NCBI RefSeq assembly: GCF_033568475.1
Contig: NC_133123.1
Span: forward strand, 132,342,930-132,406,929
Source of the DNA: Henckelia pumila
Taxonomy: Eukaryota; Streptophyta; Magnoliopsida; Lamiales; Gesneriaceae
Reading direction: 5' to 3'
DNA: 64,000 nucleotides
Shown here: one piece after another, positions 1 through 64,000 of the stretch
Numbering within the stretch: the first letter of the stretch is position 1
How the letters are laid out: each line of letters opens with the position of its first letter
Notes under the pieces: model-generated
Told to the model about the DNA's origin: nothing
Seen by the model: only the letters and a program-made list of their open reading frames with translations
Databases searched by the model: none
Program-made: the position numbers and the translations under genes

Positions 1-2690
1 TCCAAGACTTTTATTTTTAGAATTTTGAGACGGGAGAAAAGAGGAATTTAGAACGAAAGTTCGATTTTTGAATTTTTCGGGTGTCAAAAAGTAATTTTAT
101 TATTTTCTTGAGTTTATTCTTTAACTTTTTCAAAAGTTAAAATTTTATTAAACCCGGATTAGTAAAAACCCAATTTAAATACCTTGACATGGGAATTTTA
201 AACTTCGGCGTTTTAAAGGTGCAAAGTTGTGAGGTAAAGTTGTAATACTTAGACTAAGCACTTTTATAAGTGTAGTACCACTTTTAAAATACACCTACAC
301 ACTACACACTCAAACTTTTAATCACAAAATATATCATTTTTGCAAAACCCTAGCCCCATTTTATCTAGACTAGCCGCCCCCCCCCCCCTCCCCTCCCACT
401 CTCTCTCATTTCTCTCCCATTTGGCCGCCCCTTTCCCCTTCACAATTCCGGCCGCCGCCATCCACCACCGCCGCCGTCGCCGGAGGACCTCCAAGTGAGG
501 TGTAGCTCATTGTTGTGCAAGATTCCAGCCCCTTCATTTCCCTTTTATTTTTGATTTTTGGGTAATAAAAATTGAAGGCAAGTATATGCATTTTGTTGAG
601 CTTTCATTCAAGCTATATATGCTCTTGCTCTTAATCTCTTTTAAATTTTCAAAATGCTTGTTATTATATGCATGTAAGGTTCGAATTTCATCAAATTTTC
701 AGTAGGGTTCTTGTGTGATTTTCGAAATTTAATTGCTATAGGTTTTAAAAGAGTTGCATGATGATTTGTGATTGAAGACATGGGGTGTTTTGATTGTATA
801 TGATGATTTTCGAAAATTCAGAAGTTGATGCCCAATTTTATTTCGAAAATTTATGATGTTAGGGCTGTAATTGAAGGTTGTGTATGCATTTTGTTGTTTG
901 GCAATTGGTTTCATTGATTGTAAAAAGATTGAAGGCATTTTGGTGCATAATCTTGTTATTTTTGAATTGTGGAGTTGAAGTGTGGTAAGGGGCTGCCTAG
1001 GTGCTTGTGTTAAGTCCTAAGAGAGGTTAATAAGTGTGTTTGGTGGTTTGGAATGAAGTAGATTTAAGGAAAAAGGGTATGGAGTTGATCCCTCAAGGTA
1101 GAAGGGAAGTGGGGTGATGGTTTCAATGGGCAGGGGCAACTGATTTCGGGACAGGGGAGGCACCAAATCAGGTCTGGGCGTGTCATGGGCTGGTCCTAGG
1201 TCAAGGTTAAGACGTTGTGGTAGCATCGGTATAAATTGGGCTCGTTTCGGTTACGTTTTGGATAAGTTAAGGGTCTTTTAAGTTTAAGGTGTTGGTGCAG
1301 AATTTTGTAGAGTCTAAGGGGCTGTCTGGAAACGCTTTTTGTTTGGGATGCTTGGGCTGTCATTGGGGGTTACAATCTAGTCCTAGAGTTAGTTTGAAGT
1401 TTTTAGAAAGTTTCGGTTCAAGCGGGATGGGTTTTGGTTAAGGTATGATAGAGTTAATGGTTTTACGGTTTGATTGCTCGGTTTAAGTCAAGTTTGAGGA
1501 ATGAATAAGTTGGGCTTTTAGCTTAGGGGAAGCCACTCACTCACCTTGCACCCATATTTTTTAGTTGAGTTTCATTTTTTAAATTTGCGTATTCGTGTGC
1601 GTGAGTCTCGTCTTTGAGCCAAGCAATATTTTCAAAGTAAGTCGCTTTAATTCTTGCATGCTAAGTATTTTGAGTCGAGTCAAAGAAGGAAAGAAAATAT
1701 TTTTTGAACAAAGTGAGTTGATTGTGACTGGACAGGGCAATGTGGGTTGGGGGATGCCTCACTCACTTGCCATAGACGTGTGGTAAGCGGTTGGGAGACA
1801 TCCCAGCTCCCCTACCAAATGAGACATGTAGTAAGCGGCTGGGTTCATCTCGGATCCCCTACCAAAAAGAAAGTAAAGGGGCAAAACGCGTCGGGAGAAA
1901 TCTCGGCGTCTTGCCGGCATAGTGCACTGCAGCCATGATCATGATCGAAACTTGAGTCACATTTCAAGGATCTAAGTTCTAAAGCAAAAGTTAAAGTAAA
2001 GTTTCAAGTATCAGTTGACTCGTCTTAATTTATTTAGTTATATGACATGCATGAGTTACAGTTATGTCAAGAAAGTTCAAAGTCTCAGAGCGTGAGTTGG
2101 TGTGAGTTCATCCTTTCATGTTGCCTCATTTCCTTGTTTCACGCATGTTTATAGTTTAAGTTTCAAAGTATACTATGTACAGTAGTTTGTGTATTGCTTC
2201 AAATATTTTAAACCCTTGTTATATCATTGTTTATACTTGCTGAGTCTTTAGACTCACTATGCTTGATTGATTGCAGGTGAGGAGTCGTACCTAGAGACCG
2301 AGGGGCAGGATTCACTGGTTTGAGGCCGCCGGCGGTGCGAAGCCCAATGACCATCGCTACTCTTTTTATTTAAGTTCCGCATAGACTATGAATGTAATAA
2401 TGAATTTGTGTTTGAGTACTTTCAGTTTAGCCAGGATATGTTTTCCCTGTGCTTAAGTTTGAGTCGTAAAAATTGTTATTGCTATTATTGCAACCGTGTG
2501 GGGTTGCCTTTCATTCGTACTTTATGTTTATCGCAGTTTGAATCTTTTATTGGTCGTTCTTTTCCTTTGTTATGAACTGTTGTTTGTGATAGGGTGGCTT
2601 TGTTTACTTTCAAACAAGTCATGGCCAAAATTTTTAAAAAAATCCGTATTTTCTTTTATTATTTTAAACTTAGAAGTTAGGGTCGTTTCA
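1..2690 (+). repeat. Partial long LTR of a Tekay-like Ty3/gypsy element
   Basis: There is no coding region here. The stretch ends in GGGTCGTTTCA at 2690, exactly where the reading frame of the neighbouring Athila pol is cut, so 2690/2691 is an insertion boundary. The expected start, an inverted copy beginning TGAAACGACC, would lie before the window. Near 2240-2340 there is a CTTTAGACTCAC block followed by a GCAGGTGAGGAG block, an arrangement I associate with Tekay LTRs. A C-rich and GCC-rich leader-like patch lies at 375-490. An imperfect duplication built on 'taagcggYtggg' lies at about 1780-1865. Whether this is a solo LTR or the 3' LTR of a full element cannot be told from the window. Confidence 0.55.
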
Positions 2691-4856
2691 CTTTGTGCCC
2701 AACACAATACCTTCCTGCACTATAAAGTGACACTTTTCCCAATTCAACACTAGGTTAGTCTCCTCACATCTTAACAAAACCATACGCAAATTTTTCAGAC
2801 AGACATCAAAAGACGATCAAAATATAGAAAAATCAACCATGAAAATCTCTAGAAAATCCTCAATCATGTCATGAAAAATTGCAGTCATACATCTTTGAAA
2901 AGTGGCTGGTGCATTACACAATCTAAAGGGCATTCGTCTATAAGAGAAAGTACCATAGGGACAAGTGAAAGTGGTTTTCTCTTGGTCCTCAGATGCAATC
3001 ATGATCTGGTTATATCCCGAATACCCATCCAAAAAGCAATAAAACTCGTGACCCGCTAATCTCTCAAGCATTTGATCTATCAATGGAAGGGGAAAAATGG
3101 TCCTTACGGGTGACGTAATTTAATTTCCTAATCAATGCACACGCACCATCCCGTCACAGTCCTTGTGGTTATTAATTCATTTTTTTCCGGATTTTACCAC
3201 TGTAATCCCACCTTTCTTTGGCACACATTGAATTGCACTTACCCATGCACTATTAGAGATAGGATAAATAATACCTGCATCCAGAAGTTGAATGGTCTCA
3301 GCTTTCACTACCTCTTGCATTTTCGGGTTTAGTCTCCTCTGAGGTTGAACCAAAGGTGTATACTTCTCTTCCATGATAATTTTGTGCATACAAATAGATG
3401 GGTTGATTCCCTTGTTGTCTGCCACCTTCCACACAAATTCCCCTTTGTGCTCCCTAAGGACCTCCACCAATTTTTTTTCCCATTGTATCTGTCAACAAAG
3501 ATGAGATAATAACAGGCAGATTATTATCTTCGCCCAAATAAACATATTTTAAATGCAAAAGTAAGGGTTTAGTTCAAGAGCTGGTGGTATTTTGATGCTG
3601 GGCTTTTGAGGAGATAAATCCATCATGTCTCCCAAATCTTCAAGTCGAAGCCGCACTTGCTTCTTCAATGGAGGACTTTCATTAAGATATGCTATGATAT
3701 TTGTTATCTCTTTATCCACGGCACATTCGCTTCTCCCATTGGTGAGCGTTGCTTCCACTGGATCCTTAAACTCTCCCTGCACAAAGTTATACACGAGTGA
3801 ATCCAAAGAATATATTCTATAACAATCCTAATTATGTAATGAATGTGTGATTTCATCTAAGACATCAAAAGTGATATCCTCTTCTCCCACTCTCAATGTC
3901 AACTTTCCTTTTTGGACATCAATTATTGCCTTTCCGGTTGACAAAAATGGTCGGCCCAAGATTAATGGCATTTCCACGTCCTCTTCCATATCCACTACCA
4001 AGAAATTGATATAAATTTGTTTACTTTGATCAACACGTCTTCAACCATCCCTCGTGGGTATTTTATGGATCTATCTGCAAGCTGCAACGACATTCGTGTA
4101 GGCTGTGTTTCTCCCATCCCAAGTTTCCTAATCAATTTAATGCTCGCACCTAAATCACAAAGGGCTTTATGAAAAGAGACATTCCCAATCATGCAAGGAA
4201 TAGAAAAAATCACTGGGTCTTTCAACTTAGGAGGGATTTTGTTTTGCACTATTGCAGAACAATTCTCAGTTAAGTTCACCATTGCATTCTCCTCAATCTT
4301 TCTCTTGCTGGATAAAATTTCATTTAAAAATTTTGCATAACTAGGCATTTGTAACAAAGCATTAGCAAAAGGAATGTTTATATGCAGTTTTTTAAACACT
4401 TCTAGAAATTTTGCAAATTGAGCATCCATCTTTGCTTTCTTAAGTGCAGCAGGGAATGGAGGTGGAACAATAATATGAGATTGTACTTTGGGTGGTTGTG
4501 TAGGGTCAGATAACTTACCTATTGCAGTCTCTTGATCACCTTCATCCTGATTCTATTTCTGCTCTGTAACCCTAGCATCAAGATTTTTTCCACTCCTCAA
4601 TTCTACCACCTTGACTTGCTCTTTGGGATTTTTATCTATATCACTCGGTAATGTTCCAAGCTCTCTACTAGACATTTCCTTTGACAACTGCCCTATATGA
4701 TTCTCCAAATTCTTTATCGATGCATCTTGGTTTTGCATCCTAGATTCCTAGTCTCAGTGGCAGAAATAAAATTTTCCATCCTTTGCTCCAACGACGACTT
4801 CTCCTCTTTGGGTTTCTTACCATAATTATGATTTCCTTGCGGTCGAGACTGGTTAT
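2691..4856 (-). pseudogene. Athila-type gypsy pol remnant (protease and reverse transcriptase)
   Basis: Read on the minus strand, this is the front half of an LTR-retrotransposon pol. A linker containing VVELRSGK lies at 4553-4738. The aspartic protease at 3995-4429 carries the plant Athila-style active site DLGAS. The reverse transcriptase start (3177-3470) holds the NPKMQEVV and PISNSAWVS motifs. The RT core (2817-3083) has CFLDGYSGYNQI and LCNAPATFQRCM, but the catalytic YxDD box reads FMVD. Stops and frameshifts separate the pieces. The frame runs on to about 2695 and is then cut by the LTR that ends at 2690, so RNase H and integrase are missing. Gag lies upstream at 6352-7530, separated by a solo LTR. 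This is a dead copy. Confidence 0.85.
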
Positions 4857-6351
4857 TGACCGCTTAATTCGGTTTCTACTAGCAAGTGCGCTAGGTCAAG
4901 TAATAGTAAAATGGATAGAAAGTTCGATTATCGATCTCACAGGGACTGTAGTCAATATTTTACTTAATCTAGACAAAATCATACAGACCAATTTGATTTA
5001 AATAAAATAAGAATTTAAAATAAAAACTGATTAAGAAATAAGAATTAAAATAGTTGAAAGAAAAATTTAATTAAAACGAGACAACCAAGACACGCGTAGG
5101 TACCGAAAAAATCATGTAGCATGTAGCCGATTCAAGACTCAGATTTAATCTTAGATCACAAGAATTCTCCTAACTTGTTCAAAGGTCTATTTCTAGAACA
5201 ATCAAACCTACTCAAATATTGACGGATTAATTTTTCGTAATTCTAATCAAATTTGAGTGCATTAAATATTTGCGAAAATTCAGTTTTCACCTAAAACCGC
5301 ACACTGAAATAGAATTCTATTTCTAGTCGGTTTTACCATGTGTTGATTATTAAAGTGATCAAAATCAATCCCTCCTCTGTCGAATTGGAACCGATTAACA
5401 TGTAAGCAAACATTTGATCAGAATATCCACAAGACAAATATGAATCTAACAATCAATAAAATAAAATCATGCCTGAAAAATCCCAAACAAACATCCAAGT
5501 TTTCTACATAAATTTGTCCGTCCTAATTACGCCGTCTTGGTTGAAGAAAATCTACTCAATAATTGAAAATAATAATTCAAAAATAAAAAGAAGAATAACA
5601 GAAAAGAGAAATCTTCTCTTCCAAGCCTTGTAGCCACCTTGCTTGTGTTTTGCACGATCTGGCCCCTTTAATCTGATGCTAAAAGATCTATTTATATTCT
5701 CAAATATTCAAAAGATTGAATTCTACTTGGCCAAGGAATTTTCTAAAAATAAAACGTTGTCTGTCATTCTCGCTCGAGCAGCAACAAGATGTGCTCAAGC
5801 AAGCACACTTCTGTCCCAAAGAATTATTTTTCCCGTCTTTCTCGCTCGAGCGGCAACAAGGCACGCTTGAGCGAACAACACTCTGCCTCGAGAAACATTC
5901 ACAACACAACACACGTGCGATTGCCTTGTTTCTTGCGCTATCGCGCACCCTTCACTTCCAACAGCGCTTCTCATGCGCCCTTCCTAAGCGCAATCGCGCA
6001 TCATCTGTTCAAATAGCGCAAGCGCGATAACGCTTATTCTTTGCCTCTCTATAGCGCAATAGCGCTTCTTCTAGGGTTGTTGTTTAGGGAGATAGCACTA
6101 CATTTAGAGCGATAGCACTACATTTAGTGTTGTTCAATCTCTTTAGCGCTTCAATCCTTTTTTTTTATTTTTTCTTTTCTCTTCTCTTGCCTTCAAAACT
6201 CTTTTAATTTCCATTGTTCCTACAAAGAAAACCCGAAGAGTAAAATACACATTAGTGCAATAAAACACATAAAAACACACAAAAAAATATGAATGCACAC
6301 AAAATGAACATAAAAATATCACGAAATAATGCATACAAAATGCACTTATCA
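4857..6351 (-). mobile_element. Solo LTR of a gypsy element (Athila/Tat type)
   Basis: On the plus strand it runs from TGACCGC to CTTATCA, so on the minus strand it begins TGATAAGTGC and ends GCGGTCA. It is flanked by GTTAT (4852-4856) and GCTAT (6352-6356), a 5-bp target duplication with one mismatch. It interrupts the Athila gag-pol frame, which resumes on either side. A minus-strand TATA box (atataaatag) is at 5688-5697. Upstream of it, at about 5772-6120, are many short palindromes of two kinds, GCTCGAGC and GCGCaatcGCGC/agcgct. The end near 4857-5150 is shared with the fragment at 23249-23552, so the family has at least two copies here. Confidence 0.8.
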
Positions 6352-7530
6352 GCTATTCTGACCATTCCATGAAAAATTTGGATGTTGCCTCCAACCTGGG
6401 TTGTATGAGTTCGAATATGGGTTGTTTCTAGGTTGATTTTGATTCCCTACATGATTCACCATAACTCCTTCTGGTTGGTAGGTAGGATCTCCAGTTCGAC
6501 AAGTTTTGTAAAATGCTCACCCCTACAATTATTACAGAGCACTTCTTGAATCCGCATAGCGTAATTTCCTACACTCAATCCATCGATTTTATTTGTAAGG
6601 GCTTCTAATTGAGGGGACATCGCAGTGATTGCATCAACATTATGAAGTCCTGTAGCTCTTCTGGGCATATTCCTCTTAGATTGAGGATGATAACTGCTAG
6701 AAACCATCTCTTCCAATAGTTCATAACCTTCCTCTGGTGATTTTCTCAAAATATTTCCACCTGCGGCTGCATCTATCATATTACGGTTAGTAGATAATAA
6801 ACCATAATAGAAAGTTTTTACCACAAGCCAATCTAGCAGTTCATGATGTGGGCATCTTCTCAATAAATTTTTATAGCACTCCCACGCTTCATAAAGTGAT
6901 TCCTGCTCTGCTTGAGAGAAAGTTGTAATATCGGTACGCAATTTCATGGACTTGGATGGAGGGAAGTACTTCATGAGAAACTCCTTGGCCATATCCTCCC
7001 ATGTAGTGATGGAACCTGCAGGTAAACAGTTTAATCAAGCCTTAGCTTTGTCTCTCAGTGAAAAAGGAAATAAATGTAAACAAACAGCATTGTCAGAAAC
7101 TCCCTGATATTTAAATGTATCACAAATTTCTAAGAAATTTTCAATATGGGAGTTTGGATCATCCACAATCGTCCCCCCAAACTGGACAGAATTTTGAATC
7201 ATTTAGATAATAGCTGGTTTAATCTCAAACTGATTTTCACAAATTGCAGGTCGACAATGCTAGGTCTGGCTCTGTCGATAGATGGTTGAGAGCACTCCAT
7301 CATAGATCTAGGTGCGTTATTTTTGGGCACCTCTTCTTCCATGGCTATTTTTTGTTGTCTTCTTCTCTTCCGAAAGGTTCTCTCAATTTCAGGATCAAAC
7401 GGTTCGAGTTTTGATTGTGATGATCGTAGCATGCACTACAAGATAGTCTTGTAACAAAAGATAAGTCAATGATGTCAAATTTTGAATGAAACTATAGAAA
7501 AGTACCAAGCAGTAAATTGTAAATCAACAG
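6352..7530 (-). pseudogene. Athila-type gag remnant
   Basis: The minus strand encodes a retrotransposon Gag capsid domain at 6456-6992, with the typical plant gypsy stretch FPPSKSMKLRTDITTFSQ, then QESLYEAWECYKNLLRRCPHH, followed by a short linker with a CNNC pair. An N-terminal piece lies at 7199-7432. Stops and a frame change separate the two. It starts about 100 bases after the primer-binding site at 7531-7548, the normal Athila arrangement. The solo LTR at 4857-6351 separates it from pol. It is not functional. Confidence 0.85.
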
Positions 7531-7548
7531 TCCCCGACAACGGCGCCA
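7531..7548 (-). other. Primer-binding site, tRNA-Asp type
   Basis: The plus strand reads tccccgacaacggcgcca, which is the plant tRNA-Asp 3' end with one base different; the minus strand therefore holds the complementary primer site TGGCGCCGTTGTCGGGGA. It lies six bases inside the LTR end at 7555 and just upstream of gag. A tRNA-Asp primer is known for Athila elements. Confidence 0.85.
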
Positions 7549-7554
7549 AAAACT

Positions 7555-8943
7555 TGATCGAGCTTTTCTTGCACTATAAAATCTAGAAAATAAATATGAA
7601 TTTCATGCTCGAAATAATCGCAAGTGCACGATTAAAGTTATAATATTGTGTACGAGTACGAGTATCATCCACAGAGACTGTGTTGCACAATTCCTACTTT
7701 AATATTCCTCTTTATCACACTTTAACAAAAATTTGAGTTTTTTTTTCTACCAATCTACTATTAACAAATAATTAATTGCTAAATCAATAAAAATCAAGGG
7801 TAACTCTTCAAAGAATTATATTCAAATGTTAAAGAAGATGTTGAGATTTCGGTTCACCTTCCCCTATTTGACTCTGATAATCAATTCCAACAATTGACTC
7901 ATGTTTTTGACAAGATTCCCTAAATTATTAACACACTCTTTCAAGTTATGATAAAAAAATTCAATGCTATGAAATAATTAAATGTCTTCAATTATTTATA
8001 TTAGATGATTGCATAAATGTTTCTTGGAATTCCTTAGATTTCGACCTATTGGACTATCACTATAAACATGTATCTAATTTCATATGTCTATGTAAATTGT
8101 AGATCCATGAATTATGTTATTTGTTCCTATCATGATTTTTCTTTCGAAATAAATCACAATATAAAATACTGAGGAAGTTAGCTACGCTCCAACAATTCAA
8201 ATTAAACCAATAACATAATTAAACACTTGTCAAGAATTGAAAATCAAAATACAAGAGTCAAAAGTCGGGGTTGGATTCCCTAAATCTCAAAAAAATAAGT
8301 TTAGCTAAGCATCATATCCATAACAAACATCAAAATTCAGAAATATTACTAAAAATTAACTAAAAGAAGTCTTAGAACACGAAGAAACGTTGCCCGCAGA
8401 TTCTTCGCTTTTCCTCCGTGCGTCTCTAGCACCTCTTTAATTTTCATCCATCAAAAGTCCCTTTTTCAACCCTATTCTCGACCCTTTTATATGCCCAGAG
8501 TCCTCACATTCCATCTTTCCTTACTTAATTTTTGAAATAATTTTCCTTCCTGAAAACACGTATCATGCCTAGGCAAAAATTATTCCTACCTAGGCGAGAA
8601 AACTTATGTCCCAGCTTTTCTTTTTCCAAAAAATCGCGCCTAGGTGGAAATGATTCCCGCCTAGGCGGGAAAACTTCTGCCCAGCTTCTATTTTTTCTTG
8701 TTATCCCGCCTAGGCGGTAAAATTAACCCGCCTAGGCAGAAAAAGTTCTGCCCAAAACTCCAACATAGAGCTTCCCTTTCTCTGATTTTTGTCTTTTTTA
8801 CTGCAAAAAGTCTTAAATACATGAGTAGATACAATAATGCACAAAAAATTGAATTTTAGACGAAAATACGAAATAGTCAAAAAATCACATGCTCAATAAG
8901 GCCAAAAATACTCTAAATTAGCATGCATTTTCGGGTTATATCA
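7555..8943 (-). repeat. 5' LTR of the minus-strand Athila element
   Basis: It is bounded by TGAT on the plus strand at 7555 and ATCA at 8943, a perfect 4-bp terminal inversion (minus strand TGATATAACC to CTCGATCA). It abuts the primer site. A minus-strand TATA-like box (gcatataaaagg) is at 8483-8494. Three imperfect units of roughly 70 bp lie upstream of it at 8567-8737, each built on the palindrome CGCCTAGGCG. The part near 7600-7690 carries the 'gcaagtgcacgat...cacagagactgt' block common in plant gypsy LTRs. The matching 3' LTR is not in the window. Confidence 0.85.
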
Positions 8944-9244
8944 CAACTCTCTAATTTCTGTTGGTGCTAGACAATAAGGTGCACGAGAAATAGGTGTCAT
9001 ACCTGGTACAAGTTCAATCCTGAACTCGACCTCTCTGACATGGGGAAAACCCTGGAATCTCATCTGGAAAGACATCTGGGTACTCACAAACTACTGGTAA
9101 CTCCTTTATAGACCTGCTACCTACAGATGTATCAATCACATGAATAAGGTATCCTTCCACGCCTGCCTCCAAAGCCTGACCAGCCCTCAAAGATGAAACC
9201 AGAGGCATAAGGGGTCGCGCTCCCTCACCATAGAAAAACCAACT
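8944..9244 (-). pseudogene. Chromovirus (Tekay-type) pol fragment, protease-RT linker
   Basis: The minus strand reads through [19 protein letters not shown] (about 9040-9130), the hallmark linker just before reverse transcriptase in plant chromoviruses. The fragment is bounded on the low side by the Athila LTR (ends 8943) and on the high side by the SIRE-like copia element (starts 9245). Protease and gag of what looks like the same element resume at 18395-19432. The rest of pol would lie beyond the Athila insertion, outside the window. Confidence 0.85.
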
Positions 9245-10421
9245 TGTTAGAACTTAATGGGGGGGGGGGGGATTTAGGTTCTATTGGAAACTTTAGCAAT
9301 TTAAAGCGATTATGCAAGTACGCAAGCGAAAGACTTAAAGCAATCAAAATAAATGCGGTAAATAAATGCGTAAAGTAAATAAAGCAGTAAAATAGATAGG
9401 ATATGTTTATGGAATTTCAACTATAAATCGTCTACGTCTCCCCTTTTTGGTTAAGGTCGATTAACCAAGGATCCACTAGCACTTCAAACGTCATGGCCTT
9501 GATGGCTCCAAGGATAGCCATACAACAACAACACGATCAACGTGCCAATACAACTCGATACACTTGGCCTTAATGACTCAAAGGATAGCCTCAACAATAG
9601 CACAACAAACTCGGCTTCACACTCGAGTGTTTACAATGATAGCACAACCAATTCACAACCTATTTTTACAAAAAAAACTCTCGATTTTTTAATATATATC
9701 GGATGAATCTTTGATAGAACACTTGGATGAGATAAGAATGCTTGCAAGAGGTGAGGAGTGAATTGGATATTTCAAATGGATTGGAATGGACTCTATTTAT
9801 AGTTGCTGATTCGGGCAGGTTCGGATCGTCCGAATCTGTCTTCGGAGCCCCCGAACTCTTCTGATTCAAATTCAAATTTATGCGGCTATTATACTGTTCG
9901 GATGGTCCGAACATGGCTTCGGGTCGTCCGGACTGCTGCATTAAATTCATTTCGGTTGATTTTCTCCAACAAAATCTATCAATCGCCGTAAAGTTGTTCG
10001 GATTGTCTGCTCTTGGATTTGGATCGTCCGAACAGTGTCCTCGTGTCATCCGAACATTGCATCCAAGCAAAATTTTGAATACGTTCGGACCATCCGAACA
10101 GTGTCTTCGTGGCCTCCGAGCCTTGCATCCGAGCATTTTTATATTCATGGAAACTCTTCGGATGGTCCGAACCATTCTTCGGACCGTCCGAACCTGGGCA
10201 GATTCGAGCACTTCAATTATTTTCTTTGTTTTTTGCTTTAACGGTTCTTGCTTCCAATTTTGTCCATATACAAAATTTTTATATCTGCAAATTTCTCACT
10301 TTAAACTGTTAGCAACAATTAACCGAGTTTGTAATCATCAAAACATAATATTTTAAAACTTGTTAATGCATTAAAAGCATTAATCTCATAAACAAGATTT
10401 TTATGCGTTTAAGGCGCAACA
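9245..10421 (-). repeat. 3' LTR of the SIRE-like copia element
   Basis: The plus strand begins TGTTAGAAC and ends GGCGCAACA. A minus-strand TATA box (ctataaatag) lies at 9793-9802. The first of a run of TTCGGAYSGTCCGAA palindromes begins about 18 bp upstream of it, and the run extends to about 10193. It pairs with 17199-18394. This copy lacks one palindrome unit present in the 5' LTR near 18040-18070. Confidence 0.9.
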
Positions 10422-10436
10422 ATCTCCCCTTTATTG
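10422..10436 (-). other. Polypurine tract of the SIRE-like element
   Basis: The minus strand reads caataaaggggagat directly before the LTR start TGTTGCGCC. This purine-rich run at the 3' LTR boundary is the expected plus-strand priming site. Confidence 0.75.
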
Positions 10437-10706
10437 ATTATCACAAAACTTTGTTAAATAGGAGAAATAAAATATAAGAAATTAAACATTTAAACAATAT
10501 TACAAGAAATAATAAACAATTAATCAACATTGTTTAAGCCTATAAATTTCAGATGTTTTTTAAACACCCCCTTAATTTAATAATTAATTATTTAACCAAA
10601 TTAATTCTCCTCTTTTTTGCGATAATCAAAAAGTAATAAGATAAAAGAGAGAATTAAAAAAACATAGTAATAACTTCACTACATAAATTTGAATTTTAAT
10701 TTCTCT

Positions 10707-11801
10707 CTATGCGATGAAGAGTCTTGAAAAGGCGATCAGACTGGTTAATTGGTGTAGGAGGAATCTCAGGAGCTTCGAAAGGAAGTTCGCCAATATTGTC
10801 CACAAAAGACTGAAAACCAGAAGAAGATGGAACTTCCTAGGTAGGCGGACCAGTGGGAAATCCCCTCGCCTGAATGGATGGAGGAAGATCAGAATAAGGA
10901 ATGAAAAAGTCTTTTTTCGGACGATATTTAGTGAAAATATGAGTTGGTTCAGCAACCCAACGGAAAAAGACAGATTCCAAGATAACTCCATCTTGGTGAT
11001 AGTAGAGTGGTTGAAAATATGGGTGTCAGAGATGGGTAAAGGGATCACGTCATCAAAAGAAATATCAAAACGAGCTAAAATACGGTTAATGAAACGGGCA
11101 AAAGGAAGAGTTACCCGCCACAAAAATTTAGCTGCATTATGCATAACCTGCATAATGAAGCGAGGAAGGTTAAAATGACGGGATGAGACAATATGAAAAA
11201 GAACATATAAATCGAGGTATTTGCAAGTGGAGGTGTCTCCACTACAAGGAACGATGGAAGTGGTGATGAGTTTTTGAATGATTTGATAGTCGGGACGGAG
11301 TTGTTTAAGAACAAGACGATCATCTGCGACAGTGTTCGAACGGCCAAGAATAGTGGATAAGACCTCGTCACGATCAAAAGTAGGATCGTCTTGAGGCCAT
11401 CCCTGAGAAAAGAAATAGCTTGGTCCGTTCGTAGGAAGATCAAACCACTGACCAAGATCGGAGGAGGAAAAACGAATATGCCGACCCTGAACGACTGTGT
11501 TAATGTGAGGATCACTACCCAGTTCGAGCTCAAGGTTGGCGTAGAACTCGTAAATAAGAGTGGGAAAAATAGAATCAGGAATAGAAGGCTGGAAAAAAGA
11601 ATCCCAATGCTGAGCGGTGATAAGCGACAACAATAGGAGATGGGAATAGGCCAAATAGGTAGCATCAAAAATGTGATCTGGTAGGATAGGTCAGTTGGGG
11701 TAGTCGTCAGGAATAGAGCGTGAAATAGCGGGTTGGTTGGGATCAAAAATTTGGATAGGGCGGCTAGAGCTCGCAATATCGCAACGACGTTTGGCAGGCA
11801 T
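10707..11801 (-). pseudogene. Accessory ORF in env position, putative plant transposon protein
   Basis: A minus-strand frame of about 364 codons starts at the ATG at 11799-11801 and is interrupted by one TGA at 11691-11693. Its central part resembles the 'putative plant transposon protein' family (Transposase_32-like): RHIRFSSSDLGQWFDLP, then a TTSIVPCSGDTSTCKYLDLY stretch, then LPFARFINRILARF. The function of that family is unknown to me. The C-terminal 90 or so residues become hydrophobic and repetitive and are probably out of frame. The ORF has its own TATA box and palindrome array just upstream (11876-12239), so it may have been transcribed separately from the genomic RNA. The family call is by eye. 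Confidence 0.6.
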
Positions 11802-11875
11802 TTTTAGGCTAAAATTTTGGATGAATAAAGGAAAAGGAAGAAAATTTGGTGTGCAAAACTCGGAGAATCCGAGAC

Positions 11876-12239
11876 CTATATATAGATGCCAGTTCGGACG
11901 GTCCGAAGCCTAGTTCGGATCGTCTGATTTTAATTACCGAGACGATAAGATTTGATCTTATCTGATAGGCTGTGACGAGGTTCGGACGGTCCGAAGTAAG
12001 TTTGGATCGTCCGGACAGTTTAAAAAAGAGTTCGGATCGTCCGAAGGGTTCCGGACGTTCCGAAGATGAGGCGGTCAAAGTTTTTGAATTTTGAAGGTTT
12101 TACTGCTTAACGATCGGACGGTCTGAAGCTCGGTTCGGACGCTCCGATCTGATCATTTTGGAGGGGAATTTGAAAATTTTGAACTGAAAGGGCGCGAGGC
12201 AGTTTGGATGGTCCGAACTTGTGTTCGGGTGGTCCGAAC
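11876..12239 (-). promoter_or_regulatory. Internal promoter-like region with TATA box and palindrome array
   Basis: On the minus strand, ctatatatag (11876-11885) lies about 75 bp before the accessory ORF ATG. Starting seven bases upstream of it is a run of palindromes of the form TTCGGAYSGTCCGAA (first at 11892-11906, last near 12239), often in pairs 6-10 bp apart. The same motif and geometry occur in this element's LTRs, although the sequence between the motifs is different. Promoter function is inferred. Confidence 0.5.
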
Positions 12240-12445
12240 TAGCCAAAATAAGAATTTCCCGAAGATGACCCTATAATTTATTAAATTTTGCAATTAAGTC
12301 CTAAAACAAATAAATCACAAAAAATGTGAGCCTTTTAATTTTGAAAAAATACAATTAATTTGTATTATCCAAAATTAAGTTGCTCAGATTTAATATTAAG
12401 CTCCCCCTTAATATGACATTAAATTTATTTTTTGTTTACAAGCGA

Positions 12446-14100
12446 TTACAACTCGATCATGCCAAGTTCACCACGCAAATGAATAAAAATATTTTCTTCT
12501 AGTGGTTTTGTAAAAATGTCTGCAATTTGATTTTTAGTGTCAACATATTGAAGTTCAAATTCATTTCGTTCGATGTGGTTACGAATAAAATTATGACGAA
12601 TATCAATATGTTTGGTGCGCGAGTATTGAATCGGATTCTTTGTTAGACATATAGAGCTAGTGTTATCACAGAAAATAGGGATTTTTGAAAAAAAAACATC
12701 ATAGTTGAGCAATTGATGCTTCATCCAAAGAATTTGCGCACAGAAACTACCGACAGCCATATATTCGGCTTCGGTCCTTGACAACGCAACACAATTTTGC
12801 TTCTTTGAAAACCAAGAAACCAAAAAGTTTCCTAAAAAAAAACAGGTTCCACCAGTGCTTTTTCTATCCACCTTATATCCACCAAAGTCGGCATCACAGT
12901 AATCTTTTAAATAAAAGAAAGAATTTTTGGATTACCATAAGCCTAGATTTGGAGTATTTGAAAGATATTTGAAAATGCGTTTTAAGACGAACAAATGTGA
13001 TTCCTTTGGACATGATTGAAATCGTGCACATAAGCAAACACAAAACATAATGTCAGGTCTACTAGTAGTAACATAAATTAAGGAGCCAATCATACTACGA
13101 AAGGAGGATTGATCTACTGTTTTACCATTTTCATCCTTGTCGAGTCTGATTGACGTGCTCGTCGGTGTGGATGATGATTTTGCGTTCTACATCCCAAACT
13201 TCTTTAGAATATCTTTGATGTATTTGCCTTGGTTTATAAAGAAACCATCTTTGCACTGTTTGATTTGCAATCCGAGGAAATAATTAATTCCCCCCATCAT
13301 GCTCATCTCAAAGCGATCCAGTATAAGCTTGGAGAATTCTTGGCAAAGAGTTTCGTTAGTAGAACCAAAAATTATATCATCAACATAAATTTGCACAATC
13401 AATAAGTCATTTTTAAAAATTTTGGTAAACAAGGTAATATCAATTTTTCCTCTATAAAAGCCATTTTAAAGAAGGTAAGTAGAAAGTTTTTCATACCAAG
13501 CTCTAGGAGCTTGTTTCAAACCATACAAAGCTTTGTTTAGTCTATACACATGATCAGGCAATAAAGAATCAACAAAGCCATCAGGTTGTTCAATATAAAA
13601 TTTTTATTTTAAATCACCATAAAAAAAAGCACTTTTGACATCCATTTGAAATAATTTAAAATTTTTAGAGCAGGAAAAAGCAAGTAGCATGCGAATAGAT
13701 TCTAGTCTAGCAACAGGCGCATATGTCTCATCATAATCAATTCCTTCTTCTTGACTATATCCTTTTGCTACAGGCCTAGCTTTATTTCTAGTAACTGTAC
13801 CATGCTCATCAAGTTTATTCCTAAAAATCCATTTAGTACCAATGATCGATCTATTATGCGGTCTAGGAACAAGACACCAAACATCATTACGTTTAAACTC
13901 ATTTAATTCATATTGCATGGCTATAACCCAAGAATCATCTAATAAAGCATCATCAATGCACTTAGGTTCAACATGAGAAACAAAAGCAAGATGATTGCAA
14001 ATATTATTAAGAGATGAACGAGTGGTAACTCCCTTCGAAGGACTTCCAATGATAAGATCCATAGGGTGATCTTTGTGAAGCGTCAATTCCTTCGAAAGAG
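12446..14100 (-). pseudogene. Copia reverse transcriptase and RNase H remnant
   Basis: The minus strand encodes the copia RT. The start (13604-14086) contains GTKWIFRNKLDEHG, YDETYAPVARLESIR and MDVKSAFFYGDL. The middle (13187-13432) contains the catalytic YVDD in IVQIYVDDIIFGS. RNase H (12446-12871) has SRTEAEYMA, FCDNTSSICL and KHIDIRHNFIR, ending in DIFTKPL. Stops and frameshifts lie between 13432 and 13604 and between 12871 and 13187. Catalytic residues are mostly present but the frame is not continuous. Integrase is upstream, in copia order. Confidence 0.9.
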
Positions 14101-14107
14101 GAGTTTT

Positions 14108-15850
14108 CTAAAAATTAGTATTTTCATCATTTAGGCTTGAAGAAGCCATCTCTTCTTCAATTAGTTCTACATCATCAATGTTAGTGCAAGAAATAGTAGA
14201 CAGAGATTCATCAAAGACTACATGAATGGATTCTTCTACTAATAAAGTACGTTTATTAAAAACTCTATAGGCTTTGCTAGAAGTAGAATACCTTAGAAAA
14301 ATACCTTTGTCGGATTTGGCATCAAATTTTTCAAGGTTGTTCTTACCATTGTTATGGATGAAACACTTCGATCCGAAAGCCCGAAAATAAGAAATGTTAG
14401 GCTTTCTCTCTCTCCATAATTCATATGGAGTTTTCTTGAGAATAGGTCTTATTGATACACGATTGATGATGTAACAGGCAGTGTTCATTGCTTCAACCCA
14501 AAAATATTTTGGTAGAGAATGCTCAAATAACATGGTCCTCACACTCACAATCTCCACAAGTGTCCTATTTTTCCTCTCAACGATCCGGTTTTGTTGAGGA
14601 GTCCTAGGACAAGAAAAATTGTGACCGATGCCTTTCTCTTCACAAAAATTTGTAAAACTCTCATTTTGAAATTCAGTTCCGTGGTCACTACGGATTTGTT
14701 TTATTGAAATATTTTTCTCATTCTCAACACATTTGACAAAAGTTTTTAAAATAATCAAAGGCATCATTTTTGTGCGCTAAAAACAATGTCCACGTGAAAC
14801 GTGATAAATCCATAAGGAAAAATGCATAAAACTTTCCTCTTAGGCTAGCGTTCCTCAAGGGACCACATAGATGTAGGTGGAGAAGTTCAAGGGACATAGA
14901 AGTAGATACATAATTTTTGTTTTTAAAGGATTCTTTTGTGTTTTTACCAAGCTGACATGCATCCCAAACAGAATCTAATTTTTAATTGAGTTTTGGCATA
15001 CCAACTACTAGATCAAGTTTAAAATTTTTTTCGATGGTACTAGGACCAACATGACCTAATCGTCTATGCTAAAGAATGTTGTCATCAACATTCAAGGATA
15101 CAAGGCTTTTTATATTTGATAAAGATAAATTATTTAAAGAAACCTTGTAAAAAATTTCACTTCTATATCATTTGAAATTTATGGATTTGTCATTCGTGAG
15201 TGATATAGTGCAGTGTTGGGGAGTGAATTTGACTTTATAACCTTTATCGCACAATTGACATATGCTTAGTAGATTATTCTTAAGTCCTTTCACTAGGAGT
15301 TGATCATCAATCAAGCAGGATTTTAGATATACCTATTGAGTCGATTCCTTCAATTACTCATTTGATGTTGTCTCCAATGGTGACAGTTCCCTTCTCCTTT
15401 GGTTTGGCTGATTGGAGTAGCTCCTTGTTTTCCATCATATGTCTAGAACATCCATTGTCTAGATACCATATACTTGGGAGAATACCCTGCAAAAATTATT
15501 TTTGGTACCCTTTAGTTTTTTTGGGTCTACAGTGTTAGAAAAGAGAAATATAAAATAGATTTCTAAGAATTCAGTTTCTCATAGCGACATCATCAACACT
15601 TTCAAGAGTGCTCCCAGTAGTAGGTAGGGCTATGGCCTCTTTAAAAACCTATTTCCTTAGACAGAGCAGCGTTCATCAAGAAGACCAGTCGCAAGTCAAA
15701 GTAGTTTAAACCGGTCTATGATGAACTCCCTTGAATCATGTTCTCATAATGCCGACTGATGAGTAATTAAAACTCTTAGACCTCTATTTCATATATCTCT
15801 TTTTATCATATTGATATTTTAAATATCTACATTTATGTCTAGCATGTCCT
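14108..15850 (-). pseudogene. Copia protease-integrase remnant
   Basis: The integrase core is clear at 14108-14767 on the minus strand: IRSDHGTEFQN holds the second catalytic Asp and PQQNRIVERKNRTL the Glu. NRVSIRPILKKTPYELW and FGSKCFIHNNG follow. From 14770 to about 15500 the frame is broken but still shows the pre-integrase and His/Cys region in pieces. Only traces of protease can be seen toward 15850. Confidence 0.8.
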
Positions 15851-15853
15851 ATT

Positions 15854-17180
15854 TTACAGCAGTTTAGCAATAAGGCTAGTAAAGTCTATAGATTTCTTAT
15901 AATACCTTATTCCACCCTTATCAAAGCTACATTTTTGCATGCTTATAAGATTATTTAATTTATTACTTCTAAAATTGAATTTATCGAATGATTTTTCTAA
16001 GTGAGCTATGTCATCCTTTAATCTTAGGTTTTCATGCTCCTTAGATTCTAATTCATTTTTGAGATTTCTATTTTCTTTTACAAGTGATTTAGTCATGTCA
16101 AACATAAGTTTATATGCATGTATTAATTCATCGTAAGAAGGTACCTCATCACCGTTGTCGGAGACGATGTCATCATCCCTAGCCATGAGGCAGATGTTGG
16201 CTTCCTCCTCGTCATCATCACTGTCGCTCCATGTTTCTATTAGGGCTTTCTTCTTGCCTTTGTCAACCTTCTTCTTGAGGGGACACTCGTTTTCATAGTG
16301 GCATTGTTGTTGACAGTTGTAGCACGTCACTTCTTTGTCTGACTTCTTTTCCTTTTTGAATTTGTTTTCTCACATGAATCTTTTGAATTTTCTTGCAAAG
16401 AGCGCCATGTCATCATATTCTTCTTCGACTTGACTGGATAAGGCAATTCCCTTTTCCTTGATCTTCTCATCCTTCCTTATTTGCTTCTTTCCTTGTAGAC
16501 ACTTCTAACTCATGGGTTTTTAGGGTCCCATGAAGTTGATCAAGATCATAGGAAGCAGTGTCTCCTTTGTTGGATTCGATGATGGCCGTTCTCTTGGCAT
16601 CCCACTCCTTGGGTAGGGCGCGTAGATCTCTCCTCCAAACTTGCTTGGATGGATATTGTTCTCCAATTTGGGCTAGATCGTTGATGATTTGAGTGAGCCT
16701 CCTAAACATTGTATCTACGTCTTCATTGGCTTCCATCTCGAAGGTCTCATCTTTGAGTTGTAGTAGATAGATCTTTGTCTCTTTGAATTGATTGGTTCCC
16801 TCATGACATATCTCCTATTTGTCCCAAATCTCTTTTGCGGAGGAGCACATCGAGATCCGGTTGTACTCGTTCATATCTAGGAAAAAATGCAAAATATTTA
16901 TAGCTTTAGCATTTTGAGAGATTAATTTCATATCCTCTTTTGAAAAGTCATCCATTCCCTAAGCAACTTCAATCCCATCAAATATTTTCATAGGTGTATA
17001 GGGACCTTTCACCGTCACTTTCCAAAGATCATAATCTACAGATTGGATATATAGGGACATTCGAATTTTTCAATATCCGTAGTTTAAGCCGTTGAAAAGA
17101 GGAGGACGATTGGTTAATTGCCCTTGAGCATAATCGCTCGCTAGATTTGCTATTAGAACCTTTTGAAAATTTTTCGAAAG
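15854..17180 (-). pseudogene. SIRE-like gag remnant with zinc knuckle
   Basis: The minus strand has a capsid-region piece at 16467-16736 (RRLTQIINDLAQIGEQYPS, then LRALPKEWDAKRTAI). The nucleocapsid piece at 15854-16330 has a CX2CX4HX4C knuckle (CYNCQQQCHYENEC), then an acidic run TWSDSDDDEEEANICLMA and a coiled-coil-like segment. This acidic, Ser-rich tail after the knuckle is typical of SIRE/Maximus gag. Stops separate the pieces and the N-terminus (16740-17180) is degraded. Confidence 0.85.
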
Positions 17181-17183
17181 TGT

Positions 17184-17196
17184 GGCTCTGATACCA
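17184..17196 (-). other. Primer-binding site, initiator tRNA-Met type
   Basis: The plus strand reads ggctctgatacca, so the minus strand is TGGTATCAGAGCC, the common plant iMet primer site. It lies two bases from the 5' LTR boundary at 17199. Confidence 0.9.
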
Positions 17197-17198
17197 CT

Positions 17199-18394
17199 AG
17201 TTAGAACCTAATGGGAGGGAATTTAGGTTCTATTGGCAACTTTAGCAATTTAAAGCGATTATGCAAGTACTTAAGCGAAAGACTTAAAGCAATCAAAATA
17301 AATGCGGTAAATAAATGCGTAAAGCAAATAAAGCAGTAAAAAGAGATAGAATATGTTTATGAAAGTTCGACGATAAATCGTCTACGTCTCCCCTTCTTGA
17401 TTAAGGTCGATTAACCAAGGATCCAATAGAACTTCAAATGTCTTGGCCTTGATGGCTCCAAGGATAGCCGTACAACAACAACACGATCACCGCACCGATA
17501 AAACTTGATACACTTGGGCTTAAGGGCTCCAAGGATAGCCTCAACAATAGCACAACAAATTCGGCTTCAAACTCGAGTGTTTACAATGATAGCACAACCA
17601 ACTCACAAGCTATTTTTACAAACAAATCTCGATTTTTGAATATATATCGGATGAATATTTGATATAACACTTGGATGAGAGAAGAATGCTTGCAAGAGGT
17701 GAGGAGTGAATTGGATATTTCAAATGGCTTGGAATGGCCTCTATTTATAGTTGCTGATTTGGGCAGGTTCGGATCGTCTGAACCTGTCTTCGGAGCCCCC
17801 GAACTCTTCTGATTCAAATTCAAATTTTTGCGACTGTTATACTGTTCGGATGGTCCGATCATGTCTTTGGGTCATTCGGAATGCTGCATTAAATTCATTC
17901 CGGTTGATTTTCTTCGACAAAATCTATCAATCGCCTTAAAGTTGTTCGGGTCGTCCGCTCTTGGCTTTGGATCGTCCGAACAGTGTCCTCGTGTCCTCCA
18001 AACCGTGCATCCGAGCAGTATAAAATTCTGAATACGTTCGGACCGTCCGAACTTACTTTGGATCGTCCGAACAGTGTCTTCGTGTCCTCCGAGCCTTGCA
18101 TCCGAGCATTTTATATTCATGGAAACTCTTCGGATGGTCCGAACCATTCTTCGTACCGTCTGAACCTGGGCAGATTCGAGCACTTCAATTATTTTCTTTG
18201 ATTTTCGCTTATCGGTTCTTGCTTCCAATTTTGTCCATATACAAATATTTAATTATCTGCAAATTTCTCACTGTAAACTGTTAGCAACAATTAACTGAGT
18301 TTTGTAATCATCAAAACATAATATTTTGAGACTTGTTAATTCATTAAAAACATTAATCTCATACACGAGATTTGTATGCGTTTAAGACGTAACA
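17199..18394 (-). repeat. 5' LTR of the SIRE-like copia element
   Basis: It aligns end to end with 9245-10421 and is followed by the CAACT target duplication at 18395. The outermost base pair has decayed (AG instead of TG on the plus strand). The TATA box ctataaatag (minus) is at 17741-17750 and the palindrome array runs from 17768 to about 18172, starting 18 bp upstream of the TATA box as in the partner LTR. It has one extra palindrome unit (about 20 bp). Confidence 0.9.
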
Positions 18395-19432
18395 CAACTA
18401 TCGCCCTCAACCGGAGGAAACTGAACAATCTTCTGATAACAATCCACCATAGCTCTATAAGAGATCAAGACATCAATACCCAAAATAAAGTCAAAATCCT
18501 CCATTGCTAGAACCATAAGGTTCACTAACAACTCAGAGCCCTCAAACTCTAATGAACATCCCAAGAATAAACCCTTGGCCAAAGCCGAATGACCAGTCGG
18601 GGTAGATACAGATAAAACTACGTCTAGAAATATGTACGACAACCTATAGTTCTAAGAAAATCTTGCTGAAATGAAATAATGTGATGCACCAGTGTCGATG
18701 AGAACAAATACAGGAATACCGCATAAAATAAATGTACATGCGATAACATTCTCGTTCTCCTACTGAATCTGATACTGACTCATCGCAAACACCTGTCCAA
18801 AAACACGAGGCCTCTGATTGGTGCTCCCAATAGACTATCCTTGCGACCTCTGTGGAATGGAAGAATGAGAACCAGAACCAAATGCTGGTCCTCTGGCAGC
18901 CTGTGGACAATCTCTCTTCATGTGGCTAATCTCGCCACAACGAAAACAAGCTCCTGACCTGCGACACTTCTCAGTCGGGTGATGGCCTCCACAAGTAGCA
19001 CACTGCCCTTGGCCCTTATTTTTCCCAAAGTGGTGAACTTCACCTGAACCGGAGCCAGAAGAAGAAGAAGAAGACACACCCTGTTTCTTGAAAGATTAAT
19101 TCCTCGAACCCAAAGAGCTAGTTGGTCTGGAAGAAGAGAGAAAGGATCTGTTATGCATAAGGTTGTCCTCCTCCTAGAGACATTGACTAACCAAACCCTC
19201 GTAAGTCATGTCATCACCAACAACAACACGATCATGAATCTCTGGACTGAGACACTGGAGGAACAAATTATACTTCATCTCGGTGCTGGCAGATATTTCT
19301 GGGCAATACGGCACTAGCTCGAAAGAACTTCTATTGATATTCGTCGATAGAGATCGAGCCGTGCTTCAAAATTAGCAACTCACTAGCCTTCTCCTGTCGA
19401 AGTGCGGGAGGAAATTACAGCTTCTGGAAAGC
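18395..19432 (-). pseudogene. Chromovirus (Tekay-type) gag and protease remnant
   Basis: On the minus strand, gag reads FPPALRQEKASELLILKHGS, then YNLFLQ and DRVVVGDDMTYEGLVSQC (about 19140-19430). A nucleocapsid at 18835-19077 follows, with CATCGGHHPTEKC and a CCHC knuckle CFRCGEISHMKRDC. The protease region at 18382-18642 has VLAMEDFDFILGIDVLISY. Stops break the frame. The next part of the same pol is at 8944-9244 beyond the SIRE-like element, and the upstream part of gag is cut by the LTR beginning near 19433. Confidence 0.85.
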
Positions 19433-20637
19433 TGTGCGAATATACATATACCATGCATGCATATGCAATATGTCGGGTACTGGAAAACATATTCAAAATA
19501 CTGCACAGTCAAGGCGCCAAGGGAGGTAGCATGCTGGGCCGTCGCATCAGGAGGTGGATCACATATCATAAAACTTGTGGATATAACCGGATCCAAATCC
19601 ATGGAAATCCATCCACTAAAATACGGGGCTGAGCGGCCCCTACTATAGGCTATAATGAAGGCATAAATATCACCGTGTACATGAATGTTGCATAATATCA
19701 ATGCACATAATAATGCCACAGAAAATATGCAAACATAATACATGTATATTCAAACTGGTATCTCGGATAATACGTTCTTACCTTAATCTCAACAATAAGA
19801 GCAACCTAGCAAATCCTGCTCACTAGTCTTGGCCTATAATCACATAGACACTATGTCACTTATAGTGCTCTAAAAGCCTTTACTAATCTATTACATACTC
19901 CCTCTAATCTCTATAGGGATCCAAAATTATACCTGCGTCCATCGACAGCCCGTTGGTGACGATTTCCTCAAAACTTAGTCACAGCTCTGTTGTTATCCCC
20001 GAAGCGCTTTGCCACTCCCGGCTCTCCAGTAAGATGCCTAGAAATCCCTAAAACTGACTAGAAAGAGCTAAGAACGAGAGATAAAAGGAAACTCGGTGTA
20101 CTCAATCTGAGCCTCGGCACCCCTATTTATAGAGTGAGTTTGGACGGTCCGATCCCACCTTCGGATCGTCCGATCACTACAAGCATGACACTTGTCTCTA
20201 CCAGCAATTCGGATCGTCCGAAGATGCACTTCGGATCTTCCGATCCCAATATTACGTCATCCGTGATGTCACCAATTAGGACACCTGCCTTGGCATAGTT
20301 CGGATTGTCCGAACCCTTACTTTGGAGCGTCCGAACCCCCATAGCTACCCAATCAAATTTCATTTCTTATCTTATCTTATCCAATAGAGATTGGATCGTC
20401 CGAAACCTGCCCTTTCGAACTGGATCAGGGCCTCCGAACTCTACCCCTTTGGATGGTCCGATCCTAGGGTTTGGACCTTCCGATCCATCCGAAAGTCAAA
20501 GATTTATCGGACCATTCTTGATTGTTCTGGATCCATTCTTCAATTCCTTAAACCCATCTGAGGATCCCCTAACCATGTTTTATCCAATTAAACATAATTA
20601 AGTGTATGATTAACTTAATTCGAAGACGGTTACTACA
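19433..20637 (-). repeat. 3' LTR of a second minus-strand Tekay-type chromovirus
   Basis: The minus strand begins TGTAGTAACCG at 20637, directly after a polypurine tract and downstream of the chromodomain at 20769 on. The lower end lies where recognisable gag of the host chromovirus begins, at about 19433-19435; this boundary is estimated to within a few bases. A minus-strand TATA box (ctataaatag) is at 20123-20132 and a palindrome array starts seven bases upstream. No 5' LTR partner survives in the window. Confidence 0.75.
20123..20484 (-). promoter_or_regulatory. LTR promoter: TATA box plus TTCGGA-type palindrome array
   Basis: TATA at 20123-20132 (minus ctataaatag), then palindromes upstream: TTTGGACGGTCCGA (20139 on), TTCGGATCGTCCGA, TTCGGATCGTCCGAA, TTCGGATTGTCCGAA and others up to about 20484, mostly in pairs with short spacers. 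The motif is the same as in the SIRE-like copia LTRs although this is a gypsy element. Regulatory role is inferred from position. Confidence 0.5.
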
Positions 20638-20652
20638 TTCTCCCCCACTTAA
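20638..20652 (-). other. Polypurine tract of the second chromovirus
   Basis: The minus strand reads taagtgggggagaa immediately before the LTR start TGTAGTAACCG, in the position expected between chromodomain and 3' LTR. Confidence 0.8.
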
Positions 20653-20699
20653 GAGATTTTGTCCTCGAAATCAGGACTTAAGAGAACAGAACAGAATAA

Positions 20700-21540
20700 T
20701 ATTGAAAACAACTTGTATCACAATGTTGCAGTTTTGTACAATACAACTAAAATTACTGAAATATAAATTCAAAACAACTTCGGATTCTCAGAATTCATAT
20801 GGCTCTCCAACTCCCAAGTTGCTTCCTTGGTGCCTCGACACTGCCACTGAACCATGACTAGAAGAATACGCTTATTCCGAAGCACCTTTTCGTTCTTCTC
20901 AAGAATTTTGAGTGGTCTCTCCACGTATGAAAAATTAGGCTCTAGCTGAACCTCCGCTGGTTGCAAAATGTGCGACTCATCTGCGATGTACTGATGAAGT
21001 AATAACACGTGGAACACGTTATGAATGCTATAAAGATACTACAGTAATGCCAGACTATAAGCCACATCTCCAAATTTTTCCAAGTTCTCGAACGGACCAA
21101 TGAACCTTGGCGTTAACTTCCCCTTGAGACCAAACCTCATCACTTTTTGGAAAGGTGAAACTCGCAAGAAAACACACTCTCCTGTTTCAAAATGCAATGG
21201 TCTACGTTTGGTATTGGCGTAACTGTACTGTCTATCCTGCACTGTCTTGATTCTCTTCTTGGTCAACTCTACTTTGTCCACAATCTGTTGGATCAACTCT
21301 GGTTCTTCGACTTGTTGTTCTCCTACCTCATCCCAAAACAAGGGTGTACAACAACGGTGACATAAAGGGGTTCGAATGGTGCCATGTCAATGCTACGATG
21401 ATAACTATTGTTGTAGGTGAACTCTATCAATGGCAAATGATCCTACACGGACAATCCAAAGTCCATTACTGAAGTTCTCAACATATCTTCCAATTTCCGA
21501 ATAGTCCTCTCAGACTGACCGTCTGTCTCTGGGTGCAGGC
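20700..21540 (-). pseudogene. Chromovirus integrase C-terminus with chromodomain, copy A
   Basis: On the minus strand, the integrase C-terminal part (21039-21341) shows DRQYSYANTKRRPLHFETGE and the GPF-type module LTPRFIGPFENLEKFGDVAY. The chromodomain follows (20769-21017): KVLRNKRILLVMVQWQCRGT then EATWELESHM. A chromodomain at the end of integrase defines chromoviruses and is thought to guide insertion toward marked chromatin. Part of the integrase core is at 21342-21540. A frame break separates the two parts near 21040. Copy B of the same region follows at 21541. Confidence 0.88.
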
Positions 21541-21863
21541 TCTAGCTGAACCTCCACTGGTTACATAATGTGTGAATCATCTACAACGTACTGACAAAGT
21601 AACGACACGTGGAACACGTTATGAATGCAAGATAGATATGGCGGTAACTCCAGACGATAAGCCACATCCCCAAATTTTTCCAAGTTCTCTAACAGACCAA
21701 TTAACCTTGGCGTTAACTTCCCCTTGAGACCAAACCTCATCACCTTTCGGAAAGGTGAAACTCCCAAGAAAACACACTCTCCTGTTTCAAAATCCACAAT
21801 CTGTTGGATCAACTCTGGTCCTTCGACCTGACATTCTCCTACCTCATCCCAAAACAATGGTGT
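21541..21863 (-). pseudogene. Integrase C-terminus, copy B (tandem duplicate)
   Basis: Sequence from 21541 repeats the stretch beginning near 20940 with substitutions and a deletion of about 75 bp (the region around DRQYSYANTK is absent and LIQQIVD joins directly to FETGECVF). The chromodomain proper is not included. The copy ends at 21863, where the SINE-like array begins, and integrase core sequence resumes at 22946. The duplication therefore predates or accompanied the array insertion. Confidence 0.8.
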
Positions 21864-22185
21864 GATGGTCCGGGTGCATCCCATCTCTCTCGGGGGCCCG
21901 CGACCATACTCATGATCTTCTCCCCCCTGGTAGGGAGCTCAATGGTACCAGGGATGATAAGAACTTGCTTGACCTGGAGGTACAAGGTTATATCCTTGGG
22001 GAGGGCATGAAACTCCCTGCCAGGGGGGAGAAGATCATGAGTACGATCGCGGGCCCCCGAGAGAGATGGGATGCACCCGTACCATAACATAAATTCTCAA
22101 TCCTGGCCTGGAGGTACAAGGTTCGAGTCTGGGGAGGGCATGAAACTTCCCACCAGGGGGAAGAAGGTCATGATTAGCAAAATGG

Positions 22186-22275
22186 CTGGGCCAGCAGAGA
22201 GAAAAGCCCAGTCCATTACAAAAAAAGGGCGCCCTTTTTTTGTAATGGACTGGGCTTTTCTCTCTGCTGGCCCAG
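22186..22275. repeat. Perfect 90-bp palindrome, tail-to-tail SINE-like junction
   Basis: The two 45-bp arms run from ctgggccagcagagag to the centre GGGC/GCCC between 22230 and 22231 and back, with no mismatch that I can find and no spacer. Such a sequence could extrude as a cruciform or fold as a hairpin RNA. Confidence 0.9.
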
Positions 22276-22792
22276 CTATTATGCTACTCATGGCCTTCTC
22301 CCCACCTGGCTAGGGGAGTTTTTGTCCTCCCCAGGAATCGAACCTTGTACCTCCATGTTTAAGTACAAAGTTTTCTGATTCCTGGTACCATTGAGCTAGA
22401 CTAGCTCAATGGTACCAGGAATCAGCAAGAATATGTACTTAAGCCTGGTGGTACATGTTCGATTCCTGGAGAGGGCATGAAACTCCCCTTTCCAGGTGGG
22501 GAGAAGGCTCATGAGTAGAAAAAATGGCTGGGCCAGCAGAGAGAAAAGCCCAGTCCATTACAAAAAAGGGTGCCCTTTTATGTAATGGACTGGGCCTCTC
22601 TGCTGCCCAGCCATTTTTGCTACTCATGACCTTCTTCCCCCTGGTGGGAAGTTTCATGCCCTCCCCAGGACTCGAACCTTGTACCTCTAGGATAAGTACA
22701 AAGTTCTCTCAATCCTGGTACCATTGAGCTAGTCTAGCTCAATGGTACCAGGATTGAGAGAACTTTGTACTTATCCTGGAGGTACAAGGTTT

Positions 22793-22945
22793 GACTAGCT
22801 CATTGGTACCAGGATTGAGAGAACTTTGTACTTATCCTGGAGGTACAAGGTTCGAGTCCTGGGGAGGGCATGAAACTTCCCACCAGGGGGAAGAAGGCCA
22901 TGAGTAGAAAAATGGCTGGGCAGCAGAGAGTCCCAGTCCATTACA
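22793..22945 (+). mobile_element. Most complete SINE-like unit
   Basis: The A box is at 22796-22808 (tagctcattggta) and the B box at 22849-22859 (ggttcgagtcc). A body containing 'ggagggcatgaaacttccc' follows, and the unit ends at ttacaaatgg. No acceptor stem or anticodon arm can be folded, so it is a SINE-like element and not a tRNA gene. The parental tRNA is not identified. Confidence 0.65.
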
Positions 22946-23248
22946 AATGGTGTACGACAATGGTGACCATAAAGGGCTTCGAATTATGCCATGTCAATGC
23001 TACGATGATAACTATTGTTGTAGGCGAACTCGATCAACGACAAATGATCCTACCCGAACAATCCAAAGTCCATTACTGAAGTTCTCAGCATATGTTCCAA
23101 TTTCCGAATAGGCCTCTTAGACTGACCGTCTAACTCTGGGTGATAAGCAGTACACAAACTCAGAGTAGTACTCAAAGCTCACTGAAAGCTACCCCAAAAC
23201 AGTGAGGTAAATCTTGGATCTCTGTCACTGACTATGCTCAAAGGAACT
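22946..23248 (-). pseudogene. Chromovirus integrase core fragment, copy B
   Basis: The minus strand reads VSDRDPRFTSLFWGSF, containing the second catalytic Asp, then TAYHPELDGQSKRPIRKLE, where the expected catalytic Glu reads Lys, then FAYNNSYHRSIDM. Stops are present. It continues the frame of 21541-21863 across the SINE-like array and ends at the LTR fragment starting at 23249. Confidence 0.85.
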
Positions 23249-23552
23249 TGACCGCTAAAATCAGTGTCTACTAGCAAGTATACTAGGTCAAGTAATAGTA
23301 AGTGGATAAAGAGTTCAAGTATCGATCCCACAGGGACTGTAGTCAATTCTCAAGATTTAATTATTTAACTTAATCTAGAGAAAATAATAAAAATAGGAGT
23401 GCGGAGAATTAAATAAAAATTTAATTAATAAAAACAAAAAGAAATAAAATAGAAGAATAAATTCAATTAAATTGAGACAACCCAGACACACGCAGTTACA
23501 GCACAAATCATGTAACATGTAGCCGATTCAGGACTCGGATTTAATCTTATAT
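23249..23552 (-). repeat. LTR fragment, same family as the solo LTR at 4857-6351
   Basis: It starts TGACCGC and matches the low-coordinate end of that solo LTR through 'ctagcaagt..actaggtcaagtaatagt', 'cgatcccacagggactgtagtcaat' and 'acatgtagccgattca'. Similarity stops near 23552, so only about 300 bp of the LTR 3' part remains. Confidence 0.7.
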
Positions 23553-23950
23553 TACGGTGAAAAGGTTAATTTAGAATGTTGTTTTCTAATTAACTAAAAT
23601 TAAGGTGAAACAGGAATTCGATTTTCAATGACGAATATTTAATAGGATTAATTATTTTTAGGAAATCGATGATTGAATGAATGAATATCAAGGGTATAGT
23701 CGACTGATACCAAGTCTCGTCTCTTATTGATTTCTTCAGTTTAATTTTCAATCTTGCATGATAGTGATAATTTGAATATTTAATTGCTTAAATTTCTTAG
23801 TAGTTAGTCCAAACTTCAAAAACCCCCTTTTGTTTACTTAGGATACATTAAATTTACCTTTTCTCGTGGGAACGATCCCTACTCTCACTACTACATAATT
23901 TATTTATCTGATTGGAGTCGGGTAATTTGGGCGCGATACGACTGAGCGCT
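23553..23950. other. Unassigned repeat-derived sequence
   Basis: No coding potential is seen. Near the right end it has 'gtgggaacgatccctactctcactactac' style sequence and 'ggtaatttgggcgcgatacgact', both common at the ends of plant gypsy LTRs. It is probably a truncated LTR end. It joins Tat pol coding sequence at about 23950 without a recognisable primer site, so this is a deletion or recombination junction. Confidence 0.4.
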
Positions 23951-24496
23951 ACCAAGGTAACTCCTGGAAGTCCTGATAAATCTCTCAAGATTGGAACGGA
24001 GATGCCTGCTGAAATAGAACAAATGATAATAACGTTCCTCAGGGAAAATGCAGATGTATTCGCATGGGAAGGTGAACCCCTGTCAGGAATACCACATGAG
24101 TATGCCCTCTATCAACTTAATGTGGACCCCAGAATGAAGCCAGTAAAGAAAAAGAAATGATCTTTTGGAGTAGAAAAAAACAAGCACATTACGGCTGAAG
24201 TAGAAAAACTGGTGAAGTCCAAGTATAACAGGCCAGTCTCCTATCCTGAATGGCTAGAAAATGTGGTGCTTGTTACCAAACCTGGAGGTAAGTGGAGTCT
24301 ATGCATAGACTTCAAAGATTTAAACAAGTTTTGCCCCAAAGATCTCATTCCCTTGCCGCGAATCGACTTGTTGGTTGATTCCACCGCCAGATGTGAGTTG
24401 CTCAGTTTCTTGGATGCTTACCAAGGATACAATCAGATAGGTTTAGCTCCTGAAGACCAAGAAAAAGCAAGCTTCATTACTGATCAAGGTATCTAT
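23951..24496 (+). pseudogene. Tat-lineage gypsy pol, reverse transcriptase N-terminal part
   Basis: Plus-strand frames read MPAEIEQMIITFLREN, FAWEGEPLSGIP, then after a stop at about 24158 VEKLVKSKYNRPVSYPEWL, NVVLVTKPGGKWSLCIDFKD and FLDAYQGYNQIGLAPEDQEK. These are Tat-lineage RT signatures. Protease and gag are missing because the 5' side is truncated near 23950. The frame is cut at 24496 by a copia solo LTR and resumes at 26378. Confidence 0.9.
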
Positions 24497-26377
24497 TGTT
24501 GGAAAACGTGTTCAGATCAATTAAGAATTGATACCCGGTGCAGCGGAAGTTTAAAATTTTTATTTTATTATATGGAACGATTCCATATATGGGTATCAAA
24601 ACTTTTACGATTAAATTTGTTCAAGTAAAAATAAAACACAGTTAAATTTTTACCTCGTCAAGCAAAGGCTTGATCGTGGACTCCAACAGAATTTAATCTG
24701 CTCTTCTTGTAAATCCCGGGAACCGATGACAGTCACGATCTAACTCCGGAATTAGGTCCACGAATGAAAAACAGAAACCCTCTGATTGACTGCACTAGAA
24801 ATCAATCAGAAGTTTTACGTAGAGAATAAACAGATTTGATCTGTTAATTCGAATTGTAATTTTTCACAAAAATCACAATCCGAATTTTCTCAAAAGGGAC
24901 AGAGGAATTTTTGAAAAATCCTCTTGAATAGTATAGAGTGAATTTCGAAATTGCAGCATTCAATGTGTGTAATTTTCTAACCCAACACCTCTATTTATAG
25001 ATAATTTCTAGTTATAATTGTATCAGGACTCTAACTCCTTAAAGCCCACAATCCATAACTTAAGCCCAACAAGCCAAGCCTGTTGTTATAGAAATTAATA
25101 TAAAATTCATCGTGACTCCGATTGATAAATTGATTTCACCAATGTGCACAGAAACCATTTCTGCATCTTTTAGAGTCAAAATAATTTTTCTGAATCCGAA
25201 TTCAGTGATTTCCAAAAATGCCCATCCCTATGTCATTTTAGGAAATCCCACTCCCTTTTGTTAAGAAGTCCAACTTCTCTTTCATTAAATTTAACTCTTT
25301 AAATTTAACTATCTCTACGGGGTTTTAGTAATCCATTACTTGTGTAACCCTCAATGGTTCAGGAATACAGCTAGCCATGGCCTCACAACTCCTTGTGACT
25401 CGGAACAACAATTTCCGACTTACCCATCGAATCATGGTAAGAGCGCCTAGCAACATCGCCCCATGATTCCCTAGGTATTACTGATAGTGCCTGCAAGAAC
25501 CAGTAGATTTTGGTTAGCGTACAGTACGGTCCCTTCATCCATATATCCCGATCGAATCAACAACCATTGGTATATCGAGAGTCGTTCGAGATTCGATAAC
25601 TATGCAATACATCTTGAAGATCAAATAGTGACATCGCATGTGTTACTAGGAAAACCCATTAACCTAAAACACATCATGTACTCTGGCCAGAGATTCGTCA
25701 CACTAATATCTCCTCAGATCGCATAGGATATCCACACTCGCAAGTATGTGGTGAATCCTTGACAACAAAGCATCGACTCCTATATGTGTCGTAACTGTAC
25801 CCAATCCCGACACCTGATGACCCCAATAGAGTCGGTAAATGAGTCAAAGTACAGTACTAGCATATAGAGTCTCAATGATGTTTCAAGTAATAAGGACTAA
25901 TGGTGTACAACCAAAACCGCGAACTGTATCCACTCGATAAGTGATAACCACTTGGAAAGTCCGAATAGGGTAGTTCGATCATTCATCATATGAATATCCA
26001 TTTGCATGCTTTGAACATCTCTATGTTCCATACCAATGAAACGTGGTACTCGGCATCGCAAATGCTAGTCTCAATCTCGAGCGATCCTTATCCTTATTTG
26101 CGGATGGCTCAATTGACTAGGAACTGTTTAGAATATACAGTGACTATAAGATGTGTTTCATGATAGACATCCCCATGTGCTACCACATCTTACATACACT
26201 ATAGTATATTCAAGGTCTTTATCAAAACAACAATAGTATATCATAATATAACATTATGAAGAAAGATAAAGTCAATGCCATTATAAAAGTGTAAATTATA
26301 TTAAACAAAAGATTGTTTATACATAGAGTCACAAAAGCCCTTAGCCCAAGTTGGCTAACCGGGCACCCACTCTTTCA
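24497..26377 (-). mobile_element. Solo LTR of the copia family also present at 53.7-63.3 kb
   Basis: The plus strand runs TGTTGGAAAACG to ACTCTTTCA (1881 bp). It is flanked by a perfect target duplication TCTAT (24492-24496 and 26378-26382) and interrupts the Tat RT frame cleanly. It aligns over its full length with the two LTRs of the copia element at 53703-63275 but is visibly more diverged from them than they are from each other. It is therefore an older insertion reduced by LTR-LTR recombination. Confidence 0.95.
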
Positions 26378-27666
26378 TCTATTGCTATGAAGTGATGCCT
26401 TTCGGGTTAAAAAATGATGGGGCCACGTATCAAAGATTGGTAAACAAAATGTTCGAAAAATTGATCGGGCGAAGTATGGAGGTCTATATCGATGATATGT
26501 TGGTAAAAAGCATTATGGCTCTCAAGCATGTTGAAGATCTCAATGAATGTTTTGAGATATTGAGGAAATACAAGATGAGGTTAAACCCTGAGAAATGCGC
26601 TTTTGGGGTTCGAGGAGGAAAATTTTTGGGATACATGGTTTCTCAGCGAGGAATAAAGGCGAATCCTGAGAAGATTAAAGCAATTCTAAGCATGGCACCC
26701 CCCAAAAGTATAAAAGGGATGCAAGAGTTAACATGAAGGATGGCCGCCTTGAATCGTTTTATTTCCAGATCGGCTGACAAAGGGTTGCCGTTCTTCAGAG
26801 TCCTAAGGCAAGGAAAAGGTTTTCATTGGACCGAAGAATGTCAGCGTGCCTTCGAAGAGTTAAAGAAGTACCTAGCAACATCACCATTGCTCGTGAAGCC
26901 AAAAGAGGGAGATACTCTGCTACTCTACCTAGCAGTGTCGGCTGAGTCAATCAGCGCAGTTCTGACGGTGGACAGGGAACAAGAACATAAACCCGTGTAC
27001 TACATAAGAAAAGTACTGCAAGGCTCCGAGCTCCGATACACTAACATGGAGAAGTTTGCCTTAGCATTAGTAGTGGCAGGAAGAAAGCTGCGTCCCTAAT
27101 TTTTATCCCACCAGGTGGTCCCGCTAACAAATCACCCTTTGAATAGAGTATTGTCCAGCCCAGAGGCGTCTGGAAGGATGACCAAATGGGCCATCGAGCT
27201 AAGTGAATATGGGATTGAATATCAGCCACGCCGCGCCATTAAAGCAAAATTTATAGCAGAATTCATAGTAGAAATGGAAACCAATGGCGCAGGAGTTTCA
27301 GCTCCCACTTGGACGATCCATGTAGATGGATCCTCCACATCCGGGGGGAGTGGAGCAGGAGTGTTAGTAGAGAATCCGCAGGGAGATCAGTTCTAGTACG
27401 CCATCAAATTTCGTTTTCCAGCATCAAATAATGAAGCAGAATACGAAGCACTTATCATGGGAATAAAATTGGCTTTGGCGGCAGGGGCCGGAAAGCTGAT
27501 CACTTATAGCGATTCACAGCTCATAGTCAATCAAGTTCAAGGGAACTACGAAGCCAAAGAAGATAGTATGAAAGAGTACTTATCAAAGGTGAAGGACCTT
27601 CTTGTTCGTTTGGAAAATTTTGAAATCAAACAAATTGCTCGAGCTGAAAATGAAATAGCAGATTAA
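26378..27666 (+). pseudogene. Tat-lineage pol: RT core and two RNase H domains
   Basis: After the solo LTR the RT continues with VMPFGLKNDGATYQRLVNKMF and the catalytic box VYIDDMLVKS (about 26485-26515), then LNPEKCAFGV and FLGYMVSQRGIKANPEK. A stop at 26734 precedes the connection region and the first RNase H (HWTEECQRAFEELKKYL, then NMEKFALALVVAGRKLRP). A second, archaeal-like RNase H occupies 27300-27666: WTIHVDGSS, NNEAEYEALIMGIKLALAAG, YSDSQLIVNQVQGNYEAK. Two RNase H domains are a known trait of the Tat lineage. Stops at about 27097 and 27394 disable it. Confidence 0.9.
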
Positions 27667-29018
27667 CTGGCCAAATTCGGCAGCTCCGCGTCAGGAATTA
27701 ATAGCAGGACAATTACGTTCATCACGTGTGATAAAGAGGAAATAGGAACGACAAGTCTTGACATCCTATGTGGAAATCAGGGTGAGCCAAGTTGGAAGGA
27801 TGAAATCATCAAGTACCTGTCAGAAGGAGAGCTTCCCCCGGAGCAAGACAAAGCAAGAAAGCTTAGGGTAAGAGCCGCTCGATTCACTCTAATAGACGGA
27901 GAACTGTACAAAAGAGGGTACTATCAACCATACCTAAAATGTCTCGATCCTGATCAAGAAAATTACGTGCTCCGGGAGATTCATGAAGGAATATGTGAAA
28001 ACCACTTGGGTGGAAAAGCGCTGGCAGGAAAAGCACTTTGTCAAGGCTACTTCTGGCCAGCAATGAGGAAGGATGCACTCGAGTTAGTGAGATGATGTAG
28101 AACATGCCAGGAACATGCTAATCTTCAGCACCAACCAGCAACACGGCTTCAACCAATCGAGAGCCCAGTACCTTTCGCCTAGTGGGGAATGGACCTTGTA
28201 GGACCTTTTCCCCTTGCAGCAGGCCAAAAGAAGTTTCTCATTGTGGTTGTTGACTATTTCACAAAATGGGTCGAAGCAGAGCCTCTTGCAAAGATTTCTG
28301 AGAAAGAAGTGATTGGTTTTCTCTGGAAAAATATAATATGTCGATTTGGAATTCCGCGAAAGCTGGTGTCCGACAATGGCACTCAATTTTCCGGAGCCAA
28401 ATTGAGGGAATGGTGTCAAGGGCTGTCTATCCAACAATTCTTCACCTCGGTCGGACACCCGCAAGCTAACGGACAAACCGAAGTAACCAATCGGACCATA
28501 TTACAACACATAAAGACACGACTCGGAGAGGCCAAAGGAAAATGGGTTGACGAACTACCCAGTGTCCTGTGGGCATACAGGACCACTCCCCGAAGCTCGA
28601 CAGGAGAATTTTCGTTCAGTCTGGCCTATGGGGCCGAAGCCATTGCTCCTGCAGAAATAGGAGAAGATTCACTAAGGATAAAGCATTACAATGCCGAGGG
28701 AAACCAGCAGGCTTTACGGGCATCCCTAGACCTCATTGAGGAGCTTAGAGAAGGGCGTCAGTACGAGCCGCAAGTCACAGAGCACAAATGACAAGGACGT
28801 ATGACCACCGAGTAAAACAACGAACTTTCCAAGTGGGAGACCTGGTAATGAGAAGAGCCGATGTCCTACACCCCGTAGGAAAGCTGGACCCAAAGTGTTA
28901 AGGACCATATAAATCAATCGAAATCGCCCGAAAAGGAGCTTATCGCCTTCAGCATTCGAGCGGGAAGGTGTTGCCTAGAACATGGAATGTTGCAAACTTG
29001 AAGAAATATTTCCAGTAA
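27667..29018 (+). pseudogene. Tat-lineage integrase remnant
   Basis: The zinc-binding part is at about 27880-28130 (EIHEGICENHLGGKALAGK, then CRTCQEHAN, with a stop between them). The catalytic core at 28189-28791 has GMDLVGPFP (first Asp), LVSDNGTQFSG (second Asp), and QANGQTEVTNRTI (Glu), so all three catalytic residues are present. The C-terminal part (28792-29018) is frameshifted but shows the KLDPKW..GPYK type region and ends before an AATAAA-like site at about 29090. It follows RNase H in the same order as other gypsy elements. Confidence 0.9.
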
Positions 29019-29676
29019 CCCAAAGTCGGTTTTCCTTTTCAGTAATGCAACAAGAGTAATAGTTCCGTAGTTGTAATACGTTTTGATATTAATAAAAGTT
29101 TTTGTAAGAGCATCACATTATACTTTCTCCCTTCACAAAACTACATGAGCAAATCACACATGTTTATTCATGTACTTAAAGAATTTTTAATCGTCACCAA
29201 ACCCTGGTCGTCAAAAAAACAAGTCACCTAAAGCATAAGAGGCTTGGCCAGCCCAGCTAAGATACTTTGACACCGTAAAAGGTCAAGACGAACAAGAAGC
29301 CCCCACCACCCACGAGGTAGGTGTATGCTTTTCCAAGTGACACGACAAACCTTGGGGACCTGATCAATTCCCAAGTACTTGAGAGTATAACAATAAGGAA
29401 ATATTTCAGAACAAGAGTAGAATAAACCAAGTTATATAGCAATATATAACAAAAACCAACTCCAAAAAATAGATGCAAAGTATAAAAACATCGAAATATC
29501 GCTCTCACAGGAGCTGGAAAGAGACTATGATAGTAATTCCAAAAAACGCAAAATCATCTAAAGGACAACTCTCTACACATAAAAGAAATATCATGGAACT
29601 CCAGGAGCATCATCTCCCTGGAGGGAGTTCAGAGCCTCTATAATCTTGAAGTCACCAAAATCATCAAGGGGCGCAG
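29019..29676. other. Post-integrase noncoding stretch of the Tat element
   Basis: No convincing ORF is seen. It holds an AATAAA-like hexamer near 29090 on the plus strand and forms the 3' side of the antisense ORF that starts at 31800. It is probably the spacer between convergent units. Confidence 0.4.
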
Positions 29677-31800
29677 CTACCCCGGCATATCAGACGGTCC
29701 CATGTCCGGATCTGGAAAACCAGGGCCAATCATCTTGACCACATTCTCCAAAACACGCTACTCGCGGAGAATCTGGCGGCTCTCCAGTATCAACTCATCA
29801 TGGATCGCATAGGCACGCAGAAAAACTTCCTCCTCAAAATCAGCAGAGGCGCAATACAATTCAACAGCCCTCTCCTCTAAACCCCTCTGCAACTGCAACC
29901 TCGGAGGGGAAGACAAAAACCCAGCTCCAGTCTGCACCTCAGTGTAGTGCCTCTCATAAAGGGCACTATGCTCGAAATGAAGAGTCTCCCCCTCCTTTTA
30001 CTTCACACCGAGCTTCTCCGACCACTGACGAAGTTCTTCCTTCATGCTAGCATTCTCCCCTCCCAAACGAAGAATCTCCTATTTCGCCCTAACCTCCGAA
30101 GCTTCAAGGTGAACAACATCTTCCTTCAGTTTCGCCAACTCCTTCAGAATCTTGGCCTCGTCAGCCCGAGCCTTGTCCTCTCGAGCCTCCGAGCTCGTAT
30201 AGCGGACAAAATCTGAAGCCAATAGAAAAAATAAATAAAAACATTATTGAAAATATCAAGATAAGGAAAATAAACTCTTCAAGCATACCTGACAAGAGCC
30301 AAGGGCGATAGACTGGTGTAGGACCGAGGAGGATCGAGGGATCAAATGGCCCAAATCATGATCCCCCACTACCTTGGCCCCCCGCCTAAGGCCAATCTCA
30401 AAATCACTAGAGTCCCAGAAGGACTCTGCACCATCTCTATTCACCCCGTCAAGAAGCAAGGGGTGTGATCTCGCTTTCCTCACCGAAGAGGATGAAGCCT
30501 CCCGAAGTTTCTTCGCAGGATCAGCAGGAAGAACTTCACCCCCTTTTTTACCCTCCTCCATCGGCCTCTTGCCCGCCCCCCTCCGGTGATCAAGAGCACC
30601 AGCACCCGAAGCTCTCTCATCAAGCAAGGAAGGGATACCATGGCCCTAGCGTCCCTGTGGTACCATGCCTCGGCTCTCTCCAAAATGAGGAACTAGCGCA
30701 CCAACACGATCAGATGCATCTCTCCCATTCCCCTTGTGCTTCGGCCCACTCCAAGGAAGAGGGCGGCCGGAAGTATTCTCCCGATGACGGAGCTTACTCA
30801 GGTCAATCTGGTTACCTGTAAGGGAGATTGCATACATATAAAAAATGGTTAGAGCTAAACGAATATAAGCAGTAGGTACAACAAGAAAATGATTGCACAC
30901 GCAAAAGACCTAAATAGTACCAGCACTAACTAAACACCGAGGGTCGAAATTTTCGTTAAAGAGCCCCAGAGACCGACACTGTGATTGAAGCTCAAGAATA
31001 GATCCTTTATTCTTTATTATAGTAAGCCCAGAGCTCCAATCCACATGCACCCCCCACCCGCAATCTTTCGCATAAAAGAAGTCTGATTTCCAAGCAACTC
31101 GGTGAGATCGAAGTTTACGTAGGAACCTATTTTTCGGACGGGGCTGGAAATATATATCAGAGTACGGTTTCGTTGGACGAGCCGAGAAAAGTGCATGAAA
31201 TAAATCCAGGCTTGGATCCAAGTCAAAAACACTCACTTGAAGTCAAAATCCAAAAAAATACAGAAGGGCATTATGAGTTAACTGACTGAGACTGACACCT
31301 AAAATTTTTATTAACCATATCAGGATAGGGCATGGAGGAATTGAGAACCCGCTGTTCAGGTGTTCAACATAAACTGTGAAAAAACCAGAAGGCGGAGAGT
31401 GATGAGAGTCACCCGGGCACACAACTATAATATCGCAGGATCTGGGTATTCCTTTACAGCGGCACACATAAAAAACGCTTTCACAAGACAAAGGATGGGA
31501 CACCGTGGCACCAGGAATCCCACCACTATCAGAGTCACTAGAAGAACCTGAGTCGGGCTCAAGGTTCAAATAGACAGGCTTTGGGCTCTGTAATGATATC
31601 GGCACAACATCAAGTGGGACAAAATTACTTGAACGGACAATACCTACACTTAAGCTGGGACTATTAGCCGGCGAATCAGTTTCAGCATACCGCTCAGAAT
31701 CAGGGCTATGATTGGACTCAATTTGGGATTCTCGCAGAGACATTAATAAGGAATATTCTTTCCCTCTACCGCATCCTACGTAATTTTGCGAAGATGTCAC
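29677..31800 (-). pseudogene. Antisense accessory ORF of the Tat element, with two introns
   Basis: A minus-strand gene opposes pol. Exon 1 (31800 to 30921) includes SPDSERYAETDSPANSPSL and PSGFFTVYVEHLNSGFSIPP, then after one TGA (31243-31245) DLFHALFSARPTKPYSDIYF and RVAWKSDFFYAKDCGWGVHV. This matches the 'putative gypsy type transposon' family (Transposase_28, by eye). GT-AG introns are readable at 30816-30920 (105 bp) and 30213-30288 (76 bp). The later exons give a Lys/Glu-rich, coiled-coil-like C-terminus ending at the stop at 29677-29679. A few stops remain. Antisense ORFs between pol and the 3' LTR are known in Tat elements; their role is not known to me. Confidence 0.7.
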
Positions 31801-32973
31801 GAATTAAAGTTTATACATTTGAGATTATTCCTTGAAATATTACTCAAGAATAATTAATGCATAAACATGCAACATATATATACATAAACAAATATACAGT
31901 CAATAAAATTATTTGGATAACACATAAATACAGTAACAACAATCAACCCGCTTTTTCCCCTCCCATCTCCGTCAAAACAGTAAAGTGAGCGACACCCGCT
32001 CCATGCACACGCAACATAGGATCACGCCGATGCCATCACTAAACAACCACTACAAGCGACATCCGCTCCCCACCGCCAAATCTCCGCCAAAACAGTAAAT
32101 GATTGACACCCGCTCTCCAATCAAAACTCCACCGTGAGCGACTCCCGCACCCCCCCCCCCTTCCCAAAATCCAACACACCAAAATATGCGACACCCGCTA
32201 AACACCTCGAGTCAAACACAAAAATGAGCAACGCCCGCTCTTTACCCATCACCATGGTGCACGCCGCAGCACCTCTCCCCCACCATCCCACCATAGGCCG
32301 ATCGCATGCCGCTGCCCCCATCTCCACCAGCCCCCACGCCGTCCCATCATCACCACGGCTCGGCCACATCGTCATGACCACTTCTCGCAACGCACCAGTC
32401 ACCATCGAGCCATCATCACCATTACAGTCTTGCAGCACCTCCATCACCTCCTACGAAAGAACACCGCGAGCTCGCCTCACCATGAGCCCGCCGCAGCTGG
32501 TCCACCACCATCGCATCCCACGGCCGGCTCATCATCACCCCCCCCCCCCAATCGAGCGACACCCGCTCGTGAGGCCATCGCAACCACCACCTACACAAAC
32601 AATCACCACCGCAAAGTTACCTCCACCATCTATCCATGGACGCATCGCCACTTTCTCAGCCCAACAGCACGCCTCCCCTCCCTTCTCCGCCAGAAACAAC
32701 CTGGAGAGCATACTTCGCCCCTCCATCCACTCATCGCGCTAGGACAGCCGAACCACGAGCTTGGCTCCACGGCCGTCATCACCCTCTGCCCTGCACCTCC
32801 GCCACGAATCACGCCGCCACCATCACCCCCAAGCGCCATCATCTCGCCACCATGGGCCCAAATTTGTAAAACTTGCACAAGGCGCCTCCATTGGAACTCG
32901 ATCGGCGACTTATTTTCCGCCTCGTCTCACCTCCAATCGGCCGCAATCTCCCCTTACCAACAAGCTACGAATA
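31801..32973. other. C-rich stretch with dispersed GAGCG...CGCTC motifs
   Basis: From about 31960 to 32590 the motif gagcgacacccgctc or a close variant recurs at least six times; its ends GAGCG and CGCTC are complementary. From 32260 to 32870 the plus strand is very C-rich and translates only into Pro/His/Ser-rich low-complexity peptides in all frames, so I do not call a gene. It may be LTR or leader sequence of the Tat element. No boundary could be fixed. Confidence 0.4.
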
Positions 32974-32990
32974 ACAAAACAAAAAAACAA

Positions 32991-33252
32991 GCCCACAAAG
33001 GCATAGGCGAGTTGGTAAGGCCTGAGGTGACGTGGGAAGAAATTCCCCAGCGTTGCGGGTTCGATCCTCGTGTGGAGCATATTCCTCATTGAAATATTTG
33101 GGGGTATGCTCTGGGGGTTAGACCATGTTATTCCCTTCCTCAGGTCCCTGCCTACTCGTGCACATCCCTCGATTTAACCCCCGCATGAGCCAATGGGCCT
33201 CTGACTCATGTGGGATGGGGTCCCCTTCGGGGTCAACCCTTTTTTTTTTTTG
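32991..33252 (+). mobile_element. tRNA-derived SINE with T-rich tail
   Basis: The A box is at about 33003-33018 (taggcgagttggtaag) and the B box ggttcgatcctc at about 33058-33069. The body ends in 'cggggtcaaccc' followed by a run of T and a G. Flanking direct repeats acaaaacaaaaaaacaa (32974-32990 and 33253-33271, A-run length differs) support insertion by target-primed reverse transcription. The T-ending tail recalls the plant Au and p-SINE1 families; the exact family is not assigned. Confidence 0.75.
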
Positions 33253-33379
33253 ACAAAACAAAAAAAAAACAGCAAAAGGAAAAATAGCAGGGGAGGGGAA
33301 GCATAGCATAGAAGAAGGGGAATAGAAATACATCGGGAAAGTGATGTATAAGAAAGCAAGGAATAAATGCTCAAATAAA

Positions 33380-33574
33380 GGCCCCGTTTGGATTTGGTAG
33401 ACATTTTTAAAAAAAAGCACTTTTTTAAGCTATAATTTTTGGCTTTTGAAAAAGCTCTAATTTTGACTTAAAATGTGCTTATTTAAGCACTTTTTTGGTC
33501 AACCAAACACTTTATTAAATGAAAAGCACTTAAAAAAGTGCTTTTTTGGCCTAGCTTTTGAAACCAAACGGGCC
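33380..33574. mobile_element. MITE, Tourist-like
   Basis: Terminal inverted repeats GGCCCCGTTTGG and CCAAACGGGCC enclose 195 bp that is mostly one long hairpin, with internal arms aaaagcacttttt and aaaaagtgctttt. It is flanked by TAAA on both sides, compatible with a TAA-type PIF/Harbinger target duplication plus one base. No coding capacity. Confidence 0.75.
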
Positions 33575-33751
33575 TAAAGAATAAATAAAAGTGAAGAGTA
33601 CGTGCCTGTCATCTCTTGGAATTTGTGCTAGGCGCAAAACGTCTGTGCAAGTAGGGTTGGAAAGACCTATTTATAATAATAATTAAAAAAATAATAATAA
33701 TTAAAAAACCCTAGTACCAAGAGATCAGCTGCGGCCCAGCCCATCTAGATT
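33575..33751. other. Short unassigned segment between MITE and MULE
   Basis: AT-rich sequence with a minus-strand TATA-like 'tataaatagg' near 33672. No ORF is seen and nothing else is recognised. Confidence 0.3.
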
Positions 33752-36700
33752 TGACAGCACGGATGGGGAAAAAATCCCGATTTAGTCCCAAATGTTGTGG
33801 GTCGTGCCCGATTTAGTCCCAAATACATTTAATGAGCCGATTTAATCCCAAAAATTTTACTTTTTTTCCCAATTCATTTTTCCGTCCTTTTAAGAGTTAA
33901 GATAAACGGGAAAAACATTACACACACTTCATCTCCCAAATTTCTTCCCCCAAATTTCATCGGCCCTAAATTTTTTCTACTGAAACCTACTTCTTAGCTG
34001 CTGTCAAATTCCTCATCAGCCATTGCCGCCGAAGCCTAGCTGTTGGCCACCACTCCTTATTCAAGGTTTTTTTTTCAAAACTCTTTTCTCTGTGTTTTAA
34101 TTCTCCAAATAATCTGCTGTTTTTTTTTTCAATATTTTCCTTCAGATACAAACACAAGAATTATATATATGCTTTGTATCTATGCATTACCGTGAGAGAT
34201 TCGGGGCTAAAACTTAATCTTAAATTTTTGTTATTATTGAGCAGCAGATTTTGAGTAGTGGAATATACTTCTATATTGCAGATTTTGAGCAGTAGAATAT
34301 ACGTCTATATTATCTTCTTTTTTAAATTTGTTTTTTAGTATATTTTCTTTTGAACATATTTACTGTGTAGAAATTTCAGGATGAGTAGCTTTAATGGAGT
34401 AATTATATAAGCATGTTACTGTCGTATAATTATTTGGTGGTGTAACATCGGTATTTGTGGAACGAACAATGAAGATTATGTATAATTCAAGAAATTGTGG
34501 AACAAGGCAATGATTAGAATGCGATGTATTTTAATTTTTTCCTTTTAGTGTCTTGTTTTGCTGTTCTCACAAAGTTTTTGAGTTCCGGTATTAACTTTAT
34601 GTTTTTTTTTGTTTTGATGCTTATATGGAGAAGTAAGTTCCAGCTTCTTCCTCCACGCCTAGTTTCAAAGAAAGGTTGCACGCTACTTCCAGTGCAAGTG
34701 CAAGTAAAGAATCTACTCAAGCTGAAAGTTAGCCGAGTTGAAAAATGCGCTGTCAAATTTAGCAAACGAGAACAACAAATGTGCAACGAGTTTTGAAGCG
34801 ACGATGGAAGATATGAAGAAAAAAATTGAATATTTGAATCTATGGAAATTACTGGTTGATGATTGAATATCTTATGGAAATCTGAGATTTTAGACTTTAA
34901 GATTTTAGAAGTTGATTTTATTATTGTTAAGGATATTGAAACATGTTGTTGGTCGTGTTTTGTAGTGCAATATTATGTGTAAGAACTTTGCTGAAGTTTT
35001 AGTTTAATAACATTGCATGATTTCTTATATTTTACTTTGTTGGTATTTACTGTTATTAGTTTACTCCAGTCATTGATCCTTGACTAGATACTTAAATGGT
35101 CACCGCGTCGAATTCATATACAGATGCTCCAACATCGACAATTGATTGTGGATTTTTTCTAAAATTCTGGAATTAAAATAACTTGTGTTGTTATAGAATC
35201 ATCCAATTACTATTTAGTAATATATTAAATACTTAAACACTGGACTTGAATCATGACATTCAAAAACCAAATTCAAATGTGTTTGGAAGTTAGCAAGATA
35301 TAGTCGAACTATTTTCTATATACAACCAGAAGCAAATTCATGTACAGCCGCTCCAACATCAACAATTTTCTAAGCATTATTCAAACAAAATATATAAAAT
35401 CACATAAATTCCCAAAACCAGAAGCACATTCATTTCAATAAAATCACACTCATTTCCAGAACCTGAAATCACATTCATTTAAATTCACATTCATTTCTAG
35501 AACTAGAAGCACATTAATTTCCAGAACCAATCCTAAAAAAATTCCAGAAGCACATTAATTTCTAGAACCAATCCTAAAAAAATTTCCAGAAGCAAACTCA
35601 TTTCATGAAAATCACATTCATTTTCAGAACCAATCCTAAAAAAAATTATAACAGGAGAACACTCATGCGCAGAACCAATCCTAAAAAAAATTCCAGAAGC
35701 ACACGTTTCTAAAACCAATCCAAAAAATTTATATAAAATAAATAATGATCCAGTTAAACCTGCGAACATCATCTATAACCAAAAAAAATAGCGATAGAAC
35801 AAGCAACTCATCCACCAAGTACAACCAAAAACCAAAAAAAGATATTGATAGAAAAAGTTACTCAAAATTAGATAATTCATACACCAAGTCCAACCAAAAG
35901 ACAACAGTTTTTGGTGTCAATTTGTTAAGGTTCAGCAACCTAGACAAATAGTCAAAACATGAAAACATATCCCTGACAAATTCAATTCTTCATGACAGAT
36001 GGTTTTGAAGAGGTAGACTGTTGTGAAGCTGATTGTACATCTCTAGGTTGAACACCCATGGAAGATCGTAGTCGTGATACCATTCTCCAAATATCTCCCA
36101 CTCCTAAGAGTATATCCAATTTTGTGCCAAAATTTAATGGAATATTTATCTTTGAATCCAAGATCTTCAGCAAAACCCCATAATTCCACAATTGCTAGCT
36201 TATCAAGATCAAAAAAATCGAAATATTCAAAACTCCCCCCAATGTATTGATCATGATTGCCAACGGAATTCAATCTTCCACTGTAGTGCATTTTAATTGT
36301 AACCAAATTTGGTTCTCTGAGTATCCCTATACAAAAATTAATAACGCAATTATTTCTCAAAAAATGAATAATATAAATACTAGTGCGAGACAATGGAAAA
36401 TTATAAAATTACCGTAATCTGGAGTGCTCTCCACTGAGGAATTACTTCGTTTTGCCATTATTTATCCACCCAAACACCGATCGATTGAAACCTATAAATA
36501 TAATTTAAGCACATCATCGTCGGCACATCAAGAGAATACATAAAGTTTTTTTTATCATTCAATTCAAGATTTTTAATTCAATCTTTTCTTTATAACAAGT
36601 CAAATAAATAACAATTAATCATGAAAACAGTTTTTCCTTGACAATGAAACATTTTCCAAATTCCAGCAACCCAAAACCAGGAAGCACATTAATTTCAATT

Positions 36701-37350
36701 CACATTCATTTCCATAGCCAATAAAAAAATTCGAGAAATATACTGTATGGTCCACTCCTTCCTTTCATTTTTGAAAAGACTCTATCTTGTAAAAAACAAG
36801 TAAAAAAATATTTTGAAACAAACTAGTAAAAAAACTCGAGCAATATATTTATTTTTCCATTCCTTCCCTTCATTTTTGAAACAAACAAGTAAAAAAAATT
36901 CGAGCAATATACCAGTCGTTGACCACATACATGTAACTCTAGAAAGCAGAATTTTTGAAACAAACGATTAAAGACTCTATCTTGTATGGTCCATTCCTTC
37001 CCTTCATTTACTACACCCAGCCATTGACCACATACAATACATACAGAGAAAAGAGTTTGGAAAAAAAAGAAGAAACCTTGAACAAGGATCGTCCAAAAAA
37101 TAGTGGTCCGACAGCGGACGCCGGCGACAGTGGTCGGTGAGGAATTTAGACAACCGGGGAGGGGGATAAGACGATTTGGTGAGAAAAATAAGGGCAAATG
37201 GATTTAATAATGGCAAGACTTTTCCCGTCTGTATTAACGTTTTAATCGACGGAAAACCGGATTGAGAAAAAAAGTAAAACGTTTGTGACTAAATCGGCCC
37301 ATTAAAGGTATTTGGGACTATTTCTTGTATTTTTATCAGCATACGCCATC
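33752..37350 (-). mobile_element. Mutator-like element with about 100-bp terminal inverted repeats
   Basis: The left stretch 33808-33905 (gatttagtcccaaatac ... taagataaacggg) recurs in inverted, diverged form at about 37215-37325 on the right. Outer ends share GCACGGATGG (left) and CCATCCGTGC (right). Inside is a transposase N-terminal fragment on the minus strand (36043-36458) of the type found in MULEs. The catalytic transposase domain is missing, so the copy is non-autonomous. A tandem array of about 45-bp units ('cattcatttccagaaccaatcc') occupies 35390-35730. The boundaries are complicated by an extra direct copy of the outer end sequence at 37355-37400. Confidence 0.7.
36043..36458 (-). 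pseudogene. MULE transposase N-terminal fragment (PB1-like domain)
   Basis: The gene model on the minus strand has exon 1 at 36413-36458 (ATG at 36456-36458), an 86-bp GT-AG intron at 36327-36412, and exon 2 from 36326 to the stop near 36043. Exon 2 encodes VTIKMHYSGRL, then QYIGGSFEYFDFFDLDKLAI, VELWGFAEDLGF and IKFWHKIG. This resembles the PB1-like N-terminal domain of plant MuDR-type transposases. Only about 110 residues remain. It either ends prematurely or was truncated by deletion of the catalytic part. Confidence 0.65.
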
Positions 37351-37954
37351 CGTGCGGGAAAAATCCCGGTTTAGTCCCAATTATTTTGGGTCGTGCCCGG
37401 TAAGATATTTTTTTGTGGGTAATTATAGTACTCTCGAGTATCTTCAATAAATTGCAATTACTCGAGAGTGCGGGGCTTATGATGGGTATATGTATATTTT
37501 TAATATATAAATAAATAAGATGGTTCAATTTGCGAGAGTAATATTTTTCAAGGACTAATTCTTAATTTTGGAGTCCTGGTGATTAATTTGCATTTTTGGA
37601 GCCTAGGAGGGTTAATATGAAATTTTAGCTCAATTTTGCCTATAAATAGAAGTGAATCTCTTCATTTCAGGGTAAGTGACTCTTTATCTTACAAAATCTA
37701 TTTGCTCTCCTGTTTTGTGTGGAGGTGATCGCTGACTTGAGCATCAGAGGGTTTTCACCCGGCGCCTCTAACGTGAGTTCGTGAATCAGGTGACAGCCCA
37801 AAAGGTGGACGTACGACTTCTTCAGGTGACGAAAGGAGTAGGAGATCAGTAGATCGTTCCCTTCTGCAGGTGACCGAGGAAGCAGGAGACCAGGAGGACG
37901 TACGACTTTCTATTTTATTTGCTGATTAGGGACATAATTATTTTGCCCGCATCA
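37351..37954 (+). repeat. LTR fragment, Tat-like, with TATA box
   Basis: It contains a plus-strand TATA box ctataaatag (37640-37649) and a downstream leader with 'gacttgagcatcagagg' and 'cccggcgcctctaac', wording typical of Tat/Retand LTRs. It ends ...CCGCATCA at 37954. A hairpin (actctcgagta at 37430-37440 and tactcgagagt at 37459-37469) lies upstream of the TATA box. It may be part of the 3' LTR of the Tat element upstream, split by the MULE; the LTR start was not fixed. Confidence 0.5.
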
Positions 37955-39797
37955 AGGAGGTAAGTTGTTCTCAATTGATCTTACATCTGTTATAAGATAT
38001 AATGTGCAAGTTTGTGGCATCGACTAAGGCAGATATAGAAGATCTAATCATTTCTAGATGCCACCTTGTGGAGCACATAGAGAATATCAAGAGATCAATC
38101 CTCCATGAACACCAAGAACAGGAAGTGAAGCAAGATACTCAAGTAGTGACCAACCCGATTTGGTTCAATGATGATGACTAGGAGAAGAATGATTGGGAGT
38201 GCGAATCAAATCATGCTGAAGATTTAGAGGTGTTTGACTCTTCTCTTCTTATTGAACCTCAGCCAGAAGATGTTCTGAAAGAAATAGGGTATAATGGAAA
38301 TATGTTTCCACTCAAGTTTGAGGATGACGGAGTTCAAGAGTCTATCGATTTGAGCTCATCGATAGTATTATCTTACACATATCCCCAAAATCCTTCCCTT
38401 TCATCAATAACAGTTTCAAAAGATTTTGGCTTCCGATAGCCCGCAAATATGTTCTCTTTCCATGTTTACCAGCTACTATGGAGTGTTTTTGAGGTGACAA
38501 GCTTAAACTGTCTACATCTAGCCAAGCTTGAGGGCACATGGAACAAAGACCCATTTGTGGTGTCATATGAAACTTATTTTGGGCGTCAGCCGCTTTTTTA
38601 GGAGTGCTTCTGAGGGTCAAGCTGAAGACTGAAAATCAGGCGCTGCTTGGGAGGCAACCCAAGGGGAGTATTTTCTTCCATATATTTTATTTTATTTGTT
38701 TATTTTTTGTTTTTCTTTAGTGTTATTTTAACTTACATTGGGGACAATGTAAGATCTTAAGTATGGGGGAGAGGACTTAGCCAGTCATTGAGAGGATGTA
38801 GCCGCTTTTAGAGAAAAAAAATGTTAGAGCTCATAGTTAGCGATGAATATGACTGTTGAAATTCACTAGCCTATGATGATGAAGTTTTTTAAAAAATTGT
38901 TTTTGTGAAAATTTTTCCTCTTGATTGGACATGAGAACCGTAAGTTGAATTGTGAATAATCTTAAGCACACATGTTAGACCAATGAAATGTAGTGAAGTA
39001 ATTGATGATGTTTGTATATGTTGGACCATTGCATGGCAATAGGTGTTTGTTGATCTTGATAGTGTCTTTTGAGTTCTAATGATTTTTAGGACATTGCATG
39101 TACGATCTTGGGCGCATATGTTAAAACTTTTTAATGAAATTTTTTCAGAATAATAAATTTGGCTCCATCCGGGTTATGGACAAGGGATTGAAATCCTAGT
39201 CGCCTTGTTCATGACTAAGTATGCATATTGAATGGGGTTAAAATTTAGAAATATTTTAAAATAACAATTTCATTAGGGCTTGGAAAGTGATTGAAATTCT
39301 ATTCACTGTTCCATAGCTAAGTTTGCGGATCCAATGGGATTGTAGTTCCATCCGGGCTATAGATGAGGGGATTGAAATTCTAATCCTATCTTAGTTATAG
39401 CTAAGTTTGCGGATAATTATTGGGGCTTAAGAAAAACCGGGTGCAAAATCCGGAAATGCATAACAAATATCAAAAAAGTCGTGTTTTTGTTTAGGGATTG
39501 TTGGGACAAAGGAGCTCTTGATAGTGATACTCACACTAAAGTGTCATACGTTGATGAACAGTCTTGAAACTATGTCTTTTGAAGTTGCATGTAGCTGGAA
39601 TAACATGACACACACGCACATTCACGCTTGACTGATGGTGTATTATGGGAAATCGAGAGTAGTCGTAATTTTTTTTGTATGTGGGAACTTCTATGAGGAT
39701 GTGATGTTCATGATTCATCTTTGCTTATGTTTTTGCGTTCACATTGTTTTTGAATGACTTGCTCGAGGGAGAGCAAAGGTTTAAGTATGGGGGAAGG
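37955..39797 (+). pseudogene. 3' region of an Athila-type element with broken ORF and two polypurine-like tracts
   Basis: An interrupted plus-strand reading frame (about 38005-38440) includes STKADIEDLIISRCHLVEHI and VFDSSLLIEPQPEDVLKEIG; I do not recognise its function. It is followed by the short hairpin 'cttgggaggcaacccaag' (38645-38662), the perfect inverted repeat ttacattg/caatgtaa (38733-38752) and the tract agtatgggggagagg (38760-38774). A second tract, agcaaaggtttaagtatgggggaagg, ends at 39797. These are standard landmarks at Athila 3' ends. No LTR pair was found. Confidence 0.55.
39165..39425 (+). repeat. Imperfect tandem repeat, about 85-bp unit, three copies
   Basis: Units contain 'ccatccggg(t/c)tat', 'gggattgaaat(c/t)ct', and 'atagctaagtttgcgga', with drift between copies. 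The array lies in the untranslated 3' region of the Athila-type element. Confidence 0.65.
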
Positions 39798-40369
39798 TGA
39801 CTAGCCAGCTACGTGGAGCACAGAAGCCGCACTACCAATCTGTAAGATTTAAATACTTTAAGTTATGTTCTACGTATAGGACACATGATTTATGTTATAT
39901 GAATTTTAAGTTAAAATACTTAAGTTATGTATTGCGGTTACGTGAAGAATTTTGGGTAATTGCAGTATGCCTTTGAAACGTTATTTACGTGTAGGACGAC
40001 AAGATGACCGCGAGGACGATAGGCAGGAGGAAAATAGAATTTAAAATGAAAAGAAACCACTTGAGATTATTATTTATATTGCATATGCAATATAAAATTT
40101 GAGATTTATTTTTTTAAAATTGCCTCTAAGCTTGATAGTTTTTTAGAATAATTTCTTTGGTAAATGCTTGGTCTAAGTTAGGTTGATTTCAGGATTAGTA
40201 CGTAGAGTTCATTATGGATATAAATATTCAAGTCAGGATTTTGAGGATTTATGATGTATCATATGAGGACTATAAATTTTACTAAGTGGCGAAACAAATT
40301 TGGGAATCGAGTATGCTTAGGTTCGAACTTTAGATGCTAATTGTTTAGTAATGGTTGCCCTAGAAATAT
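39798..40369 (+). other. Chromovirus 5' piece and gag start
   Basis: No clear LTR pair is found. A possible gag start at 39967 reads MPLKRYLRVGRQDDREDDRQ and then a stop at about 40036, resembling the basic-acidic start of Tekay gag. The rest of gag is deleted or unrecognisable before the protease at 40370. No tRNA-Met primer site is visible upstream. Confidence 0.35.
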
Positions 40370-41779
40370 TTTCTTTATCTGCTGGGAAATCTTCTGCGTG
40401 CAGGAAAGATTCACATTAAAGGTATTGATACGTTTGCATTGCTAGATTTTGGAGCTACGCATTCATTTAACTCTCAGGCGTTTATTAGTCGGGTAGGCAT
40501 TATAACCGAGGTATCTAGTACTGGTTATGATGTTACCGTACCTTTTGATGATGTTTTATTCACCACCAGCGTGCTCAGTGGGTTAGAGTTAGAACTATAG
40601 GGGAATGCACTGAAAGCTGATCTGGTTGTACTGCCAATAACATGATTTTTTTTTTCATTCTGGGTATGGACTGGTTGACAGTCAAAGGAGCTTTGATTGA
40701 CTTCATTTGAGATAAATATCACTGAATTCTAAAAGTGGAAACCCAATTATCTTCTATGCAGCCCAGAGCAACAGTATTCCACACATCATCTCTTGTGTAC
40801 GTGCGAGGAAGTTATTACATAAGGGTTGTCAAGGGTTTCTTGATAGCTTGGTTACGGTGGCAGAACCGTCTACTAGACTTGTTGCGGAGGTGGAAATTGT
40901 ACGCAACTTTCCAGATGTCTTTTTGGATGATGTAGTTGGAATTCCACCAGTCCGAGAGGTCGAGTTAAATTTTGAGCTACTACCGGGTACTGTGTCTATC
41001 TCTAAGGCATCATATCATCTTGCTCCTACTGAGATGAAAGAGATAAAGGAACAGATTCAGGAGATGCTGTAAAAGGGCTTCATTCGTCCTAGTTTCTCAT
41101 CATGGAGTGCAACAGTTCTATTCGTGAAGAAGAATGATGGAAGTATTTTTGGAGTCCCGAGTGTCAGAGGAGCTTCAAGCAATTGAAGGAGACTCTTAAT
41201 TCCACGCTAGTCTTGGCGCTGCCATTGGAGCATGAGGAGTTGTCATTTATATAGACACGTTTAAGATGGGATTAGGCGTTGTTCCAATGCAGTGTGACAG
41301 AGTGATTGCCTATGCATCAAGACAGCTGAAGGTCCACGAGCAGAATTATCCGACGTATGATTTGGAGCTTGCAGCTGTAGTGTTCGCACTAAGATCTGGA
41401 GGCATTATCTATACGGTAAGAAGTGCAAGATTTTCACTGATCACAATAGCCTTAAATATTTCTTCACACAGAAAGAGCTGAATATGAGGTAGCGCAGATG
41501 ATTGGAGCTAGTTAAAGATTATGATTGTGACATTAGCTACCATCTAGGTAAAGATAATGTGGTGGATGATGCCTTGAGTCGGAAGATTTCAGGGGTAGCC
41601 TATTTGTCAGTGCAACGACCTCTGCATACTGAGATACAGAGGTTTGATTTAGAGATTTATTTGAGTCGTCATGCACCGAGTTTATCAGCATTGACAGTAC
41701 ATCCGACTCTTCGAGATCGGATTAGATATGGGAAGACTACCTATGAGCAGTTACTGCGTATGAGACAGAACTATGAGGT
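40370..41779 (+). pseudogene. Decayed plus-strand chromovirus pol (protease, RT ends, RNase H)
   Basis: Protease pieces at 40400-40735 include IDTFALLDFGATHSF and FFILGMDWL. The pre-RT linker at 40848-41072 reads VRNFPDVFLDDVVGIPPVRE. RT begins (KGFIRPSFSSWSATVLFVKK) and then jumps at about 41142 to the RNase H connection, so the RT core with its catalytic box is deleted. RNase H pieces at 41266-41580 include [20 protein letters not shown] and ISYHLGKDNVVDDALSRK. The frame is cut at 41779 by the Athila LTR. It is a dead host into which the Athila element inserted. Confidence 0.88.
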
Positions 41780-42854
41780 TGATGAAACTTAAAATTTGTA
41801 ATTATTTATATGTTAAAAAGTGTGTTTTAAAATTAAATTTTCATTAAAATTATGAAGTTGTATTATTTTAGTGTTATGTGTTTATATTTAAATATTTTAC
41901 TAAAAATGTTGTATTTTATGCTTTGCGCAGGTTTGGTAAAAATAAAATTACTCAAGCTACAAAGGTCATATTGGAGTAATCTCAAATCCTGTAGAATCAC
42001 AAAATAGGCATATTCAACTTTGTAGAAGACAAAAAATTCCAAAAACCTCATTAAGATTATCAAAATAATCAAACATCAAAATGGAGACAGATTTACTTTT
42101 ATTATGACCAGCTTGTAGTAAAAATATCATAACTATTTCACCTTTTACCCAAAAGAGGTGAATTATATATCCAAACACATCTACACAAAATATCCTACGT
42201 GTTCTATGTTGAAAGGAAAGGCTGAATCGGTGGTTTAAGGCATCAAACATGCCAATTAAAGTTGAGTCATGATATTAAAATTCAAGGAGACAAGCACCCA
42301 ACAACTTTACTATTCCACATTTAATGAGTCTTAGACTCTTGCTCTCATTTGGCCTATAAATAGATGTGTTGTATAATCTTTGAATTGTGCAAAAGTGTAG
42401 AGAAATTCCTCACTTGTAAAATAAATATTGTGTGTGTAAGAATAAGAGTTTGAGTGTGCATATTTTCCAAGTTTAAGTATGAAATTTCTTTTATCCTTAC
42501 CTTTGAGTCTTATGTTCATGGCAAACTAAATCATTTTATGTCAAAGTGAAAAGGTTTCATTGTTGGTCAAGTAAGATTGTTTATATTTTGTATATTCTTT
42601 CCTTTTCTATTTTTATTTTTACTAATTGATCTTTATTTGTAGGTATAATTTGGATGATTTATTGTTATCTATTTACATCAAATACTTGGTACCTTGAATG
42701 TGGTTACCTTGATTTGTTGTCTAATATGATACAATAAATACTACAATAATTATATGCTATAAATATATGTATCAATTTATAATAAAGTCATATATATTAT
42801 TTAGACAATAGCGTGGCTCTGCCGGTTGTTCTAAATAATATATTGTGATTTGAT

Positions 42855-42966
42855 CTAACATTTACTTTTTCGCAACTAACATTTACTTTCTCGCATCTAA
42901 CATTTACTTTTCCGCAACTAACATTTACTTTCTCGCATCTAACATTTACTTTCTCGCATCTAACAT
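42855..42966 (+). repeat. 21-bp minisatellite, five copies
   Basis: The unit ctaacatttactttYtcgca(a/t) is repeated five times head to tail with one or two substitutions per copy. There are no spacers, so it is not a CRISPR array. It lies in the R-U5 part of the 5' LTR. Confidence 0.9.
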
Positions 42967-43067
42967 AAAACAAAAGTCACATATTTTATTTAGACGATAG
43001 CGTGGCTCTGTCGGTTGTTCTAAATGAAATATGGTGATTTGATCTAACATTTAATTTTATGTAAATT

Positions 43068-43320
43068 TATATTTATGCACTTATATTTGTATTATGGGTA
43101 CCATATATTAATTATCGGTTAATCTGATAATAATATAGTGGGAACTATATTATATGATATATTTGTTTAAATATTTCATTGTTCTTTTATGTTTATATTT
43201 ATGCATCTATATATATATTATGGGTACCATGTATTAAATATCGGTTAATCTGATATTAATATAGTGGAAACTATATTATATGATATATTTGTTTAAATAT
43301 TTCATTGTTCTTTTATGTTT
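43068..43320 (+). repeat. Tandem duplication of about 125 bp in the LTR
   Basis: Two consecutive copies share 'tattatgggtaccat', 'atcggttaatctgat', 'aactatattatatgatat' and 'atttcattgttcttttatg'. They differ at several positions. Confidence 0.85.
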
Positions 43321-43571
43321 ATTCTTATTTTAGTTTCTTTTATTTATTTTTATTAGGCAATCTTAAATAAACCAAAAATGAACCTTTGAAGCCTTGAAAA
43401 TTTTATAATTTGTGTATTTGAATTTTTATAATAATATTTCCATCTATAATATATCATTGCTAAAATTAAACTTACAGCATCATCTCCGTGGATCGATCTC
43501 GTACTCACGAGTATATTACTTGCAGACAACCTACACTTGGATGAATTACAATTTAAGTTGTAGCAAGTTTT

Positions 43572-43589
43572 TGGCGCCGTTGCCGGGGA
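43572..43589 (+). other. Primer-binding site, tRNA-Asp
   Basis: TGGCGCCGTTGCCGGGGA is a perfect complement of the plant tRNA-Asp 3' end. It lies six bases after the LTR end at 43565 and 60 bases before the gag frame. This is diagnostic for Athila. Confidence 0.92.
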
Positions 43590-43648
43590 GGTATTACTTT
43601 AAGTTTAATTTTTGTTATTTATGTAAATAGTATGTAGTTTTTAATTGT

Positions 43649-45488
43649 ATGATTGTTTGGAGTCGTAAACAAAGTGGTAGACTTGTTCGAGTATCTAAAA
43701 ATATTTTAAACATGGAGGATAATTATAATAATCAAGATGATAATAATAATAAAAATAATCAAGAACATGAACAACCAAGAACACTTAGGCACCATATGAA
43801 TTTAATAAGAACTAATACACCATCTTGTTTAGTTTTCCCTCCTGATGCGTCTAATTTCAATTTTAAACCTCAAATCATTCAAAATTTACCAAATTTTCAT
43901 GGCCTAGATTCTGAAAATCCATATTTGCATTTAAGAGAATTTGAGGAGGTTTGCAACACTTATAATGATCAAAATTATAGCATGGATATTGTTCGATTAA
44001 AGCTTTTTCCTTTTTCTTTAAAAGATAAAGCTAAAACATGGTTGCGAAATTTGAGATCAAGTTCAATAAGATCATGGGAAGAAATGCAACAACAATTTCT
44101 AAAAAAATTTATTCCTTCCTATAGAACAAACTCTTTTAAAAGACAAATTACAACTTTTTCTCAAAAACAAGGGGAAACATTTTATCAATGTTGGGATAGA
44201 TATAAAGAGTTACTTAATACATGCCCACATCATGGTTTTGAAATATGGAGGATAGTTTCTCACTTTTATGAATGTTTAATACCTAAAGATAGGCAAATGA
44301 TAAAATTCATGTTTAATGGAACTTTTGAAGATAAAAACCCAAATGAATCTATGGAATATTTGGAATCATTAGCAGAAAATGCTCAAAATTGGGATAATAT
44401 AGGCTCAATTGAACCACCAAGTAAAACCAATAATTCAACAAATGGGGTTGGTATTTATCATCTTAAAGATGATGTAGATATTCAAGCTAAACTTGCATCT
44501 TTAGCAAGAAAAATTGAGTCATTAGAAATGAAAAAGAGTGATCAATTAAAAAGTTTTCAAGAAATTTTTTGTCATATATGTGATACACATGATCATCTTA
44601 CAAAAAATTGTCCTACTTTGCCTTCATTTAAATAATGTCTCCATGAACAAGCCAATTATGTTAACAATTTTAAAAAACCAACATTAGATCCTTTTTCACA
44701 AACATATAATCCTGGTTAGAGAAATCATCCTAATTTTAGTTGGAGGAACGATAATAATGCACAACCTTCACAACAACCTTTTCAAAATAATCAAAATCAT
44801 CAAGGTTATGCTCCTTATATTCCACCTCCAAGAAAACATTTTGAAGATGAAATTCATGCATACATTCAAAATCAAGAGTCTATCAATATTCAAAACATTT
44901 AATCTATGAATGATTTGAAAGAAACTGTTGCAAAATTTGCATCTGCACTTAATATTCATGAAAAAAGAAAATTTCCATCTAACCACAACCTAATCCTAAA
45001 AATCAAAATCAAGATAAATTTGATCAAGTAAAAGCTGTTATTACTCTTAGAAGTGGTAAAATAGTTAATGATCCATATAGTGATGAAAACAAAGATCATT
45101 TAAACTCGAAGAGTAAGGATGAAAATCTTGATACTTTTGATAAAGATGATACTTTGAGTCCTAAGATTAAGAAAGTTGATGATAAATTATCTAAAGTAAT
45201 ATGTGAGTCAAATAAACCTGTTCCTTTTCCTCATACATTAGTAAACAATAAAAAAAAATGATTTTGATATTTATGAAGTTTGTAAACAAGTAAAAATAAA
45301 TATTCCATTATTAGATGCTATTAAACAAGTACCTTCTTATGCAAAGTTTTTAAAAGATTTATGTACTGTGAAAAGACAATTGCATATAAAGAAGAAAGCA
45401 TTCTTAACTGAACAAGTAAGTTCTATTATTAAAAATAATTCTACTTTGAAATATAAAGGTCCTGGTTGTCCAACAATTTCATGTATTA
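43649..45488 (+). pseudogene. Athila gag and gag-pol linker, broken
   Basis: A 328-residue frame (43649-44635) contains the capsid domain: FHGLDSENPYLHLREFEEV, VRLKLFPFSLKDKAKTWL, QQFLKKFIPSYRT, ITTFSQKQGETFYQCWDRYK. It ends in a CCHC knuckle, CHICDTHDHLTKNC. The real start is probably the ATG near 43711 (MEDNYNNQDD); earlier codons are optional. After a TAA at 44633 the frame continues with further stops near 44717 and 44899, and frameshifts in A-runs near 45255 and 45500, before protease. It packages the RNA in intact relatives. Confidence 0.9.
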
Positions 45489-48400
45489 TTGAAAAAAATA
45501 AAAATAAAAAAAGCTTTGTTAGATTTGGGAGCGAGTGCGAATTTACTTCCTTATTCAGTTTATGAAAAACTTAAGTTGGGAGATTTAAAACCTACATCTG
45601 TTACAATTCTACTAGCCGATAGGTCAATCAAAACACCTAAAGGTATCGTAGAAGATGTGTTAGTTCAAGTCGATAAATTCATATATCCTGTGGATTTTAT
45701 TGTCTTGGATACACAACCAATAGAAGTGCATAATGAAATTCCAGTAATATTAGGACGTCCATTTCTAGCAACTTCAAATGCTTTAATTAATTGTCGAAAT
45801 GGAATAATGAAATTGTCTTTTGGAAATATGACTTTAGAACTTAATGTGTTCAATTTATGTAAACAACCAAGTATTAATGAAGATGAAGATGATAATGCAA
45901 TACAAACAATCGTGGAAGAAAATATACACCAAGAAAACATAAATCAACAATCTGAAGTTTGTTTAGTGGAAAGTGTTTTTAAATCAAAGTTATTTGAAGA
46001 AATTAATGAACTTGAAGAAGTAAAAGAAGATGATCATCCAAAACTTGAATTAAAACATTTACCAATAGAACTAAAATATGTTTTTCTTGGTGAAAATCAA
46101 ACATATCCTATTGTAATATCTTCTACCATCTTACCAAAACAAGAAGAAAATTTAATAATATTACTTAAAATGCATAAAAATGCAATTGGATGGACTTTGC
46201 AAGATATAAAAGGTATAAATCCTTTAATCTGTACACATAGAATTCACTTGGAAGAAAATGCTAAAACATATCAACAACCACAAAGAAGATTAAATCCAAA
46301 CATGAAAGAAGTTGTTAAAAATAAAGTTTTAAAACTATTAGATGCCAGAATTATTTATCCAATCTCGGATAGTAAATGGGTAAGTTCAACACAAGTAGTA
46401 CCAAAAAAATCAGGCATCACTGTTATAAAAAATGAAAAGGGAGAACTATTACAAGCAAGGATTCCATCTAGTTGGCGTATGTGCATTGATTATAGAAAAT
46501 TAAATGATGCAACTAGAAAAGATCACTTTCCGTTACCATTTTTAGATCAAATTTTAGAGAAAGTGGCAGGTAATCCTTATTATTGTTTTCTTGATGGGTA
46601 TTCGAGGTATTATCAAATACCAATATCATTAGAAGATCAAGAAAAAACTATATTCACTTGTCCTTTTGGAACTTTTGCATTTAAAAGAATGTCATTTGGT
46701 TTATGTAATGCTCCGGCTACTTTTCAAAGATGCATGCTAAGTATTTTTAGTGACATGATTAAAGAATTTGTGGAAGTTTTTATGGATGATATAAATGTTT
46801 TTGGAAACTCATTTGAAAACAGTCTTAAAAATTTGGAAGAAGTTTTAAAAAGATGTGAAGAAAAAAATCTTGTTTTAAATTGGGAAAAATGACACTACAT
46901 GGTTAAATCCGAAATTGTGTTAGGGCATATCATATCTGAAAAAGGAATTGAAGTTGATAAAGCTAAGGTTGATGTTATTGCTAATTTATCATCACCAAAC
47001 ACGATCAAAGAAATTCGATCATTTTTGGGTCATGCAGGATTTTATAGAAGATTTATAAAATTTTTTAGCATAATATCGAAACCAATTTCAAATCTTTTAA
47101 CAAAATAAACACAATTTGAATGAACTCAAGAATGTGAAACTTCTTTTAAAAAGATAATTAATCTTTTAACTACATCACCTATTTTACAACCTCCTGATTG
47201 GTCTTTACCATTTGAATTAATGTGTGATGCAAGTGACTATGCTGCAGGAGCCGTGTTAGGAAAAAAAAGAAAGAAAGGTAAACCTCATGTGATCTCCTAT
47301 GCTAGTAGAACCTTAAATAGTGCTCAAATCAATTATTCAACAACTGAAAAAGAATTACTTTCAGTAGTGTGTGCATTAGATAAATTTCGATCATATTTAA
47401 TTGGTTCTACTACTATTGTTTATACTGATCATTCTGCCATAAAATATTTATCAAATAAACAAGATGCTAAGCCAAGATTAATAAGATGGATTTTGTTGTT
47501 ACAAGAATTTGATCTTGTAATAAAAGATAAAAAAGGAAAAGAAAATGTAGTAGCCGATCATTTGTCAAGAATAATTTTTGAATCGTCTCAAAATGAAATA
47601 CCAATTAATGAAAATTTTCCGGATGATCAACTATTCTATGCTACTACTATGCCTTGGTTTGCTAATATTGTAAATTTTCTTGTGACAAATAAAATGCCTT
47701 CTCATTGGAGTTCACAAGATAAAAATAAATTCTTGAAAGATGTCAAAAAATTTTATTGGGATGATCCTTATTTGTCTAAGTATTGTCCTGATCAAATTTT
47801 TCGACTTTGCATACCCGACAATGAGGTAAGTAGTGTCATTAAATTTTGTCATTCTGAGGCATGTGGAGGTCATTTTTCGTCAAAGAAAACAACTGCAAAA
47901 TCTTTCAATGTGGATTTTATTGACCTTCTTTATTCAAAGATACGCATTCATTTTGCAAATATTGTGAAAATTGTCAGAAAATGGGTTTAATTTCAAAACG
48001 AAACATGATGCCTTTAAATCCAATCATGATTATTGAAATATTTGACAGTTGGGGAATAGATTTTATGGGTCCATTCTCATTATCTTTTGGATTTACTTAT
48101 ATTTTAGTGGCTGTCGATTATGTTTCAAAATGGATTAAATCAATTGCATGTAGAACTAATGATCATAAAGTTGTGATAAAATTTTTGAAAGAAAATATTT
48201 TTAGTCGATTTGGAATACCTCGAGCTATAATCAGTAATGAGGGAAGTCATTTCATAAATAAATCATTTTCTTTGTTGTTAAGAAAATATGGTATTACACA
48301 TAAAGTTTCTACTTCATATCACCCTCAAACGAATGGTCAGGTTGAACTTGCAAATAAAGAAATAAAACAAATTTTGGAAAAAACTGTCAATCCAAATCGA

Positions 48401-48937
48401 AAAGATTGGTCTTTAAGATTAAGTGATGCATTATGGGCATATAGAACTGCATTCAAAACATCATTAGGGATGTCATCATATAGATTAGTTTTTGAAAAGC
48501 ATTGTCATCTACCTGTTGAAATTGAACATAAAGCTTATTGGGCAATTAAAGTATTTAATACTAATTTAGATGATGCATCTAAATTAAGAAAATTGCAACT
48601 AAATGAACTAGAAGAATTAAGAAATGATTCATATGAAAATGCAAAAATTTATAAAGATAAAACAAAAGCCTTTCATGATAAAAATATTATGAGAAAATCG
48701 TTTGAAATTGGACAAAAAGTTTTACTTTATAATTCTCGCTTGCATTTGTTTCCAGGAAAACATAGATCATGATGGACAGGTCCATATGTTGTAAAATATG
48801 TTTATCCTCATGGTGTTGTTGATGTTGAAAATCTTAAAAATAATAATGTTTTTAAAGTTAATGGACAAAGACTTAAACCATTTTTAGAAAATGAAATTCT
48901 TAATGATGAGTTTATGCCTTTATATGATCCAAATTAA
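45489..48937 (+). pseudogene. Athila pol: protease, RT, RNase H, integrase, broken
   Basis: Protease opens with LLDLGASANLLPYSVYEKL. RT follows with SSWRMCIDYRKLNDATRKDH, GLCNAPATFQRCM and the catalytic box FMDD (about 46785). RNase H (47220-47560) has [33 protein letters not shown] and [11 protein letters not shown]. Integrase has WGIDFMGPF for the first Asp, but the second catalytic position reads Asn in [21 protein letters not shown] holds the Glu. The C-terminal GPY module is intact after a stop. Lesions: stops at 46890, 47106, 47121 and 48770, and a frameshift near 47900 in the His/Cys domain. The domain order is complete but the polyprotein cannot be made. Confidence 0.92.
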
Positions 48938-49083
48938 TTGTTACTTATATTTTCATTTTATTTTTGCAGAATTGAGTTCACTTCCCGGTTAAGTGGCGGA
49001 TAACGGTACTCCGTGACTTCTTTTAGTCGGTTTTCTTTCAATTTCCCAAAATAATTGAAAAAAAAAATTTCTTTATTTTCAAA

Positions 49084-49524
49084 ATGGATGAAGCTATCAA
49101 AGAACATGGTAAATAGTTTCCATCTGTTTCTAAAAAAGTTCTAAGAATGATTTATGAAGGCAGATGTGAAAGATTGAGAATTCTTATGCAAAAAGGAATT
49201 TCGGAGGATATTCGTCTTATAATTGAAGCCAAAGTTCGATTGGGTGGTGAAGTTCCAAAATTTTTACTTGTTCGAAATATGTCTGGACTAGGAAAAAGCA
49301 CCTATGCGAAGAAAATGAGGGCCAAGAGGTTAGATGTTTGTCATAAATGTGCCAGATGGACTTGTGATAGACGATGCAGATCTTTGGGATATGTTTCCAC
49401 AAATAGAGAAGATAAAATTGATTTCATTAAGAATGGGCTGAGTAAAGAGTCATTAGATGATATCTCATTGACTCCTGAGACGCATTCTAGTGGAGATGTT
49501 CAAGGTCAACTTCTCCGTTTATGA
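49084..49524 (+). pseudogene. Unknown ORF with CX2CX4CX3C cluster between pol and LOG
   Basis: The frame opens with ATG at 49084, has a TAG at 49114-49116, then reads 125 codons from 49147 to the stop at 49522-49524. It is basic, with a likely helical N-terminal half (IYEGRCERLRILMQKGISED) and a cluster CHKCARWTCDRRC that could bind a metal ion, followed by RSLGYVSTNRE. There is no membrane segment, so it is not a classical env. I do not recognise the family. It lies about 115 bp after a splice-acceptor-like site (tttttgcag at 48961-48969). It could be an accessory protein of this Athila lineage or a captured fragment. Confidence 0.5.
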
Positions 49525-49613
49525 AAACTATTCCAAGCACAGCGTCATGGTAATGGTCTTGGGAATCTGACTAAAAAAAAATCCTATTTGCCAATTTATA
49601 AGAAAATTAGATG

Positions 49614-49805
49614 GTAAGCCAACCCTCGACTCATAAATATTGAAGGAACACTGTGAGCCACAATCACTGTATATACGCATGCATGTCATTATTATATATT
49701 ATTATTTTTATTGTTTTCATTATTATGTTCACACCTGTATTCCTATTTCTGTCGTATTCCTTGTTTTCCTTATAAAATCACTCAACTATCTCTATATTTT
49801 TGCAG
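49614..49805 (+). other. Candidate intron before the LOG start codon
   Basis: A donor-like ATG|GTAAGC at 49611-49618 and an acceptor tatatttttgcag ending at 49805 bound 192 bp of very T-rich sequence. The acceptor lies 20 bases before the LOG ATG. A second acceptor-like tttttgcag ends at 48969. Athila env-like genes are thought to be expressed from spliced RNA, so these may serve the same purpose. This is inferred from sequence only. Confidence 0.4.
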
Positions 49806-49825
49806 AAAAGAAAATAAAAAAAAAC

Positions 49826-50431
49826 ATGGCAGGATCTGCTTCAAAAAAATTGAAAAATATTTTTGTATTTTGTTGTTCTAATACTGGAAAGAACGAAATA
49901 TTTGTTGAAGCAGCAATTAATCTTGGAAAAAAGTTAGCAGAGAGAAAAATTCACATGGTATACGGAGGAGGCAATATTGGGTTAACGGGATCTATTTCAA
50001 CAGCAGCTCATCTTGGAGTTAGTCAGGTTTTGGGTATTATTCCTATAGCTTTAGCTGAAGTAAATATTACAGGTGTTACGGTTGGGGAAGAATTGAAAGT
50101 TTCATCAATGTACGAGAGAATAACTAAAATGATAGAAAATTCTGATGCTTTTATTGCCTTACCTGGAAGCTTTGGTACTTTAGAAAAAAATTTTCATGTT
50201 GTTTCTTGGGCACAACTTAATATCCATGATAAACCTGTTGGCTTGTTGAATATCAATAACTATTATGATGGTTTGTTGACTTTTCTTGATGTAGCTGTGG
50301 AACAAAATTTCATTTCAGAAAATTCACGAAGGATGCTCATCTCTGCTTCGAATGAAGACCAATTAATTGATGATCTCCAATATTTTTTTCATCAACCTGA
50401 TTCGGCTATAACAAAGATTAATTGGTCTTAA
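49826..50431 (+). CDS. LOG-like cytokinin riboside 5'-monophosphate phosphoribohydrolase homologue, carried by Athila
   Basis: Members of the LONELY GUY family release active cytokinin bases from their nucleotides in the cytosol in one step. This uninterrupted 201-residue ORF starts at ATG 49826 (context aaacATGGc); an upstream in-frame extension is AT-rich intron-like sequence and is excluded. The Rossmann-like fold is evident: NIFVFCCSNTGKN (11-23), MVYGGGNIGLTG (44-55), VLGIIPIAL (68-76), SDAFIALPGSFGTLEK (106-121), NIHDKPVGLLNINNYYDGLL (132-151), FISENSRRM (162-170). Family motif residues differ: PGGxGTxxE reads PGSFGTLEK, so its second Gly is Ser and the final Glu, catalytic in characterised LOGs, is Lys. 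Arg98 is kept. Plant LOG genes usually have several introns; here there are none, suggesting capture from mRNA. It lies between pol and the polypurine tract. Activity is doubtful. Confidence 0.88.
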   Translation: MAGSASKKLKNIFVFCCSNTGKNEIFVEAAINLGKKLAERKIHMVYGGGNIGLTGSISTAAHLGVSQVLGIIPIALAEVNITGVTVGEELKVSSMYERITKMIENSDAFIALPGSFGTLEKNFHVVSWAQLNIHDKPVGLLNINNYYDGLLTFLDVAVEQNFISENSRRMLISASNEDQLIDDLQYFFHQPDSAITKINWS

Positions 50432-51898
50432 CCAACCAGTAAGAAAAGGAAACTGGATCATTGATTGAACATGTCACGAAATAGTTTTTGTTTGTTCCTC
50501 ATCTTCAATATATTCCAGGTGATATCTCTTTCATCATGTACTCTTTATTTTTCTTAAAAAATTAAAAACAATGTCATATTCAGGTTTGGGAGAGGGTTTA
50601 TCTTTTAAAAATAAAAAAATTTAAAATTTTAAAAATAAAAAAATATTTCTATAATAATATATATTTTTCCTTTTTCAATGGCAGAGTAAGGAGTCAAAAA
50701 CTCCTGACACGCATTAGTTTTTATTTATCATATTATCACAATAGATTAGATTTTAATATTTCGTATATATTTAAATTGCAAACTACTAAGAAAATGAAGT
50801 CTTTTTGTATATATTTTTGTTTACACTTCTTTTTATCAATTTAATAGAAAATATATAATTGATGGGATATAAGTTATAAATAATATATAATTGTGTGTTT
50901 TCAAATAACATATTTTTTAAAACTTTTATGATTATATAGTTAAAGTGATATTGATTGAATGAATAATAACATATATAATTGAAGGAATTAAATTGTAAAA
51001 GTGCAATCTATACTCACATAAATTTTGTGAGTGAGAGGTGAGAATTGAGAAAACAACTTATAAGCTTTTATTGATTATTAAGAAATGGTTGATTACTAGA
51101 TTAATCCCATTTTGAAAAAAAAAAATTGTGCATATAAAATTGGCTGCAAAGTTGTTTGAAGTTTGATTGTAATGATGTAGAGTATTAATATTACTACTAT
51201 ACTTCTCATGGTAAATTCTTAATAGATTTACCTCTTAAATAAATAAATAAACTTTGAAAAAAAAGAAAAAAATGTTACATATTCAAAGTTTATTGTAGGT
51301 ATTTGGTTTTATAAAAACAACTTCGCAGCCAAGTGCAAAAAAAAAAAATAGAAAAAATAGAAAAAATAGAAAAAACTAAAAAACAAAATGAGTTTATTCT
51401 TTGTAAATTATCCTATCTTATTTTCAATATTAGTTTATTTGATTGTCTGCTTTAAATATTAGCCATTTTCAATGAGTGTATAATTTTCTTCCAACTCCAT
51501 GAGTGAAAAACAGCTATATATGAAATATCATAACCCGAGAGAATATGGAGTTGAGACTTTTACATTAAAATTCCCGATGATATACAGTTTATGAAAATGA
51601 TTTCTATTATCATTTTAATTATATTATTCTCAAAATTTTTAGAAAATATTTATATAAAAAATTATATATATTTAATATTTTGATATTGTGTGAAATATAT
51701 ATGTATACCCCATCCAATTATATATTAATATATTAGTTGATAATAAGATTTATAAATAAACATATGATCTCCTCACAAGTGTGTTTTAAAATTTCAAATT
51801 TTGCAAATTTGAATATATATATTAAGGAATAAAAATCTAACTTGTGATTTTATGATATTTTATGATATTTTATTACTAAGGGACTAGTAATAAGCCGG
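50432..51898. other. AT-rich noncoding stretch between LOG and the 3' LTR
   Basis: About 1.5 kb without a usable ORF, strongly A/T-rich. It has a purine run 'ggtttgggagaggg' at about 50584-50597 that looks like a second, internal polypurine tract, and short A-run repeats (gaaaaaata) at 51340-51370. It may include the 3' untranslated region of the captured gene. Confidence 0.5.
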
Positions 51899-51908
51899 TT
51901 TGGGGGTG
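51899..51908 (+). other. Polypurine tract of the LOG-carrying Athila element
   Basis: tttgggggtg directly precedes the LTR start TGATAAAACTT at 51909. Confidence 0.8.
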
Positions 51909-52896
51909 TGATAAAACTTAAAATTTGTAATTATTTATATGTTTAAAAGTGTGTTTTAAAATTAAAGTTTCATTAAAATTATGAAGTTGTATTATTTTAG
52001 TGTTATGTGTTTATATTTAAATATTTTACTAAAAATGTTGTATTTTATGTTTTGCGCAGGTTTGGTAAAAATAAAATTATTCAAGCTACAAAGGTCATAT
52101 TGGAGTAATGTTAAATCCTGTAGAATCACAAAAGAGGCATCTTCAATTTTGTTGAAGACAAGAAATTCCAAAAACCTCATTAAGATGATCAAAATAATCA
52201 AACATCAAAATGGAGACAGATTTACTTTTACTATGACCAGCGTGTAGTAAAAATATCATAACTATTTCACATTTTACCCAAAAGAGGTGAATTATATGTC
52301 CAAACACATCTACACAAAATATCTTACGTGTTCTGTGTTGAAAGGAAAGGCTGAATCGGTGGTCTAAGGCATCAAACATGCCAATTAAACTTGGGTCATG
52401 ATATTAACATTCAAGGAGACAAGCACCCACCAACTTTACTATTCCACATTTAATGAGTCTTGGACTCTTGCTCTCATTTGGCCTATAAATAGATGTGTTG
52501 TATAAGCTTTGAAGTTTGCATAGTGTAGAGAAATTCCTCACTTGTAAAATAAATATTGTGTGTGTAAGAATAAGAGTTTGAGTGTGCATATTTCTCCAAG
52601 TTTAAGTATGAAATTTCTTTTATCCTTACTCTTGAGTCTTATGTTCATGACAAGCTAAATTATTTTATGTCAAGGTGAAAAGGTTTCATTGTTGGTCAAG
52701 TAAAATTGTTTATATTTTGTATATTCTTTCCTTTTCTATTTTTATTTTTACTAATTGATCTTTATTTGTAGGTATAATTTGGATGATTTATTGTTATCTA
52801 TTTACATCAAATACTTGGTACCTTGAATGTGGTTACCTTGATTTGTTGTCTAATATGATACAATAAATACTACAATAATTATATATTATAAATATA
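51909..52896 (+). repeat. 3' LTR of the LOG-carrying Athila element, interrupted
   Basis: It matches 41780-42770 nearly base for base, with a few percent substitutions, then stops at 52896, where TGTGACGCC of another LTR begins. The remaining 0.8 kb is expected beyond the window, after the inserted element. Confidence 0.92.
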
Positions 52897-53702
52897 TGTG
52901 ACGCCTAGAATCCAATCTACTAAATCGCATGAATTAATTTAATAAATATTGGGATTATTATTTTTAAGTTTAATTAATTTAAATTCTTTATGTGAATTAT
53001 ATTCAGAACAACCCTTTTTGTTAGACGATTTGGAGGCTATAATCAAGTGGCCTGGGTGTAGCGGTTCACCTAGTGTCAGCATAATCCTTGTAGTCGCACC
53101 AAAGTCTAGAGGATGGAGATACGTGACACCACCTCGATCGGGAGAGTCGGTGGTTTGTTTACGTGATCTCATCCTTGGGATCCCAAAAGCAGAGAAACAA
53201 TTCCTTGAGTATCAGAGTTGGTATCCCTATTTTAAAGACATGCATTTCATTCATATTTATATTGAATATGTTGTATTGAAATCATCTTGTTGTTATTTTA
53301 CTTGTTCTTGCATGTTATGTTGCTTTTACTGGGAATATCATTCTCACCGGAGTTATTCGGCTGTTGCTTTGTTTTGTATGTGTACTTGGAAACAGGTGGG
53401 GCAGGATCGAGTCAGCGAAGACCTGGTTAGCATCAAGAGTGAGAGATAGAAGTGGGACTCGGTTTAGAAGTCGAACCAGCATGTCAATCTAGTTTATGTT
53501 GGATCATGTTTAGAATTCGAACTTATTGTTATCTGTGGTATCGTTTATGCGAGTATTGAGGTATGTATGTTGTCGTTGCATGTATTATGAACCTTGTTAT
53601 GCTTTGAATGTATTGGACTTGAGCTTTGGCAAGATTTTCTGCTGTATTTTTAGTCCTGTGTTGTCACCGCTCGATCGGTAGAGTTTGACCGATCGAGCGA
53701 TG
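52897..53702 (+). repeat. 5' LTR of a third gypsy element, first part
   Basis: It begins TGTGACGCC at 52897. The LTR continues at 63276 and ends TATCACA at 63534, giving a terminal inversion TGTGA/TCACA and a total of about 1.06 kb after removing the copia insertion. A perfect hairpin (CGCTCGATCGGT at 53668-53679, 8-base loop, ACCGATCGAGCG at 53688-53699) lies immediately beside the copia insertion site. No ORF in it is supported. Confidence 0.85.
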
Positions 53703-55560
53703 TGTTGGAAAACTGGCGTTCAGATCAATCGCGATTGATACCCGGTGCAGCGGAAGTTTAAAAATTTTATTATGGAACAATTCCATAGTGTGGGTATCAG
53801 CCGTTTAACGATTAAATTATAAGTGTGTGTAAAATTAAATAACAATTATTAAATTTTACCTTCAATCTCGAAGCGAGATTATTGGACTCCAACAGATTTC
53901 TCTGCTCTTGTTGTATCTCCCAGGAACTGATGAACTCCTTCAATCAGGTCCACGAATGGAGGTTTAATCCCTCTGATAGATTGCACTAGAAAATCTATCA
54001 GAAGTTTTCTACGAAGAGAATAAACGAATTTGATTCGCTATTCCAGACTGCAATTCAAAATCACAGACCGGATTTTCTCACGCAGAGAAGGGAGGGGGCG
54101 GCCGAATTCCTTTTAGAGAGAGCTAGGGTTTTCGATTTTCTGTCTCTCAAATTATGACCAGCTGTATGTAATTTCTGTACTGCAATAACTTATTTATAAT
54201 GCAGGCCACTAACACCTTAGGGCCCATTAGTCATAAGTTGAGGCCCGACAAGCAAAGCCCGCATGTTCAGAAATTAATATAAAATTCATCGTGACTCCGA
54301 TTGATGAACCGATTTCACCAATGTGCACAGAAACCATTTCTGCACATTTTAAAGTCAAGATAAATTTTCTTGAATCCGAATTCAGTGGTTTCCAAAAATG
54401 TACATCCCTATGTCATTTTAGGAAATCCTACTCCCTTACTCTTATTTAAGAAGTCCAACTTCTTTATTCATTAAATTTAACTCTTTAAATTTAACTATCT
54501 CAACGGGGATTAAAACTCCATTACACTGTGTGACCCTCAATGGTTCAGGGATACAGCTAGCCGTGGGCTCACAACTCCTTGTGACTCGGAACAACGATTT
54601 CCGACTTGCCCAACGAATCATGGTAAAGCGCCTAGCAACATCGCCCCATGATTCCCTAGGTATCACTGATAGTGCCTACAAGAACCAGTAGATTTTGGTT
54701 AGCGTACAGTACGGTCCCTTCATCCAAATATCCCGATCGAATCAACAACCATTGGTATATCGAGAGTCGCTCAAGATTCGATAACTATGCAACACATCTT
54801 GAAGATCAAATTAGTGACATCGCATGTGCTACTAAGAAACCATTTCTTAAATCACATCAAGTACTCTGGCCAGAGATTCGTCACACTAATATCTCCTCAG
54901 ATCGCATAGGATATCCACACTCGCAAGTATGTGGTGAATCCTTGACAACAATGCATCGACTCCTATATGTGTTGTAACTGTACCCAATCCCGACACCTGA
55001 TGACCCCCTTGGAGTCGGTAAACGAGTCAAAGCACAGTACTAGCATATAGAGTCTCCATGATGTTTCAAGTAGTAAGGACTAATGGTGTACAACCAAAAC
55101 CGCGGACTTTATCCACTCGATAAGTGATAACCACTTGGAAAGTCCGGATAGGGTAGTTCGATTATTCATCCTATGAATATCCATTTGCATGCTTCGAACA
55201 TCTCCATGTTCCCTACCAATGAAACGTGGTACTCCGCATCGCAAATGCTAGTCTCAAACTCGAGCGATCCTTATCCTTATTATCGGACGGCTCAATCGAC
55301 TAGGAACAGTTTAGAATATACAGTGACTATAAGATGTATTTCATGATAGACATCCCCATGTTCTACCACATCTTACATACACTATAGTATATTCAAGGTC
55401 TTTATCAAAACAACAATAGTATATCATAATATAACAATATGAAGAAAGATAAAGTCATTGCCATTAAAAAATGTAAATTATATTAAACAAAAGATTGTTT
55501 ATACAAAGAGTCATCAAAACCCATAGCCACAAGTTGGCTCACTGGGCACCCACTCTTTCA
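53703..55560 (-). repeat. 3' LTR of the young copia element
   Basis: The plus strand runs TGTTGGAAAACTGG to CACTCTTTCA. A minus-strand TATA-like box (cattataaataa) is at 54190-54201. The segment with 'gggcccattagtcataagttgaggcccgac' lies upstream of the TATA box. It pairs with 61419-63275 and with the solo LTR at 24497-26377. Confidence 0.95.
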
Positions 55561-55574
55561 ATCTCCCACTTGCC
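55561..55574 (-). other. Polypurine tract of the young copia element
   Basis: The minus strand reads gcaagtgggagat next to the LTR start TGAAAGAGTG. It overlaps the end of the pol frame region by at most a codon. Confidence 0.75.
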
Positions 55575-58500
55575 CTATAGCCAACTAGTCATACTACGTA
55601 GACCCATTGCTTCGCGATGTTTGTCAAACAATGGTCCTGGCAAGGGCTTAGTAAGCGGATCAGCGATATTGTCTGCAGAGGCCACTCGTTCGACAGTGAT
55701 GTCTCCTCTTTCCACAATCTCCCGGATGATGTGGTATTTCCTCAGTACGTGTTTGGATCTTTGATGAGACCTTGGTTCCTTTGCTTGAGCAACGGCACCC
55801 GTGTTGTCACAGTACACCGGGACTGGACCAAAAAATTCAGGAATGACGCCCAACTCTTGGATGAACTTCCTCATCCAAACGGCCTCTTTAGCAGCAGCTG
55901 ATGCTGCAATGTATTCAGCCTCAGTGGTGGAATCCGCTGTGGTGTCCTGCTTGGAACTCTTCCAAGAGACAGCACCGCCATTGAGCATGAACACAAATCC
56001 AGAGGTTGACTTCGAGTCATCCACGTCACTTTGGAAGCTAGAGTCGGTATAGCCTTCCAATTTCAGATCTCGTCCTCCATATACCATGAACATATTCTTA
56101 GTCCTTCGTAAGTACTTAAGAATGTCCTTCACGGCTTTCCAATGCATTTGACCAGGATTAGCCTGATATCTGCTCGTGACACTCAGAGCAAATGCTACAT
56201 CCGGTCTGGTAGATATCATCCCATACATGATACTACCTATAGCTGACGCATATGGTACATGTGTCATATTCTCTATCTCTGCATCAGTCTTGGGACACAT
56301 AGACTTGGATAAAGAAACTCCATGACACATGGGTAGATGTCCTCTCTTGGACCCATCCATTGAAAACCGTTTCAATATGGTGTCGATGTAGGTTGATTGA
56401 GTGAGTCCTATCATTCTCTTAGATCTATCTCTATAGATCTGTATCCCAAGAATGTAGGATGCCTCACCCAAATCCTTCATCGAGAATCTACCTGATAACC
56501 ATATCTTTGTTGACTGCAACATCCCTACATCATTCCCAATGAGTAGGATGTCATCAACATAAAGTACTAAGAATGTCACAGCATCCTTAACTACTTTCTT
56601 GTACACGCACGGTTCCTCCGGGTTCTTGATGAAACCAAAATCTTTTATTGTTTCATCAAATTTCTGGTTCCAACTTCTTGATGCTTGTTTTAGACCATAA
56701 ATTGATCTCTGAAGCTTGCATACCTTATGCTCGCTTCCCATTGATGTGAACCCCTCAGGCTGCTTCATATAGATTTCTTCCTTAATGTCTCCATTAAGAA
56801 AGGCAGTCTTCACATCCATTTGCCATATCTCATAGTCATACCATGCAGCTATGGCAATAAGGATTCTTATGGACTTGAACATTGCAACTGGTGAAAAGGT
56901 TTCATCATAGTCAACTCCTTGCCTTTGAGTATAACCTTTTGCCACCAATCGTGCCTTGTAGGTCAATACCTTATCATCAGGCCCAAGCTTTTTCTTGTAG
57001 ATCCATTTACACCCTATTGGAACAATTCCATCAGGAGGATCTACTAAAGACCAAACTTGGTTTGTATGCATCGAATCCAATTCAGACTGCATAGCTTCAA
57101 GCCATAAATTTGAATCCGCATCAGAAATTGCTTCCTTGAAGTTTCTTGGATCACATCCAATGTCGGGTTCATCTTGATCCCCTTTAAGAAGAAGACCATA
57201 TCGAACAGGAGGTCTAGAAGTCCTCTCGGATCTTCTAGGTTCAGGCGTGTCCAGCAATGGTTCCTGAGGTGTAGGATCGTTATTTTGTATTTCGGGTTCT
57301 TCTCGAACTTCTTCGAGTTCCATCATCTCGCCTTTATTATCCAATAAGAACTCCTTCTCCAAGAAGGTGGCATTCCTAGAAACAAACACCTTTGTTTCAG
57401 CAGGATAATAGAAATAATATCCGATTGAATTCTTCGGATACCCCACAAAATAACATAAGCTGGATCGACTATCCAACTTATCTCCCACTGTCCGCTTCAC
57501 GTAAGCAGGACATCCCCAAATCCTCAAGTACGAATACTTAGGAGCTTTGCCATTCCATAACTCGTATGGTGTTTTGTTCACGGCTTTAGTGTGGACGTTG
57601 TTCAACAACAATACCGCCGTTTCAAGCGCATAGCCCCAAAACGAAGGTGGAAGCTCAGTGAAGCTCATCATGGATCGAACCATGTCCAACAAAGTTCGAT
57701 TACGACGCTCCGATACACCATTCAGCTGTGGCGTCATAGGAGGAGTCCACTGTGAGAGAATCCCATTCTCTTTCAGATAGTCCAAAAACTCGGTACTCAA
57801 GTATTCTCCACCTCGATCCGATCTAAGTGCTTTAATACTTTTACCTAGCTTGTTTTCTACTTCAGCCTTGAATTCTTTGAACTTTTCAAATGCTTCAGAC
57901 TTATATTTCATTAAATATAAATACCCATACCTTGAATAATCATCAGTAAAGGTAATGAAGTAGGTGTGGCCATATTGAGTCCCAACTCTAAATGGACCAC
58001 AAACATCTGTATGGATCAAATCCAACAGATTTTGACTACGCTCAGGTTTCCCCTTAAAAGGAGATTTAGTCATTTTTCCTTTTAGGCAGGATTCACAAGT
58101 AGGTAGAGAGTTAATATCAGACATATCAAACATGCCCTCTCCCACTAGCTTGTTCATCCTCCTTGAGGAAATATGACCTAGCCTAGCGTGCCAAAGGTTT
58201 GCCGGGTTTTGGCTATCGATTTTCCTTTTGTTTGTTGTCGCCGGTTTATCAACATAATTTATTGGAACGTCTTTTAGTTTTAAGTTGTATAGATCGTTTT
58301 CAAGTTGTCCATTTCCAATCAAACATTCATTCTTGTAAATATTGCAAATCCCATTCACAAAATTGCAAGAATAACCATCTCTATCTAGCATAGAAACAGA
58401 AATAATGTTTTTAATTAAATCCGGAACAAATAAAACATCTCTTAAAAATAACTTAAAACCGTTCTGCAAAATTAAACAAACATCTCCAATGGCTGTAGCT

Positions 58501-59489
58501 TCAACTCTGGAACCATTCCCGAGCCTCAGCTGGGTCTCACCCATTCTAAGCCTGCGACTTCTTGTCATCACCTGCAAATCATTGCAAATGTGAGATCCAC
58601 ATCCGGTATCCAATACCCAAGAAGTAGTATTAAGTGAAATGTTTATTTCAATATAGAACATACCCTTTGCAGTTTCCAACTGCTCCAGATATTCCTTGCA
58701 GTTGCGCTTCCAATGACCGGGCTTCTTGCAGTAATGTCAAACATCCTTGGATTTTCCATTGTTTGAAGCCTTTGTCTTGTGCTTCTTCTCGGGTTCGACT
58801 TTCTTGGGTGGGGCAGAACGTTTCTTACCCTTCGTACTTGGCCCCTTCTTAGCAGAAGATGAGGAGCCCACCAAGAAAGCTGGTTTATCCTTCTTTAGTG
58901 TGGATTCATATGTCACAAGCATATTGACCATCTCTTCAAGGGTGGCCTCTATCTTGTTCATATTAAAATTTACCACAAATCCGTCAAACGAAGAAGGAAG
59001 AGACAGAAGCAGTAAATCCACGTTGAGTTCATGCTCCAACACCAAATCAAGAGTTGCTAACTTCTGTATGAGCCAAATCACTCGTACCCCATGATCACGG
59101 ACCGAAGTCCCTTCACGCATGCGACACGTCATTAGCTCCTTAACAGTAGCGAACCTTTCAGCCCTCGATTGAGCCCCAAAAAGTTCCTTGAGTTGAGCGT
59201 GAATGTCAGCAGCATTCACGGTGTCCTCAAATCGCCTCTGGAGTTCATCAGACATCGAGGCTTGCATATAGCATTTGGTCTTGATGTCATGGTCCCACCA
59301 TGCATCAAGTTTGGCCAATTCCTCCGGACTTACGTCAGCTGGTGCTTCCTTCGGAGGTGATTTCTCTAACACGTAGAGCATTTTCTCCGAAGTCAAGACA
59401 ATCTTCAACTTCCGGAACCATTCCGTATAGTTTGCGCCAGTCAACTTGTTTTGTTCGAGGATCGAGAATAATGGATTACGCGAATTCAT
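55575..59489 (-). pseudogene. Copia gag-pol polyprotein with a single in-frame stop
   Basis: One minus-strand frame of about 1305 codons starts at ATG 59489. Gag (59489-58740) has LTGANYTEWFRKLKIVLTSE and ends in a basic linker. The only lesion I see is a TGA at 58737-58739 at the first position of the CX2CX4HX4C zinc knuckle; the frame continues for 1034 codons. Protease has DTGCGSH. Integrase has HX..HARLGH with CESC, then TDVCGPF, RSDRGGEYL and NGVSERRNRT, so the DDE triad is present. RT has MDVKTAFLNG and YVDD. RNase H has TTEAEYIAAS, CDNTGAVAQA and ends ADPLTKPLP. It is nearly complete, so sister copies are probably intact. Confidence 0.93.
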
Positions 59490-61011
59490 TGTATGAAATA
59501 CTGAAAAGAAAAACAGACATATATCAATGATTGTTTAAGCAATTTACTAAGACATAAAATAGGCGAATTTAATTTTATGAATCTCACTCCCACTATTTTA
59601 ACGATTTCACTACCCTCTAGTGAAAACGGGAAATTTTTTCCTTAGTGAGAACATGGAGTCCAATTGACAAACTTATGGTCCCGAATAATATCAGCCAACC
59701 ATAATTCTCAAAAGGTAGAGCCCAATTGCTTCCAAAGCAACCCTCATGTATTTACCTCATGTCCAATAAGGGCCCAATAATATGACGCCGTTTATAGTGA
59801 CATGTCAAGATGACCCATCAATATTAAGTTGTGATGGACGGTCGCCATGTGGATCCCCCAATAATATGAGCCGATCCCATGGGAGTTCCACCCAACTTAC
59901 AACATGTGTCGATCCAATGTACAGCTTTCCGACGGACGGGCCCCCCCAATAATATGAGCCGGACCGTATCCGCGGGTAGCATCACATACATTGACCGTTG
60001 ATGGAAGGTAGGAACATTTAAACAAATTTAAATTTCCTTTATTTATCTTGATATCAATTTTAAATCATATTTAAAATGAGGGATTTTTAATTATGAAAAT
60101 TTGTCTCATCATTTTTCAATTTATTGTATGCTTGCCGGATTCATACAATTATGTCTAAAACATGCATACAATCATAATATCATATATTATATATATAGGA
60201 TGATCGATTCCATTTCTAATTGACTCGTGGTTGCCAATCACGAGTCTTAGTCCAATCCTAGGTAATATGCAGTATGCAATGCAATCCTATTACATTAGCT
60301 TCCAATTTACATTTCTTCGTCTTTATTGTCTGCTGGGCCCACCATCTTCAAATCTTGATCTCCCACTAAATCTAATGTATTTACAATAAATAGCAATGAC
60401 AAGTAGGGGATACATTTTAGGGGTGGAAACGGGCCATAAACCAAGCCCACTTTTATTACATATGACATTCATATTGGGCCATAAACCAGGCCCATTAATA
60501 AAACCAACAACAATAAAACAAATGTAAATTCCTAACATACACCTACAAAATTGGTCATGGCAATCGATCATCCTTATCCAATAACATTTAATTCAAAATT
60601 AATTTATTGGATATCATGCATATGGCAATTTAAATTTAAACAGGATAAAATCATATTTTATATATAAAATCATATTTTACATATAAAATCATATTTTACC
60701 TTTTATTAAATAAAATCATATTTTATCTACAGAATCTAATTTTATAGATAAAATCATATTTTACTTAATATATACATAAGATCAAATCTTATCATCAATT
60801 GTACCAAAAATAATTGATTTCAAAATTCAATTTAAGGATAAAATATTAAAATTTTCCAAAAATTCAAATTTATCCAAAAATCAATTTTAAAATTTTCGGA
60901 CTCGAACAATTCGATCCGATGCCTCGTGAACCAATCAAAAACAATTTTTGACCGGACCAAAAATAAAATTTTAACACATTAAAATTAATTTAAATAAAAA
61001 AAATAATTTTT
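59490..61011 (-). other. Untranslated leader of the young copia element
   Basis: There is no ORF. It contains four imperfect units of about 85 bp marked by 'caataatatgagccg' (near 59685, 59775, 59865 and 59950) and a short repeat 'aaaatcatattttac' at 60640-60730. The leader totals about 1.9 kb between primer site and gag, unusually long, and includes the GC-rich block at 61012-61301. Confidence 0.7.
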
Positions 61012-61301
61012 CCTGCGGGCCGGCCCGGGAAGCACTCCCGGGCCGGCCCGCACCCGTGGGCGCGGGCCGGGGCAGCCCGGCTGCCCCTTTAGGGCAGCGA
61101 CAATCGCTGCCCTGGCGGCGCCTGGCGCCGCCCCTGGGCGGCGCCGTGCGCTGCCCTGCGCTGGGCAGCGCCGAGCGCTGCCCCTGGGTGGCGACGTGCG
61201 CCGCCGTGGGCGGCGCTGTGCGCCCCCTTTGGGCGGCGCACGGGCAGCGACCGTCGCTGCCCCACCGGGCAGCGATCCAATCGCTGCCCGGGTTTTGCCC
61301 G
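61012..61301 (-). repeat. GC-rich array of stem-loops in the copia leader
   Basis: About 290 bp of nearly pure G/C within AT-rich sequence. Stem-loops follow one another: 16-bp perfect arms at 61015-61030 and 61036-61051 with a 5-base loop, then several GGGCAGCG/CGCTGCCC stems with 3-base loops and GGCGGCGC/GCGCCGCC stems. At least seven can be drawn. It lies just downstream of the primer site on the element's RNA. A role in RNA packaging, dimerisation or translation is only inferred. Confidence 0.8.
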
Positions 61302-61404
61302 AAAAAAAAATTATTTTATTTAAAATATTTATTTTGTTTTAAAAAACCAAGACTCAAAAATTTTTGTACAATCGATTAATTTAATCGTTTGATCTGAGCA
61401 ACCT

Positions 61405-61417
61405 GGCTCTGATACCA
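61405..61417 (-). other. Primer-binding site, initiator tRNA-Met, young copia element
   Basis: The plus strand reads ggctctgatacca, so the minus strand is TGGTATCAGAGCC. It is one base from the 5' LTR at 61419. Confidence 0.92.
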
Positions 61418-61418
61418 C

Positions 61419-63275
61419 TGTTGGAAAACTGGCGTTCAGATCAATCACGATTGATACCCGGTGCAGCGGAAGTTTAAAAATTTTATTATGGAACAATTCC
61501 ATAGTGTGGGTATCAACCGTTTAACGATTAAATTATAAGTGTGTGTAAAATTAAATAACAATTATTAAATTTTACCTTCAATCTCGAAGCGAGATTATTG
61601 GACTCCAACAGATTTCTCTGCTCTTGTTGTATCTCCCAGGAACTGATGAACTCCTTCAATCAGGTCCACGAATGGAGGTTTAATCCCTCTGATAGATTGC
61701 ACTAGAAAATCTATCAGAAGTTTTCTACGAAGAGAATAAACGAATTTGATTCGCTATTCCAGACTGCAATTCAAAATCACAGACCGGATTTTCTCACGCA
61801 GAGAAGGGAGGGGGCAGCCGAATTCCTTTTAGAGAGAGCTAGGGTTTTCGATTTTCTGTCTCTCAAATTATGACCAGCTGTATGTAATTTCTGTACTGCA
61901 ATAACTTATTTATAATGCAGGCCACTAACACCTTAGGGCCCATTAGTCATAAGTTGAGGCCCGACAAGCAAAGCCTGCATGTTCAGAAATTAATATAAAA
62001 TTCATCGTGACTCCGATTGATGAACCGATTTCACCAATGTGCACAGAAACCATTTCTGCACATTTTAAAGTCGAGATAAATTTCCTGAATCCGAATTCAG
62101 TAGTTTCCAAAAATGTACATCCCTATGTCATTTTAGGAAATCCTACTCCCTTACTCTTATTTAAGAAGTCCAACTTCTTTATTCATTAAATTTAACTCTT
62201 TAAATTTAACTATCTCAACGGGGATTAAAACTCCATTACACTGTGTGACCCTCAATGGTTCAGGGATACAGCTAGCCGTGGGCTCACAACTCCTTGTGAC
62301 TCGGAACAACGATTTCCGACTTGCCCAACGAATCATGGTAAAGCGCCTAGCAACATCGCCCCATGATTCCCTAGGTATCACTGATAGTGCCTACAAGAAC
62401 CAGTATATTTTGGTTAGCGTACAGTACGGTCCCTTCATCCAAATATCCCGATCGAATCAACAACCATTGGTATATCGAGAGTCGCTCAAGATTCGATAAC
62501 TATGCAACACATCTTGAAGATCAAATTAGTGACATCGCATGTGCTACTAAGAAACCATTTCTTAAATCACATCAAGTACTCTGGCCAGAGATTCGTCACA
62601 CTAATATCTCCTCAGATCGCATAGGATATCCACACTCGCAAGTATGTGGTGAATCCTTGACAACAATGCATCGACTCCTATATGTGTTGTAACTGTACCC
62701 AATCCCGACACCTGATGACCCCCTTGGAGTCGGTAAACGAGTCAAAGCACAGTACTAGCATATAGAGTCTCCATGATGTTTCAAGTAGTAAGGACTAATG
62801 GTGTACAACCAAAACCGCGGACTTTATCCACTCGATAAGTGATAACCACTTGGAAAGTCCGGATAGGGTAGTTCGATTATTCATCCTATGAATATCCATT
62901 TGCATGCTTCGAACATCTCCATGTTCCCTACCAATGAAACTTGGTACTCCGCATCGCAAATGCTAGTCTCAAACTCGAGCGATCCTTATCCTTATTATCG
63001 GACGGCTCAATCGACTAGGAACAGTTTAGAATATACAGTGACTATAAGATGTATTTCATGATAGACATCCCCATGTTCTACCACATCTTACATACACTAT
63101 AGTATATTCAAGGTCTTTATCAAAACAACAATAGTATATCATAATATAACAATATGAAGAAAGATAAAGTCATTGCCATTAAAAAATGTAAATAATATTA
63201 AACAAAAGATTGTTTATACAAAGAGTCATCAAAACCCATAGCCACAAGTTGGCTCACTGGGCACCCACTCTTTCA
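61419..63275 (-). repeat. 5' LTR of the young copia element
   Basis: Near-identical to 53703-55560, and followed by the CGATG target duplication. The TATA-like box (minus cattataaataa) is at about 61907-61918. The few differences from the partner are mostly single substitutions, for example at the positions matching 'tatcagccg' versus 'tatcaaccg'. Confidence 0.95.
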
Positions 63276-63534
63276 CGATGGACTTTGTGCCAAGTCTTTA
63301 TTTTGTAATTTTCATGCCCGCTCTATCGGTTGAACTTTACCGATCGAGCGGTGCTGGTGTTTCAGCCGGGCAGAAAGTTTACAAATTCTTGCTCGCTCGA
63401 TCGGTTGAATCTTACCGATCGAGCGAGGCACTATTCATTTCAAAAAAAAATTTCTTTATTGCTTTTAGTCTTGGATCCTGTATGCTTAGTTATTTTTTAA
63501 TCCGAGATTACATGTTTAGATCCGAGGTATCACA
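63276..63534 (+). repeat. 5' LTR of the third gypsy element, second part
   Basis: It continues 52897-53702 after the copia insertion and ends TATCACA at 63534. It holds two more hairpins with the same core: CCGCTCTATCGGT and ACCGATCGAGCGG (63318-63351, one mismatch), and CTCGCTCGATCGGT and ACCGATCGAGCGAG (63392-63427), each with an 8-base loop. Confidence 0.85.
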
Positions 63535-63539
63535 TTAAG

Positions 63540-63551
63540 TGGTATCAGAGC
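63540..63551 (+). other. Primer-binding site, initiator tRNA-Met
   Basis: tggtatcagagc, five bases after the LTR end at 63534. This proves that 52897-53702 plus 63276-63534 is a 5' LTR of a plus-strand element whose body lies beyond the window. Confidence 0.9.
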
Positions 63552-63842
63552 GATAAGTTCTTGGTTGAACTAGAGTGAGCGGGTAGTTCAAGTCCGCATG
63601 TTTTGGCTCCTCGCAAGTGATTGAATTCTTTAAATGATTATTTAAACATCATACGAGCATGCTTTATTAATCCATGAACTATTTGAATTAGAAGATTATG
63701 TGATTTAAATATTAAAGCATGATGTACATTAGAATTGCGGATTTAATTATTCCTGATATGGAATGAGATTTTTGAACAGAGATTAAGGACACGAAATTGT
63801 TGAATTGAGATATTTGTGTCCTAATTCTCTTGAATATTAGAT

Positions 63843-64000
63843 ATGTTTCCTCGATTAATTTTTATCAGGAAACATTCAGTAGCAACCCCGATTGAACAAC
63901 TTTGTTCTGCGACTGAAAGAAGGGATGTCACTCTCACACCGATGGAAGCACTTTTGTTGAGGTTTTAGTCGTTCAACCCACCAACTCTGAAGAGTAATGA
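63843..64000 (+). pseudogene. Start of gag, third gypsy element (partial)
   Basis: The frame from ATG 63843 reads IEQLCSATERRDVTLTPMEA, then a TAG at 63966-63968, then SFNPPTLKSNE to the window edge. 'TPMEALL.RF' followed by 'F.PPTLK' is the usual beginning of Tekay-type chromovirus gag. The stop shows that this copy is already damaged. Frame and start are approximate. Confidence 0.65.

What the first reader, a model, noticed from the sequence alone, without database searches (positions are those of the whole stretch)
49826..50431. A LOG-family cytokinin-activation gene captured in the env position of an Athila retrotransposon
The sequence shows an intact 201-codon LOG-like ORF between pol and the polypurine tract of an element that has a tRNA-Asp primer site, gag, pol and both LTRs. 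Plant LOG genes normally have several introns; this one has none, which suggests capture through an RNA intermediate. I know of no described Athila carrying a hormone-activation gene. If family-wide, it would be a retroelement that spreads a growth-regulator enzyme or a decoy of one.
Basis: partly seen in the sequence, partly recalled or inferred. Interest (0 to 1): 0.87.

Follow-up and report, generated by a model that had tools for sequence, protein, structure and literature searches.

The report
Retrotransposon family carrying altered hormone-enzyme gene
More than a hundred copies of a plant jumping gene carry a borrowed plant hormone-enzyme gene next to a gene that resembles one from plant RNA viruses, and the borrowed enzyme has changed in ways that suggest it may now act in the nucleus rather than make hormone.

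Summary
In detail: window 49826-50431 is a LOG-fold ORF between pol and the 3' LTR of an Athila-type element. It is not confined to this copy: of 456 candidates in this genome 150 were scored, and 141 of those 150 have no stop in the matched stretch. LOG capture by such elements is not new (Citrus and Populus Gypsy consensus sequences, PMC9289625). The window copy is a decayed outlier: it has lost a catalytic Glu, a motif Gly and the C-terminal tail, its pol is broken and its 3' LTR is truncated. (1) Upstream of LOG lies a second gene that matches carlavirus nucleic-acid-binding proteins; 108 of 150 scored hits of it have a listed LOG 668-690 nt downstream. (2) Retro-LOGs of many eudicots form one clade (100/99); most carry a basic tail and a C-terminal LxLxL (EAR-like) motif, found in none of 23 host LOGs. 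(3) Most keep the catalytic residues but lost charged residues of the cytokinin side-chain pocket; Citrus-type ones lost catalysis, yet 14 of 18 keep LxLxL. I infer an ex-LOG turned nuclear effector. The window's own lineage keeps only the basic tail. Donor introns and target duplications stayed untested because the genome tools stopped answering.

The parts
41780..43565 (+). 5' LTR (end inferred from the primer site)
   Evidence: LTR start TGATGAAACTT; match to 3' LTR; sibling 3' LTRs match beyond 42770; PBS at 43572
43572..43589 (+). primer binding site, tRNA-Asp type
   Evidence: 18 of 18 match
43649..44635 (+). gag
   Evidence: PF03732 E 9.1e-19
45489..48772 (+). pol remnants: protease-RT, RNase H, integrase in separate ORFs (broken)
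   Evidence: PF13650, PF00078, PF17917, PF00665
48956..48969 (+). splice-acceptor-like TTTTATTTTTGCAG after pol
   Evidence: present in 20 of 20 fetched copies and the window
49084..49640 (+). carlavirus-type nucleic-acid-binding protein gene, decayed in this copy (open piece 49147-49524); outer limits approximate, from homologs
   Evidence: PF05515/PF01623; 198 homologs
49826..50431 (+). LOG-like ORF, 201 codons, shortened by a stop at codon 202 relative to siblings
50432..50464 (+). remnant of the basic C-terminal tail (KKRKLD in sibling L016), beyond the stop in this copy
   Evidence: sequence; sibling protein
51897..51908 (+). purine-rich stretch before the 3' LTR (PPT candidate)
   Evidence: sequence
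51909..52899 (+). 3' LTR, truncated (first ~996 bp of ~1.79 kb)

Best explanation
This is one dead copy of a high-copy Athila-type Ty3 retrotransposon family whose 3' region carries two accessory genes: a carlavirus-type nucleic-acid-binding protein and a LOG-derived protein. Shown: the two-gene cassette recurs across this genome, and the LOG belongs to one clade of tailed LOGs found in many eudicots. Inferred: LOG was captured once, gained a basic nuclear-localisation-like tail, then (on the branch leading to all but a small basal group) gained a C-terminal LxLxL EAR-like motif and lost the charged residues that bind the cytokinin side chain. Inferred mechanism: both proteins are made from a spliced downstream RNA and enter the nucleus. 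The ex-LOG acts as a nucleotide-binding or nucleotide-cleaving scaffold that engages host transcription, in most lineages by recruiting or titrating TOPLESS-type corepressors, while the virus-type protein counters RNA silencing or alters transcription. In the window's own lineage the EAR motif is lost and only the basic tail remains, so there the nuclear protein would work without TOPLESS or keep a changed nucleotide hydrolase activity.
For: Recurrence: 456 candidates, 150 scored; 141 of 150 without stops in the match; 108 of 150 NABP hits have a listed LOG 668-690 nt downstream; both genes in all 28 loci then held, which are the window and 20 other copies with overlaps; 20 of 20 fetched copies collinear. 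Independent insertions: different flanks at the 9 of 10 fetched 5' ends where the LTR start was found, LTR pairs 98.5-99.85% identical in the 8 measurable copies. One clade: (71 retro versus 26 host rows, tail columns left out, 100/99, all 200 bootstrap trees). Tail: (of 63 retro rows with a complete end, 56 hold a basic cluster and 43 a strict LxLxL; of 23 host rows none has either), a second set found with the tail cut off the query (82 of 83 basic, 77 of 83 LxLxL); (leucines nearly fixed, letters between them vary; LxLxL in 0 of 30 host LOGs and 2 of 120 NABP proteins). Pocket: K100 kept in 5 of 147, E125 in 5 of 147, R99 in 142, E122 in 141; host 30 of 30 keep all; K100 and E125 lost together in 165 of 179 rows, kept together in 12. 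Branch order. Fold. Virus-type protein; carlavirus p12 is described as a nuclear transcription activator and a silencing suppressor (PMC7588395).
Against: No expression, localisation or binding data. The window's lineage lacks the EAR motif (sibling tail ends KKRKLDH), so TOPLESS recruitment through it cannot be its function; on the tree the EAR state needs 13 changes, so it is lost repeatedly. Changes among the copies of this genome look close to neutral: N:S is 31:12 for singletons and 6:6 for shared changes, against about 2.6-3.0 expected, with few counts and copies picked by protein score. Outside this genome, residence in an Athila element was not shown on DNA. It rests on multi-copy clusters, three LOG/NABP pairs of equal contig length, and the published Citrus and Populus elements. 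The GCAG before LOG is not conserved in siblings, so how LOG is translated is unknown. The NABP model was poor, and the window ORF itself reaches the two NABP profiles only at their cut-offs.
Confidence: 0.5

Rival explanations
1. The element carries a working LOG that releases active cytokinin, promoting division of cells in which it replicates.
For: Most retro-LOGs keep the catalytic Arg and Glu (142 and 141 of 147); 19 of 20 fetched siblings have PGGFGTLEE; predicted fold nearly identical to AtLOG3.
Against: Cytokinin side-chain pocket residues H97, K100 and E125 are replaced in the window family, and K100/E125 in nearly all retro-LOGs outside a small basal group; Citrus-type retro-LOGs lost catalysis (22 of 22 lack E122) but 14 of 18 keep LxLxL; the window copy lost E122.
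Confidence: 0.2
2. The enzyme core changed substrate: it cleaves another nucleotide (for example a different N6-modified or plain adenine nucleotide) in the nucleus, affecting RNA or DNA synthesis or signalling.
For: Catalytic and phosphate-binding residues kept while the pocket around the N6 group changed together; basic tail in the window family.
Against: No substrate known; the Citrus-type lineage dispenses with catalysis.
Confidence: 0.2
3. A passenger: a captured host gene that hitchhikes without effect.
For: Near-neutral changes among copies within this genome, singletons 31 N to 12 S; the integrase C-terminal part and the leader also diverge more than LOG does, so rates vary along the element.
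Against: One clade across many eudicots with a conserved tail and alternating-leucine pattern; between the window and 20 siblings LOG has no gaps and fewer substitutions (median 5.2%) than the 3' noncoding part (6.8%), the LTR (6.6%) or the spacer (8.8%).
Confidence: 0.07
4. Secondary insertion of a processed LOG copy into this one element.
For: None found.
Against: 150 scored copies, 108 of 150 NABP hits with LOG at the same spacing, 20 of 20 fetched copies collinear.
Confidence: 0.01

Closest known systems
Athila-like / Gypsy elements of Citrus and Populus with a YgdH (LOG) domain (PMC9289625; Steinbauerova et al. 2011, recalled)
   Same: LOG-family domain in a plant Ty3 element; 3' of pol in the Athila lineage (recalled from the 2011 abstract)
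   Different: The passages and section read do not mention the tail, the pocket changes, the virus-type partner gene or the wide eudicot clade; Citrus-type proteins have lost the catalytic motif, the window family has not
Plant LOG enzymes (AtLOG3, 2a33)
   Same: Fold (53% identity, 0.7 A), PGGxGTxxE and catalytic Arg/Glu in siblings
   Different: No introns in the element copy (introns of plant LOG genes are recalled), changed cytokinin pocket, basic (and in many families EAR-like) tail
Carlavirus nucleic-acid-binding / cysteine-rich protein (PF01623, PF05515; p12 of chrysanthemum virus B)
   Same: Basic stretch followed by a Cys-rich motif; profile matches in 33 and 30 of 36 homologs
   Different: Mostly about 180 aa, and the profiles cover only its middle part; encoded in a retrotransposon; function untested
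Orchid Gypsy elements with an AlkB m6A demethylase domain (PMC9289625)
   Same: Ty3 element that fixed a host-type enzyme
   Different: Different enzyme, and activity shown in vitro there

Membership tests
Athila lineage (Ty3/gypsy) | tRNA-Asp primer binding site | tested here: met
   18 of 18 match at 43572; that Asp is typical of Athila, and the tRNA string, are recalled
Athila lineage (Ty3/gypsy) | gag, then PR-RT-RH-INT order, extra ORF between pol and 3' LTR | tested here: met
Athila lineage (Ty3/gypsy) | RT/INT phylogeny inside Athila; no archaeal-type RNase H | not tested
   no reference RT set was compared
LOG family | LOG fold and PF03641 | tested here: met
LOG family | PGGxGTxxE with catalytic Arg99 and Glu122 | tested here: inconclusive
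   met in the family (PGG in 20 of 20 fetched siblings, E122 in 19 of 20), not met in the window copy (PGSFGTLEK)
LOG family | cytokinin side-chain pocket M96, H97, K100, E125, W129 | tested here: not met
   window family has M, Y, I, H, W; so 'cytokinin-activating LOG' is not claimed
LOG family | phosphoribohydrolase activity on cytokinin nucleotides | not testable with these tools
   needs protein
EAR-motif repressors | LxLxL motif | tested here: not met
   absent in the window family; met in 43 of 63 and 77 of 83 retro-LOGs with a complete end
EAR-motif repressors | binding to TOPLESS | not testable with these tools
   needs protein
Carlavirus NABP family | match to PF05515 / PF01623 above cut-off | tested here: met
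   window ORF 23.3 (cut-off 23) and 20.9 (20.9) bits; homologs up to 34.1 bits but 2 of 7 below both cut-offs; 33 and 30 of 36 members at E <= 0.001
Carlavirus NABP family | silencing suppression or nuclear transcription activity | not testable with these tools
   only described for the virus protein (PMC7588395)

The most novel reading that the evidence does not exclude
A widespread eudicot Ty3 lineage carries a two-gene effector kit, a plant-RNA-virus-type nucleic-acid-binding protein plus a host hormone enzyme rebuilt as a nuclear EAR-tailed protein, so that a retrotransposon manipulates TOPLESS-dependent transcription and RNA silencing much as pathogens' secreted proteins do.
Probability: 0.3. 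Interest if true: 0.9.

Novelty: new variant of a known kind. Interest (0 to 1): 0.72.

Why it matters
What the extra ORFs of plant LTR retrotransposons do is an open question. Here two of them have recognisable origins, and the changes in one (tail gained, hormone pocket lost, catalysis lost in Citrus-type proteins while the tail mostly stays) make a specific, testable prediction of nuclear and TOPLESS-linked action. It also warns that some plant proteins annotated as 'LOG' or 'LOGL10' look like retrotransposon proteins that may not activate cytokinin.

Tried and rejected
Secondary insertion into one copy: rejected. A dedicated splice acceptor before LOG: the window's GCAG at 49802-49805 is not kept in the 20 fetched siblings, so not claimed. 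The conserved acceptor-like site lies after pol. Target-site duplications: siblings' 3' LTRs run beyond my stretches, a first look for them in the wrong place found none, and the stretches needed could not be fetched. The window copy's 3' LTR is truncated, so it can show none. Donor introns: the 95-aa query returned 150 scored matches that I take to be element copies (all full length or nearly so, 49-53% identical); the shorter query did not complete. NABP structure: pLDDT 63.7, pTM 0.31, too poor for a fold search. NABP relatives in IMG/VR: 50 pattern matches, none confirmed. dN/dS: my first count wrongly included the window copy under another locus name; the recount without it (23 distinct copies used, one frame-shifted copy, L046, dropped) gives singletons N 31, S 12 and shared N 6, S 6, with 3 singleton stops. 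The window copy against L016 has N 18, S 12. Position of the retro-LOG clade among host LOGs: outgroup not resolved. Rows dropped: searches left out rows under 190 aa and P0037, P0070, P0087, P0108, P0110 (97 rows used, two of them from this genome); one search left out those five, P0009 and short rows (193 of 209 used). P0070 is a host-type row that was counted among the 147 and the 177. The retro and host labels were chosen after seeing the tree, which included tail columns. The basic-cluster test looked at the whole tail, that at the last 22 residues. Both protein searches list only the best 120 of many hits (1937; 7998 of a capped 8000). Papers: PMC9289625 (passages and one section), PMC7264820, PMC6317226, PMC7588395 and PMC4979012 (passages), the rest as search listings; Steinbauerova 2011 not held, recalled only. 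Novelty searches: in an open-licence library, supplements not readable. One search was a background search on the carlavirus protein.

Full report
WHAT IS THERE. The LOG-like ORF is real and at the stated coordinates: 201 codons at 49826-50431, PF03641 E 1.1e-32, best solved relative AtLOG3 2a33 E 9e-56 (the name LOG3 for this entry as in PMC4979012). Around it: 5' LTR from 41780, a perfect tRNA-Asp primer site at 43572-43589, gag, protease-RT, RNase H and integrase, and a 3' LTR starting at 51909. The 3' LTR is only about 996 bp of an LTR that continues in the siblings, so the element is truncated. pol is split over several ORFs.

IT IS FAMILY-WIDE. A protein search of the window's own assembly (885 Mb, 133 contigs) gave 456 candidates, of which 150 were scored. 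All 150 match, 149 of them at 89-92% identity besides the window itself, on 12 contigs, and 141 have no stop in the matched stretch. The 150 scored are the best ones, so this overstates intactness across the family. All 20 copies fetched with flanks are collinear with the window from RT through LOG into the 3' LTR, two of them in two pieces and one starting 550 bases in. Nine of ten 5' ends fetched show the LTR start, each with different neighbouring DNA, and eight copies allow an LTR comparison over 524-677 bases: 98.5-99.85% identical. The window's own LTR pair is 95.9% identical over 996 columns, which makes it an older copy.

THE WINDOW COPY IS DEAD. Against sibling L016 the window LOG differs at 18 of 202 positions, including a stop at codon 202, a motif Gly to Ser and the catalytic Glu to Lys. 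One other copy (L009) shares the Glu to Lys change. L016 reads on to ...NWSQPTSKKRKLDH. The neighbouring virus-type gene is also broken in the window copy: its open piece is 125 aa, where 186-codon open frames are the commonest state among the 150 scored copies.

A SECOND ACCESSORY GENE. Between integrase and LOG lies an ORF (open piece 49147-49524) that matches Viral_NABP (PF05515) and Carla_C4 (PF01623) at their cut-offs. It has 198 homologs; the 120 listed are mostly about 180 aa, 56-80% identical, and include proteins of Orobanche gracilis (one cluster of 109), O. minor and Rhamnella. Of 36 aligned, 33 match PF05515 and 30 match PF01623 at E <= 0.001 and none matches another family at that level. 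In this genome it has 465 candidates with 150 scored, and 108 of those 150 have a LOG from the LOG list on the same strand, 668-690 nt from start to start, against 679 in the window. The other 42 have no LOG among the 150 best, which does not mean none. In carlaviruses such a protein (p12 of chrysanthemum virus B) is described as a nuclear transcription activator and cytoplasmic silencing suppressor (PMC7588395 abstract and passages). Whether the element protein does either is untested.

ONE CLADE OF RETRO-LOGS. The protein database holds many close relatives in eudicots: Xanthoceras, Diplodiscus, Reevesia, Populus, Parasponia, Citrus, Primulina, Paulownia, Diospyros, Orobanche. A tree on the LOG core without the tail columns puts 71 retro rows on one side of a branch and 26 host-type rows on the other (100/99, all 200 bootstrap trees). 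A larger tree with 193 rows and the two pocket columns masked agrees (SH-aLRT 99). The window's nearest relatives are its own family, two unnamed sequences and Primulina.

A NEW TAIL. Of 63 retro rows with a complete C-terminus, 56 hold a basic cluster in the tail and 43 a strict LxLxL within the last ten residues. Of 23 host rows none has either. A second set of 87 proteins, found with a profile from which the tails had been cut, gives 82 and 77 of the 83 that are full length. In 66 distinct tails that end in the pattern the leucines are almost fixed while the letters between them vary (the choice of tails favours hydrophobic residues at those sites). As controls, LxLxL in the last ten residues occurs in 0 of 30 host LOGs and 2 of 120 NABP proteins. 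LxLxL is the EAR motif that binds TOPLESS corepressors, and KKRK is a nuclear-localisation type signal (both recalled). The window's lineage keeps the basic part only.

A LOST HORMONE POCKET. In C. glutamicum LOG the proposed catalytic residues are R99 and E122 and the proposed cytokinin side-chain site is M96, H97, K100, E125, W129, identical in AtLOG3, rice and Claviceps LOG (PMC4979012 passages). All 30 host rows keep all of these. Of 147 retro rows outside the Xanthoceras and Citrus types, R99 is kept in 142 and E122 in 141, but K100 in 5 and E125 in 5, and H97 in 45 (one of the 147, P0070, is really host-type). K100 and E125 are lost together in 165 of 179 rows and kept together in 12. 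The eight Xanthoceras rows keep everything. The 22 Citrus-type rows lost the catalytic motif (E122 absent in 22 of 22), and 14 of the 18 with a full length end keep LxLxL. On the tree a basal group of nine rows (support only 56) has the basic tail and the intact pocket but no EAR motif. On the other side (support 97) 155 of 157 rows lack K100 and 120 of 137 scorable rows have the EAR motif; K100 needs 3 changes and EAR 13 on the whole tree, so EAR is often lost, also in the window's lineage (0 of 5 scorable rows). The sibling protein is confidently predicted to have the LOG fold, with a low-confidence tail (pLDDT 90.6; best match 2a33, TM 0.97 normalised to the target).

CONSTRAINT. Against 20 siblings the window differs by a median 5.2% in LOG with no gaps, 5.2% in the virus-type gene, 3.2-3.8% from RT to the integrase core, but 10.2% in the short integrase C-terminal part, 11.0% in the leader after pol, 6.6% in the LTR, 6.8% in 3' noncoding DNA and 8.8% in the spacer. 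Among 23 distinct sibling LOGs compared with L016, N:S is 31:12 for singletons and 6:6 for shared changes, where about 2.6-3.0 is expected without constraint. So recent changes look nearly neutral and older ones perhaps constrained, on small counts and on copies picked by protein score. The stronger evidence for function is between species.

HOW IT MOST LIKELY WORKS. Shown: recurring cassette, single clade, tail, pocket loss, catalytic loss in one branch. Inferred: expression through a spliced RNA using the acceptor-like site after pol (present in the window and 20 of 20 copies), nuclear entry, action on host transcription or nucleotides rather than cytokinin release.

NOVELTY. LOG in such elements is known. 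I found no paper on the virus-type partner, the tail or the pocket loss in the listings, but the library is partial and a supplement listing eORF domains (PMC6317226) could not be read. Hence 'new variant of a known kind'.

Noticed in passing
window 49084-49640: Carlavirus-type nucleic-acid-binding protein gene in the same element; 150 of 465 candidates scored in this genome and homologs in other eudicots.
   Followed up: yes
window 53703-63115: A Copia-type element on the minus strand with long ORFs (55575-58679, 58737-59489; Copia from recall, not profiled) and LTR stretches 99.4% identical over 1.7 kb; a related stretch lies at about 24500-26200.
   Followed up: partly
window 9389-17912: Another direct-repeat pair about 7.95 kb apart (89-92% identical), probably a further LTR element.
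   Followed up: no
window 20937-21796: Two copies of a 260-nt repeat 600 nt apart, 88% identical.
   Followed up: no
G000:C4:61908974-61929906; C2:50825700-50836416; C72:3249686-3293205: LOG copies at even spacing (three about 10.16 kb apart, two 10.1 kb apart, three about 21.5 kb apart), suggesting tandem arrays of the element, perhaps from recombination between LTRs.
   Followed up: no
P0109 and relatives (Citrus): A 705-member cluster annotated as LOG in Citrus lacks the catalytic motif but keeps the basic and EAR-like tail; likely mis-annotated retrotransposon proteins.
   Followed up: partly
L009 (G000:C103:5149050-5156150): Shares the E121K/I122N change with the window copy although otherwise like the main group; a sub-lineage or recombination between copies.
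   Followed up: no
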